Positions 1 through 64,000 of a DNA stretch of 64,000 bases are shown here, piece by piece (position 1 is the stretch's first letter; every line of letters starts with the position of its first letter). Below the pieces are notes generated by a model. The model was not told the origin of the DNA. It ran no database searches and was given only the letters and a program-made list of their open reading frames with translations. The stretch comes from Duganella sp. CF517 (GTDB taxonomy: Bacteria; Pseudomonadota; Gammaproteobacteria; Burkholderiales; Burkholderiaceae_D), in contig NZ_FODC01000001.1 of assembly GCF_900110275.1 (NCBI RefSeq), positions 783,198 through 847,197 of the forward strand, in the 5' to 3' direction. Both the position numbers and the translations under genes were made by a program.

Positions 1-669
<669 letters not shown>

Positions 670-716
670 CCGTCGACCGCAGAACGGCGCGGCGCCCGCC
701 GCCGCGCCGCCTCGGC

Positions 717-748
717 AAAAAGGGAAGCCCGCGGGCTTCCCTTTTTTT
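717..748 (+). terminator. Rho-independent terminator after icd
   Basis: A perfect inverted repeat (AAGGGAAGCCC / GGGCTTCCCTT) with a two-base centre is followed by a run of seven T on the plus strand and preceded by A on the other. It can end icd transcription and probably also the convergent NIPSNAP gene. Confidence 0.9.
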
Positions 749-762
749 ATCCCGGTCAGCCG

Positions 763-1089
763 TCAGCGCAGCGCCGAATACGCGGTCGGCTCCAGGAAGG
801 AGTTATCGATGCGCTCGACGATGACGCCGTCGGCCTCCGACGCGGCGCGCGCGGCCGTCCATTCCGGATCGGTGGCGAAGGCGTTCCACTTGGCCTCGCG
901 CTCGGCCAGGCTTTCCCATTTCAGCAAGTAGGTCAAGGTCTGGTTGCTCGGACCGACCACGGTGGTGAAGAAGCCGGCCTGCTCGATGCCATGCTTGTGC
1001 CACAGCGGCAGCGTCACGTGCGAAAAGCGCTGGTGCAAGGCCGGCAGCCGGCCGGCGGCGCAGTGGTAGACGCGTAGTTCGTAAATCAT
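763..1089 (-). CDS. NIPSNAP family protein
   Basis: The gene encodes 108 residues with the NIPSNAP (ferredoxin-like alpha+beta barrel) pattern. It starts MIYELRVYHC, followed by a histidine-rich middle (LPLWHKHGIEQAGFF) and the typical TYLLKWESLAEREAKWNAF segment ahead of a C-terminal strand with IVERIDNSFL. Bacterial members are small cytoplasmic proteins of unclear biochemical role, often near oxidative or detoxification genes. The start codon has AGGAGA-like bases upstream (plus-strand TCTCTCCTGGG). It is convergent with icd and shares its terminator. Family call is good; function is unknown. Confidence 0.8.
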   Translation of the reverse strand: MIYELRVYHCAAGRLPALHQRFSHVTLPLWHKHGIEQAGFFTTVVGPSNQTLTYLLKWESLAEREAKWNAFATDPEWTAARAASEADGVIVERIDNSFLEPTAYSALR

Positions 1090-1502
1090 TATTTCTCTCC
1101 TGGGAAAAGTGGCGGAACGGCCTGTGGCGTGGCCGGCGGGTGATTCTATCCGGAAGTCGTCCCAATTACACCACAGCGGCGCTGCGGCGCGCCGTTGCGG
1201 CGGCCGCGACGGCCATCGGAGCTGACAGCGCCCGCCGTCGGGGACAACCTTTATTCAGCCCGACGTACGAGGGCCTGCGGCGCTTCCTGAAAGCGCCGCA
1301 CGGCACCGACCAGGCGGTGCGCTACATCGACGAGGCCATCGACATGGCGCGGGCGTCCAAAAAGCTTCCTTGAACAGCGCGCGCGGGCCGCTGTCCAAAT
1401 TCGGAGATTTTTATAACGAAATCGGCAATCCCGGCTTTTTCGGACGCGCTCCCGGCGCCCCGTGATAGATTCGTTTTTTTCCAAAAAAGGAGACGAAACG
1501 CC
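1090..1502. other. 413-bp intergenic region with possible coding remnant
   Basis: No convincing gene lies here. A plus-strand frame with a GTG start at 1140 runs to 1373 (77 codons). Its second half reads like protein (a YEGLRRFL segment, then an amphipathic helix YIDEAIDMARASKK), but it lacks a clear ribosome site and I recognise no family. It may be the tail of a degraded gene. The last 60 bases hold the leader of the DUF1080 gene, including a TATAAC hexamer near 1410 and AAGGAGA just before the ATG. Confidence 0.4.
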
Positions 1503-2348
1503 ATGAAAAACCTGTTCACCAAAACCGCCTTGCTGGGCGCCCTGCTCGCGCTGGGCTGCGCGGCGTCCGCCGCCGAGGCCGGTCCGTGGAAATCGCTGTT
1601 CAACGGCAAGGACCTGGGCGGCTGGAGCACCTACGTCAGCATGCAGCCGACCACCGACGGCATGAAGGCGCCGACTTCGGTGCGCGGGGTCGACAACGAC
1701 GCGCGCAAGGTGTTTTCCGTGGTCGACGGCATGCTGCGCGTGTCGGGCGAGGAATGGGGCAGCGTCTCGACGCTCGACGAGTATGAAAACTTCCACCTCA
1801 AATTCGCGTTCAAATGGGGCGTCAAGAAGTGGCCGCCGCGCGAGAACGTGATGCGCGACAGCGGCCTGCTGTACTACGCCGTCGGCAAGGAAGGCGCGCA
1901 GGACGGACACTGGATGCGCAGCCACGAGTTCCAGCTGCAGGAAGGCGATTGCGCCGACTACCACAGCCTCGACGGCGTGGCGGTCGACGCCCATGTCGGC
2001 GACGCCAACCAGGGCGACTGGAAATTCTACCGCTACGAACCGTCGCTGCCGCTGCGCAAGGACATCAAGGCGCGCATCCTGAAGAAAGGCAATTTCGAAA
2101 AGCCCAGCGGCGAATGGAACACGATGGAAGTGATCGCCGACGGCAAAACGCTGGTGCACATCGTCAACGGCCACGAGGTGCTGCGCATGGCCAATTCGCG
2201 TCAGTTGGTGAACGGCAAAATGATCCCGCTCACTCGCGGCAAGTTCTCGATCCAGTCCGAGGGCGCCGAGGCGTTCTTCAAGGACATCCAGGTGAGGAAA
2301 CTGGATGGGCCGGTGCCGCCGCCGGCCCCGGCAGGCAAACCCGGCTGA
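1503..2348 (+). CDS. DUF1080 (3-keto-disaccharide hydrolase-like) exported protein
   Basis: A 281-residue protein with a Sec signal peptide (KNLFTK, hydrophobic core LLGALLALGCA, cleavage near residue 23-26). It is followed by a single DUF1080 domain. The diagnostic features are the W-x-SLFNGKDLGGW entry at residues 29-41, the FHLKFAFKWG strand and the later GEWNTMEVIADGKTLVHIVNG segment. The fold is a concanavalin-like jelly roll, and some characterised members hydrolyse 3-keto-glycosides. The precise substrate cannot be read from sequence. A strong AAGGAG ribosome site precedes the ATG. The C-terminus ends in a proline-rich tail. A weak lipobox-like ALGC at residues 16-19 leaves lipidation possible but unlikely. 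Confidence 0.85.
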   Translation: MKNLFTKTALLGALLALGCAASAAEAGPWKSLFNGKDLGGWSTYVSMQPTTDGMKAPTSVRGVDNDARKVFSVVDGMLRVSGEEWGSVSTLDEYENFHLKFAFKWGVKKWPPRENVMRDSGLLYYAVGKEGAQDGHWMRSHEFQLQEGDCADYHSLDGVAVDAHVGDANQGDWKFYRYEPSLPLRKDIKARILKKGNFEKPSGEWNTMEVIADGKTLVHIVNGHEVLRMANSRQLVNGKMIPLTRGKFSIQSEGAEAFFKDIQVRKLDGPVPPPAPAGKPG

Positions 2349-2451
2349 CTCGAGGCTGAAACGCGCTAGCTGAGCCGTGGCGGTTGACCAGGTTGGACAA
2401 CATGTCCAGCGGGATGGTGCCGTTCTTGGCGATGGTGATCGGAGTAGGCAT
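2278..2451 (-). pseudogene. Possible truncated gene start
   Basis: On the minus strand an ATG at 2451, preceded by AGGACGACC, opens a frame whose first 27 residues look like real protein (MPTPITIAKNGTIP, then LDMLSNLVNRHG). The frame then runs antisense into the 3' end of the DUF1080 gene and stops after 57 codons. This could be the surviving N-terminus of a gene broken at about 2365, or a small unrecognised gene. I do not recognise a family. Confidence 0.25.
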
Positions 2452-2589
2452 GGTCGTCCTGGCAGCTAAATGTTAGAGAAACGATCATGCCGCAACTGCG
2501 GTATGATGCAGCCCACCGCGGAGGACAGCACGCCCACCGGCGCGGCTACCTAATTCGCCCCGGAGGGCACATCGAAAAGACGACGAACA

Positions 2590-2883
2590 ATGAGACTGGA
2601 CTTCATCAGCATCGCCATCGCACTGATCACGTTCGCTGCGGGCTTGGGCGCGGCCAACGGCGCGTTTTCGGGCGGGCAATCGCAATGCGGTGATTTTGGT
2701 TTGCGCTGCATGGGGCTCGCGGGAATCGTGCTGTCGATCGGAATGCTGGCGGGACTGGCGACCGCGCTGGCCAGCCTGATACGCGGAGGCGAAAGCGCAT
2801 GGTGCGGTTGGATCGGACTGCTGCTGAACGGGGTGCCGGCGCTGTTCCTGCTCGTGCTGGCACTCCAAATCGCGATGCGATAG
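2590..2883 (+). CDS. Small hypothetical membrane protein
   Basis: A 97-residue protein with three predicted membrane segments, at about residues 5-25, 43-65 and 73-95. They are separated by a short cysteine-bearing loop (QCGDFGLRCMG) and a loop containing RGGESAWCGW. It has no recognisable family signature beyond small integral membrane protein. It stands alone between the DUF1080 gene and the convergent halogenase gene, with only 33 bases before the halogenase stop. Codon use matches the neighbours, so it is probably expressed, but nothing indicates its role. Confidence 0.6.
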   Translation: MRLDFISIAIALITFAAGLGAANGAFSGGQSQCGDFGLRCMGLAGIVLSIGMLAGLATALASLIRGGESAWCGWIGLLLNGVPALFLLVLALQIAMR

Positions 2884-2916
2884 CAGCGGCCCGGTTTCCG
2901 GGCGGAGGCGGTATCT

Positions 2917-4416
2917 TTATGCGCGCTGCGCCAGCACGGCGCGCAAATAGTCGTCGTGAGTGGGCATGGCCGCCACGGCGGCGGCGATGCCCTCGCGCCG
3001 CTGCCGCAAGCCCAGCAACGCCGCTTCCGGCGCCACCTCGCGCAGCGCCGGGTCGGCGTGCTCGGGCCAGTGCCCCATGCCGGCGTGGATCGCCAGCCAG
3101 CTGGTGGCGTCGAAGCCCTCGTCGCCGTACTGGTGCAGCGCGCCGGTCTGGCGCCACGCGTGGATCTTGAAGGCCAGCGTGTCCGGCAGTTCCATCGTCG
3201 CCATGGTGCGCCACAGCGCGCTGTCGCGCCTGGCCGTCAGGCGGTAGTGCAGGATAATGAAGTCGCGCACGCGCTCGAACTGGCGCACCATGCCGCTGTT
3301 GTAGTCGGCCAGCGTGCGCGCGTCCGGCGCCGTGCCCGGCAACAGCGCTTCGATCAGTCGTCCGAGGCCGCTCTGGACCAGGAAAATGCTGGTCGATTCG
3401 AGCGGCTCCAGGAAACCGGAGGACAAGCCCAGCGCCACCACGTTGCGCACCCAGAAGCGCGCGCGATGGCCGGTGGCGAAGCGCAGCAGGCGCGGTTCGG
3501 CCAGCGCCGGGGCGTCCATTTGCGCCAGCAGTTGCGACAGCGCCCGCTCCTCGTCGATGTGGCGGCTGGCGAACACGTGGCCATGGCCGGTCCGGTTGCT
3601 CAGCGGGATGCGCCACGCCCAGCCGCCTTCCAGCGCCGTCGCCCGCGTGTACGGCGCCAACGCGGTTCCGCTACGCTCGGCCGGACAGGCCCAGGCGCGG
3701 TCGACCGGCAGCCAATGGCTGAAGTCGACAAAGGGTTCTTCCAGGGTGCGGCCCAGCAGTAGTGAGGCGAAGCCGGAGCAGTCGATGAACAGGTCGCCTT
3801 CCACCACCCGGCCGTCCGCCAGCCGCAGCTGGCCGACGCCGCCGTCGGCGCGGCGCGCCACGTCGACGATGCGGCCCTCGGTGCGGCGCACGCCCTTGCG
3901 CAACGCCATCGTGCGCAGGAAGCCGGCGTACAGCACGGCGTCGAAGTGGTAGGCGTAGTTGAAGAATTGCCCCTGTTCCGGCGGCACCTGGAAGCGCCCC
4001 TGGCTGGCCATCACGCTGGGCAGGCATTGCTCGCCCAGCGCGCCCGGGGCGGCGTCGCCCAGGCGCCGATGCTGGCCCCACAGCGACTGCGGTCCGGCCA
4101 GCGCGCCGAAATCGCCGAAGGTGTGGAAATAGCGCTCGCCCCGCACGCGCCAGTCGCAAAACTCGATGCCCAGCTTGTAGGTGCCATTGGTGGCGCGCAG
4201 GAACTCGGCCTCGTCGATGCCGAGGATTTTGTGGAAGGCGCGGATGGAAGGGAAAGTCGCCTCGCCGACGCCGATGATGCCGATCTCCTCCGACTCGACC
4301 AGCTCCACCGCGCTGCCCGGCAGCGCGGTGGCCAGCGCCGTGGCCGCCATCCAGCCGGCGGCGCCGCCGCCGACCACGACGATGCGCCGATAGGCGCTCT
4401 TGTATGCCGCATCCAT
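2917..4416 (-). CDS. Flavin-dependent tryptophan-halogenase family protein
   Basis: A 499-residue FAD-dependent halogenase of the PrnA/RebH family. An FAD-binding GGGAAGW lies at residues 16-22. The catalytic lysine is K81 in NGTYK, matching K79 of PrnA. The halogenase signature WxWxIP is present as WAWRIP at 266-271, and the conserved acid is E337 in SGFLEPLES. These enzymes use reduced FAD, halide and oxygen to form hypohalous acid that the lysine relays to an aromatic substrate. A partner flavin reductase is not adjacent, and no biosynthetic cluster or TonB receptor is next to it, so it is an orphan. Substrate cannot be predicted; indole or pyrrole rings, or a peptide-bound tryptophan, are possible. 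Confidence 0.9.
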   Translation of the reverse strand: MDAAYKSAYRRIVVVGGGAAGWMAATALATALPGSAVELVESEEIGIIGVGEATFPSIRAFHKILGIDEAEFLRATNGTYKLGIEFCDWRVRGERYFHTFGDFGALAGPQSLWGQHRRLGDAAPGALGEQCLPSVMASQGRFQVPPEQGQFFNYAYHFDAVLYAGFLRTMALRKGVRRTEGRIVDVARRADGGVGQLRLADGRVVEGDLFIDCSGFASLLLGRTLEEPFVDFSHWLPVDRAWACPAERSGTALAPYTRATALEGGWAWRIPLSNRTGHGHVFASRHIDEERALSQLLAQMDAPALAEPRLLRFATGHRARFWVRNVVALGLSSGFLEPLESTSIFLVQSGLGRLIEALLPGTAPDARTLADYNSGMVRQFERVRDFIILHYRLTARRDSALWRTMATMELPDTLAFKIHAWRQTGALHQYGDEGFDATSWLAIHAGMGHWPEHADPALREVAPEAALLGLRQRREGIAAAVAAMPTHDDYLRAVLAQRA

Positions 4417-4688
4417 GCCCTACCCCTTGCAATCAGTATTCGAAACGGTACATTGTGCAAGCAAGCGTAGCACGCGGCAATTACCAAAACCACTAACCCG
4501 GGCAACGATATCAACCAACGCGGGCGCCTCCGCCCCTTGCAGAAATGGTGGCGGCGGCATGAGCCGCTCGCATCGTCACTGCATGCCGAACGCGACGGGG
4601 ACGGGTGCGGCGCCGGCCCATCGGGTAAAATTAACGCGCTGGCAAGATATCGTCCGCCTTCCCTTCACCCTATTCCGATGAGCCGCCC

Positions 4689-5777
4689 ATGAAAATATCC
4701 GCCACCCTGCCCGCCTGGGCCATCGCCGGACCCGTCGTCGGCTGGCTCGCGCTTGCCGGCAAGGCGCTCGGCGCCCAGGAGCTGCTGGGCGGCGCGTATC
4801 TGGTGGTGCTGGCCATCAGCCTGTTCTGGGGCGTGCTGGCGGCGGTGTTCCATGCCGAGGTGGTGGCCCATAAAATCGGCGAGCCCTACGGCACATTGGT
4901 GCTGGCGGTGGCGGTCACCGCGATCGAGGTGGCGCTGATCGTCTCGCTGATGATCGCCGGCGGCGCCGAGACCACCGGGCTGGCGCGCGACACCGTGTTC
5001 GCCGCCGTCATGCTGATCCTCAACGGCATGGTGGGCATCTGCCTGCTGGCCGGCGGCAGCCGCCACGGCGAGCAAACCTTCACCTTGAGCGGCGTGTCGG
5101 CGGCGCTGACCACCCTGGCGGCGATCGCGGTGCTGACCATGGTGCTGCCCAACTACACCACCACCACGCCGGGGCCGTTCTACAGCGGCAGCCAGCTGAT
5201 TTTCATCGCCGTGGTTTCGCTGGTGCTGTATGGAACGTTCGTATTCGTGCAGACGGTGCGCCACCGCGACTACTTCCTGCCGGCCAGCGGCGGCGAGGAC
5301 GACCACGCGCCGGTGCCCCCGGCCAGGCTGGCCTGGTGGAGCGGCGCGCTGCTGCTGGTGTGCCTGGGCGGCGTGGTGCTGCTGGCCAAATCGCTGTCGC
5401 CGGCGCTGGAGGCGGCGGTGCTCAAGATGGGCGCGCCCAAGGCGCTGGTGGGCATCATCATCGCGGCCGTGGTGCTGCTGCCGGAAGGCATCGCCGCCTA
5501 CCAGGCGGCGCGCGCCAACCGCCTGCAAACCAGCCTGAACCTGGCGCTCGGCTCGGCGCTGGCCAGCATCGGCCTGACCATCCCGGCGGTAGCGATCGTC
5601 TCGCTGGTCAACGGCTGGACCCTGACCCTGGGCATCGACGTCAAGTCGACCGTGCTGCTGCTGCTGTCGATCATCGTCACCTCGCTGTCGCTGGGCAGCG
5701 GCCGCACCACCATCATGCAGGGCACGGTGCTGCTGATGATCTTCGCGGTGTACCTGTTCGTGACGGTCGTGCCGTGA
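4689..5777 (+). CDS. chaA: Calcium/sodium-proton antiporter, ChaA type (CaCA superfamily)
   Basis: A 362-residue inner-membrane antiporter with about eleven hydrophobic segments in two inverted halves. Each half carries the acidic CaCA signature: first HAEVVAHKIGEPYGTL with TAIEVALIVS (residues 57-95), second VLLPEGIAAYQAARANR (around 265-280). ChaA exchanges Na+, Ca2+ or K+ for protons at alkaline pH. A second in-frame-looking ATG eight bases upstream (4678) is out of this frame. The ATG at 4689 follows GAGCCGCCC, only a modest ribosome site. The gene is monocistronic, convergent with the binding-protein gene at 5843. Confidence 0.87.
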   Translation: MKISATLPAWAIAGPVVGWLALAGKALGAQELLGGAYLVVLAISLFWGVLAAVFHAEVVAHKIGEPYGTLVLAVAVTAIEVALIVSLMIAGGAETTGLARDTVFAAVMLILNGMVGICLLAGGSRHGEQTFTLSGVSAALTTLAAIAVLTMVLPNYTTTTPGPFYSGSQLIFIAVVSLVLYGTFVFVQTVRHRDYFLPASGGEDDHAPVPPARLAWWSGALLLVCLGGVVLLAKSLSPALEAAVLKMGAPKALVGIIIAAVVLLPEGIAAYQAARANRLQTSLNLALGSALASIGLTIPAVAIVSLVNGWTLTLGIDVKSTVLLLLSIIVTSLSLGSGRTTIMQGTVLLMIFAVYLFVTVVP

Positions 5778-5842
5778 CGGCGACGGTGTTCGACCCGGGC
5801 ACCTCGATGTATTGATTGATGCAAGCGCCGGGCGCACCGGCG

Positions 5843-6625
5843 TCACTTGCCCGGTGGCGCCCAGTTCTCGTACTTGCGGCCGATGCGCTCCATGGTGCCG
5901 TCGCGCCACATCTCGGCGGCGGCGGCGTTGAGCCGCTCGACCAGGGCGTCCGGCACCGAGGTGTTACACGCCAAATACACCTGTACCCGGTGGAACGAGA
6001 GCAGCGGCGCCACCTCGGAGCCGGTCAACCCGCGCGGCCCCTTGGTGCCGTTGCGAACGCTGACCGCCCACAGGTCGATACGGCGCATCAATAATTTTTG
6101 CGCGTTCAAAAGGTCTTCGTTGACCGGCTCGACGATGAACCCGCGGCGACGCAAGAACTCATCGCGCGCGTCGCCGTTGGCGGTGCCGATGCGCAGCTTG
6201 CGCGCATCCTCCAGGGTCTTCAACGTCAGGCCCGCATCGACGCGGCCCCACAGCTGCCATTCGGCAAAATCGGTCGCGCCCACCCATTTGAACAGCGGCT
6301 CGCGCTCCGGCGTGCGCGTGGTGGAGTAGACGCAGGCGTGATCGTTGGTCAGGGCGTTCACGTACGCCCGCTTCCACGGCAACAGTTCAAGCGTGTATGG
6401 CGTGCCGGTGCGCGCCATCAGCTCGCGTATCTTGTCGGTCTCGCGGCCGGTGAGCACGCCGTCCACCATCATGCTCGACGGTGGCATGCGCTCGCTGGCG
6501 ATGCGCAGCGTGACGGCCGGCACGGCCGCCGCTGCCGCGCCGGCGGCCTGTTTGGCGCCATTGGCCGGGTTGGCCGGGTTGGCCGTGGCCAAAATAACAA
6601 TGAAAAGTGCTGCGCGTATCCCCAT
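5843..6625 (-). CDS. Periplasmic substrate-binding protein, family 3-like
   Basis: A 260-residue exported protein. The signal region (GIRAALFIVILATA) is followed by a low-complexity ANPANPANGAKQAAGAAAAA linker of short repeats, then a type-II periplasmic binding fold. The fold shows LRIASERMPPSSMMVDG, LELLPWKRAYVNALTNDHA, KWVGATDFAEWQLWG and DLWAVSV. Proteins of this kind resemble amino-acid-binding SBP_bac_3 domains but often occur without an ABC transporter, as here. No permease or ATPase is next to it. The neighbour at 6694 is a diguanylate cyclase read in the same direction (68 bases apart), so a sensory accessory role is conceivable but unproven. Confidence 0.75.
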   Translation of the reverse strand: MGIRAALFIVILATANPANPANGAKQAAGAAAAAVPAVTLRIASERMPPSSMMVDGVLTGRETDKIRELMARTGTPYTLELLPWKRAYVNALTNDHACVYSTTRTPEREPLFKWVGATDFAEWQLWGRVDAGLTLKTLEDARKLRIGTANGDARDEFLRRRGFIVEPVNEDLLNAQKLLMRRIDLWAVSVRNGTKGPRGLTGSEVAPLLSFHRVQVYLACNTSVPDALVERLNAAAAEMWRDGTMERIGRKYENWAPPGK

Positions 6626-6693
6626 GCCGTCTGCCGCCTAGTGTTTTCCCTTCCCCTATATCGGCAAGTTTTGGAATAACTGAAATGCCGGCG

Positions 6694-7677
6694 TCACGCC
6701 TCGGCGTCGCAGATGCGGTCGCGGCCCGACGACTTGGCCTGGTACAGGCGCCGGTCGACCCGGTCGAGGAAGACGTGCGGGTCGTCGTGCTCGCCCGGCA
6801 CGATGGTGCCGACGCCGGCGCTGACGGTGACCGTGCGGCCCACGCCCGAGCGCGCGTGCGGCAGCGCCTTGTGCGCCAGCAGCTTGCGGCAACGCTCGGC
6901 CACGTTGCGCGCGGCCGCCTCGTCCGTCGCCGGCAGCAGCAACACGAATTCCTCCCCGCCCAAGCGTGCGCACAGGTCGCGCGAGCGCGAGGCGCCCTCG
7001 TCCAGCGCCCGCGCCACGCGGCGCAGGCACTCGTCGCCCTGCACGTGGCCGTAGTGGTCGTTGTATTGTTTGAAATAGTCGATATCGATGACCACCACCG
7101 ACAACGGCTCGCCGGTGGCGCGCGCCTTGGCCCATTCGACCGGATACAGGGTGTCGAACATGCGGCGGTTGGCGACGTTGGTCAGGCTGTCGCGGTAGGA
7201 CAACACCTCCAGCTCGCGCTGCAGTTGCAAGATCTTGTCCTCGGCCTGCTTGCGCTCGGTGATATCGAACATAAAGCCGACCAGCGAGTCGACGCTGCCG
7301 TCCTCGCGCCGCACCACGTGCACCACGTCGCGGATCCAGACGTAGTCGCCGTCGCGGGTGAGGGCGCGGTAGTCGGCCTCGTGGTCGATGCCCTGCTGCG
7401 ACTGGGCGATGCAGAAGTCGACCGTCTTCTGGCGGTCCTCCTCGTGGATGCGCTCGATCCAGTCGTTGGCCGAGAGCCAGCTCGACTGGCTCCAGCCAAG
7501 CAAGGCCTCGATCTGCGGGCCGATATAACTGAAACCCATGGTGGCCCAGTCGATGCGCCACGGAATGGCGCGGGTCGACTCGAGCAAGGTGCGGTACACG
7601 CCCGGATCGCCAGCGGCGGTCGCGGGGTCTGTCGGCGAAAATAGCATAAGTGAAGTAAGTAAGTGGGGAGCATGCAT
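6694..7677 (-). CDS. PAS-GGDEF diguanylate cyclase
   Basis: A 327-residue cytoplasmic protein predicted to make cyclic di-GMP. Residues about 25-140 form a PAS/PAC sensor domain (ending VGFMFDITERKQAED). A short helix (142-160) links it to the GGDEF domain, which has DIDYFKQYND near 198, an intact active site GGEEF at 240-244 and an inhibitory I-site RSRD at 231-234, exactly five residues upstream. Catalysis and product inhibition should both work. There is no membrane segment. An alternative start is M11. It is transcribed with the binding-protein gene downstream and lies beside the giant adhesin-like autotransporter, a class often controlled by cyclic di-GMP; that link is inference. Confidence 0.92.
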   Translation of the reverse strand: MHAPHLLTSLMLFSPTDPATAAGDPGVYRTLLESTRAIPWRIDWATMGFSYIGPQIEALLGWSQSSWLSANDWIERIHEEDRQKTVDFCIAQSQQGIDHEADYRALTRDGDYVWIRDVVHVVRREDGSVDSLVGFMFDITERKQAEDKILQLQRELEVLSYRDSLTNVANRRMFDTLYPVEWAKARATGEPLSVVVIDIDYFKQYNDHYGHVQGDECLRRVARALDEGASRSRDLCARLGGEEFVLLLPATDEAAARNVAERCRKLLAHKALPHARSGVGRTVTVSAGVGTIVPGEHDDPHVFLDRVDRRLYQAKSSGRDRICDAEA

Positions 7678-7744
7678 TGTGCGCGCAAACGCCCCGCATG
7701 GGAACGCATTTCCGCGCCATCGCGCCGCCCCCGCCCCGCCGTCG

Positions 7745-10700
7745 TCAGAATACCCCCTCCAGCTTCATGCTGTAGCGGTCCAGCGCGCGCCGCTGCTGGA
7801 AGTTGGTGTTGTAACGCAGCCCGAACGAGAACTTGCCGCTGGCGATGAGATCGAGCGCCAGCGTGCCGTCGGTCACCGTGCGGCCCAGCGGCAGCGGCAG
7901 TTGCATGCCCGCCGCCGCGCCCGGCGCGCCGACAAAGCCGGCCCGCACCGTGGTCAGCGCGTTGCCGACATAGCGCTGCAGGCCGACATCGCCGTGCACA
8001 TGCGCCTGGTAGCCGTCGCCGACCACCTGGCGATACCCCAGCTTGGCCACCGGACGCACCCACTTGTGGCTTTCCGAGTAATCGTCCAAGCGCAGGCCGG
8101 TCGCGCCGGCGCCGGCCTCGGCCGCGCCCAGCGCCGACAGCCGCGTCGCCCCCAGGTCCAGCGTCGGCCGGAAGTACAGCGCTGCGCCGGCGCCGAACTC
8201 ATAGGCGTAGCGCAGCGCGCCGCCGACCGCTTTGAGCCGGCGGCTGGCGCTGGCCGTGAAGGCCTCCACCTCGCCATGGCGCCGCGTGTCCTGCGTGGCG
8301 GTGCTGTACGAGGGGATCAACGCCAGCTCGCTGGCGCCGAACTGGTACTTCAGCGCCGCGCCGAGGTGCCACGTCTTGCCCGACGCGTTCCAGCGGCCGC
8401 CGTCGCCGTCCGAGCGGTTGCGTTCGCTGGCGAACGCGCCGCCCAGCGTCCATCCCCCGCCCAGCGCCTTGCGCAGCCCCACCGTGTAGCGATCGGTCTG
8501 CTGCGCCACCTCGCGGTAGTCGGCGCTGGCGCCCTGCTCGCCGCGCTCGCTGTCGTACTGGAACCAGACGGCCTGCTGCTTGTCGCCGAGGCGGTTCTCG
8601 CCATCGTCGGCCAGGATGCGGCCGAAGCGGGCGCCGGCGCGCAGCAGGTCGGCCTGCTGGTGCGCATAGAACTGCGGCGTCATGTCCGACAGCGTGGCGC
8701 GATAGGCCGCCAGCGTTGGCGTGTAGACCAACTGCACCACCTTGCCGGCCAAGGCCTCGCTGCTGCCGGCCAGCTGGATGCGGTTGAAATACTGCCCCAC
8801 CGCTTGCTGCACCGGTCCCATGCCGGCCGGCGCGAAATCGATCGTGTAGTCCAGCGCCGCCGTCTGCGGGTTTGGATAGAGCAACTGGTAGCTGATCACC
8901 GCCGATGGCGCGGTGCTCAGCTGCACGGCGTTGGCCGTCACGCCCATCGCCGCCGTAAACAGCGGCACCTGCGCACGGCCCGGCCGCGCCAGCTGCGGTT
9001 GCAGCAGCGCCACCTTGACGCGCCCGGCCAACGCGGCCGTGCCAGTGATGTCGAGCTGGTCGAGGCGGCCGCTGCCCAGGTCGAGCTCGGCCAATGTCGT
9101 GGCCGAGCTGGCCTGTTGGTAACTGCCGCTCAAGCGGGTCTTCTGCACCAGCCCCGTGTCGCCCGGCGACAGCGTGCCGGCGTTGGCGAACACGCTGCGG
9201 AAGTCGCCCAGCAACAACTGCTCGCCGGCGGCCAGCGTTTGCCCGGCGCCGTTGTTGAGCCGGTTGACGCCGCCGCCCAGGTCGAGCTGTCCCAGCATCA
9301 CGCCCTGGTTGTCGACGACATCGTCGCCGTCGCCGGCGCGCACCGCCCAGCCCTGCCGGCCGTCGGCCACGGCGATGGTGCCCAGGTTGACCAGCGTGTT
9401 GTGGGCGCCGCCGGCCAGCCACACCCCGGTGCCCCCGGTGCCGGCGAAGATCTGCCGGCCCGGCATCAGCGTGATGGTGATGTCGCCCTCGCCGGCGCTG
9501 CCGAGCGATTGCGCCAGCACCGCCACCCCTTCCTTGCCGCCGGCCACGACGTTGCCGTCCAGGGTCAGGCGCACGCCGGCGGCGCTGCCGGCGCCGCCGG
9601 CGCTGCCGGCGAACACCCGGTCGACCGCGCCGCCGCCGCCGCCGAGCGACTGCGCCAGCACGCCGACCGCGCGCGCGCCGCCGACGACGATGTCGCCGTG
9701 CTGGGCGAAGGTGATGGCGCCGCCGTTGCCGCGGTTGGCGCCGCTGAGGGCGACGTCGATGGCGCCGGCCGCCAGGTCGGTGAGCACCGCGCCGCCGCCG
9801 CCGCCGATCGACTGCAGCAGCACGCCGTGCGACAGCGCGCCGCGGGTGACGATGGCGCCGTCGTTGACCACATCGAGGTTGCCGCCGTCGCCGCTGGCGC
9901 CGTCTTTGCCGCCGAGCGACAGCGCCAGCGAGTCGAGCCCGCCGAGCGCGCCCTGGCCGCCGCCGCCGCCGATGCTCTGGATCACCAGGCCGGGCGAAGC
10001 GGCGCCGGCGGTGCTGATGCCGCCGCTGTAGCGGGCGCTGATCGCGCCGCCGTTGCCGGCGGCGCCGCGTTCGGCGCCCAGCGCCAGCACGGCGTCTGCC
10101 AAGCCGGCCGCGGCCGGCGAAGGGGCCGTCGTGGCGGCGCCCCGTTCGACGTTGAGCGTGGTCGTGCCGCCGCCGCCGCCGACCGACTGCACCAGCGCGC
10201 CGGCCGACTGCGCGCCGGTCGTGCCCAGGGCGCCGCGTTGCGTCACCGCCACCGCGCCGCCGCTGCCGCCGACGCCGGCGGCGCCAAGGACATAGTCGAA
10301 CCCTACGCCGCGCGCCGGGTCGAGCTGGACGCTGGTGTAGGAACTGCCGCCGCCGCCGCCGACCGATTGCGCCAGCGACGCGGCCGAGGCCGCGCCGCCG
10401 GTGTAGGACTGGCCCACCAGCGTCGACGACAGCGCGCCGCCGTCGGCCGCCGCCGCCGCGGGCGCCGCCGCGGCGGTGCCCGGCGCCGCGCGCGGCGCCG
10501 CCAGCGCGCCGCTGACGGCGCCGGCGACCGCGCGCGCGCCCTGCCGCAGCACCGATGTGAGCCGCTCCACCACGCTGTCGTTGGACGGCGCCGGCAAGCC
10601 GCCGTCGACTTCGCTGGCGAAGTCGAGGAACAACTCGACGTTGCCGCCGCCGCCGTTGATCGACTGCGCCAGGCTGGCGTGGCTGTTGGCGCCGGTCATG

Positions 10701-13700
10701 ACGATGTCGCCGTTGCCGTTGATGGTGACCGTGCCGGCCGTGCCCTTGGCGCCGTCGCCGCCCAGCGACGTGTCGAGCGCGTACTGGGCCGCCAGCCCGG
10801 CCGGCCCGCCCAGGTTGAGGCCGGCGTTGCCGCCGCCGCCCGACACCGACTGCGCGAAGATGCCGTACGAACCGGCGCCGTTGGCGACGATGGCGCCGCT
10901 GTGGTTGACCGCCACGTTGCCGCCGTCGCCGCCATCGCCGCCGCTGCCGCCGACGGCGACCTGCATCAGCAGCGCCGCCGGCGTCGGATTGGCCACCAGG
11001 CCGCTGCTGATGGCCGCGGCCAGCGCGCCGTTGCCGCCGCCGCCGCCCACGCTTTGCGCCAGCACCCCGTAGGCGCCCGCGCCATCGACCCGGATGGTGC
11101 CGCTGTTGGCGACCGTGACGTCGCCGCCGGCGTTGCCGCTGCCGCCGCTGCCGCCGATGGCCAGCGCCCCGGCCCGGCGCGCGGCCGTGCCGGTGGCGCC
11201 GAACTCGCCGCTGATGCTGGCGCCGCCGTTGCCGCCGCCGCCGCCCACCGATTGCGCGATCACGCCGTGCGCGCCGGCGCCGCCGGTCTGGATCGCGCCG
11301 CCATTGTCGACCCGTACCGCGCCGCCGGTGCCGCCGCTGCCGCCGGCGCCGCCGAGCGCCATCGCGAAGCTGTCGCCGGTGGTCGCGTTGGCGCCGTACG
11401 CGGGCCGGTTCAGGCTGCGCGTCATGCTGCCGTTGCCGCCGCCGCCGCCGACGCTCATGGCCATGATGCCGTGCGCCTGGTCGCCGCTGGTGACGATCAC
11501 GCCGTCCTGCGCGCGCGCGCCGGCGACGTTGTTGACCGCCACCGCGCCGCCGGCGCCGCCGCTGCCGCCGCTGCCGCCGACCAGCATCGACATGTTGTCG
11601 CCGCCCGATTGGCCCGACACCGTCAGCACCGACACCGCGTCGGCGTCGCCGCCGCCGCCGCCGATCGACTGCGCCAGCACGCCGACCGCGCGCGCGCCGG
11701 CCGTCTGCACCGCGCCCAGGTTGTCGACCCGCACCGCGCCGCCGACCGCGCCGGCGCCGCCGGTGCCGCCGACCACCACCGCCAGCCGGCTCGGCGCCTG
11801 TCCCTCCTTGGCCGCCATGCCGACCGCGTCGAGCGACATGGCGGCGTTGCCGCCGCCCCCGCCCAGGCTCTGCGCCAGCACCCCGTGCGCCGACGCGCCG
11901 GTGGTCGCGACCAGGCCGCGGTTGTCCACCCGCACCGCGGCGCCGGCCATGCCCACGCCGCCGGTGCCGCCGAGGCTGACGGCCATGCCGCTGTTGCCCT
12001 GTTTCAGGCCGCCGGTGCTGGTGCCGCCGCCGGTGCCGCCGCCGCCGCCCACCGACTGGGCCACGATGCCGATCGCGTTGTCGCCGCTGGTGCCGACGTC
12101 GGCGCCGCTGGCGACCGTGACCGCGCCGCCGGTGCCGCCGGCGCCGCCGGTCCCGCCCAGCGCCAGCGCCAGGCTCGGCGCGGCGCCGAATTTGCCTACC
12201 GTGCTGGCGCTGCCGCCATTGCCGCCGCCGCCGCCCACGCTTTGCGCGAACAGCCCGTGCGCGCCGGCGCCGGCGGTGACGACCAGGCCGGCGGCGTCGA
12301 TGCCGACGGCGCCGCCGCTGCCGCCCTCGCCGCCCTCGAGGCCGACGGCGACCATCATCTGTTGCGCCGGCACGTCCTTCTGCTCGACGGCGGCGGTCAC
12401 CTGCAGCGCGTTCGACGAGCTGTTGCCGCCGCCGTTGCCCAGCGACTGCGCCAGCACGCCGAACGCGCCGGCGCCGGCGGTGGCGATCTCGCCGCTTTGG
12501 CGCACCGCGACGTCGCCGCCGCGCCCGCCGCTGCCGCCGACGCGGCCCAGCGTCATGCCCAGGCCGCCGCCGCTGTTGAGCATGATGTTCATGTCGAGGC
12601 CGGCGTTGCCGCCGCCGCCGCCCACCGATTGCGCCAGGATGCCGATCGCCGAGGCGCCGGCCGTGCCGATGCGCCCGGCCTGGGTGACCGTCACCGCCGC
12701 GCCGTCGCCGCCGTCGCCCGGCTGGCCGCCGACGGCCAGCTTGAAGCCGGCGTTGTGGTTGGTGCCGGCGGCCGGGTCGGCGTCGGCGTAGGTGAAGCCC
12801 AGGTTGAAGCTGGCGTTGCCGCCGCCGCCGCCGAGCGACTGCGCCAGGATGCCGTAGCCGCCGGCCCCGGCGGTGCTGATGTCGCTGTAGTTGGCCACCC
12901 GCGCCGCGCCGCCGTCGCCGGCGCTGCCGCCGGCCCCGCCCAGCACCAGGGTGGCGGCGAAGCCGGCGCCCTGGTCGGCCGAGCCGGCCTTGGTGTAGGC
13001 CACCACGAAATTCATGCCGGCGTCGCCGCCGCCGCCGCCGATGCTCGAGGCCTCGATGCCGTGGCCGCTGGCGCCGGCGGTGGCGATGGCGCCGGTGGCC
13101 GCGCCGGCGCCGCCGCGGACGATGGCGACCTGGCCGCCGTGGCCGCCGCCGGCCCCGCTGCCGCCGACCCCGACCGTGATGGGCGAGCTGGCCGACGCGA
13201 ACGAGGCGGTCACGTTCATGCCGCCGTTGCCGCCGCCGCCGCCGATGCTTTGGGCCACCACGCCGCGGCCGTAGGCGCCGCTGGCGGCGACCGCGCCGTC
13301 GGCCTCGATGGCGACGTCGCCGGCGTCGGCGCCGCGGCCGCCGCTGCCGCCCACGCCGACGGCGATGGCGACGTCGCCGCGGCCGCCGGCGTCGCTGTCG
13401 CCCTGCATATTGAGCGCGGCCGTCGCGTTCAGGCCGCCGTTGCCGCCGCCGCCGGCGATGCTCTGCGCCACGATGGCGTCGGTGCGGTCGCCGCTCACGC
13501 CGGTGTAGCCGTGGCGCACCAGCGAGACGTCGCCGCTGGCGGCGCCGCTGCCGCCGACCCCGCCGATGCCCAGGGTCACCGACGGCATGCCTTGCTGCTT
13601 GGCGATCACCAGCTGGCCGCTGACGTTCATGCCGCCGTTGCCGCCGCCGCCGCCGACGCTTTGCGCCAGCACGCCGGCGCTGTAATTGTCCTTGCCGGCG

Positions 13701-16700
13701 TCGCCGGCCATGGTCACCGTGCCGCCGACCTCGGCGTGCACGGCGCCGCCGGTGCCGGCGTCGCCGGCCGCGCCGCCGACCCCCACCACCAGCCCGGCCG
13801 ACGACGAGATGCCGCCGCTGACGTTGATGGCGCCGTTGCCGCCGCCGCCGCCCACCGACTGCGCCAGCACCGCCGCATGGCCGGCGCCGCCGGCGCGGAT
13901 GTCGCCGCCGTCGACGGTGAGCTCGACCGTGCCGGCGTCGCCGCCGCCGCCGCCGTAGCCGCCCACCCCCGCCACCAGCGCGTGGCCGCTGCTGCGCCCG
14001 GCCGCGTAGACGATCCCGCCGCTGACGTTCAGGCCGCCGTTGCCGCCGCCGCCGCCGACCGACTGCGCCGCCACGCCGTGCGAGGCGGCGCCGGCGCGCG
14101 CGGTCAGCTGTTGCGGATAGCGCGGGTCGGGCGCCGACATCGGCACCGCCGCCACGCTGCCGGTGAACTGGACGCGGACGTCGCCGGCGTCGCCGCCGGC
14201 GCCGCCGAAGCCGCCGATGCCCAGCGTCGCGCCGGCCGCGTTGGTGCCGCCGGAGTCGGTGCTGATCGACAGGCTCTGGCTGATATTGACGGCGCCGCTG
14301 CCGCCGCCGCCGCCGACCGACTGCGCCAGCACGCCGTTGGCGTCGTCGCCCATGGTCAACAGGTCGGCGCGGGCCACCAGCGTGACGTCGCCGCCGTTGC
14401 CGCCGCCGCCGCCGAAGCCGCCCAGGCCGACGCCGATGGCCGCGCCGCTGCCGCCGCTGACGAACAGGCCGCCGCTGACGTTCAGGCCGCCGTTGCCGCC
14501 GCCGCCGCCGAGCGACTGCGCCAGCAGCGCGCTCGAGTGGTCGCCGGCGGTGGCGATGCCGGCGCCGCTGAAGCTGCTGCGCACCGCGCCGCCGTCGCCG
14601 CCGGCGCCGCCGAAGCCGCCCACGCCGAGCGCGACCGACTTGATCCCGCTGGCGCCCTGCGCCACGCCGACCAGGCCGGTGACGTTGATGCCGCCGTTGC
14701 CGCCGCCGCCGCCCACGCTTTGCGCGGCCACGCCGGGCGCGTGGTCGCCGCCGGAGCGCACGCTGCCGGTGACGTCGCTGCTGACGTCGCCGCCGGCGCC
14801 GCCGCCGCCGCCGGCGCCGCCCAGGCCGACGGCCACCGTGCCGGCGCCGCCGCTGCTGCTCACGCCGACCAGGCCGGTCACGTTCAGGCCGCCGCTGCCG
14901 CCGCCGCCGCCCAGCGACTGCGCCAGCACCGCGGCCGCGCCGTCGCCGCCGGTGCTGACGGAGGCGGCGACGACGTTGTCGACCCGGCCGCCGTTGCCGC
15001 CGCGCCCGCCGCTGCCGCCGATGCCCACGCCCACCGCGCCGGCGTTGTTGGTCGACAGCGCCACCGCCCCGGTCACGTTCAGCGCGCCGCTGCCGCCGCC
15101 GCCGCCGATCGATTGCGCGGCGATGCCGACGCTGTCGGCGCCCCCGGTCCACACCGTTCCCGTGACCCGGTTGGCCACCGCGCCGCCGTCGCCGCCGTCG
15201 CCGCCGGCGCCGCCGATGCCCAGCGCCAGCGCGCCGGTGCCGCCGCCCGACAGCGCCACCGCGCCGCTGACGCTGATGCCGCCGCTGCCGCCGCCGCCGC
15301 CGAGCGACTGCGCCAGCACGCCGCCGGCCCCGGCCTGGTGGGTGGCGACGCTGCCGGTCACCGTGTTGTCGACCCGGCCGCCGGCGCCGCCGCCACCGCC
15401 GCTGCCGCCGATGCCCAGCGCCAGCGCCGCCGCGTTCGACGAGCTGGCGCTGACCGCGCCGGCGACGGCCATGCCGCCGTTGCCGCCGCCGCCGCCGAGC
15501 GACTGCGCCACCACGCCGGCCGCGCCGCTTTCCCAGGTGGCGATCTGGCCGGCGTAGTCGACCCGCACCGCGCCGCCGGCGCCGCCGCCGCCGCCGCTGC
15601 CGCCGATGGCCACCGCCGCCGCCGCCGCCGCCGCGCCGCCGGGGGTGCCGGCGCCGCCGGCGCCGACGCTGAAGCCGCCGTTGCCGCCGCCGCCGCCGAC
15701 CGACTGCGCCAGCAGCGCGGTGGCGTTCACGCCCAGCGTCGAGAGGTCGCCGCGCACGTCGGCGCTGACGGCGCCGGCCGCGCCGCCGCCGCCGCCGCTG
15801 CCGCCCAGGCCGACGCTGACGGCGCCGGCGTTGGCGCCGCTGCCGCCGAGCGCGGCGGCGACGACGAAGCCGCCGTTGCCGCCGCCGCCGCCGACCGATT
15901 GCGCCACGATGGCCGCCGCGTTGTCGCCCTGCGTGGTGACGGTGTTGGCCACCGTCAGCGCCACGCCGGCGCCGCCGCCGCCGCCGCCGGCGCTGCCGCC
16001 GAGGCCGACGCTGGCCGCCGCCGCGCCGCCGCCTGCGCCGCCGGCGGCCACGCTGACGGCAAAGCCGCCGTTGCCGCCGCCGCCGCCCACCGATTGCGCC
16101 ACGATGCCGCCGGCGCCGTCGCCGTCGGTGAAGATGGCGCCCGCGGTGGACGCCTTGACCGCGCCGCCGTCGCCGCCCAGGCCGCCGCTGCCGCCCAGCC
16201 CCAGCGCCACGCTGGCGGCGTTGCCGCCGGCGCCGGCCAGCGTGACGGCCAGCGCGTAGCCGCCGTTGCCGCCGCCGCCGCCGACCGATTGCGCCAGCAC
16301 CGCGCCGGCCTGCCGCCCCAGCGTGGTGACGCGCCCGCCGACGCCGAGCTCGACCGCGCCGCCGTCGCCGCCGCCGCCGCCGCTGCCGCCCAGGCCGACG
16401 CTGACGGCGGCGCCGTTGGTGCCGGCCCCGGCCGCGCCGCTGCTGGCGCTGTAGCCGCCGTTGCCGCCGCCGCCGCCGATCGACTGCGCCGCCACGCCCA
16501 GCGCTTGCTCGCCGTCGGTGTGGACCGCGCCGCCGACCAGCGCCGCCACCGCGCCGCCGTCGCCGCCGCCGCCGCCGCTGCCGCCCAGGCCGGCGTTGAG
16601 CGCGCCGCTGCCGGTGCCGCCGGCGCCGGCGGCGGCGGCCACGCTGTAGCCGCCGTTGCCGCCGCCGCCGCCGAGCGACTGCGCCAGGAACGCCGCCGAA

Positions 16701-19700
16701 CGCGCCCCCAGCGTGATCAGGTCGGCGTCCGCGCTGGCGCGCACCTGGCCGCCGTCGCCGCCAGCGGCGCCGCCGCCGCCCAGGCTGAGCGACACGCCGG
16801 CGCCGGCGCCGCCGGCCGCGCCCGCGCCGGCCGCCACGCTGTAGCCGCCGTTGCCGCCGCCGCCGCCGATCGATTGCGCCAGCAGCGCCGGCGCGTCGTC
16901 GGCCCGCGTGACGATGCCGGCGGTGGCGGCGGCGCTGACCGCGCCGCCGCGGCCGCCGCCGGCGCCCTGTCCGCCCAGGCCGATGGCGATGCCGGCCGCG
17001 CCGCTGCCGGCGGCGGCGCCGCCGGCCGCCACGCTGTAGCCGCCGTTGCCGCCGCCGCCGCCGACCGACTGCGCCAGCAGGCCGGCCGACTGCCGCCCCG
17101 CCGTGTCGATGGTGTTGCGCACCGTCACCTCGACCGCGCCGCCGTCGCCGCCGCCGCCGCCGGTGCCGCCCAGGCCGATGGCCACCGCGGCGGCCGCGCC
17201 GCCGGCGCCGGCCGCCGCCGCCGTCACGCCGTAGCCGCCGTTGCCGCCGCCGCCGCCGATCGATTGCGCCAGCACCCCGGCCGACTGCGCGCCGCCGGTC
17301 TGGATCGCGCCCGTCACCAGCGCCGTGACGGCGCCGGCGTGGTTGCCGCCGCCGCCGTCGCCGCCCAGGCCGAGGCTGATGGCGCCGCTGCCGGTGCCGG
17401 CGCCGGCCGCGCCGGCGGCCACGCTGAAGCCGCCGTTGCCGCCGCCGCCGCCCACCGATTGCGCCACGAACGCCGCCGCGCGCGCGCCGGCGGTGGTGAT
17501 GGCGCCGGCGGCGCTGGCGTCGACGTCGCCGCCGGTGCCGCCGACGGCGCCCTTGCCGCCGACCGCCAGCGACACCGCGCCGCTGCCGGCGCCGGCGCCG
17601 GCGATGCTGCCGGCCACGCTGTAGCCGCCGTTGCCGCCGCCGCCGCCGACCGATTGCGCCAGCACGCCGCCGGCGTCGTCGGCGCCGGTGGTGATGACGG
17701 CGTCGGCGCCGGCCGCCAGCGTCACCTTGCCGCCGCTGCCACCGGCGCCGCCGGCGCCCCCGAGGCTGAGGCCGACGCCGGCGCTGCCGGCCCCGGCCCC
17801 GGCGACGTCGGCCGCGATGACGAAGCCGCCGCTGCCGCCGCCGCCGCCGACCGACTGCGCCAGCACGCCGACGGACTGGCGGCCGGCCGTGTCGACGCTG
17901 GCCGTCACGTTGAGCGCGACCGCGCCGCCGGCGCCGCCGCTGCCGCCGCCGCCGCCCAGGCCGACGCTGACGGCGGCGCTGCCGCCGCCGGCGCCGGCCG
18001 CCGCCGCGCTGACATTGAAGCCGCCGCTGCCGCCGCCGCCGCCGATCGATTGCGCCGCCACCCCGAGCGACTGCTCGCCGCCGGTGCGCACCGCGCCGTC
18101 GACCCGGGCGGTGACGGCGCCGGCGCGGTTGCCGTTGCCGCCGGCGCCGCCCAGGCCGACGCTGATGGCGCCGCTGCCGGCGCCGGCGCCGGCGGCGCTG
18201 CCGGCGACGCTAAAGCCGCCGTTGCCGCCGCCGCCGCCCACCGATTGCGCCACGAACGCCGCCGCCCGCGCGCCGGCGGTGGCGAGCGCGCCGCCGGCGG
18301 CGGCGCTGACGTCGCCGCCGACGCCGCCGGCGCCGCCGCTGCCGCCCACCGACAGCGACAGGGCGGCCGCGCCGCCACCGGCCCCGGCCGCCGTGCCGGC
18401 CACGCTGAAGCCGCCGTTGCCGCCGCCGCCGCCGATCGATTGCGCCAGCACCGCGCCGGCATCGTCGCCGCCGGTGGCGATGGCCGCCAGCGCCGACACG
18501 CGCACGGTGCCGCCGTCGCCGGCGGCGCCGCCGCTGCCGCCCAGGCTGGCGCCCACGCCGGCGCCGCCGACCCCGGCCCCGGCCGCGTCGGCCGTGATGG
18601 CGAAGCCGGCGTTGCCGCCGCCGCCGCCGATCGATTGCGCGATCAGCGCGCCCGACTGGTCGCCGGCGGTGCCGATGGTGGCGCTCACGGTCAGCGCGAC
18701 GTCGCCGCCGTGGCCGCCGCTGCCGCCGGTGCCGCCCATGCCCAGGCCGACCGAGCCGGCGCCGGCGCCGGCGCCGGCCGCGCCGGCGGTGACGGCGAAG
18801 CCGCCGTTGCCGCCGCCGCCGCCGATCGATTGCGCCGCCACGCCGGCCGACTGGGCGCCGCCGGTCCAGACCGGGCCGGCCACCTCGGCCGTGACGTCGC
18901 CGGCGCGGTTGCCGCTGCCGCCGCCGCCGCCCACGCCCAGCGTGTAGGCGCCGTTGCCCACGCCGGCGCCGGCCGCGCCGCCGGCCACGCTGAAGCCGCC
19001 GTTGCCGCCGCCCCCGCCCAGCGATTGCGCCAGGAACGCCGCCGAGCGCGCGCCCAGCGTGGTGAGCGGGCCCAGCGCGCTGGCCGCGACGTCGCCGCCG
19101 GTCGCGCCGCTGGCGCCCTGGCCGCCCAGCGACAGCGCCACCGCCGCCGCGCCGCCGCCGCCGCCGGCACCGCCGGCGGCCACGCTAAAGCCGCCGTTGC
19201 CGCCGCCGCCGCCCACCGATTGCGCCAGCAGCGCGCCGGCATCGTCGCCGCGGGTGGCGAGGGCCGCCGCCGCCGTGGCGCGCACCGTGCCGCCGCTGCC
19301 GCCGACCCCGCCCGCGCCGCCCAGCGCCAGCGTGACGGCGGCACCGCCGCCGCCGGCCCCGGCCGCGCCGCCGCTGATGCTAAAGCCGCCATTGCCGCCG
19401 CCGCCGCCGATCGATTGCGCGATCAGCGCGCCGGACTGGCGGCCGAAGGTGTCGACGGTGTCGGCCACCGCCAGGCTGACGTCGCCGCCGGCGCCGCCGC
19501 CACCGCCGGTGCCGCCCAGGCCGGCGCTGATGGCGCCGGCGCCCCCGCCGGCCCCGGCCGCCGCGGCCGCCACGACGAAGCCGCCGTTGCCGCCGCCGCC
19601 GCCGACCGATTGCGCCACCACGCCGGCCGACTGGCCGCCCTGGGTTTGCACCGCGCCGGCGACGCGCGCGTCGACCCCGCCGCCGCTACCGCCGCCGCCG

Positions 19701-22700
19701 CCGCCGCCGCCCAGGCCGAGGCTCACGCCGACGCCGGCCGCGCCGGCCCCGGCCGCCGCGCCGGCCACGCTGAAGCCGCCGCTGCCGCCGCCGCCGCCGA
19801 CCGACTGCGCCACGAACGCCGCCGAACGATCGCCGACGGTCAGCAGCGGGCCGCTGGAGGCGGCGTCGACGCCGCCGCCGGCGCCGCCGCTGCCACCCTT
19901 GCCGCCGAGCGCGGCGCTGATGCCGGCGCCCACGCCGACGCCCGCGCCGGCGCCGCCGGCCACGCTGAAGCCGCCGCTGCCGCCGCCGCCGCCGATCGAT
20001 TGCAGCAGCACGCCGGCGGCGTCGGCGCCGGCGGTCTGCACCACCGACGCCAGGCGCGCGTAGACGTCCTTGCCGGCGCCGCCGCCGCCGGCCGCGCCGC
20101 CGATGCCCAGCGCCACCGCGCCGCCGGCGACGGTGCCGGCCGCCACGGTGGCGCTGACGGCATAGCCGCCATGGCCGCCGCCGCCGCCCACGCTCTGGCC
20201 GACGATGCCGGCCGAGCCGTCGCCCAGGGTGGTGACGCTGCCGCCGGTGGCGAGCGTGACGGCGCGCTGCTCGCCGTCGCGCCCGCCGTTGCCGGCGCCG
20301 CCGCCGCTGCCGCCGACGGCCGCCGCGACGCCGCCGGCGGCCCCGCCGGCGGCGCTCAGGCTGGCGGCGACGGTGGCGCCGCTGTTGCCCCCGCCCCCGC
20401 CGATGCTTTGCGCCAGGATGCCGGCCGACTGCGCGCCGCCGGTCAGCAGGTCGCCGTGGTAGGCCACGCTCACCGTGCCGCCGTTGCCGCCGTCGCCGGC
20501 GCTGCCGCCGACGGCGAGCGTGACGGCGGTGGCGGCCACGCCGCCGGCCGCGCCGGCCGCCACCGTCAGGCCGCTGTTGCCGCCGCCGCCGCCGACCGAT
20601 TGCGCGACCACCCCGCCCGCGCCGGCGCCGCGCGTTTCGACGTCGCCGACCAGCGCCACGTCGACCTGGCCGCCGCGGCCGCCGCGGCCGCCGGCGCCGC
20701 CCAGCGCCGCGTTGAGCGCGGCGGCGGCGCCCCCGCCGGAGGCGGCCGCCGCCGCCACCGTCATGCCGCCGTTGCCGCCGCCGCCGCCCACGCTTTGGAC
20801 CACCACGCCGCCGGAGCGCTCGCCCAGCGTGAACACCGAGCCGTCGAGCGTGACGTCGGCGCGGCCGCCGTCGCCGCCGTCGCCGCCGGCGCCGCCGACG
20901 GCCAGCGCCAGGCCGGCGCCGCCGAGCGCGCCCATGGCGCCGCTGGCGGCCACCGTGGCGCCGCCGTTGCCGCCGCCGCCGCCGACCGACTGCGCCAGCA
21001 GCGCGCTGGCATTGGCCCCGCGCGTCTCCAGATGGGCGGCCAGATCGGCCGACACGGCGCCACCGGCGCCGCCGCCGCCCGCCGTGCCCCCCACCGCCAG
21101 GCCCAGCGCGATGCCGTCGCCGACCGTGCCGGCCGCCGCCATGCCGGCGCCGCCGTTGCCGCCGCCGCCGCCGACCGATTGCAGCACCACGGCGGCCGCG
21201 CCGTCGCCGCCCGTATAGACGTCGCCGCGGCCGTCGAGCGCGACCTGGCCGCCGGCGCCGCCGCGCGCGCCGCCACCGCCCAGCGCCACCGACAGCGACA
21301 CGCCGACGCCGACGCTGCCCTGCAGCGCGCTGCCGCCGTTGCCGCCGCCGCCGCCCACCGATTGCGCCAGGATGCCGGTGGCGCGCGCGCCGGTGGTGAC
21401 GATCAGCGACGGCGCCGCCGCGCCATCGCTCAGGCGCAACGCGACGTTGCCGCCGACGCCGCCGGCGCCGCCGCCGCCGCCCAGCGCCAGCCCGGCCAGC
21501 AGGCCGCCCGCGTAGGCGCCGCCGCCGTTGCCGCCGCCGCCGCCGACCGATTGCGCCAGCAGCGCCGCGGCATCGTCGCCGGCGGTGTGGATGATGCCGG
21601 CCTGGGCGCCGCCGACCGTGCCGCCGTCGCCGCCGGCGCCGCCGCCGCCGCCGATCGCCACCTGGCCGCCGGCGGTGCCGCCGTCGCCGCCGCCGCCGCC
21701 CACCGATTGGGCGAAGATGCCCACCGCGCCGGCGCCGCCGGTCTCGATCGCGCCGCTGTTGTCGAAACTGACGGCGCCGCCGTTGCCGGCGGCGCCGCCG
21801 CGTCCGCCGATGCCGAGCGCGCCGCCGGACGAGCCGCCGCTGCCGCCGCCGCCGCCGACCGACTGCGCGTACAGCGCGGCCGAGCGCGCGCCTTCGGTGG
21901 TGACCGCGCCGCTGTTGCTGATCGACACGCCGCCGGCGTCGCGCGCCAGGCCACCGCCGGCGCCGCCGCTGCCGCCGATCGCCGCCAGCCCGGTGGCGCC
22001 GCCGCCGCTGCCGCCGCCGCCGCCGATCGACTGCGCCATGATGCCGCGCGCGGCGTCGCCGGCCGTCTCGAGCGCCCCGGCGTTGGCCACGCGCACGTTG
22101 CCGCCGACGCCGCCGCCGTCGCCGCTGCCGCCCAGCGCCGACAGCCCGGCGCTGGCGCCGCCGGCGCCGCCGCCGCCGCCGATCGACTGCGCGAAGATGG
22201 CCGCGCTGCCGTCGCCGCGGGTGGCGATGCTGGCGCCGGCGCTGTTGGTCACCAGGACGTCGCGGCCGTTGCCGCCGACCGAGCCGCTGCCGCCGAGCGC
22301 GTACACGCCGCCGGCCCCGGCGCCGGCGCCGCCGCCGCCGCCGATGCTTTGCGCGAAGATCCCGTGGGCGTCGTCGCCGCTCGCCGGCGCCGCGCCGACC
22401 ACATTGGCGCCGGTGGCGATGGCCCCGCTGTTGCGCACGGTGACGGCGCCGCCGTCGCCGCCGGATGCGCCGGCGCCGCCGATCGCCACCACGCCTTGGC
22501 CGCCGCTGGCCGAACCGCCGCCGCCGCCGATCGACTGCGCGAAGATGCCGTGCGAGCCTTCGCCGGCGGTGGTGATGTCGGCCGCGCTGGCGACCGTCAC
22601 GGTGTTGCCGGCGCCGCCGCCGGAGGCCGTGCCGCCGATGCTCGCCAGGCCGCTGGCGGAACGCGAATTGCCGCCGCCGCCGCCGATGCTCTGCGCCAGC

Positions 22701-24226
22701 ACGCCGTGGGCGCGCGCGCCCGAGGTGGTGATGGCGCCGCCCTCGTTGTCGATGCTGACGGTGCCGGCGTCGGCGCCGGCCGCGCCCGACGCCCCCATCG
22801 CCACCAGGCCGGCGGCCGCGCCGCTGTCGCCGCCGCCGCCGCCGATGCTTTGCGCCACCACGCCGGCCGAGTAATCGCCCTTGGTGACGATGTTGGAGCC
22901 GGCGCCGGTGGCGACGGCGACGTTGCCGCCCTTGCCGCCCTGTTCGGCGCCGCCGCCGAAGGCGACCACCAGCGCCCCCGCCGAGCCGCCGTTGCCGCCG
23001 CTGCCGCCGATGCTCTGCGCCAGGATGCCGTGCGCCGCCACGCCCTCGGTGACCACGGTGGCGTCGTTGCGCACGCTCACCGCGCCGCCGTCGCCGCCCT
23101 TGGCGCCGCTGCCGCCGGCGCCGCCGACCACCGCCCAGCTGCCGCCGCCGTCGCCGGCCGAGCCGCCGGTGCTCAGCGCGTAGATGCCGTGCGCCGAATC
23201 GCCGGCGGTGCCGATGGCGCCGGCGTTGGCGACGTTGACCGTGCCGCCGGCGCGGGCGGCGCCGCCGCGGCCGCCGGACGAACCGCCGATCACGGACCAG
23301 CCGTCGCCGCCGTTGCCGGCGTCGCCGCTGCGGCTGAACGCGTACAGGCCGTGGGAATTGGTGCCGCCCATGGTGACGGCGACCTCGTTGCGGACGTTGA
23401 CGTTGCCGCCCTGGCCGCCGTCGCCGCCGGCGGCGGCGTCGATGCCGTACAGCGAGTAGGCGTCGCCGCCGGCGCCGCCACGGCCGCCGACGCTGCCGAC
23501 CAGGATGCCGGCCGTGTTGGCGGCGCTGCCCGTGACGCTGCCATGGGCGCGGCCGATGACGAGCGGCGCGCCGGGGTTGGACGGGTCGCGGTTGTCGCCG
23601 CCGGCGCCGCCGTCGTCGCCGGCGGTGGCGTCGCGGCCGATGGTGCCGACGAAGGGGATCTTGACGCCGTAGCCGTCGCGGCCGTTGGAGCCGCCGCGGC
23701 CGACCGCGACGCTGTTGACCAGGCCGCTCGCCTGCACGCTCGGCGTCACCGCGCCCACCTGCGGATTTTTCGGCGGCCGCGGCAGCGGGTTGGCCTCCTG
23801 CTGCGCCAGTACGACCACGTCCTGCGGCGTGCCCTGGTCCGACGCCGGCGCCGTGCTCAGCCGGATGTTGACCTGCGACACCATGTTACTGTGCGCGTCG
23901 CGCACCACCGACACCACCTGGTACTCGAGGATGGTGCCCGGATGGGCCGGATCCTCCATGAACAGGGTGCTGCCGGGCGTGGTCGTGAGCAGGATGCCGA
24001 CCGCGTCGGCCGTCAGCGCGTAGGCCGGGTTGCCTTTGGGGTCGTTGATGATGGCGACCACTTCGACGTCCTGGTTGGTGGCCGGATTGGTGACGACGTC
24101 GCCGACCTTGGTGCCGGGCGTGGCCGCCGTCCCCGCCATGGCCGAGGACGACAGCAACAAGGCCGGGACCAGCGGAGCGAGGATGGAGCAGGACAGGCGG
24201 AGGGGGTTGACGGCGGCGTATTTCAT
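7745..24226 (-). CDS. Giant glycine-rich repeat autotransporter (5493 aa)
   Basis: A single open frame encodes a type V secreted surface protein. Residues 1-31 are a signal peptide ending in SSSAMA|G. Residues about 32-160 form a non-repetitive exported domain. Residues about 275-4912 are roughly 70 glycine-rich units of 60-70 residues, each carrying a variant of A-Q-S-(V/I/L)-GGGGGNGG. Residues about 4920-5210 form a non-repetitive stalk (LSPGDTGLVQ and similar). The last ~278 residues are an autotransporter beta-barrel ending in a C-terminal phenylalanine (YSMKLEGVF), as outer-membrane proteins do. No protease motif is visible. Role is inferred as adhesion, biofilm or surface coat. The gene is monocistronic, with an AT-rich promoter upstream. 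The frame is uninterrupted, so the protein is probably made. Confidence 0.93.
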   Translation of the reverse strand: MKYAAVNPLRLSCSILAPLVPALLLSSSAMAGTAATPGTKVGDVVTNPATNQDVEVVAIINDPKGNPAYALTADAVGILLTTTPGSTLFMEDPAHPGTILEYQVVSVVRDAHSNMVSQVNIRLSTAPASDQGTPQDVVVLAQQEANPLPRPPKNPQVGAVTPSVQASGLVNSVAVGRGGSNGRDGYGVKIPFVGTIGRDATAGDDGGAGGDNRDPSNPGAPLVIGRAHGSVTGSAANTAGILVGSVGGRGGAGGDAYSLYGIDAAAGGDGGQGGNVNVRNEVAVTMGGTNSHGLYAFSRSGDAGNGGDGWSVIGGSSGGRGGAARAGGTVNVANAGAIGTAGDSAHGIYALSTGGSAGDGGGSWAVVGGAGGSGAKGGDGGAVSVRNDATVVTEGVAAHGILAQSIGGSGGNGGSAGALVVAFGGGAEQGGKGGNVAVATGAGSNIVTKGDYSAGVVAQSIGGGGGDSGAAAGLVAMGASGAAGADAGTVSIDNEGGAITTSGARAHGVLAQSIGGGGGNSRSASGLASIGGTASGGGAGNTVTVASAADITTAGEGSHGIFAQSIGGGGGSASGGQGVVAIGGAGASGGDGGAVTVRNSGAIATGANVVGAAPASGDDAHGIFAQSIGGGGGAGAGAGGVYALGGSGSVGGNGRDVLVTNSAGASIATRGDGSAAIFAQSIGGGGGAGGASAGLSALGGSGDGGGVGGNVRVANAGALETAGDAARGIMAQSIGGGGGSGGGATGLAAIGGSGGAGGGLARDAGGVSISNSGAVTTEGARSAALYAQSVGGGGGSGGSSGGALGIGGRGGAAGNGGAVSFDNSGAIETGGAGAVGIFAQSVGGGGGDGGTAGGQVAIGGGGGAGGDGGTVGGAQAGIIHTAGDDAAALLAQSVGGGGGNGGGAYAGGLLAGLALGGGGGAGGVGGNVALRLSDGAAAPSLIVTTGARATGILAQSVGGGGGNGGSALQGSVGVGVSLSVALGGGGARGGAGGQVALDGRGDVYTGGDGAAAVVLQSVGGGGGNGGAGMAAAGTVGDGIALGLAVGGTAGGGGAGGAVSADLAAHLETRGANASALLAQSVGGGGGNGGATVAASGAMGALGGAGLALAVGGAGGDGGDGGRADVTLDGSVFTLGERSGGVVVQSVGGGGGNGGMTVAAAAASGGGAAAALNAALGGAGGRGGRGGQVDVALVGDVETRGAGAGGVVAQSVGGGGGNSGLTVAAGAAGGVAATAVTLAVGGSAGDGGNGGTVSVAYHGDLLTGGAQSAGILAQSIGGGGGNSGATVAASLSAAGGAAGGVAAAVGGSGGGAGNGGRDGEQRAVTLATGGSVTTLGDGSAGIVGQSVGGGGGHGGYAVSATVAAGTVAGGAVALGIGGAAGGGGAGKDVYARLASVVQTAGADAAGVLLQSIGGGGGSGGFSVAGGAGAGVGVGAGISAALGGKGGSGGAGGGVDAASSGPLLTVGDRSAAFVAQSVGGGGGSGGFSVAGAAAGAGAAGVGVSLGLGGGGGGGGSGGGVDARVAGAVQTQGGQSAGVVAQSVGGGGGNGGFVVAAAAAGAGGGAGAISAGLGGTGGGGGAGGDVSLAVADTVDTFGRQSGALIAQSIGGGGGNGGFSISGGAAGAGGGGAAVTLALGGAGGVGGSGGTVRATAAAALATRGDDAGALLAQSVGGGGGNGGFSVAAGGAGGGGGAAAVALSLGGQGASGATGGDVAASALGPLTTLGARSAAFLAQSLGGGGGNGGFSVAGGAAGAGVGNGAYTLGVGGGGGSGNRAGDVTAEVAGPVWTGGAQSAGVAAQSIGGGGGNGGFAVTAGAAGAGAGAGSVGLGMGGTGGSGGHGGDVALTVSATIGTAGDQSGALIAQSIGGGGGNAGFAITADAAGAGVGGAGVGASLGGSGGAAGDGGTVRVSALAAIATGGDDAGAVLAQSIGGGGGNGGFSVAGTAAGAGGGAAALSLSVGGSGGAGGVGGDVSAAAGGALATAGARAAAFVAQSVGGGGGNGGFSVAGSAAGAGAGSGAISVGLGGAGGNGNRAGAVTARVDGAVRTGGEQSLGVAAQSIGGGGGSGGFNVSAAAAGAGGGSAAVSVGLGGGGGSGGAGGAVALNVTASVDTAGRQSVGVLAQSVGGGGGSGGFVIAADVAGAGAGSAGVGLSLGGAGGAGGSGGKVTLAAGADAVITTGADDAGGVLAQSVGGGGGNGGYSVAGSIAGAGAGSGAVSLAVGGKGAVGGTGGDVDASAAGAITTAGARAAAFVAQSVGGGGGNGGFSVAAGAAGAGTGSGAISLGLGGDGGGGNHAGAVTALVTGAIQTGGAQSAGVLAQSIGGGGGNGGYGVTAAAAGAGGAAAAVAIGLGGTGGGGGDGGAVEVTVRNTIDTAGRQSAGLLAQSVGGGGGNGGYSVAAGGAAAGSGAAGIAIGLGGQGAGGGRGGAVSAAATAGIVTRADDAPALLAQSIGGGGGNGGYSVAAGAGAAGGAGAGVSLSLGGGGAAGGDGGQVRASADADLITLGARSAAFLAQSLGGGGGNGGYSVAAAAGAGGTGSGALNAGLGGSGGGGGDGGAVAALVGGAVHTDGEQALGVAAQSIGGGGGNGGYSASSGAAGAGTNGAAVSVGLGGSGGGGGDGGAVELGVGGRVTTLGRQAGAVLAQSVGGGGGNGGYALAVTLAGAGGNAASVALGLGGSGGLGGDGGAVKASTAGAIFTDGDGAGGIVAQSVGGGGGNGGFAVSVAAGGAGGGAAAASVGLGGSAGGGGGGAGVALTVANTVTTQGDNAAAIVAQSVGGGGGNGGFVVAAALGGSGANAGAVSVGLGGSGGGGGAAGAVSADVRGDLSTLGVNATALLAQSVGGGGGNGGFSVGAGGAGTPGGAAAAAAAVAIGGSGGGGGAGGAVRVDYAGQIATWESGAAGVVAQSLGGGGGNGGMAVAGAVSASSSNAAALALGIGGSGGGGGAGGRVDNTVTGSVATHQAGAGGVLAQSLGGGGGSGGISVSGAVALSGGGTGALALGIGGAGGDGGDGGAVANRVTGTVWTGGADSVGIAAQSIGGGGGSGALNVTGAVALSTNNAGAVGVGIGGSGGRGGNGGRVDNVVAASVSTGGDGAAAVLAQSLGGGGGSGGLNVTGLVGVSSSGGAGTVAVGLGGAGGGGGAGGDVSSDVTGSVRSGGDHAPGVAAQSVGGGGGNGGINVTGLVGVAQGASGIKSVALGVGGFGGAGGDGGAVRSSFSGAGIATAGDHSSALLAQSLGGGGGNGGLNVSGGLFVSGGSGAAIGVGLGGFGGGGGNGGDVTLVARADLLTMGDDANGVLAQSVGGGGGSGAVNISQSLSISTDSGGTNAAGATLGIGGFGGAGGDAGDVRVQFTGSVAAVPMSAPDPRYPQQLTARAGAASHGVAAQSVGGGGGNGGLNVSGGIVYAAGRSSGHALVAGVGGYGGGGGDAGTVELTVDGGDIRAGGAGHAAVLAQSVGGGGGNGAINVSGGISSSAGLVVGVGGAAGDAGTGGAVHAEVGGTVTMAGDAGKDNYSAGVLAQSVGGGGGNGGMNVSGQLVIAKQQGMPSVTLGIGGVGGSGAASGDVSLVRHGYTGVSGDRTDAIVAQSIAGGGGNGGLNATAALNMQGDSDAGGRGDVAIAVGVGGSGGRGADAGDVAIEADGAVAASGAYGRGVVAQSIGGGGGNGGMNVTASFASASSPITVGVGGSGAGGGHGGQVAIVRGGAGAATGAIATAGASGHGIEASSIGGGGGDAGMNFVVAYTKAGSADQGAGFAATLVLGGAGGSAGDGGAARVANYSDISTAGAGGYGILAQSLGGGGGNASFNLGFTYADADPAAGTNHNAGFKLAVGGQPGDGGDGAAVTVTQAGRIGTAGASAIGILAQSVGGGGGNAGLDMNIMLNSGGGLGMTLGRVGGSGGRGGDVAVRQSGEIATAGAGAFGVLAQSLGNGGGNSSSNALQVTAAVEQKDVPAQQMMVAVGLEGGEGGSGGAVGIDAAGLVVTAGAGAHGLFAQSVGGGGGNGGSASTVGKFGAAPSLALALGGTGGAGGTGGAVTVASGADVGTSGDNAIGIVAQSVGGGGGTGGGTSTGGLKQGNSGMAVSLGGTGGVGMAGAAVRVDNRGLVATTGASAHGVLAQSLGGGGGNAAMSLDAVGMAAKEGQAPSRLAVVVGGTGGAGAVGGAVRVDNLGAVQTAGARAVGVLAQSIGGGGGDADAVSVLTVSGQSGGDNMSMLVGGSGGSGGAGGAVAVNNVAGARAQDGVIVTSGDQAHGIMAMSVGGGGGNGSMTRSLNRPAYGANATTGDSFAMALGGAGGSGGTGGAVRVDNGGAIQTGGAGAHGVIAQSVGGGGGNGGASISGEFGATGTAARRAGALAIGGSGGSGNAGGDVTVANSGTIRVDGAGAYGVLAQSVGGGGGNGALAAAISSGLVANPTPAALLMQVAVGGSGGDGGDGGNVAVNHSGAIVANGAGSYGIFAQSVSGGGGNAGLNLGGPAGLAAQYALDTSLGGDGAKGTAGTVTINGNGDIVMTGANSHASLAQSINGGGGNVELFLDFASEVDGGLPAPSNDSVVERLTSVLRQGARAVAGAVSGALAAPRAAPGTAAAAPAAAAADGGALSSTLVGQSYTGGAASAASLAQSVGGGGGSSYTSVQLDPARGVGFDYVLGAAGVGGSGGAVAVTQRGALGTTGAQSAGALVQSVGGGGGTTTLNVERGAATTAPSPAAAGLADAVLALGAERGAAGNGGAISARYSGGISTAGAASPGLVIQSIGGGGGQGALGGLDSLALSLGGKDGASGDGGNLDVVNDGAIVTRGALSHGVLLQSIGGGGGAVLTDLAAGAIDVALSGANRGNGGAITFAQHGDIVVGGARAVGVLAQSLGGGGGAVDRVFAGSAGGAGSAAGVRLTLDGNVVAGGKEGVAVLAQSLGSAGEGDITITLMPGRQIFAGTGGTGVWLAGGAHNTLVNLGTIAVADGRQGWAVRAGDGDDVVDNQGVMLGQLDLGGGVNRLNNGAGQTLAAGEQLLLGDFRSVFANAGTLSPGDTGLVQKTRLSGSYQQASSATTLAELDLGSGRLDQLDITGTAALAGRVKVALLQPQLARPGRAQVPLFTAAMGVTANAVQLSTAPSAVISYQLLYPNPQTAALDYTIDFAPAGMGPVQQAVGQYFNRIQLAGSSEALAGKVVQLVYTPTLAAYRATLSDMTPQFYAHQQADLLRAGARFGRILADDGENRLGDKQQAVWFQYDSERGEQGASADYREVAQQTDRYTVGLRKALGGGWTLGGAFASERNRSDGDGGRWNASGKTWHLGAALKYQFGASELALIPSYSTATQDTRRHGEVEAFTASASRRLKAVGGALRYAYEFGAGAALYFRPTLDLGATRLSALGAAEAGAGATGLRLDDYSESHKWVRPVAKLGYRQVVGDGYQAHVHGDVGLQRYVGNALTTVRAGFVGAPGAAAGMQLPLPLGRTVTDGTLALDLIASGKFSFGLRYNTNFQQRRALDRYSMKLEGVF
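14895..20172 (-). repeat. Core array with strict 195-bp period (28 units)
   Basis: Measured at the same point of each unit (the AAC/AGC codon after the glycine run), successive units fall at 14895, 15090, 15285, 15480, 15681, 15876, 16071, 16266, 16461, 16656, 16851, 17046, 17241, 17436, 17631, 17832, 18027 and on to 20172. Of 27 intervals, 25 are exactly 195 bases (65 codons) and two are 201. Outside this core, spacing varies (for example 192, 198 and 213). Confidence 0.92.
16050..19850 (-). repeat. Higher-order four-unit repeat (about 780 bp, five copies)
   Basis: Within the core, units cycle through four types recognisable by the residues before the glycine run: GARSAAF(L/V)AQS, G(A/E)QS-x-GVAAQS, GRQSGA(L/V)(I/L)AQS and (G/A)DDAGA(L/V)LAQS. 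The cycle occurs five times in order. First-type units lie at 19782, 19002, 18222, 17436 and 16656, that is 780, 780, 786 and 780 bases apart. Confidence 0.85.
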
Positions 24227-24274
24227 GGTGGTTTCCTGGCGGGCGGGCGGGCGCGACGCGGCCCGGAGCGGGAA

Positions 24275-24303
24275 ACTTTATATTTAATTTTTTGACATGT
24301 CAA
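24275..24303 (-). promoter_or_regulatory. Putative sigma-70 promoter of the autotransporter, overlapping a TTGACATGTCAA palindrome
   Basis: In an AT-rich island (24276-24320) inside very GC-rich DNA, the minus strand reads TTGACA (24298-24303) and then, after 15 or 17 bases, TATAAA (24277-24282) or TAAAGT (24275-24280). The -35 box is half of a perfect 12-bp palindrome (24292-24303), which could bind a regulator. The leader to the ATG is about 40 bases. Confidence 0.55.
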
Positions 24304-24457
24304 ATTTTTAATTTTAATGTCGAGACCACAATTTTCGGCGCCGACCCGCACGGTGGGCCGCGCCGGGGCGCGTATCGCGCGCCACGTACCCCGGAAATGT
24401 GCTAGCGGAATGTGGTATTTTTGAAACAATCGCCCGCCGCCAGGCGCTGGCCAGGCC

Positions 24458-25366
24458 TCAGGCGCGGTGCTGCATGCCGGGATGCGCGCGCAGCGACGCC
24501 GCCAGCAGGTCGATGAAGTGGCGCACCTTCGACGAGCCCAGGGTGCCGTGGCGGTGCAGGATGTGCACCGGCCACGGCGCCTCCTCGTAGTCGGCCAGGA
24601 TGATGCGCAGGCGGCCCTCGGCCAGGCCGGCGGCCACCTGGTAGCACAGCAGCCGGGAGATGCCCAGGCCGGCGATCACCGCCTCGACCGCGGCGTCGTT
24701 GCTGGTGACGGTCAGGCGCGGCTTCATCCGCACCGTGGTCGGCTCGCCGGCGCCGCCGAACTTCCATTCCGCGCCGGGCGACACCCCGGCCGCGGCGATC
24801 ACGGTATGGCGCTGCAGCTCGCCCGGATGGCGCGGCACGCCGTGCGTGGCCAGGTACTCCGGCGAGGCGCACAGCACGCGCCGCACCTGGCCGACGCGCA
24901 TGGCCTTCAGGCTCGAATCGGGCAGCGGGCCGATCTTCACCGCCACGTCGATGCCCTCGTCGACCAGGTTGACGTTGTGGTCGAGGAAATGGGCCAGCAC
25001 CTCGACCTCCGGATAGCGCCGCAGGTACTCGACCACGCAGGGCACGACGAACGACTTGCCGTACAAGACCGAGGCGGCGACCGACAGGCGGCCCTTGGGC
25101 GCGGCGTTGACGTCGGCGGCGGCCCGCCCCGCCTCCTCGATGCTGGCCAGGATTTCGCGGCTGTTGTCCAGGTAGCGCCGGCCGGCCTCGGTCAGGCGCA
25201 CGTTGCGCGTGGTGCGCAGCAACAGCGTCACGCCCAGGCGCGCCTCGAGCGCGGACACGGCGCGCGTGACGGCCGCCGGCGAGAGCTCGAGCCGCCGCGA
25301 CGCGCCGGAAAAACTCTCTTGTTCGCCCACCGCGACAAACACGCGCATGAGATGTATCTGGTCCAT
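24458..25366 (-). CDS. LysR family transcriptional regulator
   Basis: A 302-residue LysR regulator. I place the start at the methionine of MDQIHLMRVFVAVGEQESFS (25366) because the winged helix-turn-helix begins there. The longer open frame adds 40 arginine-rich residues with no family match. The HTH covers residues about 5-62 (ELSPAAVTRAVSALEARLG and LLLRTTRNVRLTEAG), and the effector-binding domain covers about 90-295 (GRLSVAASVLYGKSFVVP, DVAVKIGPLPDSSL). It belongs to the group similar to DsdC/LrhA-like regulators of unknown inducer. It reads away from the autotransporter promoter in the same direction, 230 bases upstream, so it could regulate it, but this is not shown. Confidence 0.9.
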   Translation of the reverse strand: MDQIHLMRVFVAVGEQESFSGASRRLELSPAAVTRAVSALEARLGVTLLLRTTRNVRLTEAGRRYLDNSREILASIEEAGRAAADVNAAPKGRLSVAASVLYGKSFVVPCVVEYLRRYPEVEVLAHFLDHNVNLVDEGIDVAVKIGPLPDSSLKAMRVGQVRRVLCASPEYLATHGVPRHPGELQRHTVIAAAGVSPGAEWKFGGAGEPTTVRMKPRLTVTSNDAAVEAVIAGLGISRLLCYQVAAGLAEGRLRIILADYEEAPWPVHILHRHGTLGSSKVRHFIDLLAASLRAHPGMQHRA

Positions 25367-25464
25367 TGCCAAAGCGGTCCCCGTTGGAAGTCGTCGTCGT
25401 AGCGACCAGCTTGCCTGATTTTCCCGCCGCCGGGGTGGTGCGCCGCGCAGATGGCGCCGGTTTA

Positions 25465-25482
25465 CCCCCCTGAAATGGGGGG
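25465..25482. other. Hairpin CCCCCC-TGAAAT-GGGGGG
   Basis: A perfect six-base-pair G/C hairpin with a six-base loop lies between the response regulator stop and the LysR start. It has no T run, so it is not a classical terminator. It could be a weak terminator, an mRNA 3' stabiliser or part of the lysR promoter region. Confidence 0.45.
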
Positions 25483-25532
25483 CCACGACCGCGCCGCCAC
25501 CATCGGGCCGGCGCGGCCGGCGGCGCGCGGCG

Positions 25533-26168
25533 TCAGAGGCCGAGGATGCCGCGCTCGAGCGCGATCATCACCGCGTGCGCGCGGTCGCGCGCCTGCAGCT
25601 TGAGCAGGATGTTGCTCATGTAGCCCTTGACGGTTTCGCTCGAGATGCCCAGCGTCTCGGCGATGGCGGCGTTGGTGTTGCCGCGCGCGACCAGCCTGAG
25701 CACGTCCACCTCGCGCGCCGTGACCACGCTGCCGTTGCGGCTCTGGGCCATCGCCAACGCGAGCGACGGCGGGATGCTGCGCCCGCCCGCGTGGATGTGG
25801 CGCACCGTCTCGAGCAGGCTTTTGCGCACCGCGCTCTTGAACACGTAGCCGACCGCGCCGGACATGATCGCGCGCGCCGCGTGGCAGTCGCCCTCGAGCG
25901 TGGTGAGCGCGACGATGCGCGCGGCGGGAAACTCGGCGCGGATGGCGGCGATGGCCTCGACCCCGCCCATGTCGGGCATTTGCAGGTCCATCAAGGTGAC
26001 GGCCGGACGCAGCGCGCGATGCAGCGCGATCGCCTCGGCGCCGCTGGCGGCCTGGCCGACCAGGTACAGGTCCGGCTCGGCGGCGATGACGCTGGCGATG
26101 CCCTGCTGGAACAGCGGGTGGTCGTCGACGCTCAGGATCGTGATCGGCAGCGGCGTGAAGGCGCTCAT
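25533..26168 (-). CDS. NarL/FixJ-type response regulator
   Basis: A 211-residue two-component regulator. The receiver domain (residues 8-125) has acidic pocket residues D15/D16 in SVDDHP, the phospho-acceptor D61 in TLMDLQMPD, T89/T90 and K111 in YVFKSAV. A LuxR-type HTH (150-207) carries VTAREVDVLRLVARGNTN and GISSETVKGYMSNIL. The start ATG at 26168 gives the expected MSAFTPLPITILSVDDHP beginning. The open frame extends much further upstream only because the opposite strand lacks stops. It is encoded 47 bases downstream of the histidine kinase and is its likely partner. Confidence 0.94.
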   Translation of the reverse strand: MSAFTPLPITILSVDDHPLFQQGIASVIAAEPDLYLVGQAASGAEAIALHRALRPAVTLMDLQMPDMGGVEAIAAIRAEFPAARIVALTTLEGDCHAARAIMSGAVGYVFKSAVRKSLLETVRHIHAGGRSIPPSLALAMAQSRNGSVVTAREVDVLRLVARGNTNAAIAETLGISSETVKGYMSNILLKLQARDRAHAVMIALERGILGL

Positions 26169-26215
26169 AAAAACCAGGGGAAAATGGGAGCGTCCATTCT
26201 GACACAAGCGCGCCG

Positions 26216-29200
26216 TTACCGGTAGGCCAGCGCGGCCGGCAGCGACACCTCGACGGTGGCGCCGGCGCCGGGCGCGCTGCGCAGCCGCAGCGCGCCGCCG
26301 ATGCGCGCGGCGCGCTCGCGCATGCCGGTCAGGCCCCAGTGGCGCCCGCCCCGCGGCACCGGCGCGTCGCCCGGCGCCAGCCCGAAACCCTTGCCCTGGT
26401 CGCGGATGGTCAGCGTGAACGCGGCCGCGCCATACGCCAGCTCGGCGGCCAAGGTGGCGCTGCCGGAATGGTGCAGCGCGTTGGCGATGGCCTCCTTGGC
26501 GATGGCGTACAACTCGTCCTGGGCGTCGGCCCGCAGCGCGCGCCGCGCGCCGCGCTCTTGCAATGAAAACGCCACGCCGCGCTCGGCGCACGCGGCGTCG
26601 CCGGCGGCCGCCAGCGCCGGCGCCAGATCGTCGCGGCAGGCGTGGTGCACGCGCAGGTCCAGCAATTGGTCGCGCCCCTCGTCGAGCACGGCGTCGGCGG
26701 CGTCGAGGGCGGCGTCGATGCGCGACTGCGCCGCGTCGTCCTTGGGCAGCGCGTGCTTGATGCCGTGGAAGCGCAGGATCAGGCCTTGCACGCTTTGCAG
26801 GAAGGTGTCGTGCAGGGTGCGGGCGATGCGCTCGCGCTCCTCGAGCTGGGCGCGCATGCGCTCGACGGCGCGCGCCGTCAGGCTGGCCAGCCGGCGCCGG
26901 TGCAGCAGATACGCGCCGGCGGCCAGCAGCGCGCCGCACGCCAGCTTGAACCAGAACGTCTGGTAGAACGCCGGGGCGATGTGGAACGCCAGGCTGGCCG
27001 GCGCGGCGCTCCACAGGCCGTCCTCGTTGGCGGCCATCACCTCGAACCGGTAGTCGCCGGGACCGAGGTTGGTGTAGAAGGCCTGGCGCAGCGCGCCGGC
27101 GTCGCGCCAGCCGTGGTCCTGCCCGACCAGGCGGGTGCGAAAGCGGGCCCGCTCCGGCACCGACAGCACGGCGGCGGTGAAGTCGATGCGCAGGTTGTGC
27201 GTGTGCCTGGGCAGCCCGAGGCCGGCGCTGGCGCGGTAGCGCCGCGTGTCGGTGGTGAGCGCGGTGATCAGCGGCGTCGGCGCCACCGGGTTGCGGACGA
27301 TGCGGCGCGGATCGATCAGCCCGACGCTGCTGGAGGTGGCGTACCACAGGCGGCCGTCGCCGGCTTCGACCAGCGTCTCGAGCGGCAGCACCTGGGCCGG
27401 CACGCCCTCGTGGCCGTCCAGATGGTCGAAACGCTCGGCGGCGACCCGGCCGCCCTTGCCGTCCGCGCGCGTCGCGGCGGCCAGGTCGGCGGCGCCGATG
27501 CGCACCAGGCCATCGAGCCCGTGCAGCCACAGGTCGCCCGCCGCCGTCTGCACGATGCCCGAGACGCCGGTGAACGGCCGGCCGGCGCCGTCGTCGAGCG
27601 CGACGAAGCGGCCATTGTGGAAGCGGGCCAGGCCCTGGTCGCCGCCGACCCACAGCGTGCCCCGGCGGCTGAACATCGCCAGCACGTTGCCGACCGCCAG
27701 GCCGTCGGCGGCGCCGAAGCGCCGGATTTTGCCGTGCTCCAGCATCGCCATGGCGTTGCCCGCGTAGCCGAGCCAGAGCCGCCCCGAGGGGTCGGTGTGC
27801 AAGGCGGTGGCGTCGCGCCCGGCCAGTTCGGCGTGGCCGCCGCCGGCCTGCCAGACGCCGTCCGTGAAGGTATGCACGCCGCGCCGCATGATCGATACCC
27901 ACAGCCGGCCGTCGCCGCCGATCGCCAGCGCCTGCATCGGCTGCTGTATCAGCGCCGGCGGCAGCGGCCAGCGCCGCACCGCGCCATCGCGCCGCCGCCA
28001 CAGCGCGTGGACGTTGCCGAACCACAGCGTGCCGTCGGCGGCAAGCGCGCCGGCGGTGGCCGACTCCATCGCGCTGTCGATGCGGCGCCCGTCGGCCGCG
28101 ATGGCGAACGTCGGCGGCGACAGCGCGTGCAACGACGAGTGGCTGTTGATCCAGACCTCGCCATCCGCGCCGGCGGTGATGCTGAAATCGGTGCTACCGG
28201 TCGGCATGTCCTGCACCGACAAGCGGGTTTCCCGTATGCGGTCGACGCCGTTCTCGGTCATGAACCACAGATTGCCCTCGCGGTCGTCGAACGGGCCGGT
28301 GAACACGCGCCTGGCGCTGAACCCATTGGGCGCCGGCAGCAGTTTCTTCAAGGCGAAATCCGGCGTGTACAGCCGCATGCCGTCGCCGGGGCCGATCCAC
28401 CAGGCGCCGCGGCGGTCGCGGTGCACGCTGTAGGGCATGACGCCGACGTCGGGCAAGGACAGCGGCGCCGACGTCTCCGTCCCCGGGTCGAAGATGCGCG
28501 GCTGCATGCCGAAGCGAAACACCCGCACCCGGCCATCGGACAGCAGCTGGCTCGGCTGCATGCTGCCGAAGCCGTCGACGCGGCGGAACCGGTGCGTGCC
28601 GGGGATCTGGCGGTACAAGCCGTCAACCTGCGTGACAAGCAGGCCGCCATCGCGCAGCACATTGAAGGTCGGCTGGTCGCCGGGCGGCACGCCGTCGGCC
28701 GGCGACAACCGGCGCCAGCGCTCGCCGTCGAGCCGGTAGATGCCGGCGGGACTGGAAAACCAGCGGGTGCCGTCGCCGCTTTGGGCGATCTGCAGGATGG
28801 CGCTGGGCGGCACGCCCTCGGCTTCGCCGTAGTGCCGCGCCGCGCCATGCTCGAACACGGAGATGCCGCCGTGCGAGTAGCCCACCCACAGCGCGTCGCC
28901 GGACAGTGCCAGCGAACGGACGTTGGGCGACAGCAGCTTGTTGCCGGCGATATCGTCGAGCCGTTCGAAGCGCACGCCGTCGAAGCGGAACAGGCCGTCC
29001 GACGCGCCGAACCACAGCATGCCGGCGCGGTCCTGCACCATCGCCATGGCGTCGGACGGCGCGCCGTCCTGCTTGATCCACGCCTTGTGCGACAGATTGG
29101 TGCGCCAGAACGGCGGCGGCTCGCCGGCGGCCGCTGTGGCCATCGCTGTGGCCATCGCTGTGGCCACCATCGTGGCCGTGGCCGCAAAGGCCGCCGCCCA

Positions 29201-29263
29201 CGGGGCGCGACGCCGGCGCGCGCGCGGCGCGCCGGCCAAGGGAGCGGGCGACGGGTAAATCAT
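26216..29263 (-). CDS. Sensor histidine kinase with periplasmic two-component beta-propeller and Y_Y_Y domain
   Basis: A kinase of about 1015 residues. The start at 29263 (MIYPSPAPLAG) is chosen over the 29287 ATG eight codons upstream; the two cannot be separated firmly. After an arginine-rich start and a signal segment containing MATA repeats come about a dozen Reg_prop-type blades (for example MLWFGASDGLFRFDG and DLWLHGLDGLVRI). A Y_Y_Y domain (DYRFEVMAANEDGLWS), one membrane helix (FKLACGALLAAGAYLL), a HisKA_3 box (RIARTLHDTFLQ, phospho-histidine near residue 818) and a HATPase domain (AIANALHHSG, DQGKGFG) follow. Such hybrid-type sensors commonly detect sugars or envelope cues. It pairs with the response regulator at 25533. 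Confidence 0.92.
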   Translation of the reverse strand: MIYPSPAPLAGAPRARRRRAPWAAAFAATATMVATAMATAMATAAAGEPPPFWRTNLSHKAWIKQDGAPSDAMAMVQDRAGMLWFGASDGLFRFDGVRFERLDDIAGNKLLSPNVRSLALSGDALWVGYSHGGISVFEHGAARHYGEAEGVPPSAILQIAQSGDGTRWFSSPAGIYRLDGERWRRLSPADGVPPGDQPTFNVLRDGGLLVTQVDGLYRQIPGTHRFRRVDGFGSMQPSQLLSDGRVRVFRFGMQPRIFDPGTETSAPLSLPDVGVMPYSVHRDRRGAWWIGPGDGMRLYTPDFALKKLLPAPNGFSARRVFTGPFDDREGNLWFMTENGVDRIRETRLSVQDMPTGSTDFSITAGADGEVWINSHSSLHALSPPTFAIAADGRRIDSAMESATAGALAADGTLWFGNVHALWRRRDGAVRRWPLPPALIQQPMQALAIGGDGRLWVSIMRRGVHTFTDGVWQAGGGHAELAGRDATALHTDPSGRLWLGYAGNAMAMLEHGKIRRFGAADGLAVGNVLAMFSRRGTLWVGGDQGLARFHNGRFVALDDGAGRPFTGVSGIVQTAAGDLWLHGLDGLVRIGAADLAAATRADGKGGRVAAERFDHLDGHEGVPAQVLPLETLVEAGDGRLWYATSSSVGLIDPRRIVRNPVAPTPLITALTTDTRRYRASAGLGLPRHTHNLRIDFTAAVLSVPERARFRTRLVGQDHGWRDAGALRQAFYTNLGPGDYRFEVMAANEDGLWSAAPASLAFHIAPAFYQTFWFKLACGALLAAGAYLLHRRRLASLTARAVERMRAQLEERERIARTLHDTFLQSVQGLILRFHGIKHALPKDDAAQSRIDAALDAADAVLDEGRDQLLDLRVHHACRDDLAPALAAAGDAACAERGVAFSLQERGARRALRADAQDELYAIAKEAIANALHHSGSATLAAELAYGAAAFTLTIRDQGKGFGLAPGDAPVPRGGRHWGLTGMRERAARIGGALRLRSAPGAGATVEVSLPAALAYR
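29133..29168. repeat. 12-bp tandem repeat in the kinase signal-peptide region
   Basis: GCTGTGGCCATC occurs twice perfectly, then as GCTGTGGCCACC. On the coding (minus) strand it encodes MATA-MATA-(M)VATA in the hydrophobic core of the histidine-kinase export signal. Copy-number change would lengthen or shorten the signal in steps of four residues without shifting frame. Confidence 0.8.
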
Positions 29264-29356
29264 ACTGGCGGCATACTTAGTAACCAAAAAGCAACAGATT
29301 ACAGCATAGCCCGCCTAAGCTCAATGCCCTCGCCCCGCCCTGGTCGCGTGCCGCGC

Positions 29357-29947
29357 CTAACGACGGCGGCGCGCGTGCGCCATCAGGCCCAGCATGCCGG
29401 CGATCATCAGCAGCGCGGCGGACGGCTCCGGAACCGCCGATACATGACTCAGGCCGCTGGCGTTGTTGACCGTGAAGACCGCTCCCGGCGCGGCGCCGGG
29501 CTGCAGCGACACCGTCCCCAGATCGCCGTCCGCGCCGAGATAGCCGGTCTCGTCGAACAGCGACCAGCCGAAGGTCGTGCCCACGTCACCGGCACCCAAA
29601 GTGAAGCCGACGTCGAACGACAGCACGCCGCCCAGGCTGATCGTCATCACCAGCTCGCCGCCCGCGCCGGCGTTGCCGAATACCAGCGGTCCTGGCGGCA
29701 TGCCGGTGACCGCCCCGGTGAGCTGGGGCTTGCCGGAAAACGCCCCGGCCAGATTGCTCACCGTCGCCGTGGCCGGCGCGGCATCGGCCAGCCCGAGGAA
29801 GTACAGTCCCAGATACGCCGGACCGCTGCCCAGGGTGGCGGTGTCGATGGTGATGGTGTACTGCGGCGCGGCGCCGGCCTGGCCCGCCCCGCCCAGCAAG
29901 CAGGCGGCCAGCAGCAGCTTCGCCAACAGGTATTTGACATGGTTCAT
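29357..29947 (-). CDS. PEP-CTERM sorting domain protein
   Basis: A 196-residue secreted protein with an N-terminal signal peptide (LLAKLLLAACLLGGAG, cleavage near GQAGA|A). The central domain of beta strands is of the NF038129-like type (YLGLYFLGLADA, LSFDVGFTLGAGDV). It ends with a C-terminal PEP-CTERM sorting signal, VPEPSAALLMIAG followed by a hydrophobic stretch and ARRRR. Exosortase recognises and processes such tails and couples export to exopolysaccharide production. Its ATG overlaps the stop codon of the polysaccharide lyase (ATGA), so the two are translationally coupled and probably function together at the cell surface. Confidence 0.9.
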   Translation of the reverse strand: MNHVKYLLAKLLLAACLLGGAGQAGAAPQYTITIDTATLGSGPAYLGLYFLGLADAAPATATVSNLAGAFSGKPQLTGAVTGMPPGPLVFGNAGAGGELVMTISLGGVLSFDVGFTLGAGDVGTTFGWSLFDETGYLGADGDLGTVSLQPGAAPGAVFTVNNASGLSHVSAVPEPSAALLMIAGMLGLMAHARRRR

Positions 29948-32900
29948 TGCGGATCTCCCTGGTATTTAGCACTGACGAGCCTGCGGCCATAGCCGATGGC
30001 CGCCCTGGACGGGTTGCTGAAGGTGGTGGTCAAGGTCACACCCTGGCCCGGCGCCAGCTCGCCGGCGGGCAGCGTGATGTAAGGCACGCCGTCGTCGACG
30101 CCGGTCGCGTTGTCGAGCGTGACGCCGGCGGTGAGGTTCTCCAGGCGCAAGTGCAACGGCCCCTTGAGCGCCTGCTGGGTGATGTTGGTGATGGACACCG
30201 TGCCGCTATATTTTTGCGTGAAACGGTTCACCGTCAGGCCCGACTGCAGCATCCTGACGCTGGCGCCGACATCGACCGGCGCCAGCAAATCGAAGCGCGA
30301 GCCGTGGAAATGCAGTTCGCTGTACGAGGAAATGCCGGGATAGGCCGGATCGGTCGGTGGACCCGGATGGTCGACCCGCACCATGAAGTACCGATAGCGC
30401 TGGTTTTCCAGACCGGGCAGCACGGGAATGACCTCCATGGCGAAGTTCTGGCCGCCGGTGTCGGTGGTCTCGCGGCTGGTCAGCAAAGTCCAGCCGGCGT
30501 TGTCGTTGGAGCCGTAGACATTGATGCCCTGGGAACGGTTGCCGAACATGAAGCGCGCGCGGATGCCGAAGGCGTTGGCGGCGACGCGGTAGTTCTCGCC
30601 GAAGTCGAGGGTGACGACGTTGCGCAAATCGCCGGAGGTGGTGGTGTAGTCGTCGTCCACCAAGGACGGGATGGCGTTCGGGCTCAGCACGGTCGGGGTG
30701 ACCATGTTCTTGCTCCAGTCCAGGCTGCCGTCCGAGGCCAGCCGGGGATTCAGCAGCTCCAGCTTGCGCGTCACTTCCTGCACTTTTTTCAGCAGCGCCG
30801 GAAATTCGGCGTCGGGCGCGCTCGCCATGGCCTGGCGCAACGGCGCCAGCTCGGCCTTGAACGTCGCCAGCGATGGCGTCGTATAGGCCGACCCCGTGTC
30901 ATAGGCGCCCATCGCGGCGGCGAACGCCGTCTGGCGGTCGGGCTGCACGCTCAGGCGCGCCGTCATGGTGCTGATGGAGACGCCGTCCGTCGCGCTGACG
31001 ACCAGGTCGTGCACGCCGACTTGATGCGCGGCCGGGGTCCAGGCCAGCGCGCCGGTGGTCGTGTCCAGCGTGGCGCCCGGCGGCGCGCTGACGGCCTTGT
31101 AGACCACGGTGTCGGCGGCGTTGGCGTCGGTGGCCGTGTAAAGGGCTTGATAGGGCATGCCCTGTACCACCAGCTCCGTCTCGGGGAACACCGGCATGGT
31201 GAAACGCGGCGGCGTCAATTGCGTTGGCGCGGCCAGGTTGACGTAGTCCACATCGACCGTCGCGCCCTCCGGACCGGAGAATTTGAAGTAGATGATGTTG
31301 TCGCCCAGGCGCCTGCCGGCGGTCGCCGCGTTGGCGCTGTCCGGCACGATGTAGCGCCATTGGCCGCCGGTGTCCGGCACCGTCATCTCGCTCCACGGCC
31401 TGGCGCCCACGGTCGCGCTGGCGGCCAGCTTGGTCACGGCGTTGGTGCGCACCATCAAGCCGACCGGCGCGTACTTGCTGCGGTCGGCGTAGGCGATGTC
31501 GTGGAACACCACCGTGGCGCCGGTGGGCGTCAGCCGCGCGCGCCCGTAGGTGCGCTCGCCTTCCGTCGCCGTGGTCCAGTCGCCGTTGAGGTAGACCGAC
31601 TTGCGCTCGGTCTCCAGCATGCCGGTGTTGACGGGCAGCGGGACGCCGGTCAGCGCCTTCGGCAGCGTCAGGAACGCCTCGGCGCCCATGTCCTTGTTCG
31701 CCGGGCTCGCCTGCCCCCATGGCGTGACGGGACCGTTCGCGTGCGCGGCCGCCGTCGCCAGATACGGCGCCACGGTGTCGACGTCCACGCCCTCCTCGTA
31801 CTTGTAGACGTTGTAGACCTCGGAAATGCCTTCGACCTGGTTCAACCGTCCCCGGTAAGCCTCGGAAATGCCCGAAGTGCCGCCGCTGGTGTCGGCCCAC
31901 GGGGTGTCGTGGCCCAGCATGAAGCGGGCATAGGCGTCGGCGCCCATCAGCACGCGGTTGCCGCCGAATTTGTAAACGCTGACGGCGTCGCCGGCGCTGG
32001 ACGGTTTGCCGGTGTACGGGTCGACCTTGGTGCCCTGCGACGTCACCAGCCGCAGCAAGCCGATCAGGTTGTCGACATTGTCGCCGCCGTGGGCCTGGTC
32101 GCGCATCATTTCCTGGATCTGATAGAACGGGTAGCCCGCCGTGTTGTGCGGGTTGTCGGTATCGATCAACGGGATCAGCGGCAGGATGCCGCCGTTGATG
32201 TCCGGCCGGGTCGAGCTGGCGTTGACCGTCAGCCACTCCACCGTTTCGTCGTAGCGGGCGCGGTTGTCGGTGAAGATGGCGCCGGCCAGGCGGCCGACGA
32301 TCGAATACACGTGCTGGTTCATGAAGCGCTCGTTGCTGGCGAAGAAGGTGCGCTCCATCGGGTCGATCAGGTTGTCTTTGAGCTTTTGCGTATCGGTGGC
32401 GGTCCAGGCCAGCGGATAGGCGGCGTAGGCGGCATCGGCCGGCGTGTAGCGCATGATCTCGGCCGCCAGCAGCATGCGGAACAGCGGCACGCCGGTGTGG
32501 ATGTGGGCGTCCGGGTAGTAGGCGTAGCCGTTGGGATTCATGTTGCTCCACGTGCGCAGGATGCGCATGGCGTTGCGGCGGTACTCGTTCTGCCCGGTCA
32601 TGTAGTACAGCAGCGATTGCGTCAGCGCGCCCTGCGAATCGTTGATCAGGCGGGTCTGCGCGGTGCCGTTGTTGAAGTTGGGCGTGTTGGGCGTGTCGAT
32701 CTTGGTGGCGTCGCGGTTGGTCGGCTGCAGGTTGATGTTGGCGTAGTTGCAGCAGACCGTGGCGAGGGTGTTGTAGTAGGTTTTATACGGCTCGACGTCG
32801 GCCCTGACCTGCTGGCGGGCGTACTCGAGCTGCTCGAGCGTGAAGCCGAGCGCCGGATGTTTGAAGCCGGCGTCGCTGACCGTCGGCTGGGCCTGGGGCG

Positions 32901-33042
32901 TGGCGACGAAGCTGATGGCCGTCGCCCAAGGGCTCGAAAAAGCCAGCAGCGCCGACGTGATCGCGGCGCACAGAGTAAGGCTGCGGTGGGCGGGCGCTTG
33001 CGGACTTTGCCGCTTGACGCCCTGAAGGGTTTGGTTGTCCAT
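29944..33042 (-). CDS. Alginate-lyase-family polysaccharide lyase with Ig-like and discoidin domains
   Basis: A secreted protein of 1032 residues. The start at 33042 has AGGAGA six bases upstream; a longer frame to 33108 lacks this. After a signal peptide (TLCAAITSALLAFSSPWATA), residues about 60-430 show the alpha/alpha-toroid alginate-lyase pattern, with RLINDSQGALTQSLLYYMTG, RRNAMRILRTWSN and HIHTGVPLFRMLLAAEIMRY. A carbohydrate-binding-like jelly roll (about 480-610) follows, then a putative Ig domain (GMPYQALYTATDANAADTV) and a discoidin-like domain (about 810-920). The lyase should cleave acidic polysaccharide by beta-elimination; the substrate may be alginate or another uronate polymer. 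It is the first gene of an operon under LacI-type operators. Confidence 0.83.
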   Translation of the reverse strand: MDNQTLQGVKRQSPQAPAHRSLTLCAAITSALLAFSSPWATAISFVATPQAQPTVSDAGFKHPALGFTLEQLEYARQQVRADVEPYKTYYNTLATVCCNYANINLQPTNRDATKIDTPNTPNFNNGTAQTRLINDSQGALTQSLLYYMTGQNEYRRNAMRILRTWSNMNPNGYAYYPDAHIHTGVPLFRMLLAAEIMRYTPADAAYAAYPLAWTATDTQKLKDNLIDPMERTFFASNERFMNQHVYSIVGRLAGAIFTDNRARYDETVEWLTVNASSTRPDINGGILPLIPLIDTDNPHNTAGYPFYQIQEMMRDQAHGGDNVDNLIGLLRLVTSQGTKVDPYTGKPSSAGDAVSVYKFGGNRVLMGADAYARFMLGHDTPWADTSGGTSGISEAYRGRLNQVEGISEVYNVYKYEEGVDVDTVAPYLATAAAHANGPVTPWGQASPANKDMGAEAFLTLPKALTGVPLPVNTGMLETERKSVYLNGDWTTATEGERTYGRARLTPTGATVVFHDIAYADRSKYAPVGLMVRTNAVTKLAASATVGARPWSEMTVPDTGGQWRYIVPDSANAATAGRRLGDNIIYFKFSGPEGATVDVDYVNLAAPTQLTPPRFTMPVFPETELVVQGMPYQALYTATDANAADTVVYKAVSAPPGATLDTTTGALAWTPAAHQVGVHDLVVSATDGVSISTMTARLSVQPDRQTAFAAAMGAYDTGSAYTTPSLATFKAELAPLRQAMASAPDAEFPALLKKVQEVTRKLELLNPRLASDGSLDWSKNMVTPTVLSPNAIPSLVDDDYTTTSGDLRNVVTLDFGENYRVAANAFGIRARFMFGNRSQGINVYGSNDNAGWTLLTSRETTDTGGQNFAMEVIPVLPGLENQRYRYFMVRVDHPGPPTDPAYPGISSYSELHFHGSRFDLLAPVDVGASVRMLQSGLTVNRFTQKYSGTVSITNITQQALKGPLHLRLENLTAGVTLDNATGVDDGVPYITLPAGELAPGQGVTLTTTFSNPSRAAIGYGRRLVSAKYQGDPQ

Positions 33043-33089
33043 ATGTCTCCTGATAGTTAGAAATGCTGATGTCCCCCTGCCTGCAACAC

Positions 33090-33118
33090 ATAATGTTATC
33101 GATAACAAATGCCGACAA
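33090..33118 (-). promoter_or_regulatory. Putative promoter of the lyase/PEP-CTERM operon
   Basis: The minus strand carries TTGTCG (33113-33118), 17 bases, then CATTAT (33090-33095), followed by a leader of about 40 bases to the lyase ATG. The 14-bp palindrome at 33094-33107 fills the spacer, the arrangement expected for a repressor-blocked promoter. Confidence 0.5.
33094..33107. promoter_or_regulatory. LacI/GntR-type operator 1
   Basis: TGTTATCGATAACA is a perfect 14-bp palindrome with a central CG, the pattern typical of LacI-family operators such as that of gluconate repressor. It lies within the promoter of the polysaccharide lyase operon. No LacI-family regulator is encoded in this window, so it would act in trans. 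Confidence 0.7.
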
Positions 33119-33160
33119 AAAAAAGCCCGGTTACTGCGGAATAGGCCAACGAACCACGGT

Positions 33161-33174
33161 GGTTATCGATAACA
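33161..33174. promoter_or_regulatory. LacI/GntR-type operator 2
   Basis: GGTTATCGATAACA repeats the same palindrome (13 of 14 bases identical), centred 67 bp upstream of the first. Two phased operators suggest a DNA loop or cooperative binding by a LacI-type repressor. Confidence 0.65.
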
Positions 33175-33287
33175 ATTTAAAACGCACACGATCGCGGAAT
33201 TGATTAAGGGAGTCAGGAATGTAACACGAGACTGTCGATTGGCTGTATCAAACAAACAACAGCGCTGGTTTACCTGATCCTTATCCT

Positions 33288-33851
33288 TTACGGCAACAGA
33301 CCGGCCACGCGGTAGGCCGCTAGGGTATTATCGAAGACCGACACGTCGTCGCAGCCGCGCGCCACCAGTTGCGCGCCCTCGATAGCGGAGAACACCGCGA
33401 ACGCCCGGCCCTTCACCGCCTCGGCGTCCATGCGCGGATGTCCCACCGCCAGCACGCGCGCCAGCCAGCCGACGATCTGTTCGGTGAAGCGCTCGACTTC
33501 CGCCCTCACTTCCGGCGCCAGGCCGGGCCGCTCGGCCGCGAGCACGCCCGCCATGCACATACGGTTTTCGCGCAGCAGTGTTTCGCGAAACACGTCGGCG
33601 TATTTGTCCAGGCAGGTTTTCCAGTCCAGTCCCTGCTGTTGCAGGCCGTTCAGGTACTCCATGAACTCGTCCGTGTACTGCCGCGCCAGGGCGGCGCCAA
33701 GGTCGCCCTTGGTCGGGAAATAGTAATGGATGCTGGAACTCTTGACGCCGACGGCCTCCGCGAGGTCGCGGAAGCTCAGCGCGCTGTAGCCCCGCGCCTG
33801 CACCATCAGCCTTGCGGCCATCATCACTTCCTGTTTTTTATCGCTTGCCAT
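33288..33851 (-). CDS. TetR family transcriptional regulator
   Basis: A 187-residue TetR repressor. The N-terminal helix-turn-helix (residues about 8-52) reads AARLMVQARGYSALSFRDLA then VKSSSIHYYFPTKGDL, the hallmark of the family. The C-terminal part is the ligand-binding helical domain (about 75-185). It is divergent from the glutathione S-transferase gene with 143 bases between them. That interval holds two copies of an inverted-repeat operator, and a third near-identical copy lies at an alpha/beta hydrolase promoter at 38.6 kb. It is therefore the likely local repressor of both. The ligand is unknown, though an electrophile would fit a GST target. Confidence 0.92.
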   Translation of the reverse strand: MASDKKQEVMMAARLMVQARGYSALSFRDLAEAVGVKSSSIHYYFPTKGDLGAALARQYTDEFMEYLNGLQQQGLDWKTCLDKYADVFRETLLRENRMCMAGVLAAERPGLAPEVRAEVERFTEQIVGWLARVLAVGHPRMDAEAVKGRAFAVFSAIEGAQLVARGCDDVSVFDNTLAAYRVAGLLP

Positions 33852-33874
33852 ACCTGATCCTGGAAAATTTTCGC

Positions 33875-33904
33875 TTGACGCGACAAAACCGCCGGAGCTA
33901 TTAT
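33875..33904 (+). promoter_or_regulatory. Sigma-70 promoter of the glutathione S-transferase gene
   Basis: TTGACG (33875-33880), an 18-base spacer and TATTAT (33899-33904). The predicted start of transcription falls within the operator that begins at 33904, consistent with TetR repression. Confidence 0.7.
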
Positions 33905-33923
33905 CTACCTATCGATAGATAGA
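33904..33923. promoter_or_regulatory. TetR-type operator A
   Basis: TCTACCTATCGATAGATAGA is a nearly perfect 20-bp inverted repeat placed directly after the -10 box of the GST promoter. It matches operator B (38629-38648, minus-strand reading) at 17 of 20 positions. Confidence 0.7.
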
Positions 33924-33957
33924 CAACTCTGGAAGGCGTCTCTATCGTTTATTTTAC

Positions 33958-33977
33958 TCTATCTACCGAAAGGTAGA
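33958..33977. promoter_or_regulatory. TetR-type operator C
   Basis: TCTATCTACCGAAAGGTAGA contains a perfect TCTACC/GGTAGA inverted repeat around GAAA, 17 bases before the GST ATG. Its first 12 bases are identical to operator B read on the minus strand. Confidence 0.6.
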
Positions 33978-33994
33978 CTCACAGAAAGCTCCAC

Positions 33995-34645
33995 ATGAAA
34001 ATCTATGACACCCCAGGCTTCCCCAACCCCGCCCGCATCCGCATCGTGCTCGCGGAGAAAGGCATCGACCAGTTGTTCACCTTCATCCCGGTGGATCTGA
34101 TCGCAGCCGAGCACAAGCAACCGCCCTTCCTGGCGAAGAATCCAAACGGCGTGGTGCCGGTGCTGGAGCTGGACGACGGCACCCATATCGCCGAATGCGT
34201 GGCGATCACCGAATACCTGGACAACCTCGATGGCAACCCGGTCCTGACCGGCAAGACGCCGCGTGAAAAAGCCATGGTCCACATGATGCAGAAACGCGCC
34301 GACGACTGGATGATCGATGGCATCGGCGGCTACTTCCACTACGCCACGCCGGGCCTGGGCGCCGCCCTCGAGGCCCACAAGAGCCCGGACTGGGGCGGCC
34401 GCAAGGAATGGGGCGGGCGCCAGCTGGAGAAATTCAAGACCGGCATGCGCTATTTCGACGGCATCCTGGCCAGGTCGCCCTACCTGGCCGGCGCACAATT
34501 CTCGATGGCCGACATCACCGTTTACTGCGCGCTGCTGCACGCGGCCTTCGTCGGCATCACGGTCACCGACGAATACCCGGCGCTGCAAGCCTGGCAAGCG
34601 ACGGTGGCGGAGCGTCCGAGTGTGAAAAACCGCAGCGGACAATAA
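33995..34645 (+). CDS. Glutathione S-transferase
   Basis: A 216-residue cytosolic GST. An N-terminal thioredoxin-fold domain (residues 1-80) opens MKIYDTPGFPNPARIRIVL and has the cis-proline segment NPNGVVPVLEL and the glutathione-contacting ECVAITEYLD. The helical C-terminal domain (about 90-205) ends LAGAQFSMADITVYCALLHA, the conserved N-capping box. It should conjugate glutathione to an electrophile or reduce a peroxide. It is divergent from tetR and downstream of two operators, and ends at a strong terminator. Confidence 0.92.
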   Translation: MKIYDTPGFPNPARIRIVLAEKGIDQLFTFIPVDLIAAEHKQPPFLAKNPNGVVPVLELDDGTHIAECVAITEYLDNLDGNPVLTGKTPREKAMVHMMQKRADDWMIDGIGGYFHYATPGLGAALEAHKSPDWGGRKEWGGRQLEKFKTGMRYFDGILARSPYLAGAQFSMADITVYCALLHAAFVGITVTDEYPALQAWQATVAERPSVKNRSGQ

Positions 34646-34673
34646 AAAAAGGAGTCCCCGGGGACTCCCTTTT
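34643..34673 (+). terminator. Bidirectional terminator between the GST and EF-hand genes
   Basis: GGAGTCCC/GGGACTCC inverted repeat (34651-34668) preceded by seven A and followed by CTTTT, so it can terminate both convergent genes. Confidence 0.85.
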
Positions 34674-34691
34674 CATGCAGGCCGGTGCCGT

Positions 34692-35183
34692 CTAGACCAC
34701 GTCCACATTGCCCGGGAAATGCGTGTAGATATAGCGCGCCACCGACGCCGCGTCGGCGATCTGGCCCTGCGCGTTAAGCACCGTACCCGCCGGCCGCGTT
34801 GTCGACTGCCCGGCCTGAATCTGGTCGAACAGTTCCTTAACCAACGCGTCGTGGGTTGTTCCCGCCGTTGGATCGGCGAGGCTGTCGCGCAACTCGAACG
34901 ACGACACCTGGCCATCGCCGTTGGCATCGAGCTTTCGGTACAAGGCGTCCGACTGCGCCTGCGTGCCGCCGGCCGACACGATCTGACCGAGGTACTCCTG
35001 CTGCGATATCAACATATCGTGGTTGGCGTCGACGACATCGGCGACCGTGCCGTTGATCATTTCGCTAAACGACAGCGCGCGCAAGGTCGGTCCGTTCGAT
35101 GCGTCGGGTTGCGCCATGGTCGCCTTTATCTTCAGGGCGAAAGGCGGCTCGAAGTTGGAAGGCATGGCTTTGATAACATTCAT
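34692..35183 (-). CDS. EF-hand calcium-binding protein
   Basis: A 163-residue protein with two EF-hand loops: DANHDMLISQQEY (residues 52-64) and DANGDGQVSSFEL (86-98), with a canonical D-x-N/D-x-D/N-G pattern in the second. The flanking segments are helical. No signal peptide is seen (the start MNVIKAMPSNFEPP is not hydrophobic), so it is either cytoplasmic or exported by a leaderless route. The first loop lacks the usual glycine at position six (NHDML), so calcium may bind mainly the second. Its stop is close to the GST terminator. A following SnoaL-like gene reads into it from 17 bases upstream, so the two may form an operon. Confidence 0.8.
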   Translation of the reverse strand: MNVIKAMPSNFEPPFALKIKATMAQPDASNGPTLRALSFSEMINGTVADVVDANHDMLISQQEYLGQIVSAGGTQAQSDALYRKLDANGDGQVSSFELRDSLADPTAGTTHDALVKELFDQIQAGQSTTRPAGTVLNAQGQIADAASVARYIYTHFPGNVDVV

Positions 35184-35200
35184 TTCATCTCCTTGGTCTA

Positions 35201-35746
35201 TCAGGCCGGCAGGACCGGCATCAGTCGTTCGAAAGCGGCAGCCGAGGTATCGGCCGGCGTCAGGGCGGCATTGGTGGTCGAGCCGCCGATATAGCGCTCG
35301 GCGATCTTCCAGCCATCGGCCGTGCGGACCAGGCGGTCGCGCATCGGCGAGTACAGCCAGATGGCCGGCAGGCCGTCGTGGCTGGTCATCACCTGCCCCG
35401 CGCCGAGCGCGGGTGCATCCTGCGGCAACGCGTGGCGCACCAGCAGGTTGTGATAGCGCACCTGCACGCCGTCGCCATCCGCATCGACAACGTGGTTGGT
35501 CGCATGACGGCTCACGCCCGGAATCAGATACGGGTAATCGTGTTCGAAGAAATGGCGGATTTCCGCGTGGCCGCTGATGGTGCCGTGGAAGTGGTAGGCC
35601 ACGGCGTCGGGCAGAAAGGCGTCGATCATGCCTTCCACGTCCCAGGTTTCAAACAGCCAGTTGACACGGTTGACGAAATCGACGGCGCTGGCGCGGTCGG
35701 CGGCGTCCACGGGGCTGACGCGCGCGATGGCGGGAAAAGCTTGCAT
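35201..35746 (-). CDS. SnoaL/NTF2-like protein
   Basis: A 181-residue alpha+beta barrel protein. I set the start at 35746 (MQAFPAIARVSPVDAADRA), which has GAGGAGTTGTT upstream, rather than the longer open frame. Typical NTF2-like segments are FVNRVNWLFETWDVEGMIDA, FLPDAVAYHFHG and the later WKIAERYIGGS. Members include small hydrolases, isomerases and polyketide cyclases. It is preceded by a consensus promoter whose spacer is filled by a MarR-type palindrome and probably continues into the EF-hand gene. The exact reaction is not predictable. Confidence 0.82.
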   Translation of the reverse strand: MQAFPAIARVSPVDAADRASAVDFVNRVNWLFETWDVEGMIDAFLPDAVAYHFHGTISGHAEIRHFFEHDYPYLIPGVSRHATNHVVDADGDGVQVRYHNLLVRHALPQDAPALGAGQVMTSHDGLPAIWLYSPMRDRLVRTADGWKIAERYIGGSTTNAALTPADTSAAAFERLMPVLPA

Positions 35747-35822
35747 AACAACTCCTCGAAGATATTTTTTGAAAAACCACCGGGTGTCGGGCACGTAGCG
35801 CCCCGCCAGATAGTCTGGCTCG

Positions 35823-35851
35823 ATGATATGTGCAATTACACACTCAGTCAA
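35823..35851 (-). promoter_or_regulatory. Sigma-70 promoter of the SnoaL-like gene
   Basis: On the minus strand TTGACT (35846-35851), exactly 17 bases, then TATCAT (35823-35828), five matches to each consensus. The -35 box overlaps the stop region of the upstream araC-type gene. Confidence 0.75.
35829..35842. promoter_or_regulatory. MarR-type operator in the SnoaL promoter spacer
   Basis: TGTGCAATTACACA, 12 of 14 positions symmetrical, sits entirely within the 17-bp promoter spacer. The same element (TGTGCAATTGCACA) recurs at 39294-39307 near marR and lysR. Confidence 0.65.
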
Positions 35852-36777
35852 GCGCGCCGCCCGCGCACCGTGCTTGGCGCATAGCCAAAATGGCGTGCGA
35901 AGGCCCGGCTGAAGGCGGCCTCCGAGGCGTATCCGCTGCGCCATCCCGTTCGACCGACCGGCGTGCCCTGCGCCAGCATGTCATGCGCCAGCGTCAGTTT
36001 CCAGTGCTGCGCGTATTGCAGCGGAGCCTTGCCCACCGCCGTGGTGAAGCGTTCCGCAAATGCCGAGCGTGACATGCCGGCCAGCTCCGCCAGCGCCTGC
36101 ACCGTCCAGTGACGATGCGGCTCGGCGTGGATGGCGCGCAGCGCCCTGCCCAGCCGGAGCTCCGACAGGCCGGCAACCCAGCCCGGGTGCCGGTCCTGGC
36201 CCTCGGCCCAGCCGCGCAGCGCCCGTATGACCAGCAAGTCCACCAACCGCGAGACCATTAGCGCCGAGCCGGGACCGCCGCCATCGGCCTCCTGCAGCAG
36301 GAAACGGGTGATGGCGTTCAGCCACGGTGGCGCGGCGGAGTCTTGCGCTGGCAAATGCAGGATGGGCGGCAGCGCCGCTGCGACAGCCGCCGCGGCGGCG
36401 CCGTCAAAGTGGAACTGGCCCCAGATCAATCGGCAGGCCGCGTCGCCCTGCCCCGCGCGCAGGGTGTGATGCTGCCGGTGCGGCAACAGCAGCAGGTCGC
36501 CGCGCGCCAGCGGGAATGGCGTTCGCCCTTCCAGTTGCAGCCACGCCGCGCCCTCCTCGACATAGTAAAAATGCGCGACGCCGGCGGGAAAGCGCAGCGC
36601 CCACCGCGCGCTTAATTCGGCCCGGTCTACGACGCCGCCGCGCAGGCGTACCTGCGTCAGCACCTGCGACAGCAGGTCGGCATCGGCCGGCGGAACGGTC
36701 GCTGTTTCGGACGATGGGGCATGAACCAAGGCGTTCGCGTCATGGTCGCGCCGAAGGGGCGTGCCTATGATGTCCAT
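35848..36777 (-). CDS. AraC family regulator with N-terminal cupin domain
   Basis: A 309-residue activator-type regulator. The N-terminal cupin (residues about 40-140) includes FYYVEEGAAWLQLEG and LARGDLLLLPHRQHH. The C-terminal double helix-turn-helix (about 215-305) contains WTVQALAELAGMSRSAFAERF, a spacer, then WRSGYASEAAFSRAFARHFG, the AraC signature. It resembles the cupin-type AraC regulators that often control a nearby oxidoreductase or hydrolase. It is divergent from the lipoprotein hydrolase at 36822 with only 44 bases between starts, so that gene is the best target candidate. Confidence 0.9.
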   Translation of the reverse strand: MDIIGTPLRRDHDANALVHAPSSETATVPPADADLLSQVLTQVRLRGGVVDRAELSARWALRFPAGVAHFYYVEEGAAWLQLEGRTPFPLARGDLLLLPHRQHHTLRAGQGDAACRLIWGQFHFDGAAAAAVAAALPPILHLPAQDSAAPPWLNAITRFLLQEADGGGPGSALMVSRLVDLLVIRALRGWAEGQDRHPGWVAGLSELRLGRALRAIHAEPHRHWTVQALAELAGMSRSAFAERFTTAVGKAPLQYAQHWKLTLAHDMLAQGTPVGRTGWRSGYASEAAFSRAFARHFGYAPSTVRGRRA

Positions 36778-36821
36778 CGCTGCAGCACTTTCAATTTCTT
36801 TTTCATTTTCGGGAATACCTC

Positions 36822-37637
36822 ATGAAACAACTACGCAAACCCCTGGGCGCGATCGCGCTCGCGGTTGCCGCGCTGGCCGGCACCCTGTCCCTGTCCGGCT
36901 GCGGCGGTTCCGACGCAGTCGCCGCCACCGCGCCGGCCGAGATCAAACCCACCACGGTGGTGCTGGTGCACGGCGCCTGGGCCGACGGCTCGAGCTGGTC
37001 CAAGGTGATCCCGCTGCTGCAACAACGCGGCCTGACGGTGGTGGCCGTGCAATTGGCGCGCCAGTCGCTGGCGGACGACGCCGCCACCGTGCGGCGCGCC
37101 ATCGCCGCGCAAAGCGGCCAGGTGGTGCTGGTGGGCCACTCCTACGGCGGCGCGGTGATCACGGAATCGGGCAATGACAGCAAGGTCGCGGCGCTGGTGT
37201 ACGTGTCGGCCTTCGCGCCCGGCGACGGCCAGTCGATCAACGACATCACCAGGCCCTACCCGGCCGGCGCCTGGCAAAAAGGCCTGGTGGTCGACAGCGC
37301 CGGCTATCTGTCGCTCGACGCGCCCACCTTCGCGGCCAGCTTCGCGCCGGACGTGCCGGCGGCCGAGCGCGCCGTGCTGGCGTCGGTGCAGGGCCCGATC
37401 TTCAACCATGTGCTGGACGATAAGGTCGGCACCGCCGCCTGGAAAACCAAGCCGTCGTGGTGGGTGTACGGCGACGCCGACGGCATCATCCCCGGCGCCT
37501 TCCAGCAGGCGGAGGCGGCGCAGATCAAGGCCCGTGTCAGCGCCATCGGCGGCGCCAGCCACGTGGCGCTGATTTCACATCCCGCCGAAGTGGCCAACAG
37601 CATCCTGGGCGCGGTCGGCAGCGTCGGCGGGCTGTAG
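36822..37637 (+). CDS. Alpha/beta hydrolase, predicted lipoprotein
   Basis: A 271-residue alpha/beta hydrolase with an N-terminal lipoprotein signal: hydrophobic core IALAVAALAGTLSL and lipobox LSGC ending at C27. The nucleophile is S107 in VGHSYGG, and the HGAWADGSSW motif near residue 50 forms the oxyanion loop. GDADGIIP and ASHVAL near the end supply the acid and histidine. It is most similar to the esterase-like hydrolases with a HGAW motif. It is divergent from araC and convergent with the hydrolase at 37640 (stops two bases apart). The native substrate is unknown. Confidence 0.85.
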   Translation: MKQLRKPLGAIALAVAALAGTLSLSGCGGSDAVAATAPAEIKPTTVVLVHGAWADGSSWSKVIPLLQQRGLTVVAVQLARQSLADDAATVRRAIAAQSGQVVLVGHSYGGAVITESGNDSKVAALVYVSAFAPGDGQSINDITRPYPAGAWQKGLVVDSAGYLSLDAPTFAASFAPDVPAAERAVLASVQGPIFNHVLDDKVGTAAWKTKPSWWVYGDADGIIPGAFQQAEAAQIKARVSAIGGASHVALISHPAEVANSILGAVGSVGGL

Positions 37638-37639
37638 CA

Positions 37640-38611
37640 TCACGAGCGCAGGAAGGCCAGCAAATCGCCGTTCAACCGGTCTTTCTGCGTGATCAACAGG
37701 CCGTGCGAGCCGCCCTCGTAGACCTTCAAGGTGGCGTTGGGCACCAGTTGCGCCGTCAGCTTGCCGGAAATTTCCAGCGGGACGATCTGGTCGTCGTCGC
37801 CGTGCACCACCAGCGTGGGCACGCGGATTTTTTTCAGGTCGGCGCGGAAGTCGGTTTCGGAAAACGCGGTGATCGCGTGATAGGCGGCCAGCACGCCGGT
37901 GTTCATGCCCTGGCGCCAGTAGTCCTCACGCACACCTTCCGACACCTTGGCGCCGGCGCGGTTGTAGCTGTAGTAAGGCATGGTCACGTCCCGGTTCCAC
38001 TGCGAGCGGTCGGCCTGCACGGCGGCGCGGAAGGTGTCGAACAGCGCTTTGGGCGCGCCGCCCGGGTTGTCCGGCGTTTGCAGCAGGAACGGCGTGACGG
38101 CGGCCACCAGCGCCACCCGGGCCACGCGCCGTTCGCCGTGGCGGCCGATGTAGCGCGCCACTTCGCCGCCGCCCATCGAATGGCCCACCAGCGTGACCTG
38201 CTTCAGGTCGAGCGCGTCGATCAGCGCCGCCAGGTCGTCGGCAAAGGTGTCGTAGTCGTAGCCGCCGGCCGGCTGGCTCGAACGGCCGAAGCCCCGGCGG
38301 TCGCAGGCGATGACGCGATAGCCTTGCTGCATCAGGAACAGCATCTGGTATTCCCAGGCGTCCGACGACAATGGATAGCCGTGGCTGAATACCACCGCCG
38401 GGCCGCTGCCCCAGTCCTTGTAGTACAGCGTGGTGCCGTCGTCCAGCGTCAATGTGCTGGACGTGAGCGGGGCCAATGGCACCGGCTTGGCTGGTTTCGC
38501 CGTCGCTGCGGCGGCCGGGCTGGCGGCTGCCGCTAGTCCGGTAAGGGCGGCCAGGCCGGCCAGGGAGCCGAGCAAGGTGCGGCGGGATGTGGTGGTGTGG
38601 TTGATCGTCAT
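37640..38611 (-). CDS. Tat-exported alpha/beta hydrolase (chloroperoxidase/esterase type)
   Basis: A 323-residue enzyme with a twin-arginine signal (SRRTLLGSLAGLAALTG, arginines at 10-11), suggesting folded export to the periplasm. The catalytic triad is visible as S145 in GHSMGG, an aspartate in VHGDDDQIVP and a histidine in GGSHGLL. The hallmark HGYPLSSDAWEYQM (residue 77 on) and DRRGFGRSS place it in the cofactor-free haloperoxidase/perhydrolase group, which in vivo are usually esterases or lactonases. Its promoter holds operator B of the TetR regulator at 33288, so it is probably repressed with the GST. Confidence 0.88.
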   Translation of the reverse strand: MTINHTTTSRRTLLGSLAGLAALTGLAAAASPAAAATAKPAKPVPLAPLTSSTLTLDDGTTLYYKDWGSGPAVVFSHGYPLSSDAWEYQMLFLMQQGYRVIACDRRGFGRSSQPAGGYDYDTFADDLAALIDALDLKQVTLVGHSMGGGEVARYIGRHGERRVARVALVAAVTPFLLQTPDNPGGAPKALFDTFRAAVQADRSQWNRDVTMPYYSYNRAGAKVSEGVREDYWRQGMNTGVLAAYHAITAFSETDFRADLKKIRVPTLVVHGDDDQIVPLEISGKLTAQLVPNATLKVYEGGSHGLLITQKDRLNGDLLAFLRS

Positions 38612-38628
38612 GATAGTCCTGTTAAGTT

Positions 38629-38648
38629 AACTATCTATCGGTAGATAG
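38629..38648. promoter_or_regulatory. TetR-type operator B
   Basis: The minus strand reads TCTATCTACCGATAGATAGT, a near-perfect inverted repeat starting about two bases after the predicted transcription start of the hydrolase gene. It is nearly identical to operator A at the GST gene. Confidence 0.7.
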
Positions 38649-38656
38649 ATTAAGCA

Positions 38657-38685
38657 GATAGTAAAATGCGCGGCGACCGCTGTCA
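38657..38685 (-). promoter_or_regulatory. Sigma-70 promoter of the Tat hydrolase gene
   Basis: Minus strand TTGACA (38680-38685), 17 bases, TACTAT (38657-38662). The -35 is perfect and the -10 has five of six consensus bases. Confidence 0.8.
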
Positions 38686-38747
38686 AGCGGCAAGCCGCGC
38701 TACGGTCTTACGGCGCGATCATTGCGCGATCATGGATGCTCGATAGC

Positions 38748-39188
38748 TTACGGTTTTCGGCTCCAGGCGGCCAGCTGCTGTCGCAGTGCCGCCGCCTCGG
38801 CCGGGCCGACGCCGGCTTCGAACTCCGCCTGCGCCGCCTGCCAGTGCTTGCGCGCCTGCTTATACGTGGCGCGCCCCTCGGCCGTCAGCGACAGCAGCAG
38901 CTTGCGTGGATAGGCCGGGTCCGGCTGCTGCAGCACGTAGCCGTCGCGCGTCAGCGGTTGCAGCGCCCGCACCGTGCTGGTCCGGTCCATCACCAGCGCG
39001 TCGGCCAATTCCTGCACGGGCATGTCGCGCCGCTCGTGGATGGCGGCCAGGATACTGAATTGCGACGAACTCAAGCCGGTCGGCGCGAGATGCCGGTCAT
39101 ACACCGAGGAGATCGCGCGCGCGGCCTGGCGTACAGCGAGGCAATTGCAGTCCAAAATGGCGAGTGGCTTGGCGGGTTGCTTGGTCAT
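38748..39188 (-). CDS. MarR family transcriptional regulator
   Basis: A 146-residue winged-helix repressor. The DNA-binding core (residues about 45-105) includes SSSQFSILAAIHERRDM, VQELADALVMDRTSTVRALQP and the wing DPAYPRKLLLSLTAEG. The N-terminus carries two cysteines in DCNCLAVRQAAR, a pattern in a MarR subgroup that may sense oxidants. The symmetrical element TGTGCAATTGCACA lies 106 bases upstream of its start, and a similar element controls the SnoaL gene at 35.8 kb, so autoregulation plus control of that gene is likely. The long leader (about 95 bases) is unusual. Confidence 0.9.
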   Translation of the reverse strand: MTKQPAKPLAILDCNCLAVRQAARAISSVYDRHLAPTGLSSSQFSILAAIHERRDMPVQELADALVMDRTSTVRALQPLTRDGYVLQQPDPAYPRKLLLSLTAEGRATYKQARKHWQAAQAEFEAGVGPAEAAALRQQLAAWSRKP

Positions 39189-39293
39189 GGCGTTTCAATC
39201 AATAACAGGATGTTCGGTGCGGATGCCAGTGTACCGCAGGCGCCGCACCGGCGTTGGCCTGGAGCCGAAACCGCCACCCCGTCCAATTTTATG

Positions 39294-39307
39294 TGTGCAA
39301 TTGCACA
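39294..39307. promoter_or_regulatory. MarR-type operator upstream of marR and lysR
   Basis: TGTGCAATTGCACA is a perfect 14-bp palindrome. On the minus strand it precedes TAAAAT (39286-39291), so it would lie between the -35 and -10 of a marR promoter with a weak -35 box. It also lies about 125 bases before the lysR start on the plus strand, next to a possible TAAAAT at 39316-39321. Confidence 0.6.
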
Positions 39308-39431
39308 TAAAGAGGTAAAATGGAGACCCTCGAACGGCGACGCACGGATATTTCATGGAGATTGTCATCGTCCCACCCACCAGGCAAGGCCCCTGCCCGG
39401 CCCGCCGCCTTGCCAAGGCCGCGCCGCGTTG

Positions 39432-40385
39432 ATGGACCGCCTGGCCACGATGCAGGTGTTCGTGCGGGTGGCCGACGCGGCCAGCTTCGTGCGCGCCGCC
39501 GAGGCGCTGCACCTGCCGCCGGCGTCGGTGTCGCGCATGGTGCAGGCGCTGGAGGCGCGTCTGAAGGTGCGCCTGCTCAACCGCAGCACCCGCAATGTCA
39601 CCCTAACCGACGAGGGCCGCGCGTACTACGAGCGCTGCGCCAGGGTGCTGAGCGAGATCGACGACATGGAGGCGGCCACCGCCGGCGCCCGGCAGGGACC
39701 GCGCGGACGGCTGAAGGTCGGCGTGCCGGGGGCGATGGCGAAAGGCGTGCTGATTCCCGCGCTGCCGGCGTTCGTCGCCCGCTATCCGGAGATCGACTTC
39801 GAGCTGGCCATCTCGGACCGCCGCGTCAACCTGATCGAGGCCGGCGTCGATTGTGCGATCCGGGTCGGCGCCAGCGACGATCCCAACATGGTCGTCAAGC
39901 GCATCGGCGAGGTGGCGCGCATCACCTGCGCTTCGCCGGACTACCTGCGGCGGCACGGCGAGCCGCGCAGCGTGGCCGATCTTGCCCGCCATGTCGGCGT
40001 CGGCTATGTGTGGGACCATGGTGGCCGCAGCCGGCCTTGGGAATTCACCGTCGGCCAGCGGCTGGAGCAGGTGCCGATGGCGCACGCGGTCTTCGTCGAT
40101 GACGCCGATGCCTACCTCGCCTGCGGCGTGGCCGGCTTGGGCATCGTCAGCGCCTCGGAGTACACCTTGCGTCCCGCAGTGACACGCGGCCTGCTGCGCC
40201 AGATCCTGCGGGAGTACGCCGCGCCGCCACGGCCGGTGTCCATCGTATTCAGGCCCAACCGCCACATGCCGCAGCGGCTACGCACCTTCATCGACTGGTT
40301 CACGGCGCTGTATCAGTCCTTGCCGCGAGAAGCGTCCGACGGCCCCGCCGACGCCGGCGTGGACGTGGACTGCAACGCGAAATAA
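39432..40385 (+). CDS. LysR family transcriptional regulator
   Basis: A 317-residue LysR regulator. The start ATG at 39432 opens the standard HTH: MDRLATMQVFVRVADAASFV then PASVSRMVQALEARLKVRLL and NRSTRNVTLTDEG. The rest is the effector domain (GRLKVGVPGAMAKGVLIPAL, VDCAIRVGASDDPNMVVK). The upstream open frame to 38736 is antisense to marR and not part of the gene. Its 3' end overlaps the convergent SnoaL-like gene by 73 bases. The GARQGPRGRLKVGVPG pattern places it with the common group that often represses or activates a neighbouring oxidoreductase. Confidence 0.9.
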   Translation: MDRLATMQVFVRVADAASFVRAAEALHLPPASVSRMVQALEARLKVRLLNRSTRNVTLTDEGRAYYERCARVLSEIDDMEAATAGARQGPRGRLKVGVPGAMAKGVLIPALPAFVARYPEIDFELAISDRRVNLIEAGVDCAIRVGASDDPNMVVKRIGEVARITCASPDYLRRHGEPRSVADLARHVGVGYVWDHGGRSRPWEFTVGQRLEQVPMAHAVFVDDADAYLACGVAGLGIVSASEYTLRPAVTRGLLRQILREYAAPPRPVSIVFRPNRHMPQRLRTFIDWFTALYQSLPREASDGPADAGVDVDCNAK

Positions 40386-40759
40386 GCGGGGTCCAGCACG
40401 TCCTTCATCCGCTCGTGGAACGCCTGGCGGAACGCCAGCAGCGAGGCGAACGGCCGCATGGCGACGCTACGCTCGACCACCAGCCCGGCGTCGTCGTGCA
40501 GCAGCATTTCAAAACTATCGAGCGGCAGGCCATCGACCGTGCCGCGCCACACCAACAGCGTCATTTTACCGTCCGACATTTCGGTAACGTAGTGGCCCTC
40601 GCGCACGGCGATGGCGCCCACCATGGCGCGCGCCACGGCTTCGCGCCCGATGACGCTGCGCGACAAGATAGGACTGTGGAACACGACGTCGGGCGCAAGG
40701 ATGGCGCCGATTTCCTCGATGCCCGCGCCGGCTTCGCGCAGTTGTATCAGCTTGTGCAT
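40313..40759 (-). CDS. SnoaL/NTF2-like protein
   Basis: A 148-residue NTF2-like protein. The N-terminal helix LIQLREAGAGIEEIGAIL and the strand APDVVFHSPIL are typical, followed by GREAVARAMVGAIAVREGHY and the final sheet DSFEMLLHDDAGLVV. It resembles uncharacterised hydroxysteroid isomerase-like or SnoaL proteins. Its 3' end overlaps the convergent lysR gene by 73 bases, so the C-terminal serine/alanine-rich tail (STSTPASAGPS) is read opposite the LysR tail. The function is open; a partner for the regulators in this island is plausible. Confidence 0.75.
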   Translation of the reverse strand: MHKLIQLREAGAGIEEIGAILAPDVVFHSPILSRSVIGREAVARAMVGAIAVREGHYVTEMSDGKMTLLVWRGTVDGLPLDSFEMLLHDDAGLVVERSVAMRPFASLLAFRQAFHERMKDVLDPAYFALQSTSTPASAGPSDASRGKD

Positions 40760-40992
40760 GGATGGTCCCTGTGGTTGGTGTGCGATGGCGGCGATTGTAG
40801 GGGACCGCCGGCGACATGGCGACAGCCCTGACGCACTACATCATTGTCGGCAACGGGACAATCCCCGCTCGGCGATTGTTCCAGTTTCGACATCACAGTC
40901 TTGTGCAGATGGGCATAGAAACAGGGTCGTCGAATACGTATAGTCAACGAGCAACTATCAAATATTTCCTCAACCAATAGCAAAGGAACAAC

Positions 40993-41277
40993 ATGACCAC
41001 ACTAACGATCAGTAACTCGGGCACCGCCTGGATCCGGGACATGCAGGCGCAAGGGAAATCGGCGGGCGGCGGCTGGGCCTCCAGTCCGAACGCGGCCTAC
41101 TATGCCTCCCTGGATACCGAGCATCCGCTGCCCAAGCCGGTGTCCGGTCTGCCAACCACCTTCGCCGAATTGCTGAAAGCGCGCGGCGCCCAGGAAGAGC
41201 AACGTCCCCCTGTGGTGGGCCAGCAGGCCGCCAGCCCCCACCCGACCACCGGTCAGCGCATCAACGTCACCGCCTGA
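40993..41277 (+). CDS. Hypothetical protein
   Basis: A 94-residue protein of no recognised family. It has AAAGGAACA in front of its ATG, an AT-rich upstream region and a clean terminator after it, so it looks like a real monocistronic gene. It starts with a threonine/serine-rich strand (MTTLTISNSGTAWIRDMQAQ), has a central AYYASLDTEHPLPKPVS and a hydrophilic, proline-rich tail. No signal peptide or membrane segment is visible. Confidence 0.6.
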   Translation: MTTLTISNSGTAWIRDMQAQGKSAGGGWASSPNAAYYASLDTEHPLPKPVSGLPTTFAELLKARGAQEEQRPPVVGQQAASPHPTTGQRINVTA

Positions 41278-41300
41278 GCGGTCCGCGCCATCCGTTCAAC

Positions 41301-41326
41301 GGGCAGCCACGCCGGCTGCCCTTTCT
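41301..41326 (+). terminator. Terminator after the 94-aa hypothetical gene
   Basis: GGGCAGCC/GGCTGCCC stem with a five-base loop followed by TTTCT. Confidence 0.8.
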
Positions 41327-41398
41327 AACCACACTCACTGAAGCCGTGCGTCCCACGTAGTAACATCACCACATCACCCACCACACGGGATTGACGCT

Positions 41399-41653
41399 AT
41401 GACAATTACCACCATTTCGAGCCGGGAATTTAACGAAGGCGTGAGCGAGGCCAAACGGGCCACAAGCAACGGACCGGTATTTATAACGGATCGGGGTCGG
41501 CCTGCCCACGTCATGATGACCTTTGGGGATTATCAGCGGCTCAACAAGCAGCGGCGTAACATCGCCGACGCGTTAGCGACGCCGGAGGATGCCGACTTCG
41601 AGTTCAAACCGCCGCGTGTGGCAATCGAGACCCGGCCTGCCGATTTCTCATGA
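41399..41653 (+). CDS. Phd/YefM-type antitoxin
   Basis: An 84-residue antitoxin of type II toxin-antitoxin systems. The N-terminal Phd fold has TTISSREFNEGVSEAKRAT, GPVFITDRGRPAHVMMTF and DYQRLN, which bind operator DNA. The acidic C-terminus (TPEDADFEF, ETRPADFS) would block a VapC-type PIN-domain toxin. Its stop overlaps the toxin ATG as ATGA, but the toxin survives only as about 12 codons. It is therefore an orphan antitoxin, which may still repress its own promoter or neutralise related toxins. Confidence 0.88.
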   Translation: MTITTISSREFNEGVSEAKRATSNGPVFITDRGRPAHVMMTFGDYQRLNKQRRNIADALATPEDADFEFKPPRVAIETRPADFS

Positions 41654-41685
41654 TGTTTGTTCTCGATACCAACATGGTGTCGAAT
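41650..41685 (+). pseudogene. 5' remnant of a VapC-type PIN-domain toxin
   Basis: Starting in the ATGA overlap, the frame reads MMFVLDTNMVSN, the exact beginning expected of VapC (strand plus first catalytic Asp in LDTN). It then leaves the family and runs into the tRNA region. The rest of the roughly 130-codon toxin is missing, so no active nuclease is made. Confidence 0.75.
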
Positions 41686-41733
41686 TGCGTAGGGCACGCT
41701 GGGCAAGGCCGGCAGAAATGTGACGGCATGTGC

Positions 41734-41758
41734 AAAAAGGGCAGCCACATGGCTGCCC
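41734..41758 (-). terminator. Terminator of the tRNA operon
   Basis: On the minus strand GGGCAGCC-ATGT-GGCTGCCC is followed by TTTTT, directly after the last tRNA-Gly. Confidence 0.85.
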
Positions 41759-41769
41759 TTCTTCAATAC

Positions 41770-41845
41770 TGGAGCGGGAGAAGAGTCTCGAACTCTCGAC
41801 CTCAACCTTGGCAAGGTTGCGCTCTACCAACTGAGCTACTCCCGC
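41770..41845 (-). tRNA. tRNA-Gly(GCC), copy 4 in transcription order
   Basis: A 76-base cloverleaf on the minus strand, beginning GCGGGAGTAGCTCAGTTGG and ending CTTCTCCCGCTCCA with encoded CCA. The anticodon loop TTGCCAA between CAACC and GGTTG gives anticodon GCC. Sequence is identical to the three other tRNA-Gly copies here. Confidence 0.97.
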
Positions 41846-41862
41846 TTGGAGTTCAAATTGTC

Positions 41863-41936
41863 TGGAGGCGAGGACGGGAGTCGAACCCGTCTACACGGCT
41901 TTGCAGGCCGCTGCATAACCGCTTTGCTACCTCGCC
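41863..41936 (-). tRNA. tRNA-Cys(GCA)
   Basis: A 74-base tRNA on the minus strand, beginning GGCGAGGTAGCAAAGCGG, with anticodon GCA in CTGCAAA and ending GTCCTCGCCTCCA with encoded CCA. It lies between the third and fourth tRNA-Gly copies of one operon. Confidence 0.97.
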
Positions 41937-41990
41937 AGAGGAAACTTTTGACTAAGAGCGCAGCGGGTTACGCGCTGCGATCCGGAATTC

Positions 41991-42066
41991 TGGAGCGGGA
42001 GAAGAGTCTCGAACTCTCGACCTCAACCTTGGCAAGGTTGCGCTCTACCAACTGAGCTACTCCCGC
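41991..42066 (-). tRNA. tRNA-Gly(GCC), copy 3
   Basis: Identical 76-base sequence to the other tRNA-Gly copies, anticodon GCC, encoded CCA. Its spacers to the neighbours share no sequence with the other spacers. Confidence 0.97.
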
Positions 42067-42119
42067 ATTGGAGTTACGTTTTTACCACTTTTTACTACGC
42101 CGGCCAGCTTCCGGGAAAC

Positions 42120-42195
42120 TGGAGCGGGAGAAGAGTCTCGAACTCTCGACCTCAACCTTGGCAAGGTTGCGCTCTACCAACTGAGCTACTCCCGC
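42120..42195 (-). tRNA. tRNA-Gly(GCC), copy 2
   Basis: Identical 76-base sequence, anticodon GCC, encoded CCA. Confidence 0.97.
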
Positions 42196-42274
42196 ATCGG
42201 AGTCCAACATCATAGCAGCAACTTGTTGCTAATTCTAGTCCTACTTTTTTCTGACGCTTGGCGCTCCATCAAAC

Positions 42275-42350
42275 TGGAGCGGGAGAAGAGTCTCGAACTC
42301 TCGACCTCAACCTTGGCAAGGTTGCGCTCTACCAACTGAGCTACTCCCGC
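42275..42350 (-). tRNA. tRNA-Gly(GCC), copy 1 (promoter-proximal)
   Basis: Identical 76-base sequence, anticodon GCC, encoded CCA. First gene of the operon, about 27 bases after the -10 box. Confidence 0.97.
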
Positions 42351-42376
42351 GTCGTCATCAGCAACAACAGGCCAGC

Positions 42377-42404
42377 ATTATAGAGTATCTGTGCCGGCTG
42401 TCAA
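42377..42404 (-). promoter_or_regulatory. Consensus sigma-70 promoter of the tRNA operon
   Basis: Minus strand TTGACA (42399-42404), 16 bases, TATAAT (42377-42382): both hexamers are perfect. A GC-rich discriminator (GCTGGCC) follows, as in stable-RNA promoters under stringent control. Confidence 0.9.
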
Positions 42405-42466
42405 TGGTCAAAACTTTGTCGAATAAAAAAGATTGGAAATAGTTTATTTCGTTCCGGCGCCCGCCA

Positions 42467-43048
42467 CTACAACGTGCCGGCTTTTTCCTTGATCAGGGGC
42501 CACGCCAGGCGCAGATAGTAGAACATCGACCACACCGTCAGCAAGGCCGCGATCTCCAGCAGGCGCGCGCCCCAGAACTGCGTGTCGACCGCGCCGAACA
42601 GCACGTCGTGGTACAGCAGCAGCGGGATGGCGGTCATCTGCGCGGTGGTCTTGATCTTGCCCAGCGAGCTGACGGCGACCGATTTGGAGGCGCCGATCTG
42701 CGCCATCCATTCGCGCAGCGCCGAGATGGCGATCTCGCGCCCGATGATGACGAACGACAGCACGGCGTTGGCGCGGTCCAGCTGCACCAGCACCAGCAAG
42801 GCCCCCGCCACCATCAACTTGTCGGCCACCGGATCGAGGAAGGCGCCGAACGCCGAGGTCTGGTTCCAGCGGCGCGCCAGGAAACCGTCGAACCAGTCGG
42901 TGACGGCGGCGACGATGAACACCAGCGTCGCCGCCAGGTTTTGATCGGCCACCGGCAGCATCGTCGTCGGCAGATAGTAGACGCCCACCACCAGCGGAAT
43001 CAGCGCGACGCGCAACCAGGTTAACAGTATCGGTATATTGAAAGGCAT
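42467..43048 (-). CDS. pgsA: CDP-diacylglycerol-glycerol-3-phosphate 3-phosphatidyltransferase
   Basis: A 193-residue membrane enzyme that makes phosphatidylglycerol phosphate, the committed step of acidic phospholipid synthesis. The CDP-alcohol phosphotransferase signature DG-x2-AR-x8-G-x3-D-x3-D is complete: DGFLAR, then GAFLDPVADK (about residues 54-77). Four to five hydrophobic helices span the length (PILLTWLRVALIPLVV, LAATLVFIVAAVTD, NAVLSFVIIGREI and a C-terminal pair). It is followed downstream by the tRNA operon, the uvrC-pgsA-tRNA order often seen in gamma- and betaproteobacteria. Confidence 0.95.
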   Translation of the reverse strand: MPFNIPILLTWLRVALIPLVVGVYYLPTTMLPVADQNLAATLVFIVAAVTDWFDGFLARRWNQTSAFGAFLDPVADKLMVAGALLVLVQLDRANAVLSFVIIGREIAISALREWMAQIGASKSVAVSSLGKIKTTAQMTAIPLLLYHDVLFGAVDTQFWGARLLEIAALLTVWSMFYYLRLAWPLIKEKAGTL

Positions 43049-43148
43049 AGGCTTGAATGAAGGTGCTGGTGTGATATTTCCGCTGTGACTACTTTGTTAT
43101 GCGCCGCTAGTCTACCTTGCCGCCGCACATTAAACCAGCACGTTTGCC

Positions 43149-43166
43149 CCGGGCGCCGGCGCCCGG
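43149..43166. other. 18-bp perfect palindrome after uvrC
   Basis: CCGGGCGCCGGCGCCCGG lies just past the uvrC stop in a 134-bp spacer to pgsA. It has no T tract, so it is at best a weak terminator or processing hairpin. Confidence 0.5.
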
Positions 43167-43182
43167 TCCTTGCGCAACGCCG

Positions 43183-45060
43183 CTAGTGCAGCTGGCGGTA
43201 GATTTCCTCGGCCAGCGCGCTGGAGATGCCTTCGACCTGTTTCAGGTCCTCGACGCTGGCGTTGACCACGCCGCGCAGGCCGCCGAAGCGCGCCAGCAGG
43301 CGCTGGCGGCGTTTGGCGCCGATGCCTTCGATCTCCTCCAGCCGCGACGTCTGGCGCGTCTTGGCGCGCTTGGCGCGCATGCCGGTGATGGCGAAGCGGT
43401 GCGCCTCGTCGCGGATCAGCGCCACCAGCATCAGCGCCGCCGATTCCTTGCCCAGCTCCTGCGGCGCGCGGCCGTCGACGAACATCAACGTCTCCAGGCC
43501 GACGCGGCGCCCCTCCCCCTTCGCGACGCCGACGATCAGGCTGATATCGAGCCCGAGCTCCGCGAACACCTGGCGCGCCATCTCGATCTGGCCCTTGCCG
43601 CCGTCGATCAGCACCACGTCGGGCATGACGCCGTCGCCGTTGGCCACCTTCTCGTAGCGGCGGAACAGCACCTGCCGCATCGCCGCGTAATCGTCGCCGG
43701 GGGTGATGTCGTTGATGTTGTAGCGGCGGTATTCGCCGTTCTGCATCTGGTGGTGGTGGAACACCACGCACGACGCCTGCGTCGCCTCGCCCTGGGTGTG
43801 CGAGATGTCGAAGCATTCGATGCGCAGCAAGTCGACGTCCTCCGGCTCCAGCGCCAGCGCCTCGACCAGCGCGCGCGTGCGCGACTGCTGCGAGCCCTGC
43901 TCCGACAGCAGGCGCGCCAGCGAAATCTCGGCGCCCTTCTGCGCCAGTTCCAGCCACTTGCGGCGCTGGTCCTGCGGCTGGAAAATCAGGTTGATGCGGT
44001 GGCCGCACTGCTCCTGCAAGGCCACCATCAGCGCCGGCTGGTCGAATTCGATATTCAGGATCAGCGTGCCGGGGATGAATTTCTCGGTGTAGTGCTGGAC
44101 CAGGAAGGCGGCCAGCACCTCGACCTCGATCGGGTCCTCGGCGATGGCGGCGGCGTCGCCGATATGATTGGGGAAGTAGGCGCGGTCGCCCAGGTGGCGG
44201 CCGCCGCGCACCATCGCCAGGTTGACGCAGGCGCGCCCGCCCTGCACCAGCACCGCGATGATGTCGACGTCGGCGTCGCCGGTGGTTTCCATGCTTTGCT
44301 GGTGCAGCACGCGCGACAGCGACTGGATCTGGTTGCGCACCGACGCGGCCTGCTCGAATTTGAGGTCGGCGGCGTAGGCGTGCATTTTCTTTTCCAGGTC
44401 CTCCATCACTTCGCTCTGGCGCCCGCGCAGGAAGCGCGCGGCGTTTTCGACGTCGACCTTGTAGTCTTCCTTGCTGATCAAATTGACGCACGGTCCGCTG
44501 CAGCGGCCGATCTGGTGCAGCAGGCAGGGGCGCGTGCGGTTCGAGTAGACGCTGTCCTCGCAGGTGCGGATCAAGAACACCTTCTGCAGGATCTGCATCG
44601 ATTCCTTGACCGCCCACGAGCTGGGGAACGGGCCGAAATACTGGTTTTTCCTGTCGACCGCGCCGCGGTAGTAGACCATGCGCGGCGAGTCGCCGCCGGT
44701 GATCTTCAGGTACGGGTACGATTTATCGTCGCGGAACAGGATGTTGAAGCGCGGCGCCAGCGCCTTGATCAGGTTATTTTCAAGGATCAGCGCCTCGGCC
44801 TCGCTGTGCGTGACCGTGGTTTCAAGCCGGGCGATGCGCTCGACCATCATGGCGATGCGCGGGCTGGCGATGTTCTTCTGGAAGTAGCTGGAGACGCGTT
44901 TTTTCAGGTCGCGCGCCTTGCCGACGTAGAGGACCTTGTCCTCGGCGTCGAAATAGCGGTACACGCCCGGCAGGTTGGGCAGCTTGGCCACGGTGGCCAG
45001 CACTTGTTCGCGCGGGTCGGGCGCCGGTGAGGTTGGTGCGGTTGGTGCGACGTCGGTCAT
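43183..45060 (-). CDS. uvrC: Excinuclease ABC subunit C
   Basis: A 625-residue UvrC, which makes the dual incisions of nucleotide-excision repair. The N-terminal GIY-YIG domain (about 20-100) contains [20 protein letters not shown] and the KKRVSSYF segment. The central UVR region ([20 protein letters not shown]) binds UvrB. The C-terminal RNase H-like nuclease has [11 protein letters not shown] and [12 protein letters not shown] helix-hairpin-helix pair ([28 protein letters not shown]) finishes the protein. Domain set and length are complete. An N-terminal proline-rich leader of about 14 residues precedes the first helix. Confidence 0.97.
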
Positions 45061-45081
45061 TACGAATCTCAGTTGGCCTGC

Positions 45082-45477
45082 TTATTGCTGCTGCTCGACG
45101 ATGACGAAGGCGACGGCGTATTCCGCCTCGTCGCTGACCGTCACCTGCGTCGTGAGCTTATTCTTGTCCATGAATTCCTTCAGTACGCCGCTGCACACGA
45201 TCATCGGCTTGCCGCTCGGCGCGTTGAGCATCTGCGCGGCCGGCCATGTCATCGGCATGCGGATACCGAGGCCGATGGCCTTGGCGAAGGCTTCCTTGGC
45301 GGCGAAGCGCGTGGCGACGAAGCGGATGCCGCGCACCGGGTTCTTGGCCTTGCGCGCCAGGTACTTCTCCATCTCCTGCGGGCCCAATATCTTCTTCGCG
45401 AAGCGGTCGCCGTGGCGCGCCAGCGCCTCCTCGATGCGCGGGATTTTGCAGATATCGGTGCCGATGCCGTAGATCAC
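45082..45477 (-). CDS. acpS: Holo-[acyl-carrier-protein] synthase
   Basis: A 131-residue 4'-phosphopantetheinyl transferase that activates ACP using CoA. Signature residues are present: the metal-binding GIGTDI at the start and [11 protein letters not shown] around 58-68, followed by the substrate-binding [14 protein letters not shown]. Its start overlaps the pdxJ stop by four bases (ATGA), the conserved pdxJ-acpS arrangement, so translation is probably coupled. Confidence 0.95.
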
Positions 45478-46232
45478 CGCGCCCCCAGTCGGGTCGAGAC
45501 CATGATGGCCTTCATTTCGCGCACGGCGTTCTCCCAGCCGACGAACACCGAATGGGCGACGATGGCGTGGCCGATGTTCAGTTCCGCGATGTCCGGAATG
45601 GCGGCGATGGCCTGTACGTTGGTGTAGTGCAGGCCGTGGCCGGCGTTGACCTTCAGCCCCTTGGAGACGCCAAACAGCACGCCGCGCTTCACCCTTTCCA
45701 GCTCGGCCAGCTGCTCGGCGCCCTCGGTGTCGGCATAGCGGCCGGTATGCAGCTCGATGACCGGCGCGCCCGCTTCCACCGTGGCGGCGATCTGCGCCTC
45801 GTCGGCGTCGATGAACAGGCTGACGCGGATGCCCTCGGCCTGCAGCTGCCTGACGGCCGCCTGCACGGCGTTGAAGTGGGTGACGACATCGAGGCCGCCC
45901 TCGGTGGTGACCTCGGTGCGCTTTTCCGGCACCAGGCAGACGTCGGCCGGCTTGATGCGGCAGGCGAAATCGATCATCTCCTGCGTGACGGCCGCCTCCA
46001 GGTTCATGCGGGTGAGCAGCTGCGGCGCCAGCGCGATGACGTCGGCGTCCTTGATGTGGCGGCGGTCTTCGCGCAGGTGCAAGGTGATGCAGTCGGCGCC
46101 TGCCTGCTCGGCCAGCAGCGCGGCGCGGATCGGGTCCGGATACATGGTGCCGCGCGCGTTGCGCAAGGTGGCGACGTGATCGATGTTCACGCCGAGGTCG
46201 ATGATGGTGCCGGAAGGATGCAGGTAGCTCAT
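45474..46232 (-). CDS. pdxJ: Pyridoxine 5'-phosphate synthase
   Basis: A 252-residue TIM-barrel enzyme that condenses 1-deoxyxylulose 5-phosphate with 3-amino-2-oxopropyl phosphate to form pyridoxine 5'-phosphate. The family hallmark is [18 protein letters not shown] near the start, followed by [20 protein letters not shown] and REDRRHIKD; later [11 protein letters not shown] and [11 protein letters not shown] match. It is overlapped by acpS downstream, and recO lies 53 bases upstream in the same direction. Confidence 0.96.
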
Positions 46233-46285
46233 TTGTCTTTACCGTTATGTTTTTGTCGCTGCGGGTGTTTTAACTGCGGATTGTC

Positions 46286-47224
46286 CTATAACTGCGACAG
46301 GTCGATCAATATCTGGCGCGTGTTCAGCGGCGCGCCGCCCAGGTGGTGCGCCAGCAGGAAGCGCATCAGCTGCTTGCTCTGCGACTGGGTGGCGGCGTCC
46401 TGGTAGTCTTCGCGCTCCATGTCGAGCAGCGTCTTGCCGGCCACGCGCGGCGACTGGTCGGACGCGCGCTCGGGACGCGGACCGCGCTCCGGATCGACCA
46501 CGTAGACCACGTCGGCCCGCACCGGCGCGCGCGTGGCGGTGCAGCGCGACAGGTCGGCCGAGACCCCCGTCTCCTTAAGTAAGGCCCGTTCGAACTTTCG
46601 CAAGACGATGGGCGCCGGTTCGTTGTGCGCCAGTTGGTTCAAGGTGGCGACATAGTGGTCGAACAGCGCCGGATGGGCGTCGTCGCGCGCCAGCAGCTTG
46701 ACCAGCAGTTCGTTGAGGTAGAAGCCGCATAGCAGCGCGGTTTTCTCCAGCGGCAGCATGCCGCCGACCCATTCGGCGTCGGTCAGCGTGCGCAGCTCCG
46801 ATTTGCCGACCCAGCTCGACGACAGCGGCTGGAAGGTTTGCAGCACGCCGCGCAATTGCGAGTGCGGCCGCTTGGCGCCCTTGGCGATCAGCGCCACGCG
46901 GCCGAAGTCGCGCGTGAACAGGTCGATGATCAGGCTGGTTTCTTTGTAGGGGTAGCTGTGCAGGACGAAGGCCGGCTGGCCGGCGACCTTGGTGCCGAAG
47001 GTGCGCTCGCGCGATGGCGCGCGCGCACGCTTGGCGGGCGCTGTGGGCGCTGTGGGCGTCGCGGGAGTTGTGTCAGTTGTGGCAGTTGTGGGCGCGGCCG
47101 GGTCGGCGACCACCGGCGCCGATACAGGGACGGGCACCACCCCACGCTCCGCGCCAGGCGCTGCCTGTCGCGGTTCGGCCGTGCTATCGGCATCAGCCTC
47201 GGCGTCGTGCGTGGTGTTGGACAT
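46286..47224 (-). CDS. recO: DNA repair protein RecO with long disordered N-terminus
   Basis: A 312-residue RecO, which loads RecA with RecR and anneals single strands. The OB-fold begins near residue 80 ([33 protein letters not shown]), and the helical domain carries [20 protein letters not shown]. The C-terminal segment retains [15 protein letters not shown]. The first ~78 residues are unusual: an acidic, then alanine/proline/threonine-rich tract ([18 protein letters not shown]) ending in a basic RARAPSRER. RecO usually begins almost directly at the OB-fold, so this is an extension or a wrong start. No later start with a good ribosome site is obvious, and the tract is built of short DNA repeats near 47040-47095. 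Confidence 0.92.
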
Positions 47225-47234
47225 CGGTCCTCTT

Positions 47235-48137
47235 TTATTCGTAGCCGTAGGCGCGCAAACCCGCTTCGTTGTCGGCCCAGCCGGATTTGACCTTGACCCA
47301 GATCTCCAGGTAGACCGGACCGCCGAACAGCTTTTCCATGTCCAGCCGCGCCTGCGTCGACACTTCCTTCAGGCGCGCGCCCTTGTTACCGATGATCATG
47401 GACTTGTGCGTGTCGCGCTCGACCAGGATGGCGGCGAACACGCGGCGCAGGTCGCCCTCCTGCTCGAATTGCTCGATCAGCACGGTGCTGGTGTATGGCA
47501 GCTCGTCGCCGACGAAGCGGAACAGTTTTTCGCGCACGATCTCGGACGCCAGGAATTTCTCGCTGCGGTCGGTGATGTCGTCCGGCCCGAAGATCGGCTG
47601 GTTCTCCGGCAGGAATTTCTTGATCTCTTTTTCCAGGCCGTCGAGCTGGAAGCGCAGCTTGGCCGACACCGGCACGATGGCGGCGAAGTTGAACTTGGCT
47701 GCCACCTGCTGGGCGAACGGCAGCAACACCGCCTTGTCCTTGACCCGGTCGGCCTTGTTGATCACCAGGATCACCGGCACTTCGGACGGCAGCAAGTCCA
47801 TCACCTGCTGGTCGGCCGGGCCGAAGGTGCCCGCCTCGATCACGTACAGGATCAAATCCGACGAGATCAGCGTGTTGGTGACGGTCTTGTTGAGCGTTTT
47901 GTTGAGCGCGTTGGCGTGGCGGGTCTGGAAGCCCGGCGTGTCGACGTAGATGAACTGCGCGTCGTCATGGGTCTGGATGCCGGTGATGCGGTGGCGCGTG
48001 GTCTGCGCCTTGCGCGAGGTGATGCTGACCTTGGCGCCGATGAGCGTGTTCATCAACGTCGATTTGCCCACGTTGGGGCGGCCGACAATGGCGATATAGC
48101 CACAACGGAAGTTGGCGGGGGTCGTTTCGGTAGTCAT
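47235..48137 (-). CDS. era: GTPase Era
   Basis: A 300-residue essential GTPase that binds 16S rRNA in 30S assembly. Motifs are intact: G1 [10 protein letters not shown]2/G3 DTPGFQ, G4 NKAD, and the C-terminal KH domain with the GNKGARLKE loop (about residues 230-290). It is encoded in the conserved rnc-era-recO order. Confidence 0.97.
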
Positions 48138-48192
48138 GCTATATCGCTTCAGAGTATGGTGTTGCGCTTTATGTAATACTTTATTCCAGCAA

Positions 48193-48999
48193 TTACTTGG
48201 TGGCCGCCTTGGCCGGCGCCGCGGCCGGCTGGTCGCCGCCCGCCTCGCCCTGCACGGTCGCGATGCCGGCCAGCTTGAGCTGGGCGGCGCGCGGCTTGGC
48301 CTTGCGGCCGGCGGCCGGGGTCTTCAGCAACGCCTGCTCGGCCACTTCCAGCGCCAGCTTGGCGGCGGCCTGCTCGCCGGCGCGGCGGCTACCGCCGCGT
48401 CCGTAGACCTGGATGCCCAGCTTGGGCACCAGGCATTCGATCTCGAATTCCTGGCTGTGCGCGGCGCCATGGGTGGCCACCACATTGTACAGCGGAAGCG
48501 AAATCTTCTTACTTTGCAGGAATTCCTGCAGCAGGGTCTTGGCGTCCTTGCCCAGGGTTTGCGGATCGACGGTGTCGAGGATCGGGATGTAGAAGGCGCG
48601 GATCACGTCGCGCGCCGGATTGAAGCCGCCATCCAAAAAAATGGCGCCTAACAGCGCCTCAAGCGTGTCGGCCAGAATCGATGGACGCCGGAAGCCGCCC
48701 GATTTCAACTCGCCCTCGCCCAGGCGCAGGAACTGCGACAGCTCCAGCTTCTGGGCGATCTCGTACAGCGACTGTTGCTTGACCAGGTTGGCGCGCAGGC
48801 GCGACAGGTCGCCCTCGTCGATCGCCACGTACCGTTCGTACAGGATCGACGCCACCACGCAGTTGAGGATCGAATCGCCGAGGAACTCCAGCCGCTCGTT
48901 ATGCAAACTGCTGTGGCTACGATGCGTCAAGGCCTGCTGCAGCAGGCCGGCATCCTGGAACGTATAGCCTAAACGGGTTTGCAATAACTGAAGATTCAT
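48193..48999 (-). CDS. rnc: Ribonuclease III
   Basis: A 268-residue double-strand-specific RNase. The signature [13 protein letters not shown] (residues about 34-46) holds catalytic acids, with [16 protein letters not shown] near 110-120. A dsRNA-binding domain (about 150-222) shows [12 protein letters not shown] and [17 protein letters not shown] 45-residue Ala/Lys-rich tail ([20 protein letters not shown]) follows, longer than in E. coli (226 residues). It is first in the rnc-era-recO-pdxJ-acpS run. Confidence 0.97.
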
Positions 49000-49053
49000 T
49001 GTTTGATCGGTTCTGTGTGACGTCGTTTCGACGCTTTAAATTAATCGGCTGGC

Positions 49054-49452
49054 TTATTCATCGATTTTCGCCGTCGCCGCCGGCAGGCCGGACTTGGCGG
49101 TCGTGCCCTGGTATTCGAGCAGCAGGCTGGCCGGTCCGACCAGCGGGATTTTCTTTTCGTACGCGAAACTCACTTCCATCTCGCCGTTTTCCTTGCCGAT
49201 GACCAGATCGCGGCTGTTGATCGAGCTGATGTACCCGGTCGTGGCGCTGGCGTCGAACGCCTTCTGGATCTCGACCACCGAATTGCCGCCGATGGACTTG
49301 GCGGTGACGATGGCGTTCTGGATCGCCCGGTATTCGGTGTAGGTGGGCACGATCTTCAGCCCCAGCACGCCGATGAAACCCAGCGCGGCCAGCACCACGA
49401 TCAGTCCCACCAGTGAAATGCCGCGTTGCCTGTGTTGAAGAACTGATTGCAT
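49054..49452 (-). CDS. DUF4845 domain membrane protein
   Basis: A 132-residue protein with an N-terminal type IV pilin-like hydrophobic segment (QRGISLVGLIVVLAALGFIGVLGLKIVP, so one membrane helix) and a periplasmic part (TEYRAIQNAIVTAKSIGG, DLVIGKENGEMEVSFAYEKK). This matches DUF4845, which in betaproteobacteria sits between lepB and rnc. The function is unknown; the gene is conserved with its neighbours. Confidence 0.88.
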   Translation of the reverse strand: MQSVLQHRQRGISLVGLIVVLAALGFIGVLGLKIVPTYTEYRAIQNAIVTAKSIGGNSVVEIQKAFDASATTGYISSINSRDLVIGKENGEMEVSFAYEKKIPLVGPASLLLEYQGTTAKSGLPAATAKIDE

Positions 49453-49498
49453 GTTAGTCCCTTTCGGTCCGCCCCGCGTTCGACAACCTGGTGTCCAC

Positions 49499-50415
49499 TT
49501 ACTGGATGCTGCCGATGCGGCGCAGATTACCCAGGTTCATCCAGACAAAGAATGCTTTTCCGACAATGTTCTTGTCAGGAACGAAGCCCCAGTAACGGCT
49601 GTCGAGGCTGTTGTCGCGATTATCACCCATCATGAAGTAGTTCCCTTTCGGAACCACGCACGTGAAGCTGTCGTAGGTGTAGGTGCACGACTCGTCCTTG
49701 AACGGGAACTGCTGCACTTCGGCCGGATTCAACGTCGGCGCGCGTTCGTTATTCAGAATGCGGTGGGTGACGCCGGTCAAGCCTTCCTGATATTGCTTGT
49801 TGTACACCAAACGCTCGTCGTCCAGGTAGTCGTCGAGCGCGGTGTACTTGATTTCCACGCCGTTGACGGTCAAGCGCTTGTTGGCATACGTGATCTTATC
49901 ACCCGGCACGCCGACGACGCGCTTGATGTAATCCTGGCTCATGTCGCGCGGATATTTGAACACCATCACGTCGCCGCGTTGCGGGTCGTTGATCTGGATG
50001 ACCTTCTGGTTGAGCACCGGCAAGCGGATGCCGTAGGTGAACTTGTTTACCAGGATCAAATCGCCCACCAGCAGGGTCGGCACCATCGACGACGACGGGA
50101 TCTTGAATGGCTCGTACAGGAACGAGCGCAGGAAGAACACCAGCGCGATGACCGGGAAGAAGCTGCCCGAATACTCGATCCACACCGGCTGGCGCAGGAT
50201 GCCGGCCTCGATCGCGGCGCGGTTGCCGGTGTTGTCGACCTTGATGCCGTCGGCGGTCAGCTTGGCGTTGCGCGCGTCGTACTCGGCCAGCGCGCGGTTG
50301 GCGGCGGCGCGGCGCTGCTTGGCCAGGTAGAACACGTCGAGGAACCAGATCACGCCCGTGATCACCATCAGCACGAACAGGATTAATGCGAAGTTACCTA
50401 AGATTACTTGCAGGC

Positions 50416-50419
<4 letters not shown>
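49499..50419 (-). CDS. lepB: Signal peptidase I
   Basis: A 306-residue inner-membrane protease that cleaves Sec signal peptides. Two N-terminal helices (about 5-25 and 60-80) precede a periplasmic domain with the catalytic serine in [14 protein letters not shown], the lysine in [10 protein letters not shown] with DYIKRVVG, and box [17 protein letters not shown]. Its ATG overlaps the lepA stop (ATGA), so the pair is coupled. Confidence 0.97.
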
Positions 50420-52209
<1,790 letters not shown>

Positions 52210-52274
52210 TAACAAATATTCAAAAACGGGGGTGAGACGACGGGCGCGCGTGGGAGTGTCATCCTGTGCGCAAT

Positions 52275-52319
52275 ACAAAAAAAGCGCTCCGAGCGGGGCG
52301 GGAATGCCCTGGCGAGCGC
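52275..52319 (-). terminator. Terminator upstream of lepA, after the glutaredoxin-like gene
   Basis: On the minus strand GCGCTC ... GAGCGC forms a stem around a GC-rich loop and is followed by TTTTTTT. It ends transcription from degQ and the glutaredoxin gene before lepA. Confidence 0.75.
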
Positions 52320-52394
52320 CTAATGTAGCTAACCCCGCATTTTACCGGATTTCAGAGGGGAAAGGCCGACTTCTGCACTGCGACATGGATTTGC

Positions 52395-52643
52395 TTATTT
52401 ATTGAGCAACTCCAGCACGCGGGGCTGGTCGAGGAAGTAGTGGCACAGCTCGGGTTGGGACAGATCGGCGTACAGCACGGGCACCAGCTCGTCGAAGCGG
52501 GCCAGCAAGCTGGGGTCGTCCGAGGTGTCGATGTCGATCACGTCGACCGTGAACGGGCGCGACGGGGTTTGCAGGCGCAGCAAAGCGTCCAGCATGTCAT
52601 GGCACAGGTGGCAGTAGCCACGGGAATATAGCGTGAAGTGCAT
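52395..52643 (-). CDS. Glutaredoxin family protein
   Basis: An 82-residue thioredoxin-fold protein with redox motif CHLC in LYSRGYCHLCHDML, typical of the small glutaredoxin-like (DUF836) family. Other segments include VDVIDIDTSDDP and VPVLYADLSQPEL with the cis-proline. I prefer the ATG at 52643; a GTG seven codons upstream is possible. It lies between degQ (upstream, same direction) and lepA. Confidence 0.85.
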   Translation of the reverse strand: MHFTLYSRGYCHLCHDMLDALLRLQTPSRPFTVDVIDIDTSDDPSLLARFDELVPVLYADLSQPELCHYFLDQPRVLELLNK

Positions 52644-52696
52644 GGTGATCGGAGGCACCCGCACCCCAGGCCGCCGGGGTACGGGTCATTCAGCGA

Positions 52697-54232
52697 TTAC
52701 TTCTCTTTCGCGGTCGAACTCGGGCGCAACGAAATAAACTGCGTCGCCTCGCCGCGGCGCACCAGCAGCACCGACGGTTTCTTCGGATCGAGCTTGGCCA
52801 CCAGCGCGTTGAACTGCTTGGCGTCCTTGATCTCGCTGTTATTCAGCTGCAGCACGATGTCGCCCTCCTGCAGGCGCGACGCCACCCCTTCGGCCGACTC
52901 GACCGCCACGCCGCCGCCGACGCCCAGCGTCTTCTTCTGGTCGGCCGTCAAATCGCTGACGACCAGGCCCAGCGCGTTGGGCTTGCCCTGCGCTTCAGGC
53001 TGGGCCTGCTCACCCTTGCCTTTGCCTTTGGACGCCTTGGCGCCCTTCTCCGGCTCCAGCTCGGCCACCACCACCGGCAGGTCGATCTGCTGGCCCTTGC
53101 GCCACACGGTCACGGTCGCCTTGCTGTTGATGGCGGTGCCGCCCACCAGACGCGGCAGGTCCGACGAGCGGGTCACCGGCGCGCCGTTGAATTTCAGGAT
53201 GATGTCGCCCGACTTGATGCCGGCCTTGTCGGCGGGACCGCCCGGCTCGACCAGCGACACCTCGGCGCCCTGCGCGTTCTTCAAGCCCAGCGATTCGGCC
53301 ACTTCCTTGCTCACTTCGCCGATCTGCACGCCGATGCGGCCGCGCGTGACCTTGCCCGATTTCTTCAATTGCTCGGAGACGCGGATCGCCTCGTCGATCG
53401 GCACCGCGAACGAGATGCCGTTGTAGGCGCCGGACAAGGTGGCGATCTGCGAGTTGATGCCGATCACCTCGCCGCGCATATTGATCAGCGGACCGCCCGA
53501 GTTGCCGGGATTGACGGCGACGTCGCTCTGGATCAGCGCCAGGTAGTCGCCGGTGTCGCGCTGCTTGGCCGAGATGATGCCGGCGGTGACGGTGTTTTCC
53601 AGGTTGAACGGCGAGCCGATGGCGATCACCCATTCGCCGACGCGGATCTTGTCGGAGTCGCCCATGATCAGGAACGGCAGCTTGTCGCCTTCGATCTTGA
53701 GCACGGCGACGTCGGTGCGGGCGTCGGCGCCCAGCACCTTGGCCTTGAACTCGCGCTTGTCGGTCAACGTGACGAACACCTCGTCGGCGCCCTCGACCAC
53801 GTGGGCGTTGGTCATCACATAGCCGTCGGCCGACAGGATGAAGCCGGAGCCGACGCCGCGCTGGACCGGCTCTTCCGGCGCCTGGCGGCGTCCGCGCGGG
53901 TTGCCCCGGCCCGGTGGCGTGGCCTTGCCGCCGGGGCCGGGCTGCGGAATGGCGCCGCCGAAGAAGCGGCGCAGGAACTCCTGCATTTCCTCGTCGCCCA
54001 GCTCCTCGCCGCGGCCGCCCTGCTTCACCACTTCGGTGGTGCGGATATTGACCACCGCCGGGCCAACCTTGTCGACCAGATCGGCGAAATCGGGCAAGCC
54101 GAGCACGGCGCCGGTGACCGGCGCGGCCGCCGTCGCGGGCGCCATGCCCAGCAGGGCCGGAGACATCCATACGCTTGCGCCGACCAGCAGCGCGGAAAGA
54201 GTTTTACCACCAGCAGTGAAATTGTTTTTCAT
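52697..54232 (-). CDS. degQ: Periplasmic serine protease/chaperone DegQ/MucD type
   Basis: A 511-residue Do-family protease with a signal peptide (cleavage near ATAAA|P, residue 37). The trypsin-like domain has H144 in TNAHVV, D174 in RTDVAVLKI and S245 in NPGNSGGPL. A glycine/proline-rich insert (residues 92-122, FGGAIPQPGPGG and so on) lies before the catalytic histidine. Two PDZ domains follow (about 270-370 and 410-500), joined by a lysine/glycine-rich linker (EKGAKASKGKGKGEQ). It degrades misfolded envelope proteins and lies beside rpoE-rseA, so it is a probable sigma-E target. Confidence 0.93.
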   Translation of the reverse strand: MKNNFTAGGKTLSALLVGASVWMSPALLGMAPATAAAPVTGAVLGLPDFADLVDKVGPAVVNIRTTEVVKQGGRGEELGDEEMQEFLRRFFGGAIPQPGPGGKATPPGRGNPRGRRQAPEEPVQRGVGSGFILSADGYVMTNAHVVEGADEVFVTLTDKREFKAKVLGADARTDVAVLKIEGDKLPFLIMGDSDKIRVGEWVIAIGSPFNLENTVTAGIISAKQRDTGDYLALIQSDVAVNPGNSGGPLINMRGEVIGINSQIATLSGAYNGISFAVPIDEAIRVSEQLKKSGKVTRGRIGVQIGEVSKEVAESLGLKNAQGAEVSLVEPGGPADKAGIKSGDIILKFNGAPVTRSSDLPRLVGGTAINSKATVTVWRKGQQIDLPVVVAELEPEKGAKASKGKGKGEQAQPEAQGKPNALGLVVSDLTADQKKTLGVGGGVAVESAEGVASRLQEGDIVLQLNNSEIKDAKQFNALVAKLDPKKPSVLLVRRGEATQFISLRPSSTAKEK

Positions 54233-54270
54233 GGAAAGTATCGGTCTCTATAAAGTTCTTGGATGCGTTT

Positions 54271-54303
54271 AACCACCCGTGGCGCCAGGCGTCATGGGTG
54301 GTT
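54271..54303. other. Long hairpin in the degQ upstream region
   Basis: AACCACCCGTG and CATGGGTGGTT can pair with one G-T mismatch around an 11-base loop, 38-70 bases before the degQ start. There is no T run, so it may be a leader hairpin or protein-binding site rather than a terminator. Confidence 0.5.
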
Positions 54304-54390
54304 AGCATACATGGTAAGCGAAAAGTCGCCCGCCAGCTTGCGCAAAGTTATTATAAGAGTATGTGAAGGCCGCTGGCTTAAGGCAGAATT

Positions 54391-54423
54391 ACGGCGGCGT
54401 TACGGCGGCGTTACGGCGGCGCT
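54391..54423. repeat. 11-bp tandem repeat after rseA
   Basis: GGCGTTACGGC occurs about three times (ACGGCGGCGTT units), beginning directly after the RseA stop codon. It marks the point where the anti-sigma gene ends unusually early. Confidence 0.6.
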
Positions 54424-54757
54424 AGGGCAAGATCACGTCGGCCCGGGACTCGGGGAAGTCCTCCGGCGGCGGCGCGTCGAACGGCGGCGCGGCCGGATCG
54501 CCGGCGCCGGGCGTGAACGGGGACAGTTCGTGGGCCGGCTCGGCGTCCAGACGCTGCGCCAGCGCCGCGCCGAAGCCGTCGCTGAGGATGCCGTCGGCCT
54601 CGTCGCGCAGCGCGTCGCCGATCAGGTGGTAAGCGCGCCAGGCCGCCTGCCCGTCCGCAGTGTCGAGGGCGGCGAATGCCAGCTCCCGTTCGCTGTGCGG
54701 CAGTTCACCATCGGCCAGCGCCGAGATGTTTTCGTGCAGTCTTTTCTGGGTATCCAT
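54422..54757 (-). CDS. rseA: RseA-like sigma-E anti-sigma factor lacking a membrane segment
   Basis: A 111-residue protein (start M6 of the open frame: MDTQKRLHENISALADGELP). Residues 1-75 form the RseA/MucA N-terminal domain that binds RpoE region 2 and 4 (LHENISALADGEL, ARELAFAALD-like segment, WRAYHLIGDALRDEADG). After this the chain becomes low-complexity acidic/proline-rich (SPFTPGAGDPAAPPFDAPPP) and ends. There is no transmembrane helix and no periplasmic domain, and no rseB gene lies downstream; degQ follows. The stop is adjacent to an 11-bp tandem repeat, so truncation of an ancestral longer gene is possible. Confidence 0.8.
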   Translation of the reverse strand: MDTQKRLHENISALADGELPHSERELAFAALDTADGQAAWRAYHLIGDALRDEADGILSDGFGAALAQRLDAEPAHELSPFTPGAGDPAAPPFDAPPPEDFPESRADVILP

Positions 54758-54847
54758 CGCGTATCCCGCCATCTTAAAACACGTCCACCTAAGTGCCGCC
54801 TAGTCGACACTTTCCGGACGCCAACAACAATTGCCATCATTACTGCC

Positions 54848-55450
54848 TTACCAGCGCTTGTCAATCGGCATGTCCAGTAAAGGCTTCAATTTTTCAGCGA
54901 TGACTTCGCGGGCACGGAATATGCGACTGCGGACGGTGCCGATGGGACAGGCCATGATGTCTGAAATCTCCTCATAGCTCAATCCCTCGATCTCGCGCAA
55001 CGCGATCGCGGTCCGCAAGTCCACAGGCAGGGCATCCATCGCCGCATTGACCGTCTGCGCGATCTGCTTGCTTGCCAGCATGGATTCCGGCGTATTAATG
55101 TCTCGTAAATGCTCTCCATCGTTAAAGGCTTCCGCTTGTTCCGCGTCCGCTTCGGTCGACGTGGGCGTGCGGCGGCCCTGCGTCGCCAGGAAGTTCTTGG
55201 CGGTATTGATGCCGATGCGGTACAGCCACGTGTAGAAGGCGGAGTCGCCGCGAAAATGCCGCAGCGCCCGGTACGCCTTGATAAACGTCTCTTGTACCAC
55301 ATCTTCGGCCTCGGCCGGGTCGTGCACGATACGCGACAGCAAGCGCATCAGGCGGCGTTGATACTTCGCCACCAGCATGTCAAACGCCTGCTTGTCACCG
55401 GTCCGGACCCGGTCGACCAGCATCTGGTCACACTCACGTTCTGTCGTCAC
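54848..55450 (-). CDS. rpoE: RNA polymerase sigma-E factor (RpoE/AlgU)
   Basis: A 200-residue ECF sigma factor. Region 2 (about 25-95) has DMLVAKYQRRLMRLLSRIV, DPAEAEDVVQETFIKAYRAL and YTWLYRIGINTAKNFL. Region 4 (about 140-190) has LPVDLRTAIALREIEGLSYE and CPIGTVRSRIFRAREVI. It transcribes envelope-stress genes. It is followed by rseA after about 90 bases. A possible sigma-E-type promoter upstream suggests autoregulation. Confidence 0.96.
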   Translation of the reverse strand: MTTERECDQMLVDRVRTGDKQAFDMLVAKYQRRLMRLLSRIVHDPAEAEDVVQETFIKAYRALRHFRGDSAFYTWLYRIGINTAKNFLATQGRRTPTSTEADAEQAEAFNDGEHLRDINTPESMLASKQIAQTVNAAMDALPVDLRTAIALREIEGLSYEEISDIMACPIGTVRSRIFRAREVIAEKLKPLLDMPIDKRW

Positions 55451-55504
55451 TCCTGCATTCCTCAGTGGCCTGCAGCATCGCCAAATCGTATAGTCATATA
55501 TGCT

Positions 55505-55531
55505 ATAGAGTTAGCCCGCTGCAAGAAGTTC
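55505..55531 (-). promoter_or_regulatory. Putative sigma-E-type promoter of rpoE
   Basis: Minus strand GAACTT (55526-55531), 16 bases, TCTAT (55505-55509). This fits the ECF sigma-E/AlgU pattern (GAACTT, 16-17, TCtgA) with one mismatch in the -10. The leader to the ATG is about 50 bases. The site overlaps the 3' end of the upstream gene. Confidence 0.4.
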
Positions 55532-55958
55532 ACAGTGTTGGCGTTTTTATTTCAGTGCGTCCAGCAACGGAACGGCACGCCAGCGACAGCGCACGCAGCT
55601 CGGGCCGCGTGACACCGTCGGGCAGCACCAGCACCCACCGCACCCTGCCGTCGTCGCCACCCAGGCGCAACAACAGGATGCGCGGCCACAAGGTCGACCC
55701 GTCCAGCAGGCGCAGGACCGTCCCTGGTTCTTGGTATACCGCCAGCCGCAACCTGCCGACACCGGATATATCAAGCTGCAGCGCGAAACCGCAGGGACGC
55801 CCCATCACCCAGCCGAACACGCCGGCCAACACACACAGTAGCGGCGCCAGCACGCCCGGACAAACGGCGCCCGACATCGTCACGCAACTACACAGCCCGG
55901 CATGCAAAAGACGCAGGCCAGCCGAGGGGCGAACGATGACGGACACCGCAATCGACAT
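55530..55958 (-). CDS. YgfX-like membrane protein
   Basis: A protein of about 142 residues from the ATG at 55958 (MSIAVSVIVRPSAGLRLLHA); the longer open frame has no family match upstream. Two close hydrophobic segments (LCSCVTMSGAVCPGVLAPLL, CVLAGVFGWVMG) precede a soluble part rich in beta strands (ILLLRLGGDDGRVRWVLVLP, DGVTRPELRAL). This pattern resembles the YgfX/CptA family of inner-membrane proteins. It sits between fabF and rpoE as in related genomes. Its SdhE-like partner is not here. Role is uncertain. Confidence 0.5.
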   Translation of the reverse strand: MSIAVSVIVRPSAGLRLLHAGLCSCVTMSGAVCPGVLAPLLCVLAGVFGWVMGRPCGFALQLDISGVGRLRLAVYQEPGTVLRLLDGSTLWPRILLLRLGGDDGRVRWVLVLPDGVTRPELRALSLACRSVAGRTEIKTPTL

Positions 55959-56130
55959 GACGGCAGCACCACAAAACGCGTACACAAAAAATAGGGGGAA
56001 ACAACACAGCTTGGAAGCGCCAGCGCAAGGCTGGGCAATTCTGGCGCTGGCGAATGCCAGCGCCGAATCCTCGCTCACTTTGGTTGGACCAGGTGAGCCC
56101 GGATTTAGTTCAACGCGAAGTCAAACTTTT

Positions 56131-57378
56131 TTACATTTTACCGAACAGCAGGCTGCCGTTGGTGCCGCCGAAGCCGAACGAGTTCTTCAGCGCGTACTCG
56201 ATCTTCATCGGACGGGCGACATTGGCGCAGAAGTCCAGGTCGCAGGCGGGGTCCTGGTTGAAGATGTTGATGGTCGGCGGCGACACCTGATGGTGGACCG
56301 CCAGCACCGTAAACACCGCTTCCAGACCGCCGGCGCCGCCCAGCAGGTGGCCGGTCAACGACTTGGTCGAGTTGACCACCAGCTTTTTGGCGTGCTCGCC
56401 GAAGGTGCGCTTGATGCCCTGCACCTCGGCCACGTCGCCCTGCGGCGTCGAGGTGCCGTGCGCGTTCACGTACTGCACCTGGTCGGGATTGACACCGGCG
56501 TTGCGCAACGCCGCTTGCGCCGACTTGCTGCCGCCGGCGCCGTCTTCCAACGGCGAGGTCATGTGATACGCGTCGGCGCTCATGCCAAAGCCGTGCAGTT
56601 CGGCGTAGATCGTCGCGCCGCGCGCCTTGGCGTGCTCGTACTCTTCGAGCACCATCACGCCGGCGCCCTCGCCGAGCACGAAACCGTCGCGGTCCGCGTC
56701 CCATGGGCGCGACGCGGTGGCCGGATCGTCGTTGCGCGACGACAGCGCCTTGGCCGAGGCGAAACCGCCCAGGCCCAGCGGCGAAATGGTCGATTCCGCG
56801 CCGCCGGCCACCATCACGTCGGCATCGCCGTACTCGATCAGCCGAGCGGCGGCGCCGATGCAGTGCAGGCCGGTGGTGCAGGCCGTCACGATCGACAGGT
56901 TAGGGCCACGCATGCCATACTTGATCGACAGGTTGCCGGAGATCATGTTGATGATCGAGGCCGGCACGAAGAACGGCGAGATACGGCGCGGACCGCGCTT
57001 GTCGTAGTCTTCCTTCTGCTCTTCGATCATCGGCAGGCCGCCGATGCCGGAACCGATGATGACGCCGATGCGATCGGCGTTCTCTTCGGTCACGACCACG
57101 CCGGAATCCTGCACGGCCTGGATGCCGGCCGCCATGCCGTAATGGATGAATGTATCCATATGGCGGGCTTCCTTGGCCGAGATGTAGTCCTCGATGTTGA
57201 AGCCTTTGACTTCACCGGCAAAACGGGTACTGAAAGCTTGCGCGTCAAACTTGGTGATGGTGGCAATACCGGATTTGCCTTCCAGCGCCGCCGCCCACGT
57301 GTCGGCAACGTTGTTGCCGATCGGGGAAACGGCGCCCAGGCCGGTAATGACAACACGACGGTTTTTAGAACCTCTCAA
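56131..57378 (-). CDS. fabF: 3-oxoacyl-[ACP] synthase II
   Basis: A 415-residue condensing enzyme that elongates acyl-ACP with malonyl-ACP. The catalytic cysteine is C167 in VTACTTG; the two histidines are in [11 protein letters not shown] and [13 protein letters not shown]-terminal [17 protein letters not shown] and C-terminal [15 protein letters not shown] are canonical. It directly follows acpP in transcription. Confidence 0.97.
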
Positions 57379-57409
57379 GCGATTCTCCTAAAGTCGATCG
57401 GGCGGTAAA

Positions 57410-57649
57410 TCAGGCCTTGACGTGTGCAGTAGCGTAGTCGATCGCTTGCTGAACGGTCGTGATCTTTTCTGCCTGTTCGTCAGGGATTTCCATTTCGAAT
57501 TCGTCTTCCAGGGCCATCACCAGCTCGACGGTGTCCAGCGAGTCAGCGCCCAGGTCGTCGACGAACGAGGATTCGATCTTGATGTCTGCTTCGGCGACGC
57601 CCAGTTGCTCAGCGACGATTTTCTTAACGCGTTGTTCGATATCCGACAT
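57410..57649 (-). CDS. acpP: Acyl carrier protein
   Basis: A 79-residue ACP with the phosphopantetheine-bearing S37 in [20 protein letters not shown]. The acidic helix II ([14 protein letters not shown]) contacts partner enzymes. GGAG precedes the ATG by seven bases. It is acylated by the Fab enzymes encoded around it. Confidence 0.98.
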
Positions 57650-57684
57650 GTTATGGCTCCATTTGTTTGTTACGGAAAGCGCGC

Positions 57685-57692
57685 ATTTTATC
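57685..57692 (-). promoter_or_regulatory. Putative extended -10 promoter of acpP
   Basis: Minus strand TGATAAAAT (TAAAAT at 57685-57690, preceded by TG) with a weak -35. It would start acpP-fabF transcription about 28 bases before the acpP ATG, allowing extra ACP production. Confidence 0.5.
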
Positions 57693-57803
57693 AGGTTTGC
57701 GCACTGAAAAACTAATTTCGATGTCTGCCGCTAATTTACTGCAAACTCTTTCGAAATCACTGGTAAAAGACGGGAATCGGCGCTTTATTCACGCCGAAAA
57801 CCG

Positions 57804-58550
57804 TCAATTCATATACATACCGCCGTTCACGTGCAAGGTGGTACCGGTGATATAGGCCGCTTGCGGCGACGCCAGGAAGGCCACCGCCGCGGCGATATCC
57901 TCCGGCTTGCCCAGGCGCGCCAGCGGAATCTGCGTCAGCAGCGCCGCGTGTTGCTCTTCGCCCAGGGCCTTGGTCATGTCGGTGTCGATGAAGCCCGGCG
58001 CCACACTGTTGACGGTGATATTGCGGCTGCCGATCTCGCGCGCCAGCGCGCGGCCCATGCCCTCGACGCCGGCCTTGGCGGCGGCATAGTTCATCTGGCC
58101 CGGATTGCCCGACGACGCCACCACCGAAGTGATGTTAATAATACGCCCAGTCTTCGCTTTCATCATGCCGCGCAGTACCGCGCGCGACAAACGGCCGACC
58201 GAACTGAGGTTGGTGGCGATGACGCTGTCCCATTCCTCGTCCTTCATGCGCATGGCCAGCTGGTCCTGCGTGATGCCGGCGTTGTTGACCAGGATGCCGA
58301 CGGCGCCGAAGGTTTTGCCGATCTCGTCGATGACGGCCGCGCAGCGCGCGGCGTCGGTGACGTTCAGGACCATGCCCTTGCCCGCCTCGGCGCCGAACTC
58401 GGCCAGGTAGGCGCTGATCGCCTCGGCGCCCGCCTCGGTGGTGGCGGTGCCGATCACGCGCGCGCCCTGGCGGGCCAGTTCTTGCGCGATGGCCTTGCCG
58501 ATCCCGCGCGACGCGCCGGTGACCAGCGCGACTTGATTTGCTAAATTCAT
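57804..58550 (-). CDS. fabG: 3-oxoacyl-[ACP] reductase
   Basis: A 248-residue NADPH-dependent short-chain dehydrogenase. The start ATG at 58550 follows AGAAGGACAACC. Cofactor motif TGASRGIGKAIA, the NNAG segment (VGILVNNAGI), and the catalytic serine, tyrosine and lysine in NITSVVASSGNPGQMNYAAA (S, Y, then K) are intact. The open frame extends upstream but antisense to fabD. Confidence 0.97.
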   Translation of the reverse strand: MNLANQVALVTGASRGIGKAIAQELARQGARVIGTATTEAGAEAISAYLAEFGAEAGKGMVLNVTDAARCAAVIDEIGKTFGAVGILVNNAGITQDQLAMRMKDEEWDSVIATNLSSVGRLSRAVLRGMMKAKTGRIINITSVVASSGNPGQMNYAAAKAGVEGMGRALAREIGSRNITVNSVAPGFIDTDMTKALGEEQHAALLTQIPLARLGKPEDIAAAVAFLASPQAAYITGTTLHVNGGMYMN

Positions 58551-58609
58551 GGTTGTCCTTCTACGTAAATAACGAGTGTGCCTGAAGTTCTTTGATTTGC
58601 CTCTGCCGC

Positions 58610-59551
58610 CTACTTGAGCGAGGTCAAAATACGGTCCAGCGACGCCTGGTCGGTGATGGCGTCGCCCAGCAGCGTGGCGTCGATGCGCTTGGTCAAGCCC
58701 ATCAGCACCTTGCCGGGGCCGCACTCGACCACCTGGGTGATGCCCTCGGCGGCGACTTGCTGCATCGTCTCGACCCAGCGCACCGGCGCGGCGGCCTGGC
58801 GCACCAGCGCGTCCTTGATGGCGGCCGGATCGTTGAGCACGGCGACGTCGACGTTGTTGATCAGCGCGATTTGCGGCGCCGAGAAGTTCAGCTCGGCCAT
58901 GTAGTCGCGCAGCCGGTCCGACGCCGGCTTGAGCAGCGACGAGTGGAATGGCGCCGACACCGGCAGCTTCATGGCGCGCTTGGCGCCCTTGGCCTTGGCG
59001 ATTTCGCAGGCGCGCTCGACGGCGGCGGTTTCGCCGGCGATGACCACCTGGGCCGGCGCGTTGAAGTTGACCGCCTCGACCACCGAACCCGGCGTGGCGG
59101 CGACCGCCTCGGCGCAGGCGGCGCGCACGTCGTCGTCCGACAGGCCCAGCACCACGGCCATCGTGCCCTGCCCGACCGGCACGGCTTCCTGCATCGCTTG
59201 CGCGCGGAAGCGCACCAGCGGCACCGCGTCCTTGAAGGCGATCACGCCGGCGGCGACCAGCGCCGAGTACTCACCGAGGCTGTGGCCGGCGACGATGGAC
59301 GGCACCGGCCCGCCGGCGGCGATCCACGCGCGGTAGGTGGCGACGGCGGCGGTCAGCATGACCGGCTGCGTGTTGGTGGTCAGGTCCAGCTCTTCCTTGG
59401 GACCTTCGGCCATCAGCTTGCCCAGGTCGAAGTTGAGCGCGTCCGACGCCTCGGCGATGGTCTGCGCCACCACCGGGTTGCCGGCGAAGCCGTCCATCAT
59501 CGCGATCGCCTGCGAACCCTGGCCTGGAAATACAAAAGCAAATTTAGTCAT
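58610..59551 (-). CDS. fabD: Malonyl-CoA-[ACP] transacylase
   Basis: A 313-residue transferase loading malonyl onto ACP. The start is set at 59551 (MTKFAFVFPGQGSQ); four extra upstream codons are possible. Active-site S91 lies in AGHSLGEYSALVA, and the partner histidine in LPVSAPFHSSLL. Order fabH-fabD-fabG-acpP-fabF is standard. Confidence 0.97.
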   Translation of the reverse strand: MTKFAFVFPGQGSQAIAMMDGFAGNPVVAQTIAEASDALNFDLGKLMAEGPKEELDLTTNTQPVMLTAAVATYRAWIAAGGPVPSIVAGHSLGEYSALVAAGVIAFKDAVPLVRFRAQAMQEAVPVGQGTMAVVLGLSDDDVRAACAEAVAATPGSVVEAVNFNAPAQVVIAGETAAVERACEIAKAKGAKRAMKLPVSAPFHSSLLKPASDRLRDYMAELNFSAPQIALINNVDVAVLNDPAAIKDALVRQAAAPVRWVETMQQVAAEGITQVVECGPGKVLMGLTKRIDATLLGDAITDQASLDRILTSLK

Positions 59552-59680
59552 TACGTCATCCATCCGATTGATTGATCTCGCTAATTGGCCGCTACGCTAG
59601 CACGCGATGACGACCGCGCCGCTACCGTGGAGCCCGTTAGAGTTCTAATTCTAATTCACGCGCAACAGCAGCCCCGGGCC

Positions 59681-60685
59681 TTAGCGGGCGCCCAGGTCGT
59701 CGGTGATGCGGGCCAGCACGGCGCCCCAGGTGAAGCCGCCGCCGACGCCTTCCATCATGATGTTGTGGCCCTTCTTGACGCGGCCGTCGCGCACGGCGGC
59801 GTCCAGCGCAAGCGGAATCGACGCCGCCGACGTGTTGCCGTGCTGGTCGACGGTGACCACCATCTTCTCCAGCGGCAGCCCGAGCTTCTTGGCGGTGCTG
59901 TTCATGATGCGGATGTTGGCCTGGTGCGGAATCAGCCAGTCGATCTGGTCTTGCGCCATATTGGCTTTCTCCAGCGCCTCGTGCGCCACCTTCTCCAGCA
60001 CCGACACCGCCAGCTTGAACACCGCCGGGCCGTCCATGTACAGGTAAGCCTCGCCGGCCACGGCGCCGCCGAACGAATCGGGCATGCACAGGATGCCGGA
60101 ATGGCGGCCGTCCGCGTGCAGCGCGGTCGCCAGGATGCCCGGCTCTTGCGACGCGGTCAGCACCACGGCGCCGGCGCCGTCGCCGAACAGCACGCAGGTG
60201 GTGCGGTCGTTGAAATCGAGGATGCGCGAGAACACTTCCGAGCCGATCACCAGCACGTTCTTGTTCATGCCGGCGCGGATGAAGGCGTCGGCGGTCGACA
60301 TGGCGTAGACGAAGCCGCTGCAAACGGCCTGCACGTCGACGGCGGCGCCGTTGTTGGTGATGCCCAGCTTTTGCTGGACGACGCAGGCGGTGCTCGGGAA
60401 GCTGCCGAAGAAATCGGGGGTCGAGCTGGCCAGCACGATCAGGTCGATATCGTTGGCTTGCAAGCCGGCCATGTCGAGCGCGCGCTGGGCGGCCTTGACG
60501 GCCAGGTCGGACGACTTCTCGCCCGGCTCGGCGAAGTGGCGCGCCGAGATGCCGCTGCGGCTGACGATCCATTCGTCCGAGGTTTCGATGCCCTTGGCGG
60601 CGAGTTGATCGGTCAGATCCTGGTTGGTGACACGCCGCTCAGGCAGATAGCTGCCGGTGCCGATAATTTTGCTGTACAAAGTCAT
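59681..60685 (-). CDS. fabH: 3-oxoacyl-[ACP] synthase III
   Basis: A 334-residue initiating condensing enzyme that joins acetyl-CoA to malonyl-ACP. Catalytic C122 is in [12 protein letters not shown], and His/Asn are in [10 protein letters not shown] and the HGNTSAAS loop. The start is either ATG at 60685 ([20 protein letters not shown]) or one four codons upstream; neither has a strong ribosome site. Confidence 0.97.
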
Positions 60686-60700
60686 GCCGTCTACCATCCA

Positions 60701-61762
60701 CTAAATAGTTGAGCTTGGTACTTCCGGGGTTTCCGTGTTGCGTGGCATGAGTTCGGCGATTAACGTCGAAATGTGCGGCAACACATCATTTTTTGCAGCA
60801 TCATACGCCCGCTTGATCGCCCATTCAAAAGAATATGCGTCGGCGCCGCCGTGGCTTTTGAACACCAGCCCGCGCAAACCGAGCAGGCTGGCGCCGTTAT
60901 AGCGCGACGGCGACAGCCGGTTCTTGATGGCTTTCAACGCGCCGCCGCCGATCAGGGCGCTCAGCATCGTCAGCGGATTGCGTTTGAATTCGGTCTTGAC
61001 GGTGTCGGCGAAGAAGCGCGCCACGCCCTCCACCGCCTTCAAGGTGACGTTGCCGACGAAGCCGTCGCAGACGACGATATCGGTGGTGCCCTTGAAGATG
61101 TCGTTGCCTTCGACGTTGCCGTAGAAGTTCAACGCGCCGCGCTCGTGGTCGGCCTGCAGCAGCTTGCTGGTGGCCTTGACGACGTCGTTGCCCTTGATGT
61201 CCTCGGTGCCGACGTTGAGCAGGCCCAGGGTCGGGCGCTCGATGTTTTCCATGGCGGAGACCAGCACCGACCCCATGATGGCGAACTGGTGCAGGTGATG
61301 CGGTTCGCAGTCGACGTTGGCGCCCAAGTCGAGCATGTAGGTCGGCCCGCCCTTTTGGTTCGGCATGATGCTGCAGATGGCCGGACGGTCGACGCCGGTC
61401 ATGGTCTTGAGCACGTAGCGGGCCACGGCCATCAGCGCGCCGGTGTTGCCGGCCGAGACGCAAGCCTGGGCGCTGCCGCCCTTGACCTGCTCGATGGCCA
61501 CGCGCATCGACGAATCCTTCTTGCGGCGCAAGGCCACTTCCAGCGGATCGTCCATCGTGACTTGTTCGGATGCATGCACGACGGTCAGGCGCGGATGCGC
61601 TTCGGCGTGATGTTTTTTCAATTCTGCGCGGATGACGTCTTCCAAACCGACCAGTATCAGTTCAGCCTCGGGTTCGCGTTTGACGAAGGATATAGCTGCG
61701 GGGATGGTGACCGATGGACCGTGATCTCCGCCCATGCAGTCGATAGAAATTTTGATTGTCAT
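60701..61762 (-). CDS. plsX: Phosphate acyltransferase PlsX
   Basis: A 353-residue enzyme that converts acyl-ACP to acyl-phosphate, the donor for the first acylation of glycerol 3-phosphate. It opens [20 protein letters not shown], has [17 protein letters not shown] and the [18 protein letters not shown] segment, and ends with a short acidic tail. It lies between rpmF and fabH as usual, with 186 bases of leader before its ATG. Confidence 0.97.
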
Positions 61763-61948
61763 TGTTTTGATTCAGTACCACGCTCCAGCCCTTGTCTGGG
61801 CAAGCTGCGGCAAGCGGCGGACCACTGAAACCCAGGTCTACGCGTTTCAAAATGACGGTGTGCAAAAGAGGATTGCAGCCGATGAAAAAAGAAAAAGCGA
61901 TGCTTCATAAGACAGCACCGCCTATTCCGGGTCCAGCAAAAGCGTCGA

Positions 61949-62131
61949 TTACTCGTCGTTTTTGGTTTTCAGGACTTTACGGCCACGATAAAAGCCGTTA
62001 GGGCTGATGTGGTGACGCAGGTGGGTTTCACCGGTGGTTGGCTCGATACCCAGTTGTGGAGCTACCAGGAAATCGTGCGAACGGTGCATACCGCGCTTCG
62101 AAGGGGACTTCTTGTTCTGTTGAACGGCCAT
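61949..62131 (-). CDS. rpmF: 50S ribosomal protein L32
   Basis: A 60-residue ribosomal protein, [20 protein letters not shown], with the [20 protein letters not shown] middle and the basic [12 protein letters not shown] end. No zinc-binding cysteines are seen, so this is the C-minus type. A strong TTAGGAG ribosome site precedes the ATG. The rpmF-plsX-fab order couples ribosome and lipid synthesis. Confidence 0.98.
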
Positions 62132-62337
62132 GTTAATGACTCCTAATACATAAGTTCTAAAATTTTAACACATTCGACCAGCAAATACATGCGAATCGAG
62201 TATCCTGCCGGCAAAACGGAACCGGCATAGTTAAACTGAGATTTACTACATTGCCCTACTGACTTGCCATACTCGACTACAACACGTGCGTGGCACGTAC
62301 TTTCCGTACTACATATTCGGTCTTGCGGTTTTGCTGC

Positions 62338-62835
62338 TTATTCGGATTTGAGGCCCTTGAGGGCGTCGAACGGCGAGATCTTCTCGCTTTTTGCCTTGTC
62401 CAGCAGCGCGGAGTCGGGGCAGACATCATGTTTCGGCGTATGCGGCAGGGCCAGCAGCGCTTCGTCTTCCACCAGGTCCGCCACCGTCATGGTGCGGCTG
62501 CCGACGATCACGTCGATCGTCTCGTCGTCGATCATTTCTTCGATTTCATCGGCCTGCTGATCGTCCTTACCCAGCATCAACAACGTCGACGAATCGATGG
62601 TGTGCGCGTAGGGGGTCAGGCAGCGCTGGCAGACCAATTGCACGGTGCCGGCGACCGACAGCGTCAACTGCGGGAAGCCCATCTTGCCGGTGCCTCCTGC
62701 GACCTTCCAGGTGATGGTGCCCGAGGTATCGGCACAATCCTTGGTCAGGCGGGTCATTTCGGCAACAGGCGTCACGCCTTGCTGGCTGCCGTTGCTCCGA
62801 CAGAACTCAAAAGCGTCGATGACAATAGCATTCAT
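62338..62835 (-). CDS. yceD: YceD/DUF177 family protein
   Basis: A 165-residue protein of the YceD family, recognised by LTLSVAGTVQLVCQRCLTPY with its paired cysteines and the acidic DDQQADEIEEMIDDETIDV stretch. Family members are needed for 23S rRNA accumulation in plants and bacteria and precede rpmF. It starts the minus-strand operon under a good sigma-70 promoter. Confidence 0.92.
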   Translation of the reverse strand: MNAIVIDAFEFCRSNGSQQGVTPVAEMTRLTKDCADTSGTITWKVAGGTGKMGFPQLTLSVAGTVQLVCQRCLTPYAHTIDSSTLLMLGKDDQQADEIEEMIDDETIDVIVGSRTMTVADLVEDEALLALPHTPKHDVCPDSALLDKAKSEKISPFDALKGLKSE

Positions 62836-62862
62836 TACAGAAAATTCCCCGGAAAACCTGCG

Positions 62863-62892
62863 ATAATAACAGGGTTTTCGGCATCAAGTCAA
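62863..62892 (-). promoter_or_regulatory. Sigma-70 promoter of the yceD-rpmF-plsX-fab operon
   Basis: Minus strand TTGACT (62887-62892), 18 bases, TATTAT (62863-62868). The predicted start is about 20 bases ahead of the yceD ATG. Confidence 0.65.
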
Positions 62893-62971
62893 AGCCTGCG
62901 CGGCTTTTTCCTGTTTTTCGTCTTTTTCCGTCGCTGTTCAAGCCGGCGACAGAGCATATAACATTCCCCCT

Positions 62972-63601
62972 ATGACATCAAGCGCAACCGCTCAAATCCC
63001 CGCACAACGGCTCGTTTTGGCCTCCAGTTCGGCCTATCGGAAGGAATTATTAGCACGGCTGCAACTGCCGTTCGAAGTGGCCGTGCCCGACATCGACGAG
63101 TCGCCGCTGGCCGGCGAAACGCCGAGTGCCACGGCGCTGCGGCTGGCGCGGGAAAAAGCGGCCGCCGTGGCGGCCAGGCTGCCCGGCTGCATCGTCATCG
63201 GCTCCGACCAGGTCGCCACATTGGACGGCGAACAGATCGGCAAACCGGGCGACCACGCCAACGCGCTGGCCCAGCTGCAGACGATGCGCGGGCGCGAAGT
63301 GGTGTTCCACACCGCGCTGTGCGTGTGGGACGGCCGCGCCGCGAACCAGGCCGCCGCCGCGCAGGTCGAGGACATCCGCACCATCGTCAAGTTCCGCGAC
63401 CTGCCCGATGCCGAGCTGGACGCCTACCTGCGCATCGAACAGCCGTACGACTGCGCCGGCAGCGCCAAGAACGAAGCGCTGGGCATCGCCATCCTCGAAC
63501 GCATCGACAGCGGCGACCCGACCGCCCTCACCGGCTTGCCTTTGATCGCGCTGACAGGCATGCTGCGCAAGATAGGCGTTTCCTTTTTCAACATCAAGTA
63601 G
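62972..63601 (+). CDS. Maf/YceF-type nucleotide pyrophosphatase
   Basis: A 209-residue Maf-family nucleoside triphosphate pyrophosphatase. Signature residues are LASSSAYRKELLARLQLPFE, the acidic VIGSDQVATLDGEQIGKPG loop and the RGREVVFHTALCVWDG segment. Absence of a full DTIV motif and the SDQV form point to the m7GTP-type (YceF) subgroup. It is divergent from yceD across 136 bases. A TATAAC (62957-62962) lies only about ten bases before the ATG and no Shine-Dalgarno is visible, so the transcript may be leaderless. Confidence 0.9.
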   Translation: MTSSATAQIPAQRLVLASSSAYRKELLARLQLPFEVAVPDIDESPLAGETPSATALRLAREKAAAVAARLPGCIVIGSDQVATLDGEQIGKPGDHANALAQLQTMRGREVVFHTALCVWDGRAANQAAAAQVEDIRTIVKFRDLPDAELDAYLRIEQPYDCAGSAKNEALGIAILERIDSGDPTALTGLPLIALTGMLRKIGVSFFNIK

Positions 63602-63607
63602 ATTCAT

Positions 63608-64000
63608 ATGCCCGGCACCCTCTTTTTAATACCGAACACCCTGGGCGAGACCGAAGCGCTCGCCTCCGTCCTGCCCGAGCAGGTACAGCAGATCACCTCG
63701 CAGCTCGACTATTTCGTGGCGGAGAACGCCAAGACCGCGCGCGCCTTCCTCAAGCTGGTCAACGCCAACCATGCGCTGGCCAAGCCGCTGCAGGAGATCA
63801 CCATCGCCGAACTGAACGTCAACACGCCGGCGGCCGCGCTGGCCGGCCTGCTGGCGCCGCTGCTGGCGGGCAGCGATGGCGGGCTGGTGTCGGAGGCCGG
63901 CGTGCCGGCGGTGGCCGACCCCGGCGCCGACCTGGTGCGGCTGGCGCATCAGCACAACATCCCGGTGCGCCCGCTGGTGGGGCCGTCGTCGCTGCTGCTG
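63608..64000 (+). CDS. SAM-dependent (tetrapyrrole methylase/RsmI-like) methyltransferase, 5' part
   Basis: The first 131 codons of a methyltransferase that leaves the window. The start MPGTLFLIPNTLGETEALAS and LVNANHALAKPLQEITIAEL, with GSDGGLVSEAGVPAVADPGA and IPVRPLVGPSSLLL, match the SAM-dependent methyltransferase family related to RsmI. A maf gene ends six bases upstream, so they are likely cotranscribed. Only the N-terminal SAM-binding half is visible. Confidence 0.88.
   Translation, partial: MPGTLFLIPNTLGETEALASVLPEQVQQITSQLDYFVAENAKTARAFLKLVNANHALAKPLQEITIAELNVNTPAAALAGLLAPLLAGSDGGLVSEAGVPAVADPGADLVRLAHQHNIPVRPLVGPSSLLL

Follow-up and report, generated by a model that had tools for sequence, protein, structure and literature searches.

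The 5493-residue protein encoded in the window (the whole stretch of 64,000 nucleotides analysed here) is probably a type Va autotransporter whose passenger would form an anchored rod, part beta-helix and part glycine-helix bundle, used for adhesion or cell-cell association, and whose gene would have been gained horizontally. Judged from profile searches, it belongs, as one of the large members, to a scattered family that has been little described, and is not a one-off. With slightly less assurance, we lean towards a picture in which the whole family consists of giant autotransporters built as a three-layer solenoid (a beta-helix, an in-register polyglycine-II bundle and a fin of stacked beta-hairpins in the 65-aa units), the units keeping their positional identity across phyla and the middle of the array growing by lineage-specific duplication of blocks of two to five units.

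Gene Structure and Domain Architecture

The open reading frame, for which an earlier sequence-only reading had given no strand, was confirmed on the minus strand (Table 1), and the architecture described there also stood: a signal peptide (the signal-peptide-like start being judged by eye), a repeat passenger of about 70 units (67, 69 and 68 motifs counted with three slightly different QS[ILV]GGGGG-type patterns) and a single C-terminal barrel (PF03797, E 1.9e-22) with Phe as the last residue of the chain (aa 5493; ...YSMKLEGVF). The two features by which we assigned the protein to type Va, a C-terminal PF03797 barrel and a C-terminal Phe, are thus both present, and this barrel is the sole PF03797 match above the curated cut-off in the 7.06-Mb genome. 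An anchor of the trimeric YadA type was not found, the C-terminal 534 aa matching only PF03797 at E 0.01, and Pfam searches at E 0.01 with aa 1-602, 603-4420 and 4410-5493 returned no family besides the barrel. The N-terminal domain matched neither Pfam nor NCBIfam at E 0.01 in any of the 26 members of alignment A3 (26 of 27 candidates, the window protein among them), so that the family brings a domain matched by no model of these collections at that threshold. Without aa 1-31 the chain has 5462 aa, 480 kDa, a pI of 4.84 and no cysteine. Assembly error or contamination is unlikely, because the longest exact internal repeat in the gene is 53 nt and synteny with two relatives extends over both flanks. 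The protein had been ranked among the longest single-chain autotransporters to be expected in a betaproteobacterium; it does exceed all 56 uncut open reading frames among the 81 relatives retrieved, but it is surpassed by L149 (5680, although clipped by its locus ends), by L175, a separately retrieved relative on a Novosphingobium plasmid (a frame of 6093 codons with 81 motifs), and by BigE (10,429 aa; see below).

Table 1. Features of the autotransporter locus (positions in the window; aa, residues of the protein).
Feature	Position	Strand	Remarks
SBP_bac_3 protein	5843..6625	-	after the GGDEF gene
PAS-GGDEF protein	6694..7677	-	flanking; next gene downstream, same strand
Extra segment	7610..24457	-	about 16.85 kb here; 109-124 bp at the equivalent place in two relatives
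Autotransporter CDS	7745..24226	-	ATG start, 5493 aa
PF03797 beta-barrel	7808..8569	-	aa 5220-5473; E 1.9e-22
C-terminal junction, array to barrel	8570..9490	-	aa 4913-5219; position like that of an autochaperone or linker, putative role
QS[ILV]GGGGG repeat array	9491..22852	-	aa 459-4912; end of final unit placed by eye
Units 37-66	9653..16096	-	aa 2711-4858; nearly one-to-one with L124 and L142
Tandem four-unit blocks	16097..20002	-	aa 1409-2710; five copies, 260-262 aa each
Linker, low confidence	23747..23842	-	aa 129-160; pLDDT < 50 at model residues 98-129
N-terminal domain, VGDxVTNPxTG type	23858..24133	-	aa 32-123; conserved (alignment A3); all-beta in the AlphaFold2 model
Signal-peptide-like segment	24134..24226	-	aa 1-31, ends AMA before GT; hydrophobic, by eye
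Sigma-70-like promoter TTGACA-17-TAAAGT	24275..24303	-	consensus match only, 10/12; 1 found vs 0.2 expected
14-bp palindrome TTTGACATGTCAAA	24291..24304	.	overlaps the -35 hexamer
LysR-type regulator	24458..25486	-	flanking gene
tRNA cluster	41770-42350		four tRNA-Gly(GCC) and one tRNA-Cys

Composition and the Open Frame

The GC content of the gene reaches 83.7% per kb, with a GC3 of 0.93-0.98 across its segments. The antisense strand is also open (7538..24295, 5585 aa, no stops inside the span of the CDS), since there are hardly any codons with A in third position. With codon positions taken as independent, 17.5 stops are expected in sense and 5.4 in antisense; as none occurs in the CDS, the sense frame does better than chance. 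Openness of the frame is by itself weak evidence of selection, and the argument of the sequence-only reading that a stop-free frame of this kind indicates purifying selection was dropped, the antisense frame being just as open. The better case for selection would be that the units are collinear, one by one, with those of relatives from a different class and a different phylum, as described below. Four-fold sites are alike in units of the same and of different phase (0.164 vs 0.167), which gives no dating of the duplications from synonymous sites.

The gene contains 1552 GGC codons. We considered the tRNA-Gly(GCC) cluster as an adaptation to them and rejected this, since five matches in the genome is a usual number in this genus, where the other 73 genomes have 2 to 7. 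By eye, a Phd/YefM-like antitoxin frame was recognised at 41401-41700; after it come the opening codons of a PIN/VapC-like frame, which ceases to be recognisable just before the tRNA cluster.

Organisation of the Repeat Array

Of the 67 distances between units, 28 measure exactly 65 aa, 53 fall within 60-72 and 10 within 50-59; four are longer because a motif varies. Spacing is mostly 52-56 aa towards either end of the array and 60-72 aa inside it, most commonly 65. Runs of at least three GGX triplets number 77, against 5.0 +/- 2.0 expected from 500 shuffles, and they keep the same position across units; their X residues vary and include charged ones (A 49, S 30, G 27, D 25, T 12 and R 10, among others).

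Identity between core units is highest at lag 4 (0.625, vs 0.545 at lag 3 and 0.538 at lag 5; permutation p 0.0002, as low as 5000 permutations allow). The same test in 14 of the 81 relatives, some of them chosen since an earlier comparison had looked periodic and with p-values uncorrected for that choice, gave periods of lag 3 in L144 and L131 (both also at the multiple 6), lag 5 in L110 and lag 2 in L103, a weak lag 6 in L142 (p 0.012), and nothing below p 0.05 in the other nine. The units were also compared with 392 units from nine relatives. A unit of another species was nearer than any other unit of the window protein for 10 of the units numbered 0-10 and for 16 of 21 assessed in the range 44-66, vs 2 of 20 in the range 17-36. 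Units 38-66 align gaplessly with units 28-56 of L142, a gammaproteobacterial metagenome-assembled genome (MAG), and units 37-66 align with units 13-40 of the Geobacteraceae MAG L124, with two skips. Collinearity was tried with four of the 81 relatives and found with all four, each score lying above all 60 unit-shuffled nulls. The unit comparison and the unit-level alignments together point to an array whose ends are collinear and conserved and whose middle grew through block duplication.

Predicted Fold

Structure prediction of consecutive units had been proposed beforehand, and in the AlphaFold2 model of one four-unit block (17657..18442, minus strand) the units do stack (pLDDT 97.1, pTM 0.86). 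A second model covers aa 32-470 (22817..24133, minus strand; pLDDT 84.3, pTM 0.67) and shows a match to a polyproline-II (PPII) bundle at model residues 213-439; its list of structural matches consists mostly of beta-helix proteins and barely covers the N-terminal domain at aa 32-123. The two separate models predict the same PPII bundle (1.3-1.7 A; VIA-align for the four-unit model), and the best structural matches of both are ice-binding proteins. Parallel beta-helices and polyglycine-II bundles have nearly the same layer spacing, about 4.8 A. A beta-solenoid, which had been guessed from the sequence, is supported by both models; the glycine-helix bundle that they predict in addition had not been foreseen. 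The repeats are thus predicted to fold as an unusual rod, part beta-helix and part glycine-helix bundle resembling the snow-flea antifreeze protein. Each unit would contribute one beta-helix rung made up of three short strands and, alongside, a pair of polyglycine/polyproline-II helices, GGGGGNGG and GGxGGxGGxGG, which would stack unit on unit into the bundle; in 65-aa units an extra beta-hairpin would stack as a third layer.

Genomic Locus and Origin of the Gene

In the two genomes nearest at the locus (G075 and G076) both flanks match at 88.6-94.9% DNA identity, and the place of the gene is taken by an empty site of 124 bp in G075 and 109 bp in G076. The 73 other genomes of the genus contain no match to the C-terminus (E 1e-3) or to the repeat (E 1e-10), and fragmentation is not the cause of this absence, because 15 of the 73 are single-contig assemblies. 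No trace of a mobile element was seen in the intergenic alignments or in 450 bp around the 5' edge, the 3' edge being covered by alignment only. A tree of the C-terminal region was built from the window protein and 64 of the 81 relatives (65 rows; it omits relatives cut C-terminally or shorter than 900 aa, as well as L098, L123, L155, L158 and L166). The window protein joins the Geobacteraceae MAG (support 100/99) and then a gammaproteobacterial MAG (99/92), and its grouping with six sequences taken to be of the same order, a clade chosen after the first tree (four by kinship, two named Burkholderiales), is rejected (p-AU 1.7e-36). Its C-terminus is 45% identical to that of L124 over 621 aa (47.5% for the junction region, aa 4900-5240), and no more than 30% identical to those of the seven genomes of its own order that gave a match, of which the best-scoring, G109, reaches 27%. 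Taken with the empty site, these comparisons make horizontal gain the simplest reading, with an inferred direction of transfer; repeated loss is a possible alternative. The gene would have arrived in the intergenic site between the LysR and GGDEF genes together with its own promoter-like site.

A co-evolved operon with the GGDEF gene is not favoured, the LysR-GGDEF-SBP arrangement being present in G075 and G076 in the absence of the autotransporter gene. The palindrome TTTGACATGTCAAA was rejected as a regulon site: it is the single site in the genome at up to one mismatch, which is chance level because a reversed control pattern also occurs once. Window positions 26216-33108, which lie upstream of the LysR gene, encode a sensor kinase (Reg_prop/Y_Y_Y domains), a small protein whose PEP-CTERM match falls just short of the cut-off and a large protein that combines an Ig-like domain with an alginate-lyase match, perhaps a locus for polysaccharide use; a tryptophan halogenase family protein (PF04820, E 1.1e-162) is encoded at 2917-4416.

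Distribution of the Family

A two-unit profile search of genome contigs found at least 78 loci, by record titles mostly in Alphaproteobacteria, also in Gammaproteobacteria and in a few Burkholderiales (Hydrogenophaga, Allopusillimonas, Xenophilus), with Desulfobacterota-type MAGs, Planctomycetota, Verrucomicrobiota and one Synechococcus among the matches listed; this taxonomic spread is a lower bound. A first contig search that used the barrel gave 41 pattern matches, no relative among them. The window protein shows the tandem QS[ILV]GGGGG units, 52-65 aa apart, by which the family is recognised; the median spacing is 60-67 aa in 68 of the 80 relatives with at least five motifs, and F, W or Y is the last residue in 60 of the 67 relatives whose C-terminal side is uncut (judged by that residue alone). 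Alignment A2 comprises 98 of 138 candidate stretches. The pattern of the VGDxVTNPxTG-type N-terminal domain was matched in 26 of the 65 relatives uncut at the N-terminal end, one subfamily that includes the window protein, and L098, L123 and L124 look like carriers of variants of this domain. Where the relatives are annotated at all, they are named 'autotransporter outer membrane beta-barrel domain-containing protein'.

Occurrence is sparse: in an even sample of the order the repeat was found in 3 of 398 other genomes (E 1e-15) and the C-terminus in 7 of 398 (E 1e-8), and the A3 domain was found in 5 of 397 genomes of the phylum (E 1e-10), two of them with a full-length N-terminal match. Repeat genes lie near contig ends or in pieces in G398 (L094, L095) and G109 (L207), and counts from draft genomes are therefore likely to be underestimates. 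QS-type glycine repeats in long frames also occur in L158 (Synechococcus sp. UW140) and in L123 and L134 (Singulisphaera MAGs); in L158 just 22% of the units have GGX runs, and it may be of a different kind.

Discussion

The reading we favour draws on the gene and its architecture, the empty site, the family, the collinearity and the block period, and on a predicted fold. Export by Sec and a barrel is a general property of type Va secretion: the Sec machinery would export the chain by means of its N-terminal signal peptide, the C-terminal barrel would insert into the outer membrane, and the long passenger would thread out, fold as a rod and remain on the cell. Its ends would be conserved unit by unit, and its middle would have lengthened as four-unit blocks duplicated in tandem. 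The rod would measure roughly 33 nm (about 68 rungs with a rise of about 0.48 nm, a general value, the ends being extra), and such a stiff, acidic and cysteine-free structure fits adhesion or self-association; adhesion or cell-cell association is the most likely role that we infer. The downstream PAS-GGDEF gene might tie the protein to biofilm control, to which we give little weight because the neighbouring genes persist in G075 and G076 without the autotransporter.

The most serious competitor, in our view unlikely, is an ordinary parallel beta-helix autotransporter, still a surface adhesin, with glycine tracts that form flexible loops and a PPII bundle that is no more than an artefact of AlphaFold. 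This would agree with the predominance of beta-helix proteins in the match list of the N-terminal model, with a Foldseek search of the four-unit model against PDB chains that gave no significant match, and with searches of PDB sequences (A3, A2 and the C-terminal 534 aa) that gave none; however, the bundle recurs in two separate models, ten-residue pLDDT means are at least 95 over the core glycine tracts of the four-unit model, and the GGX register is positionally kept. Even if the bundle is accepted, its function could be ice binding through a flat face, as in springtail antifreeze proteins, an idea suggested by the top structural matches. We regard it as very improbable, given that the GGX residues offer no obvious ice-binding face and that a common fold shows no function.

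Some autotransporters are released, and the junction between array and barrel could be cleaved, making the passenger a secreted matrix or effector protein and not an anchored rod. We consider this improbable, since no Pfam domain beyond the barrel was found anywhere in the chain at E 0.01 and a repeat construction of 480 kDa fits a structural rod. Hardly credible, finally, is a decayed or unexpressed repeat held open by composition, with no protein function: the high GC content and the open antisense frame speak for it, whereas the missing sense stops, the unit order and identity kept against relatives, the barrel above its cut-off and the promoter-like site speak against it.

Whereas the secretion route is already known, the predicted passenger would be new. 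To our knowledge, solved passengers of type Va autotransporters are plain beta-helices, and within the literature covered this would be the first with a PPII bundle, as well as a route to long, stiff, cysteine-free surface rods. With fixed ends and an expandable middle, the array may offer a natural experiment on the lengthening of surface rods, and the fold is directly testable on short recombinant fragments. The open papers listed, with subscription journals mostly outside their scope, gave no description of the QS[ILV]GGGGG repeat family and no autotransporter tied to a polyproline/polyglycine-II bundle; 'autotransporter' and 'polyglycine' co-occur in PMC5895577, the latter, in the part of the text available, solely in reference titles, and the available part of PMC13243192 lacks the word 'autotransporter'.

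Comparison with Known Systems

BigE, by its description in the available part of PMC3419190, is an autotransporter of likewise giant size that carries internal repeats and shows conservation with betaproteobacterial proteins; it differs in having eight 69-aa repeats and an eight-fold passenger segment, and it belongs to a BrkA-like passenger group and an EstA-type barrel group. A Sinorhizobium meliloti autotransporter on pSymB (CP140955.1, U8C43_10665, 2288 aa) shares 17 QS motifs at a median spacing of 64 and an annotated barrel, but its C-terminus is 25% identical, it is under half as long as the window protein, and it adjoins a LytTR/histidine kinase pair. GGX tracts and stacked PPII helices, the latter predicted here, are shared with the springtail or snow flea antifreeze proteins (7jjv, 3bog) and with the PE_PGRS domains and the phage S16 tip, which are glycine-rich PPII-bundle proteins (PMC13243192, available part); we see no evidence in this likeness of common descent or of ice binding, and in the window protein the predicted bundle would differ in being interlaced with a parallel beta-helix and in its export through a barrel. 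Closest are L142, L124 and L175 (Novosphingobium sp. RL4), all of which share the unit motif and the 52/65-aa spacing, L142 also the N-terminal domain, the junction and the barrel region, and L124 the C-terminal 621 aa; compared with these three, the window protein has a five-fold expansion of a four-unit block and is the sole representative in its genus.
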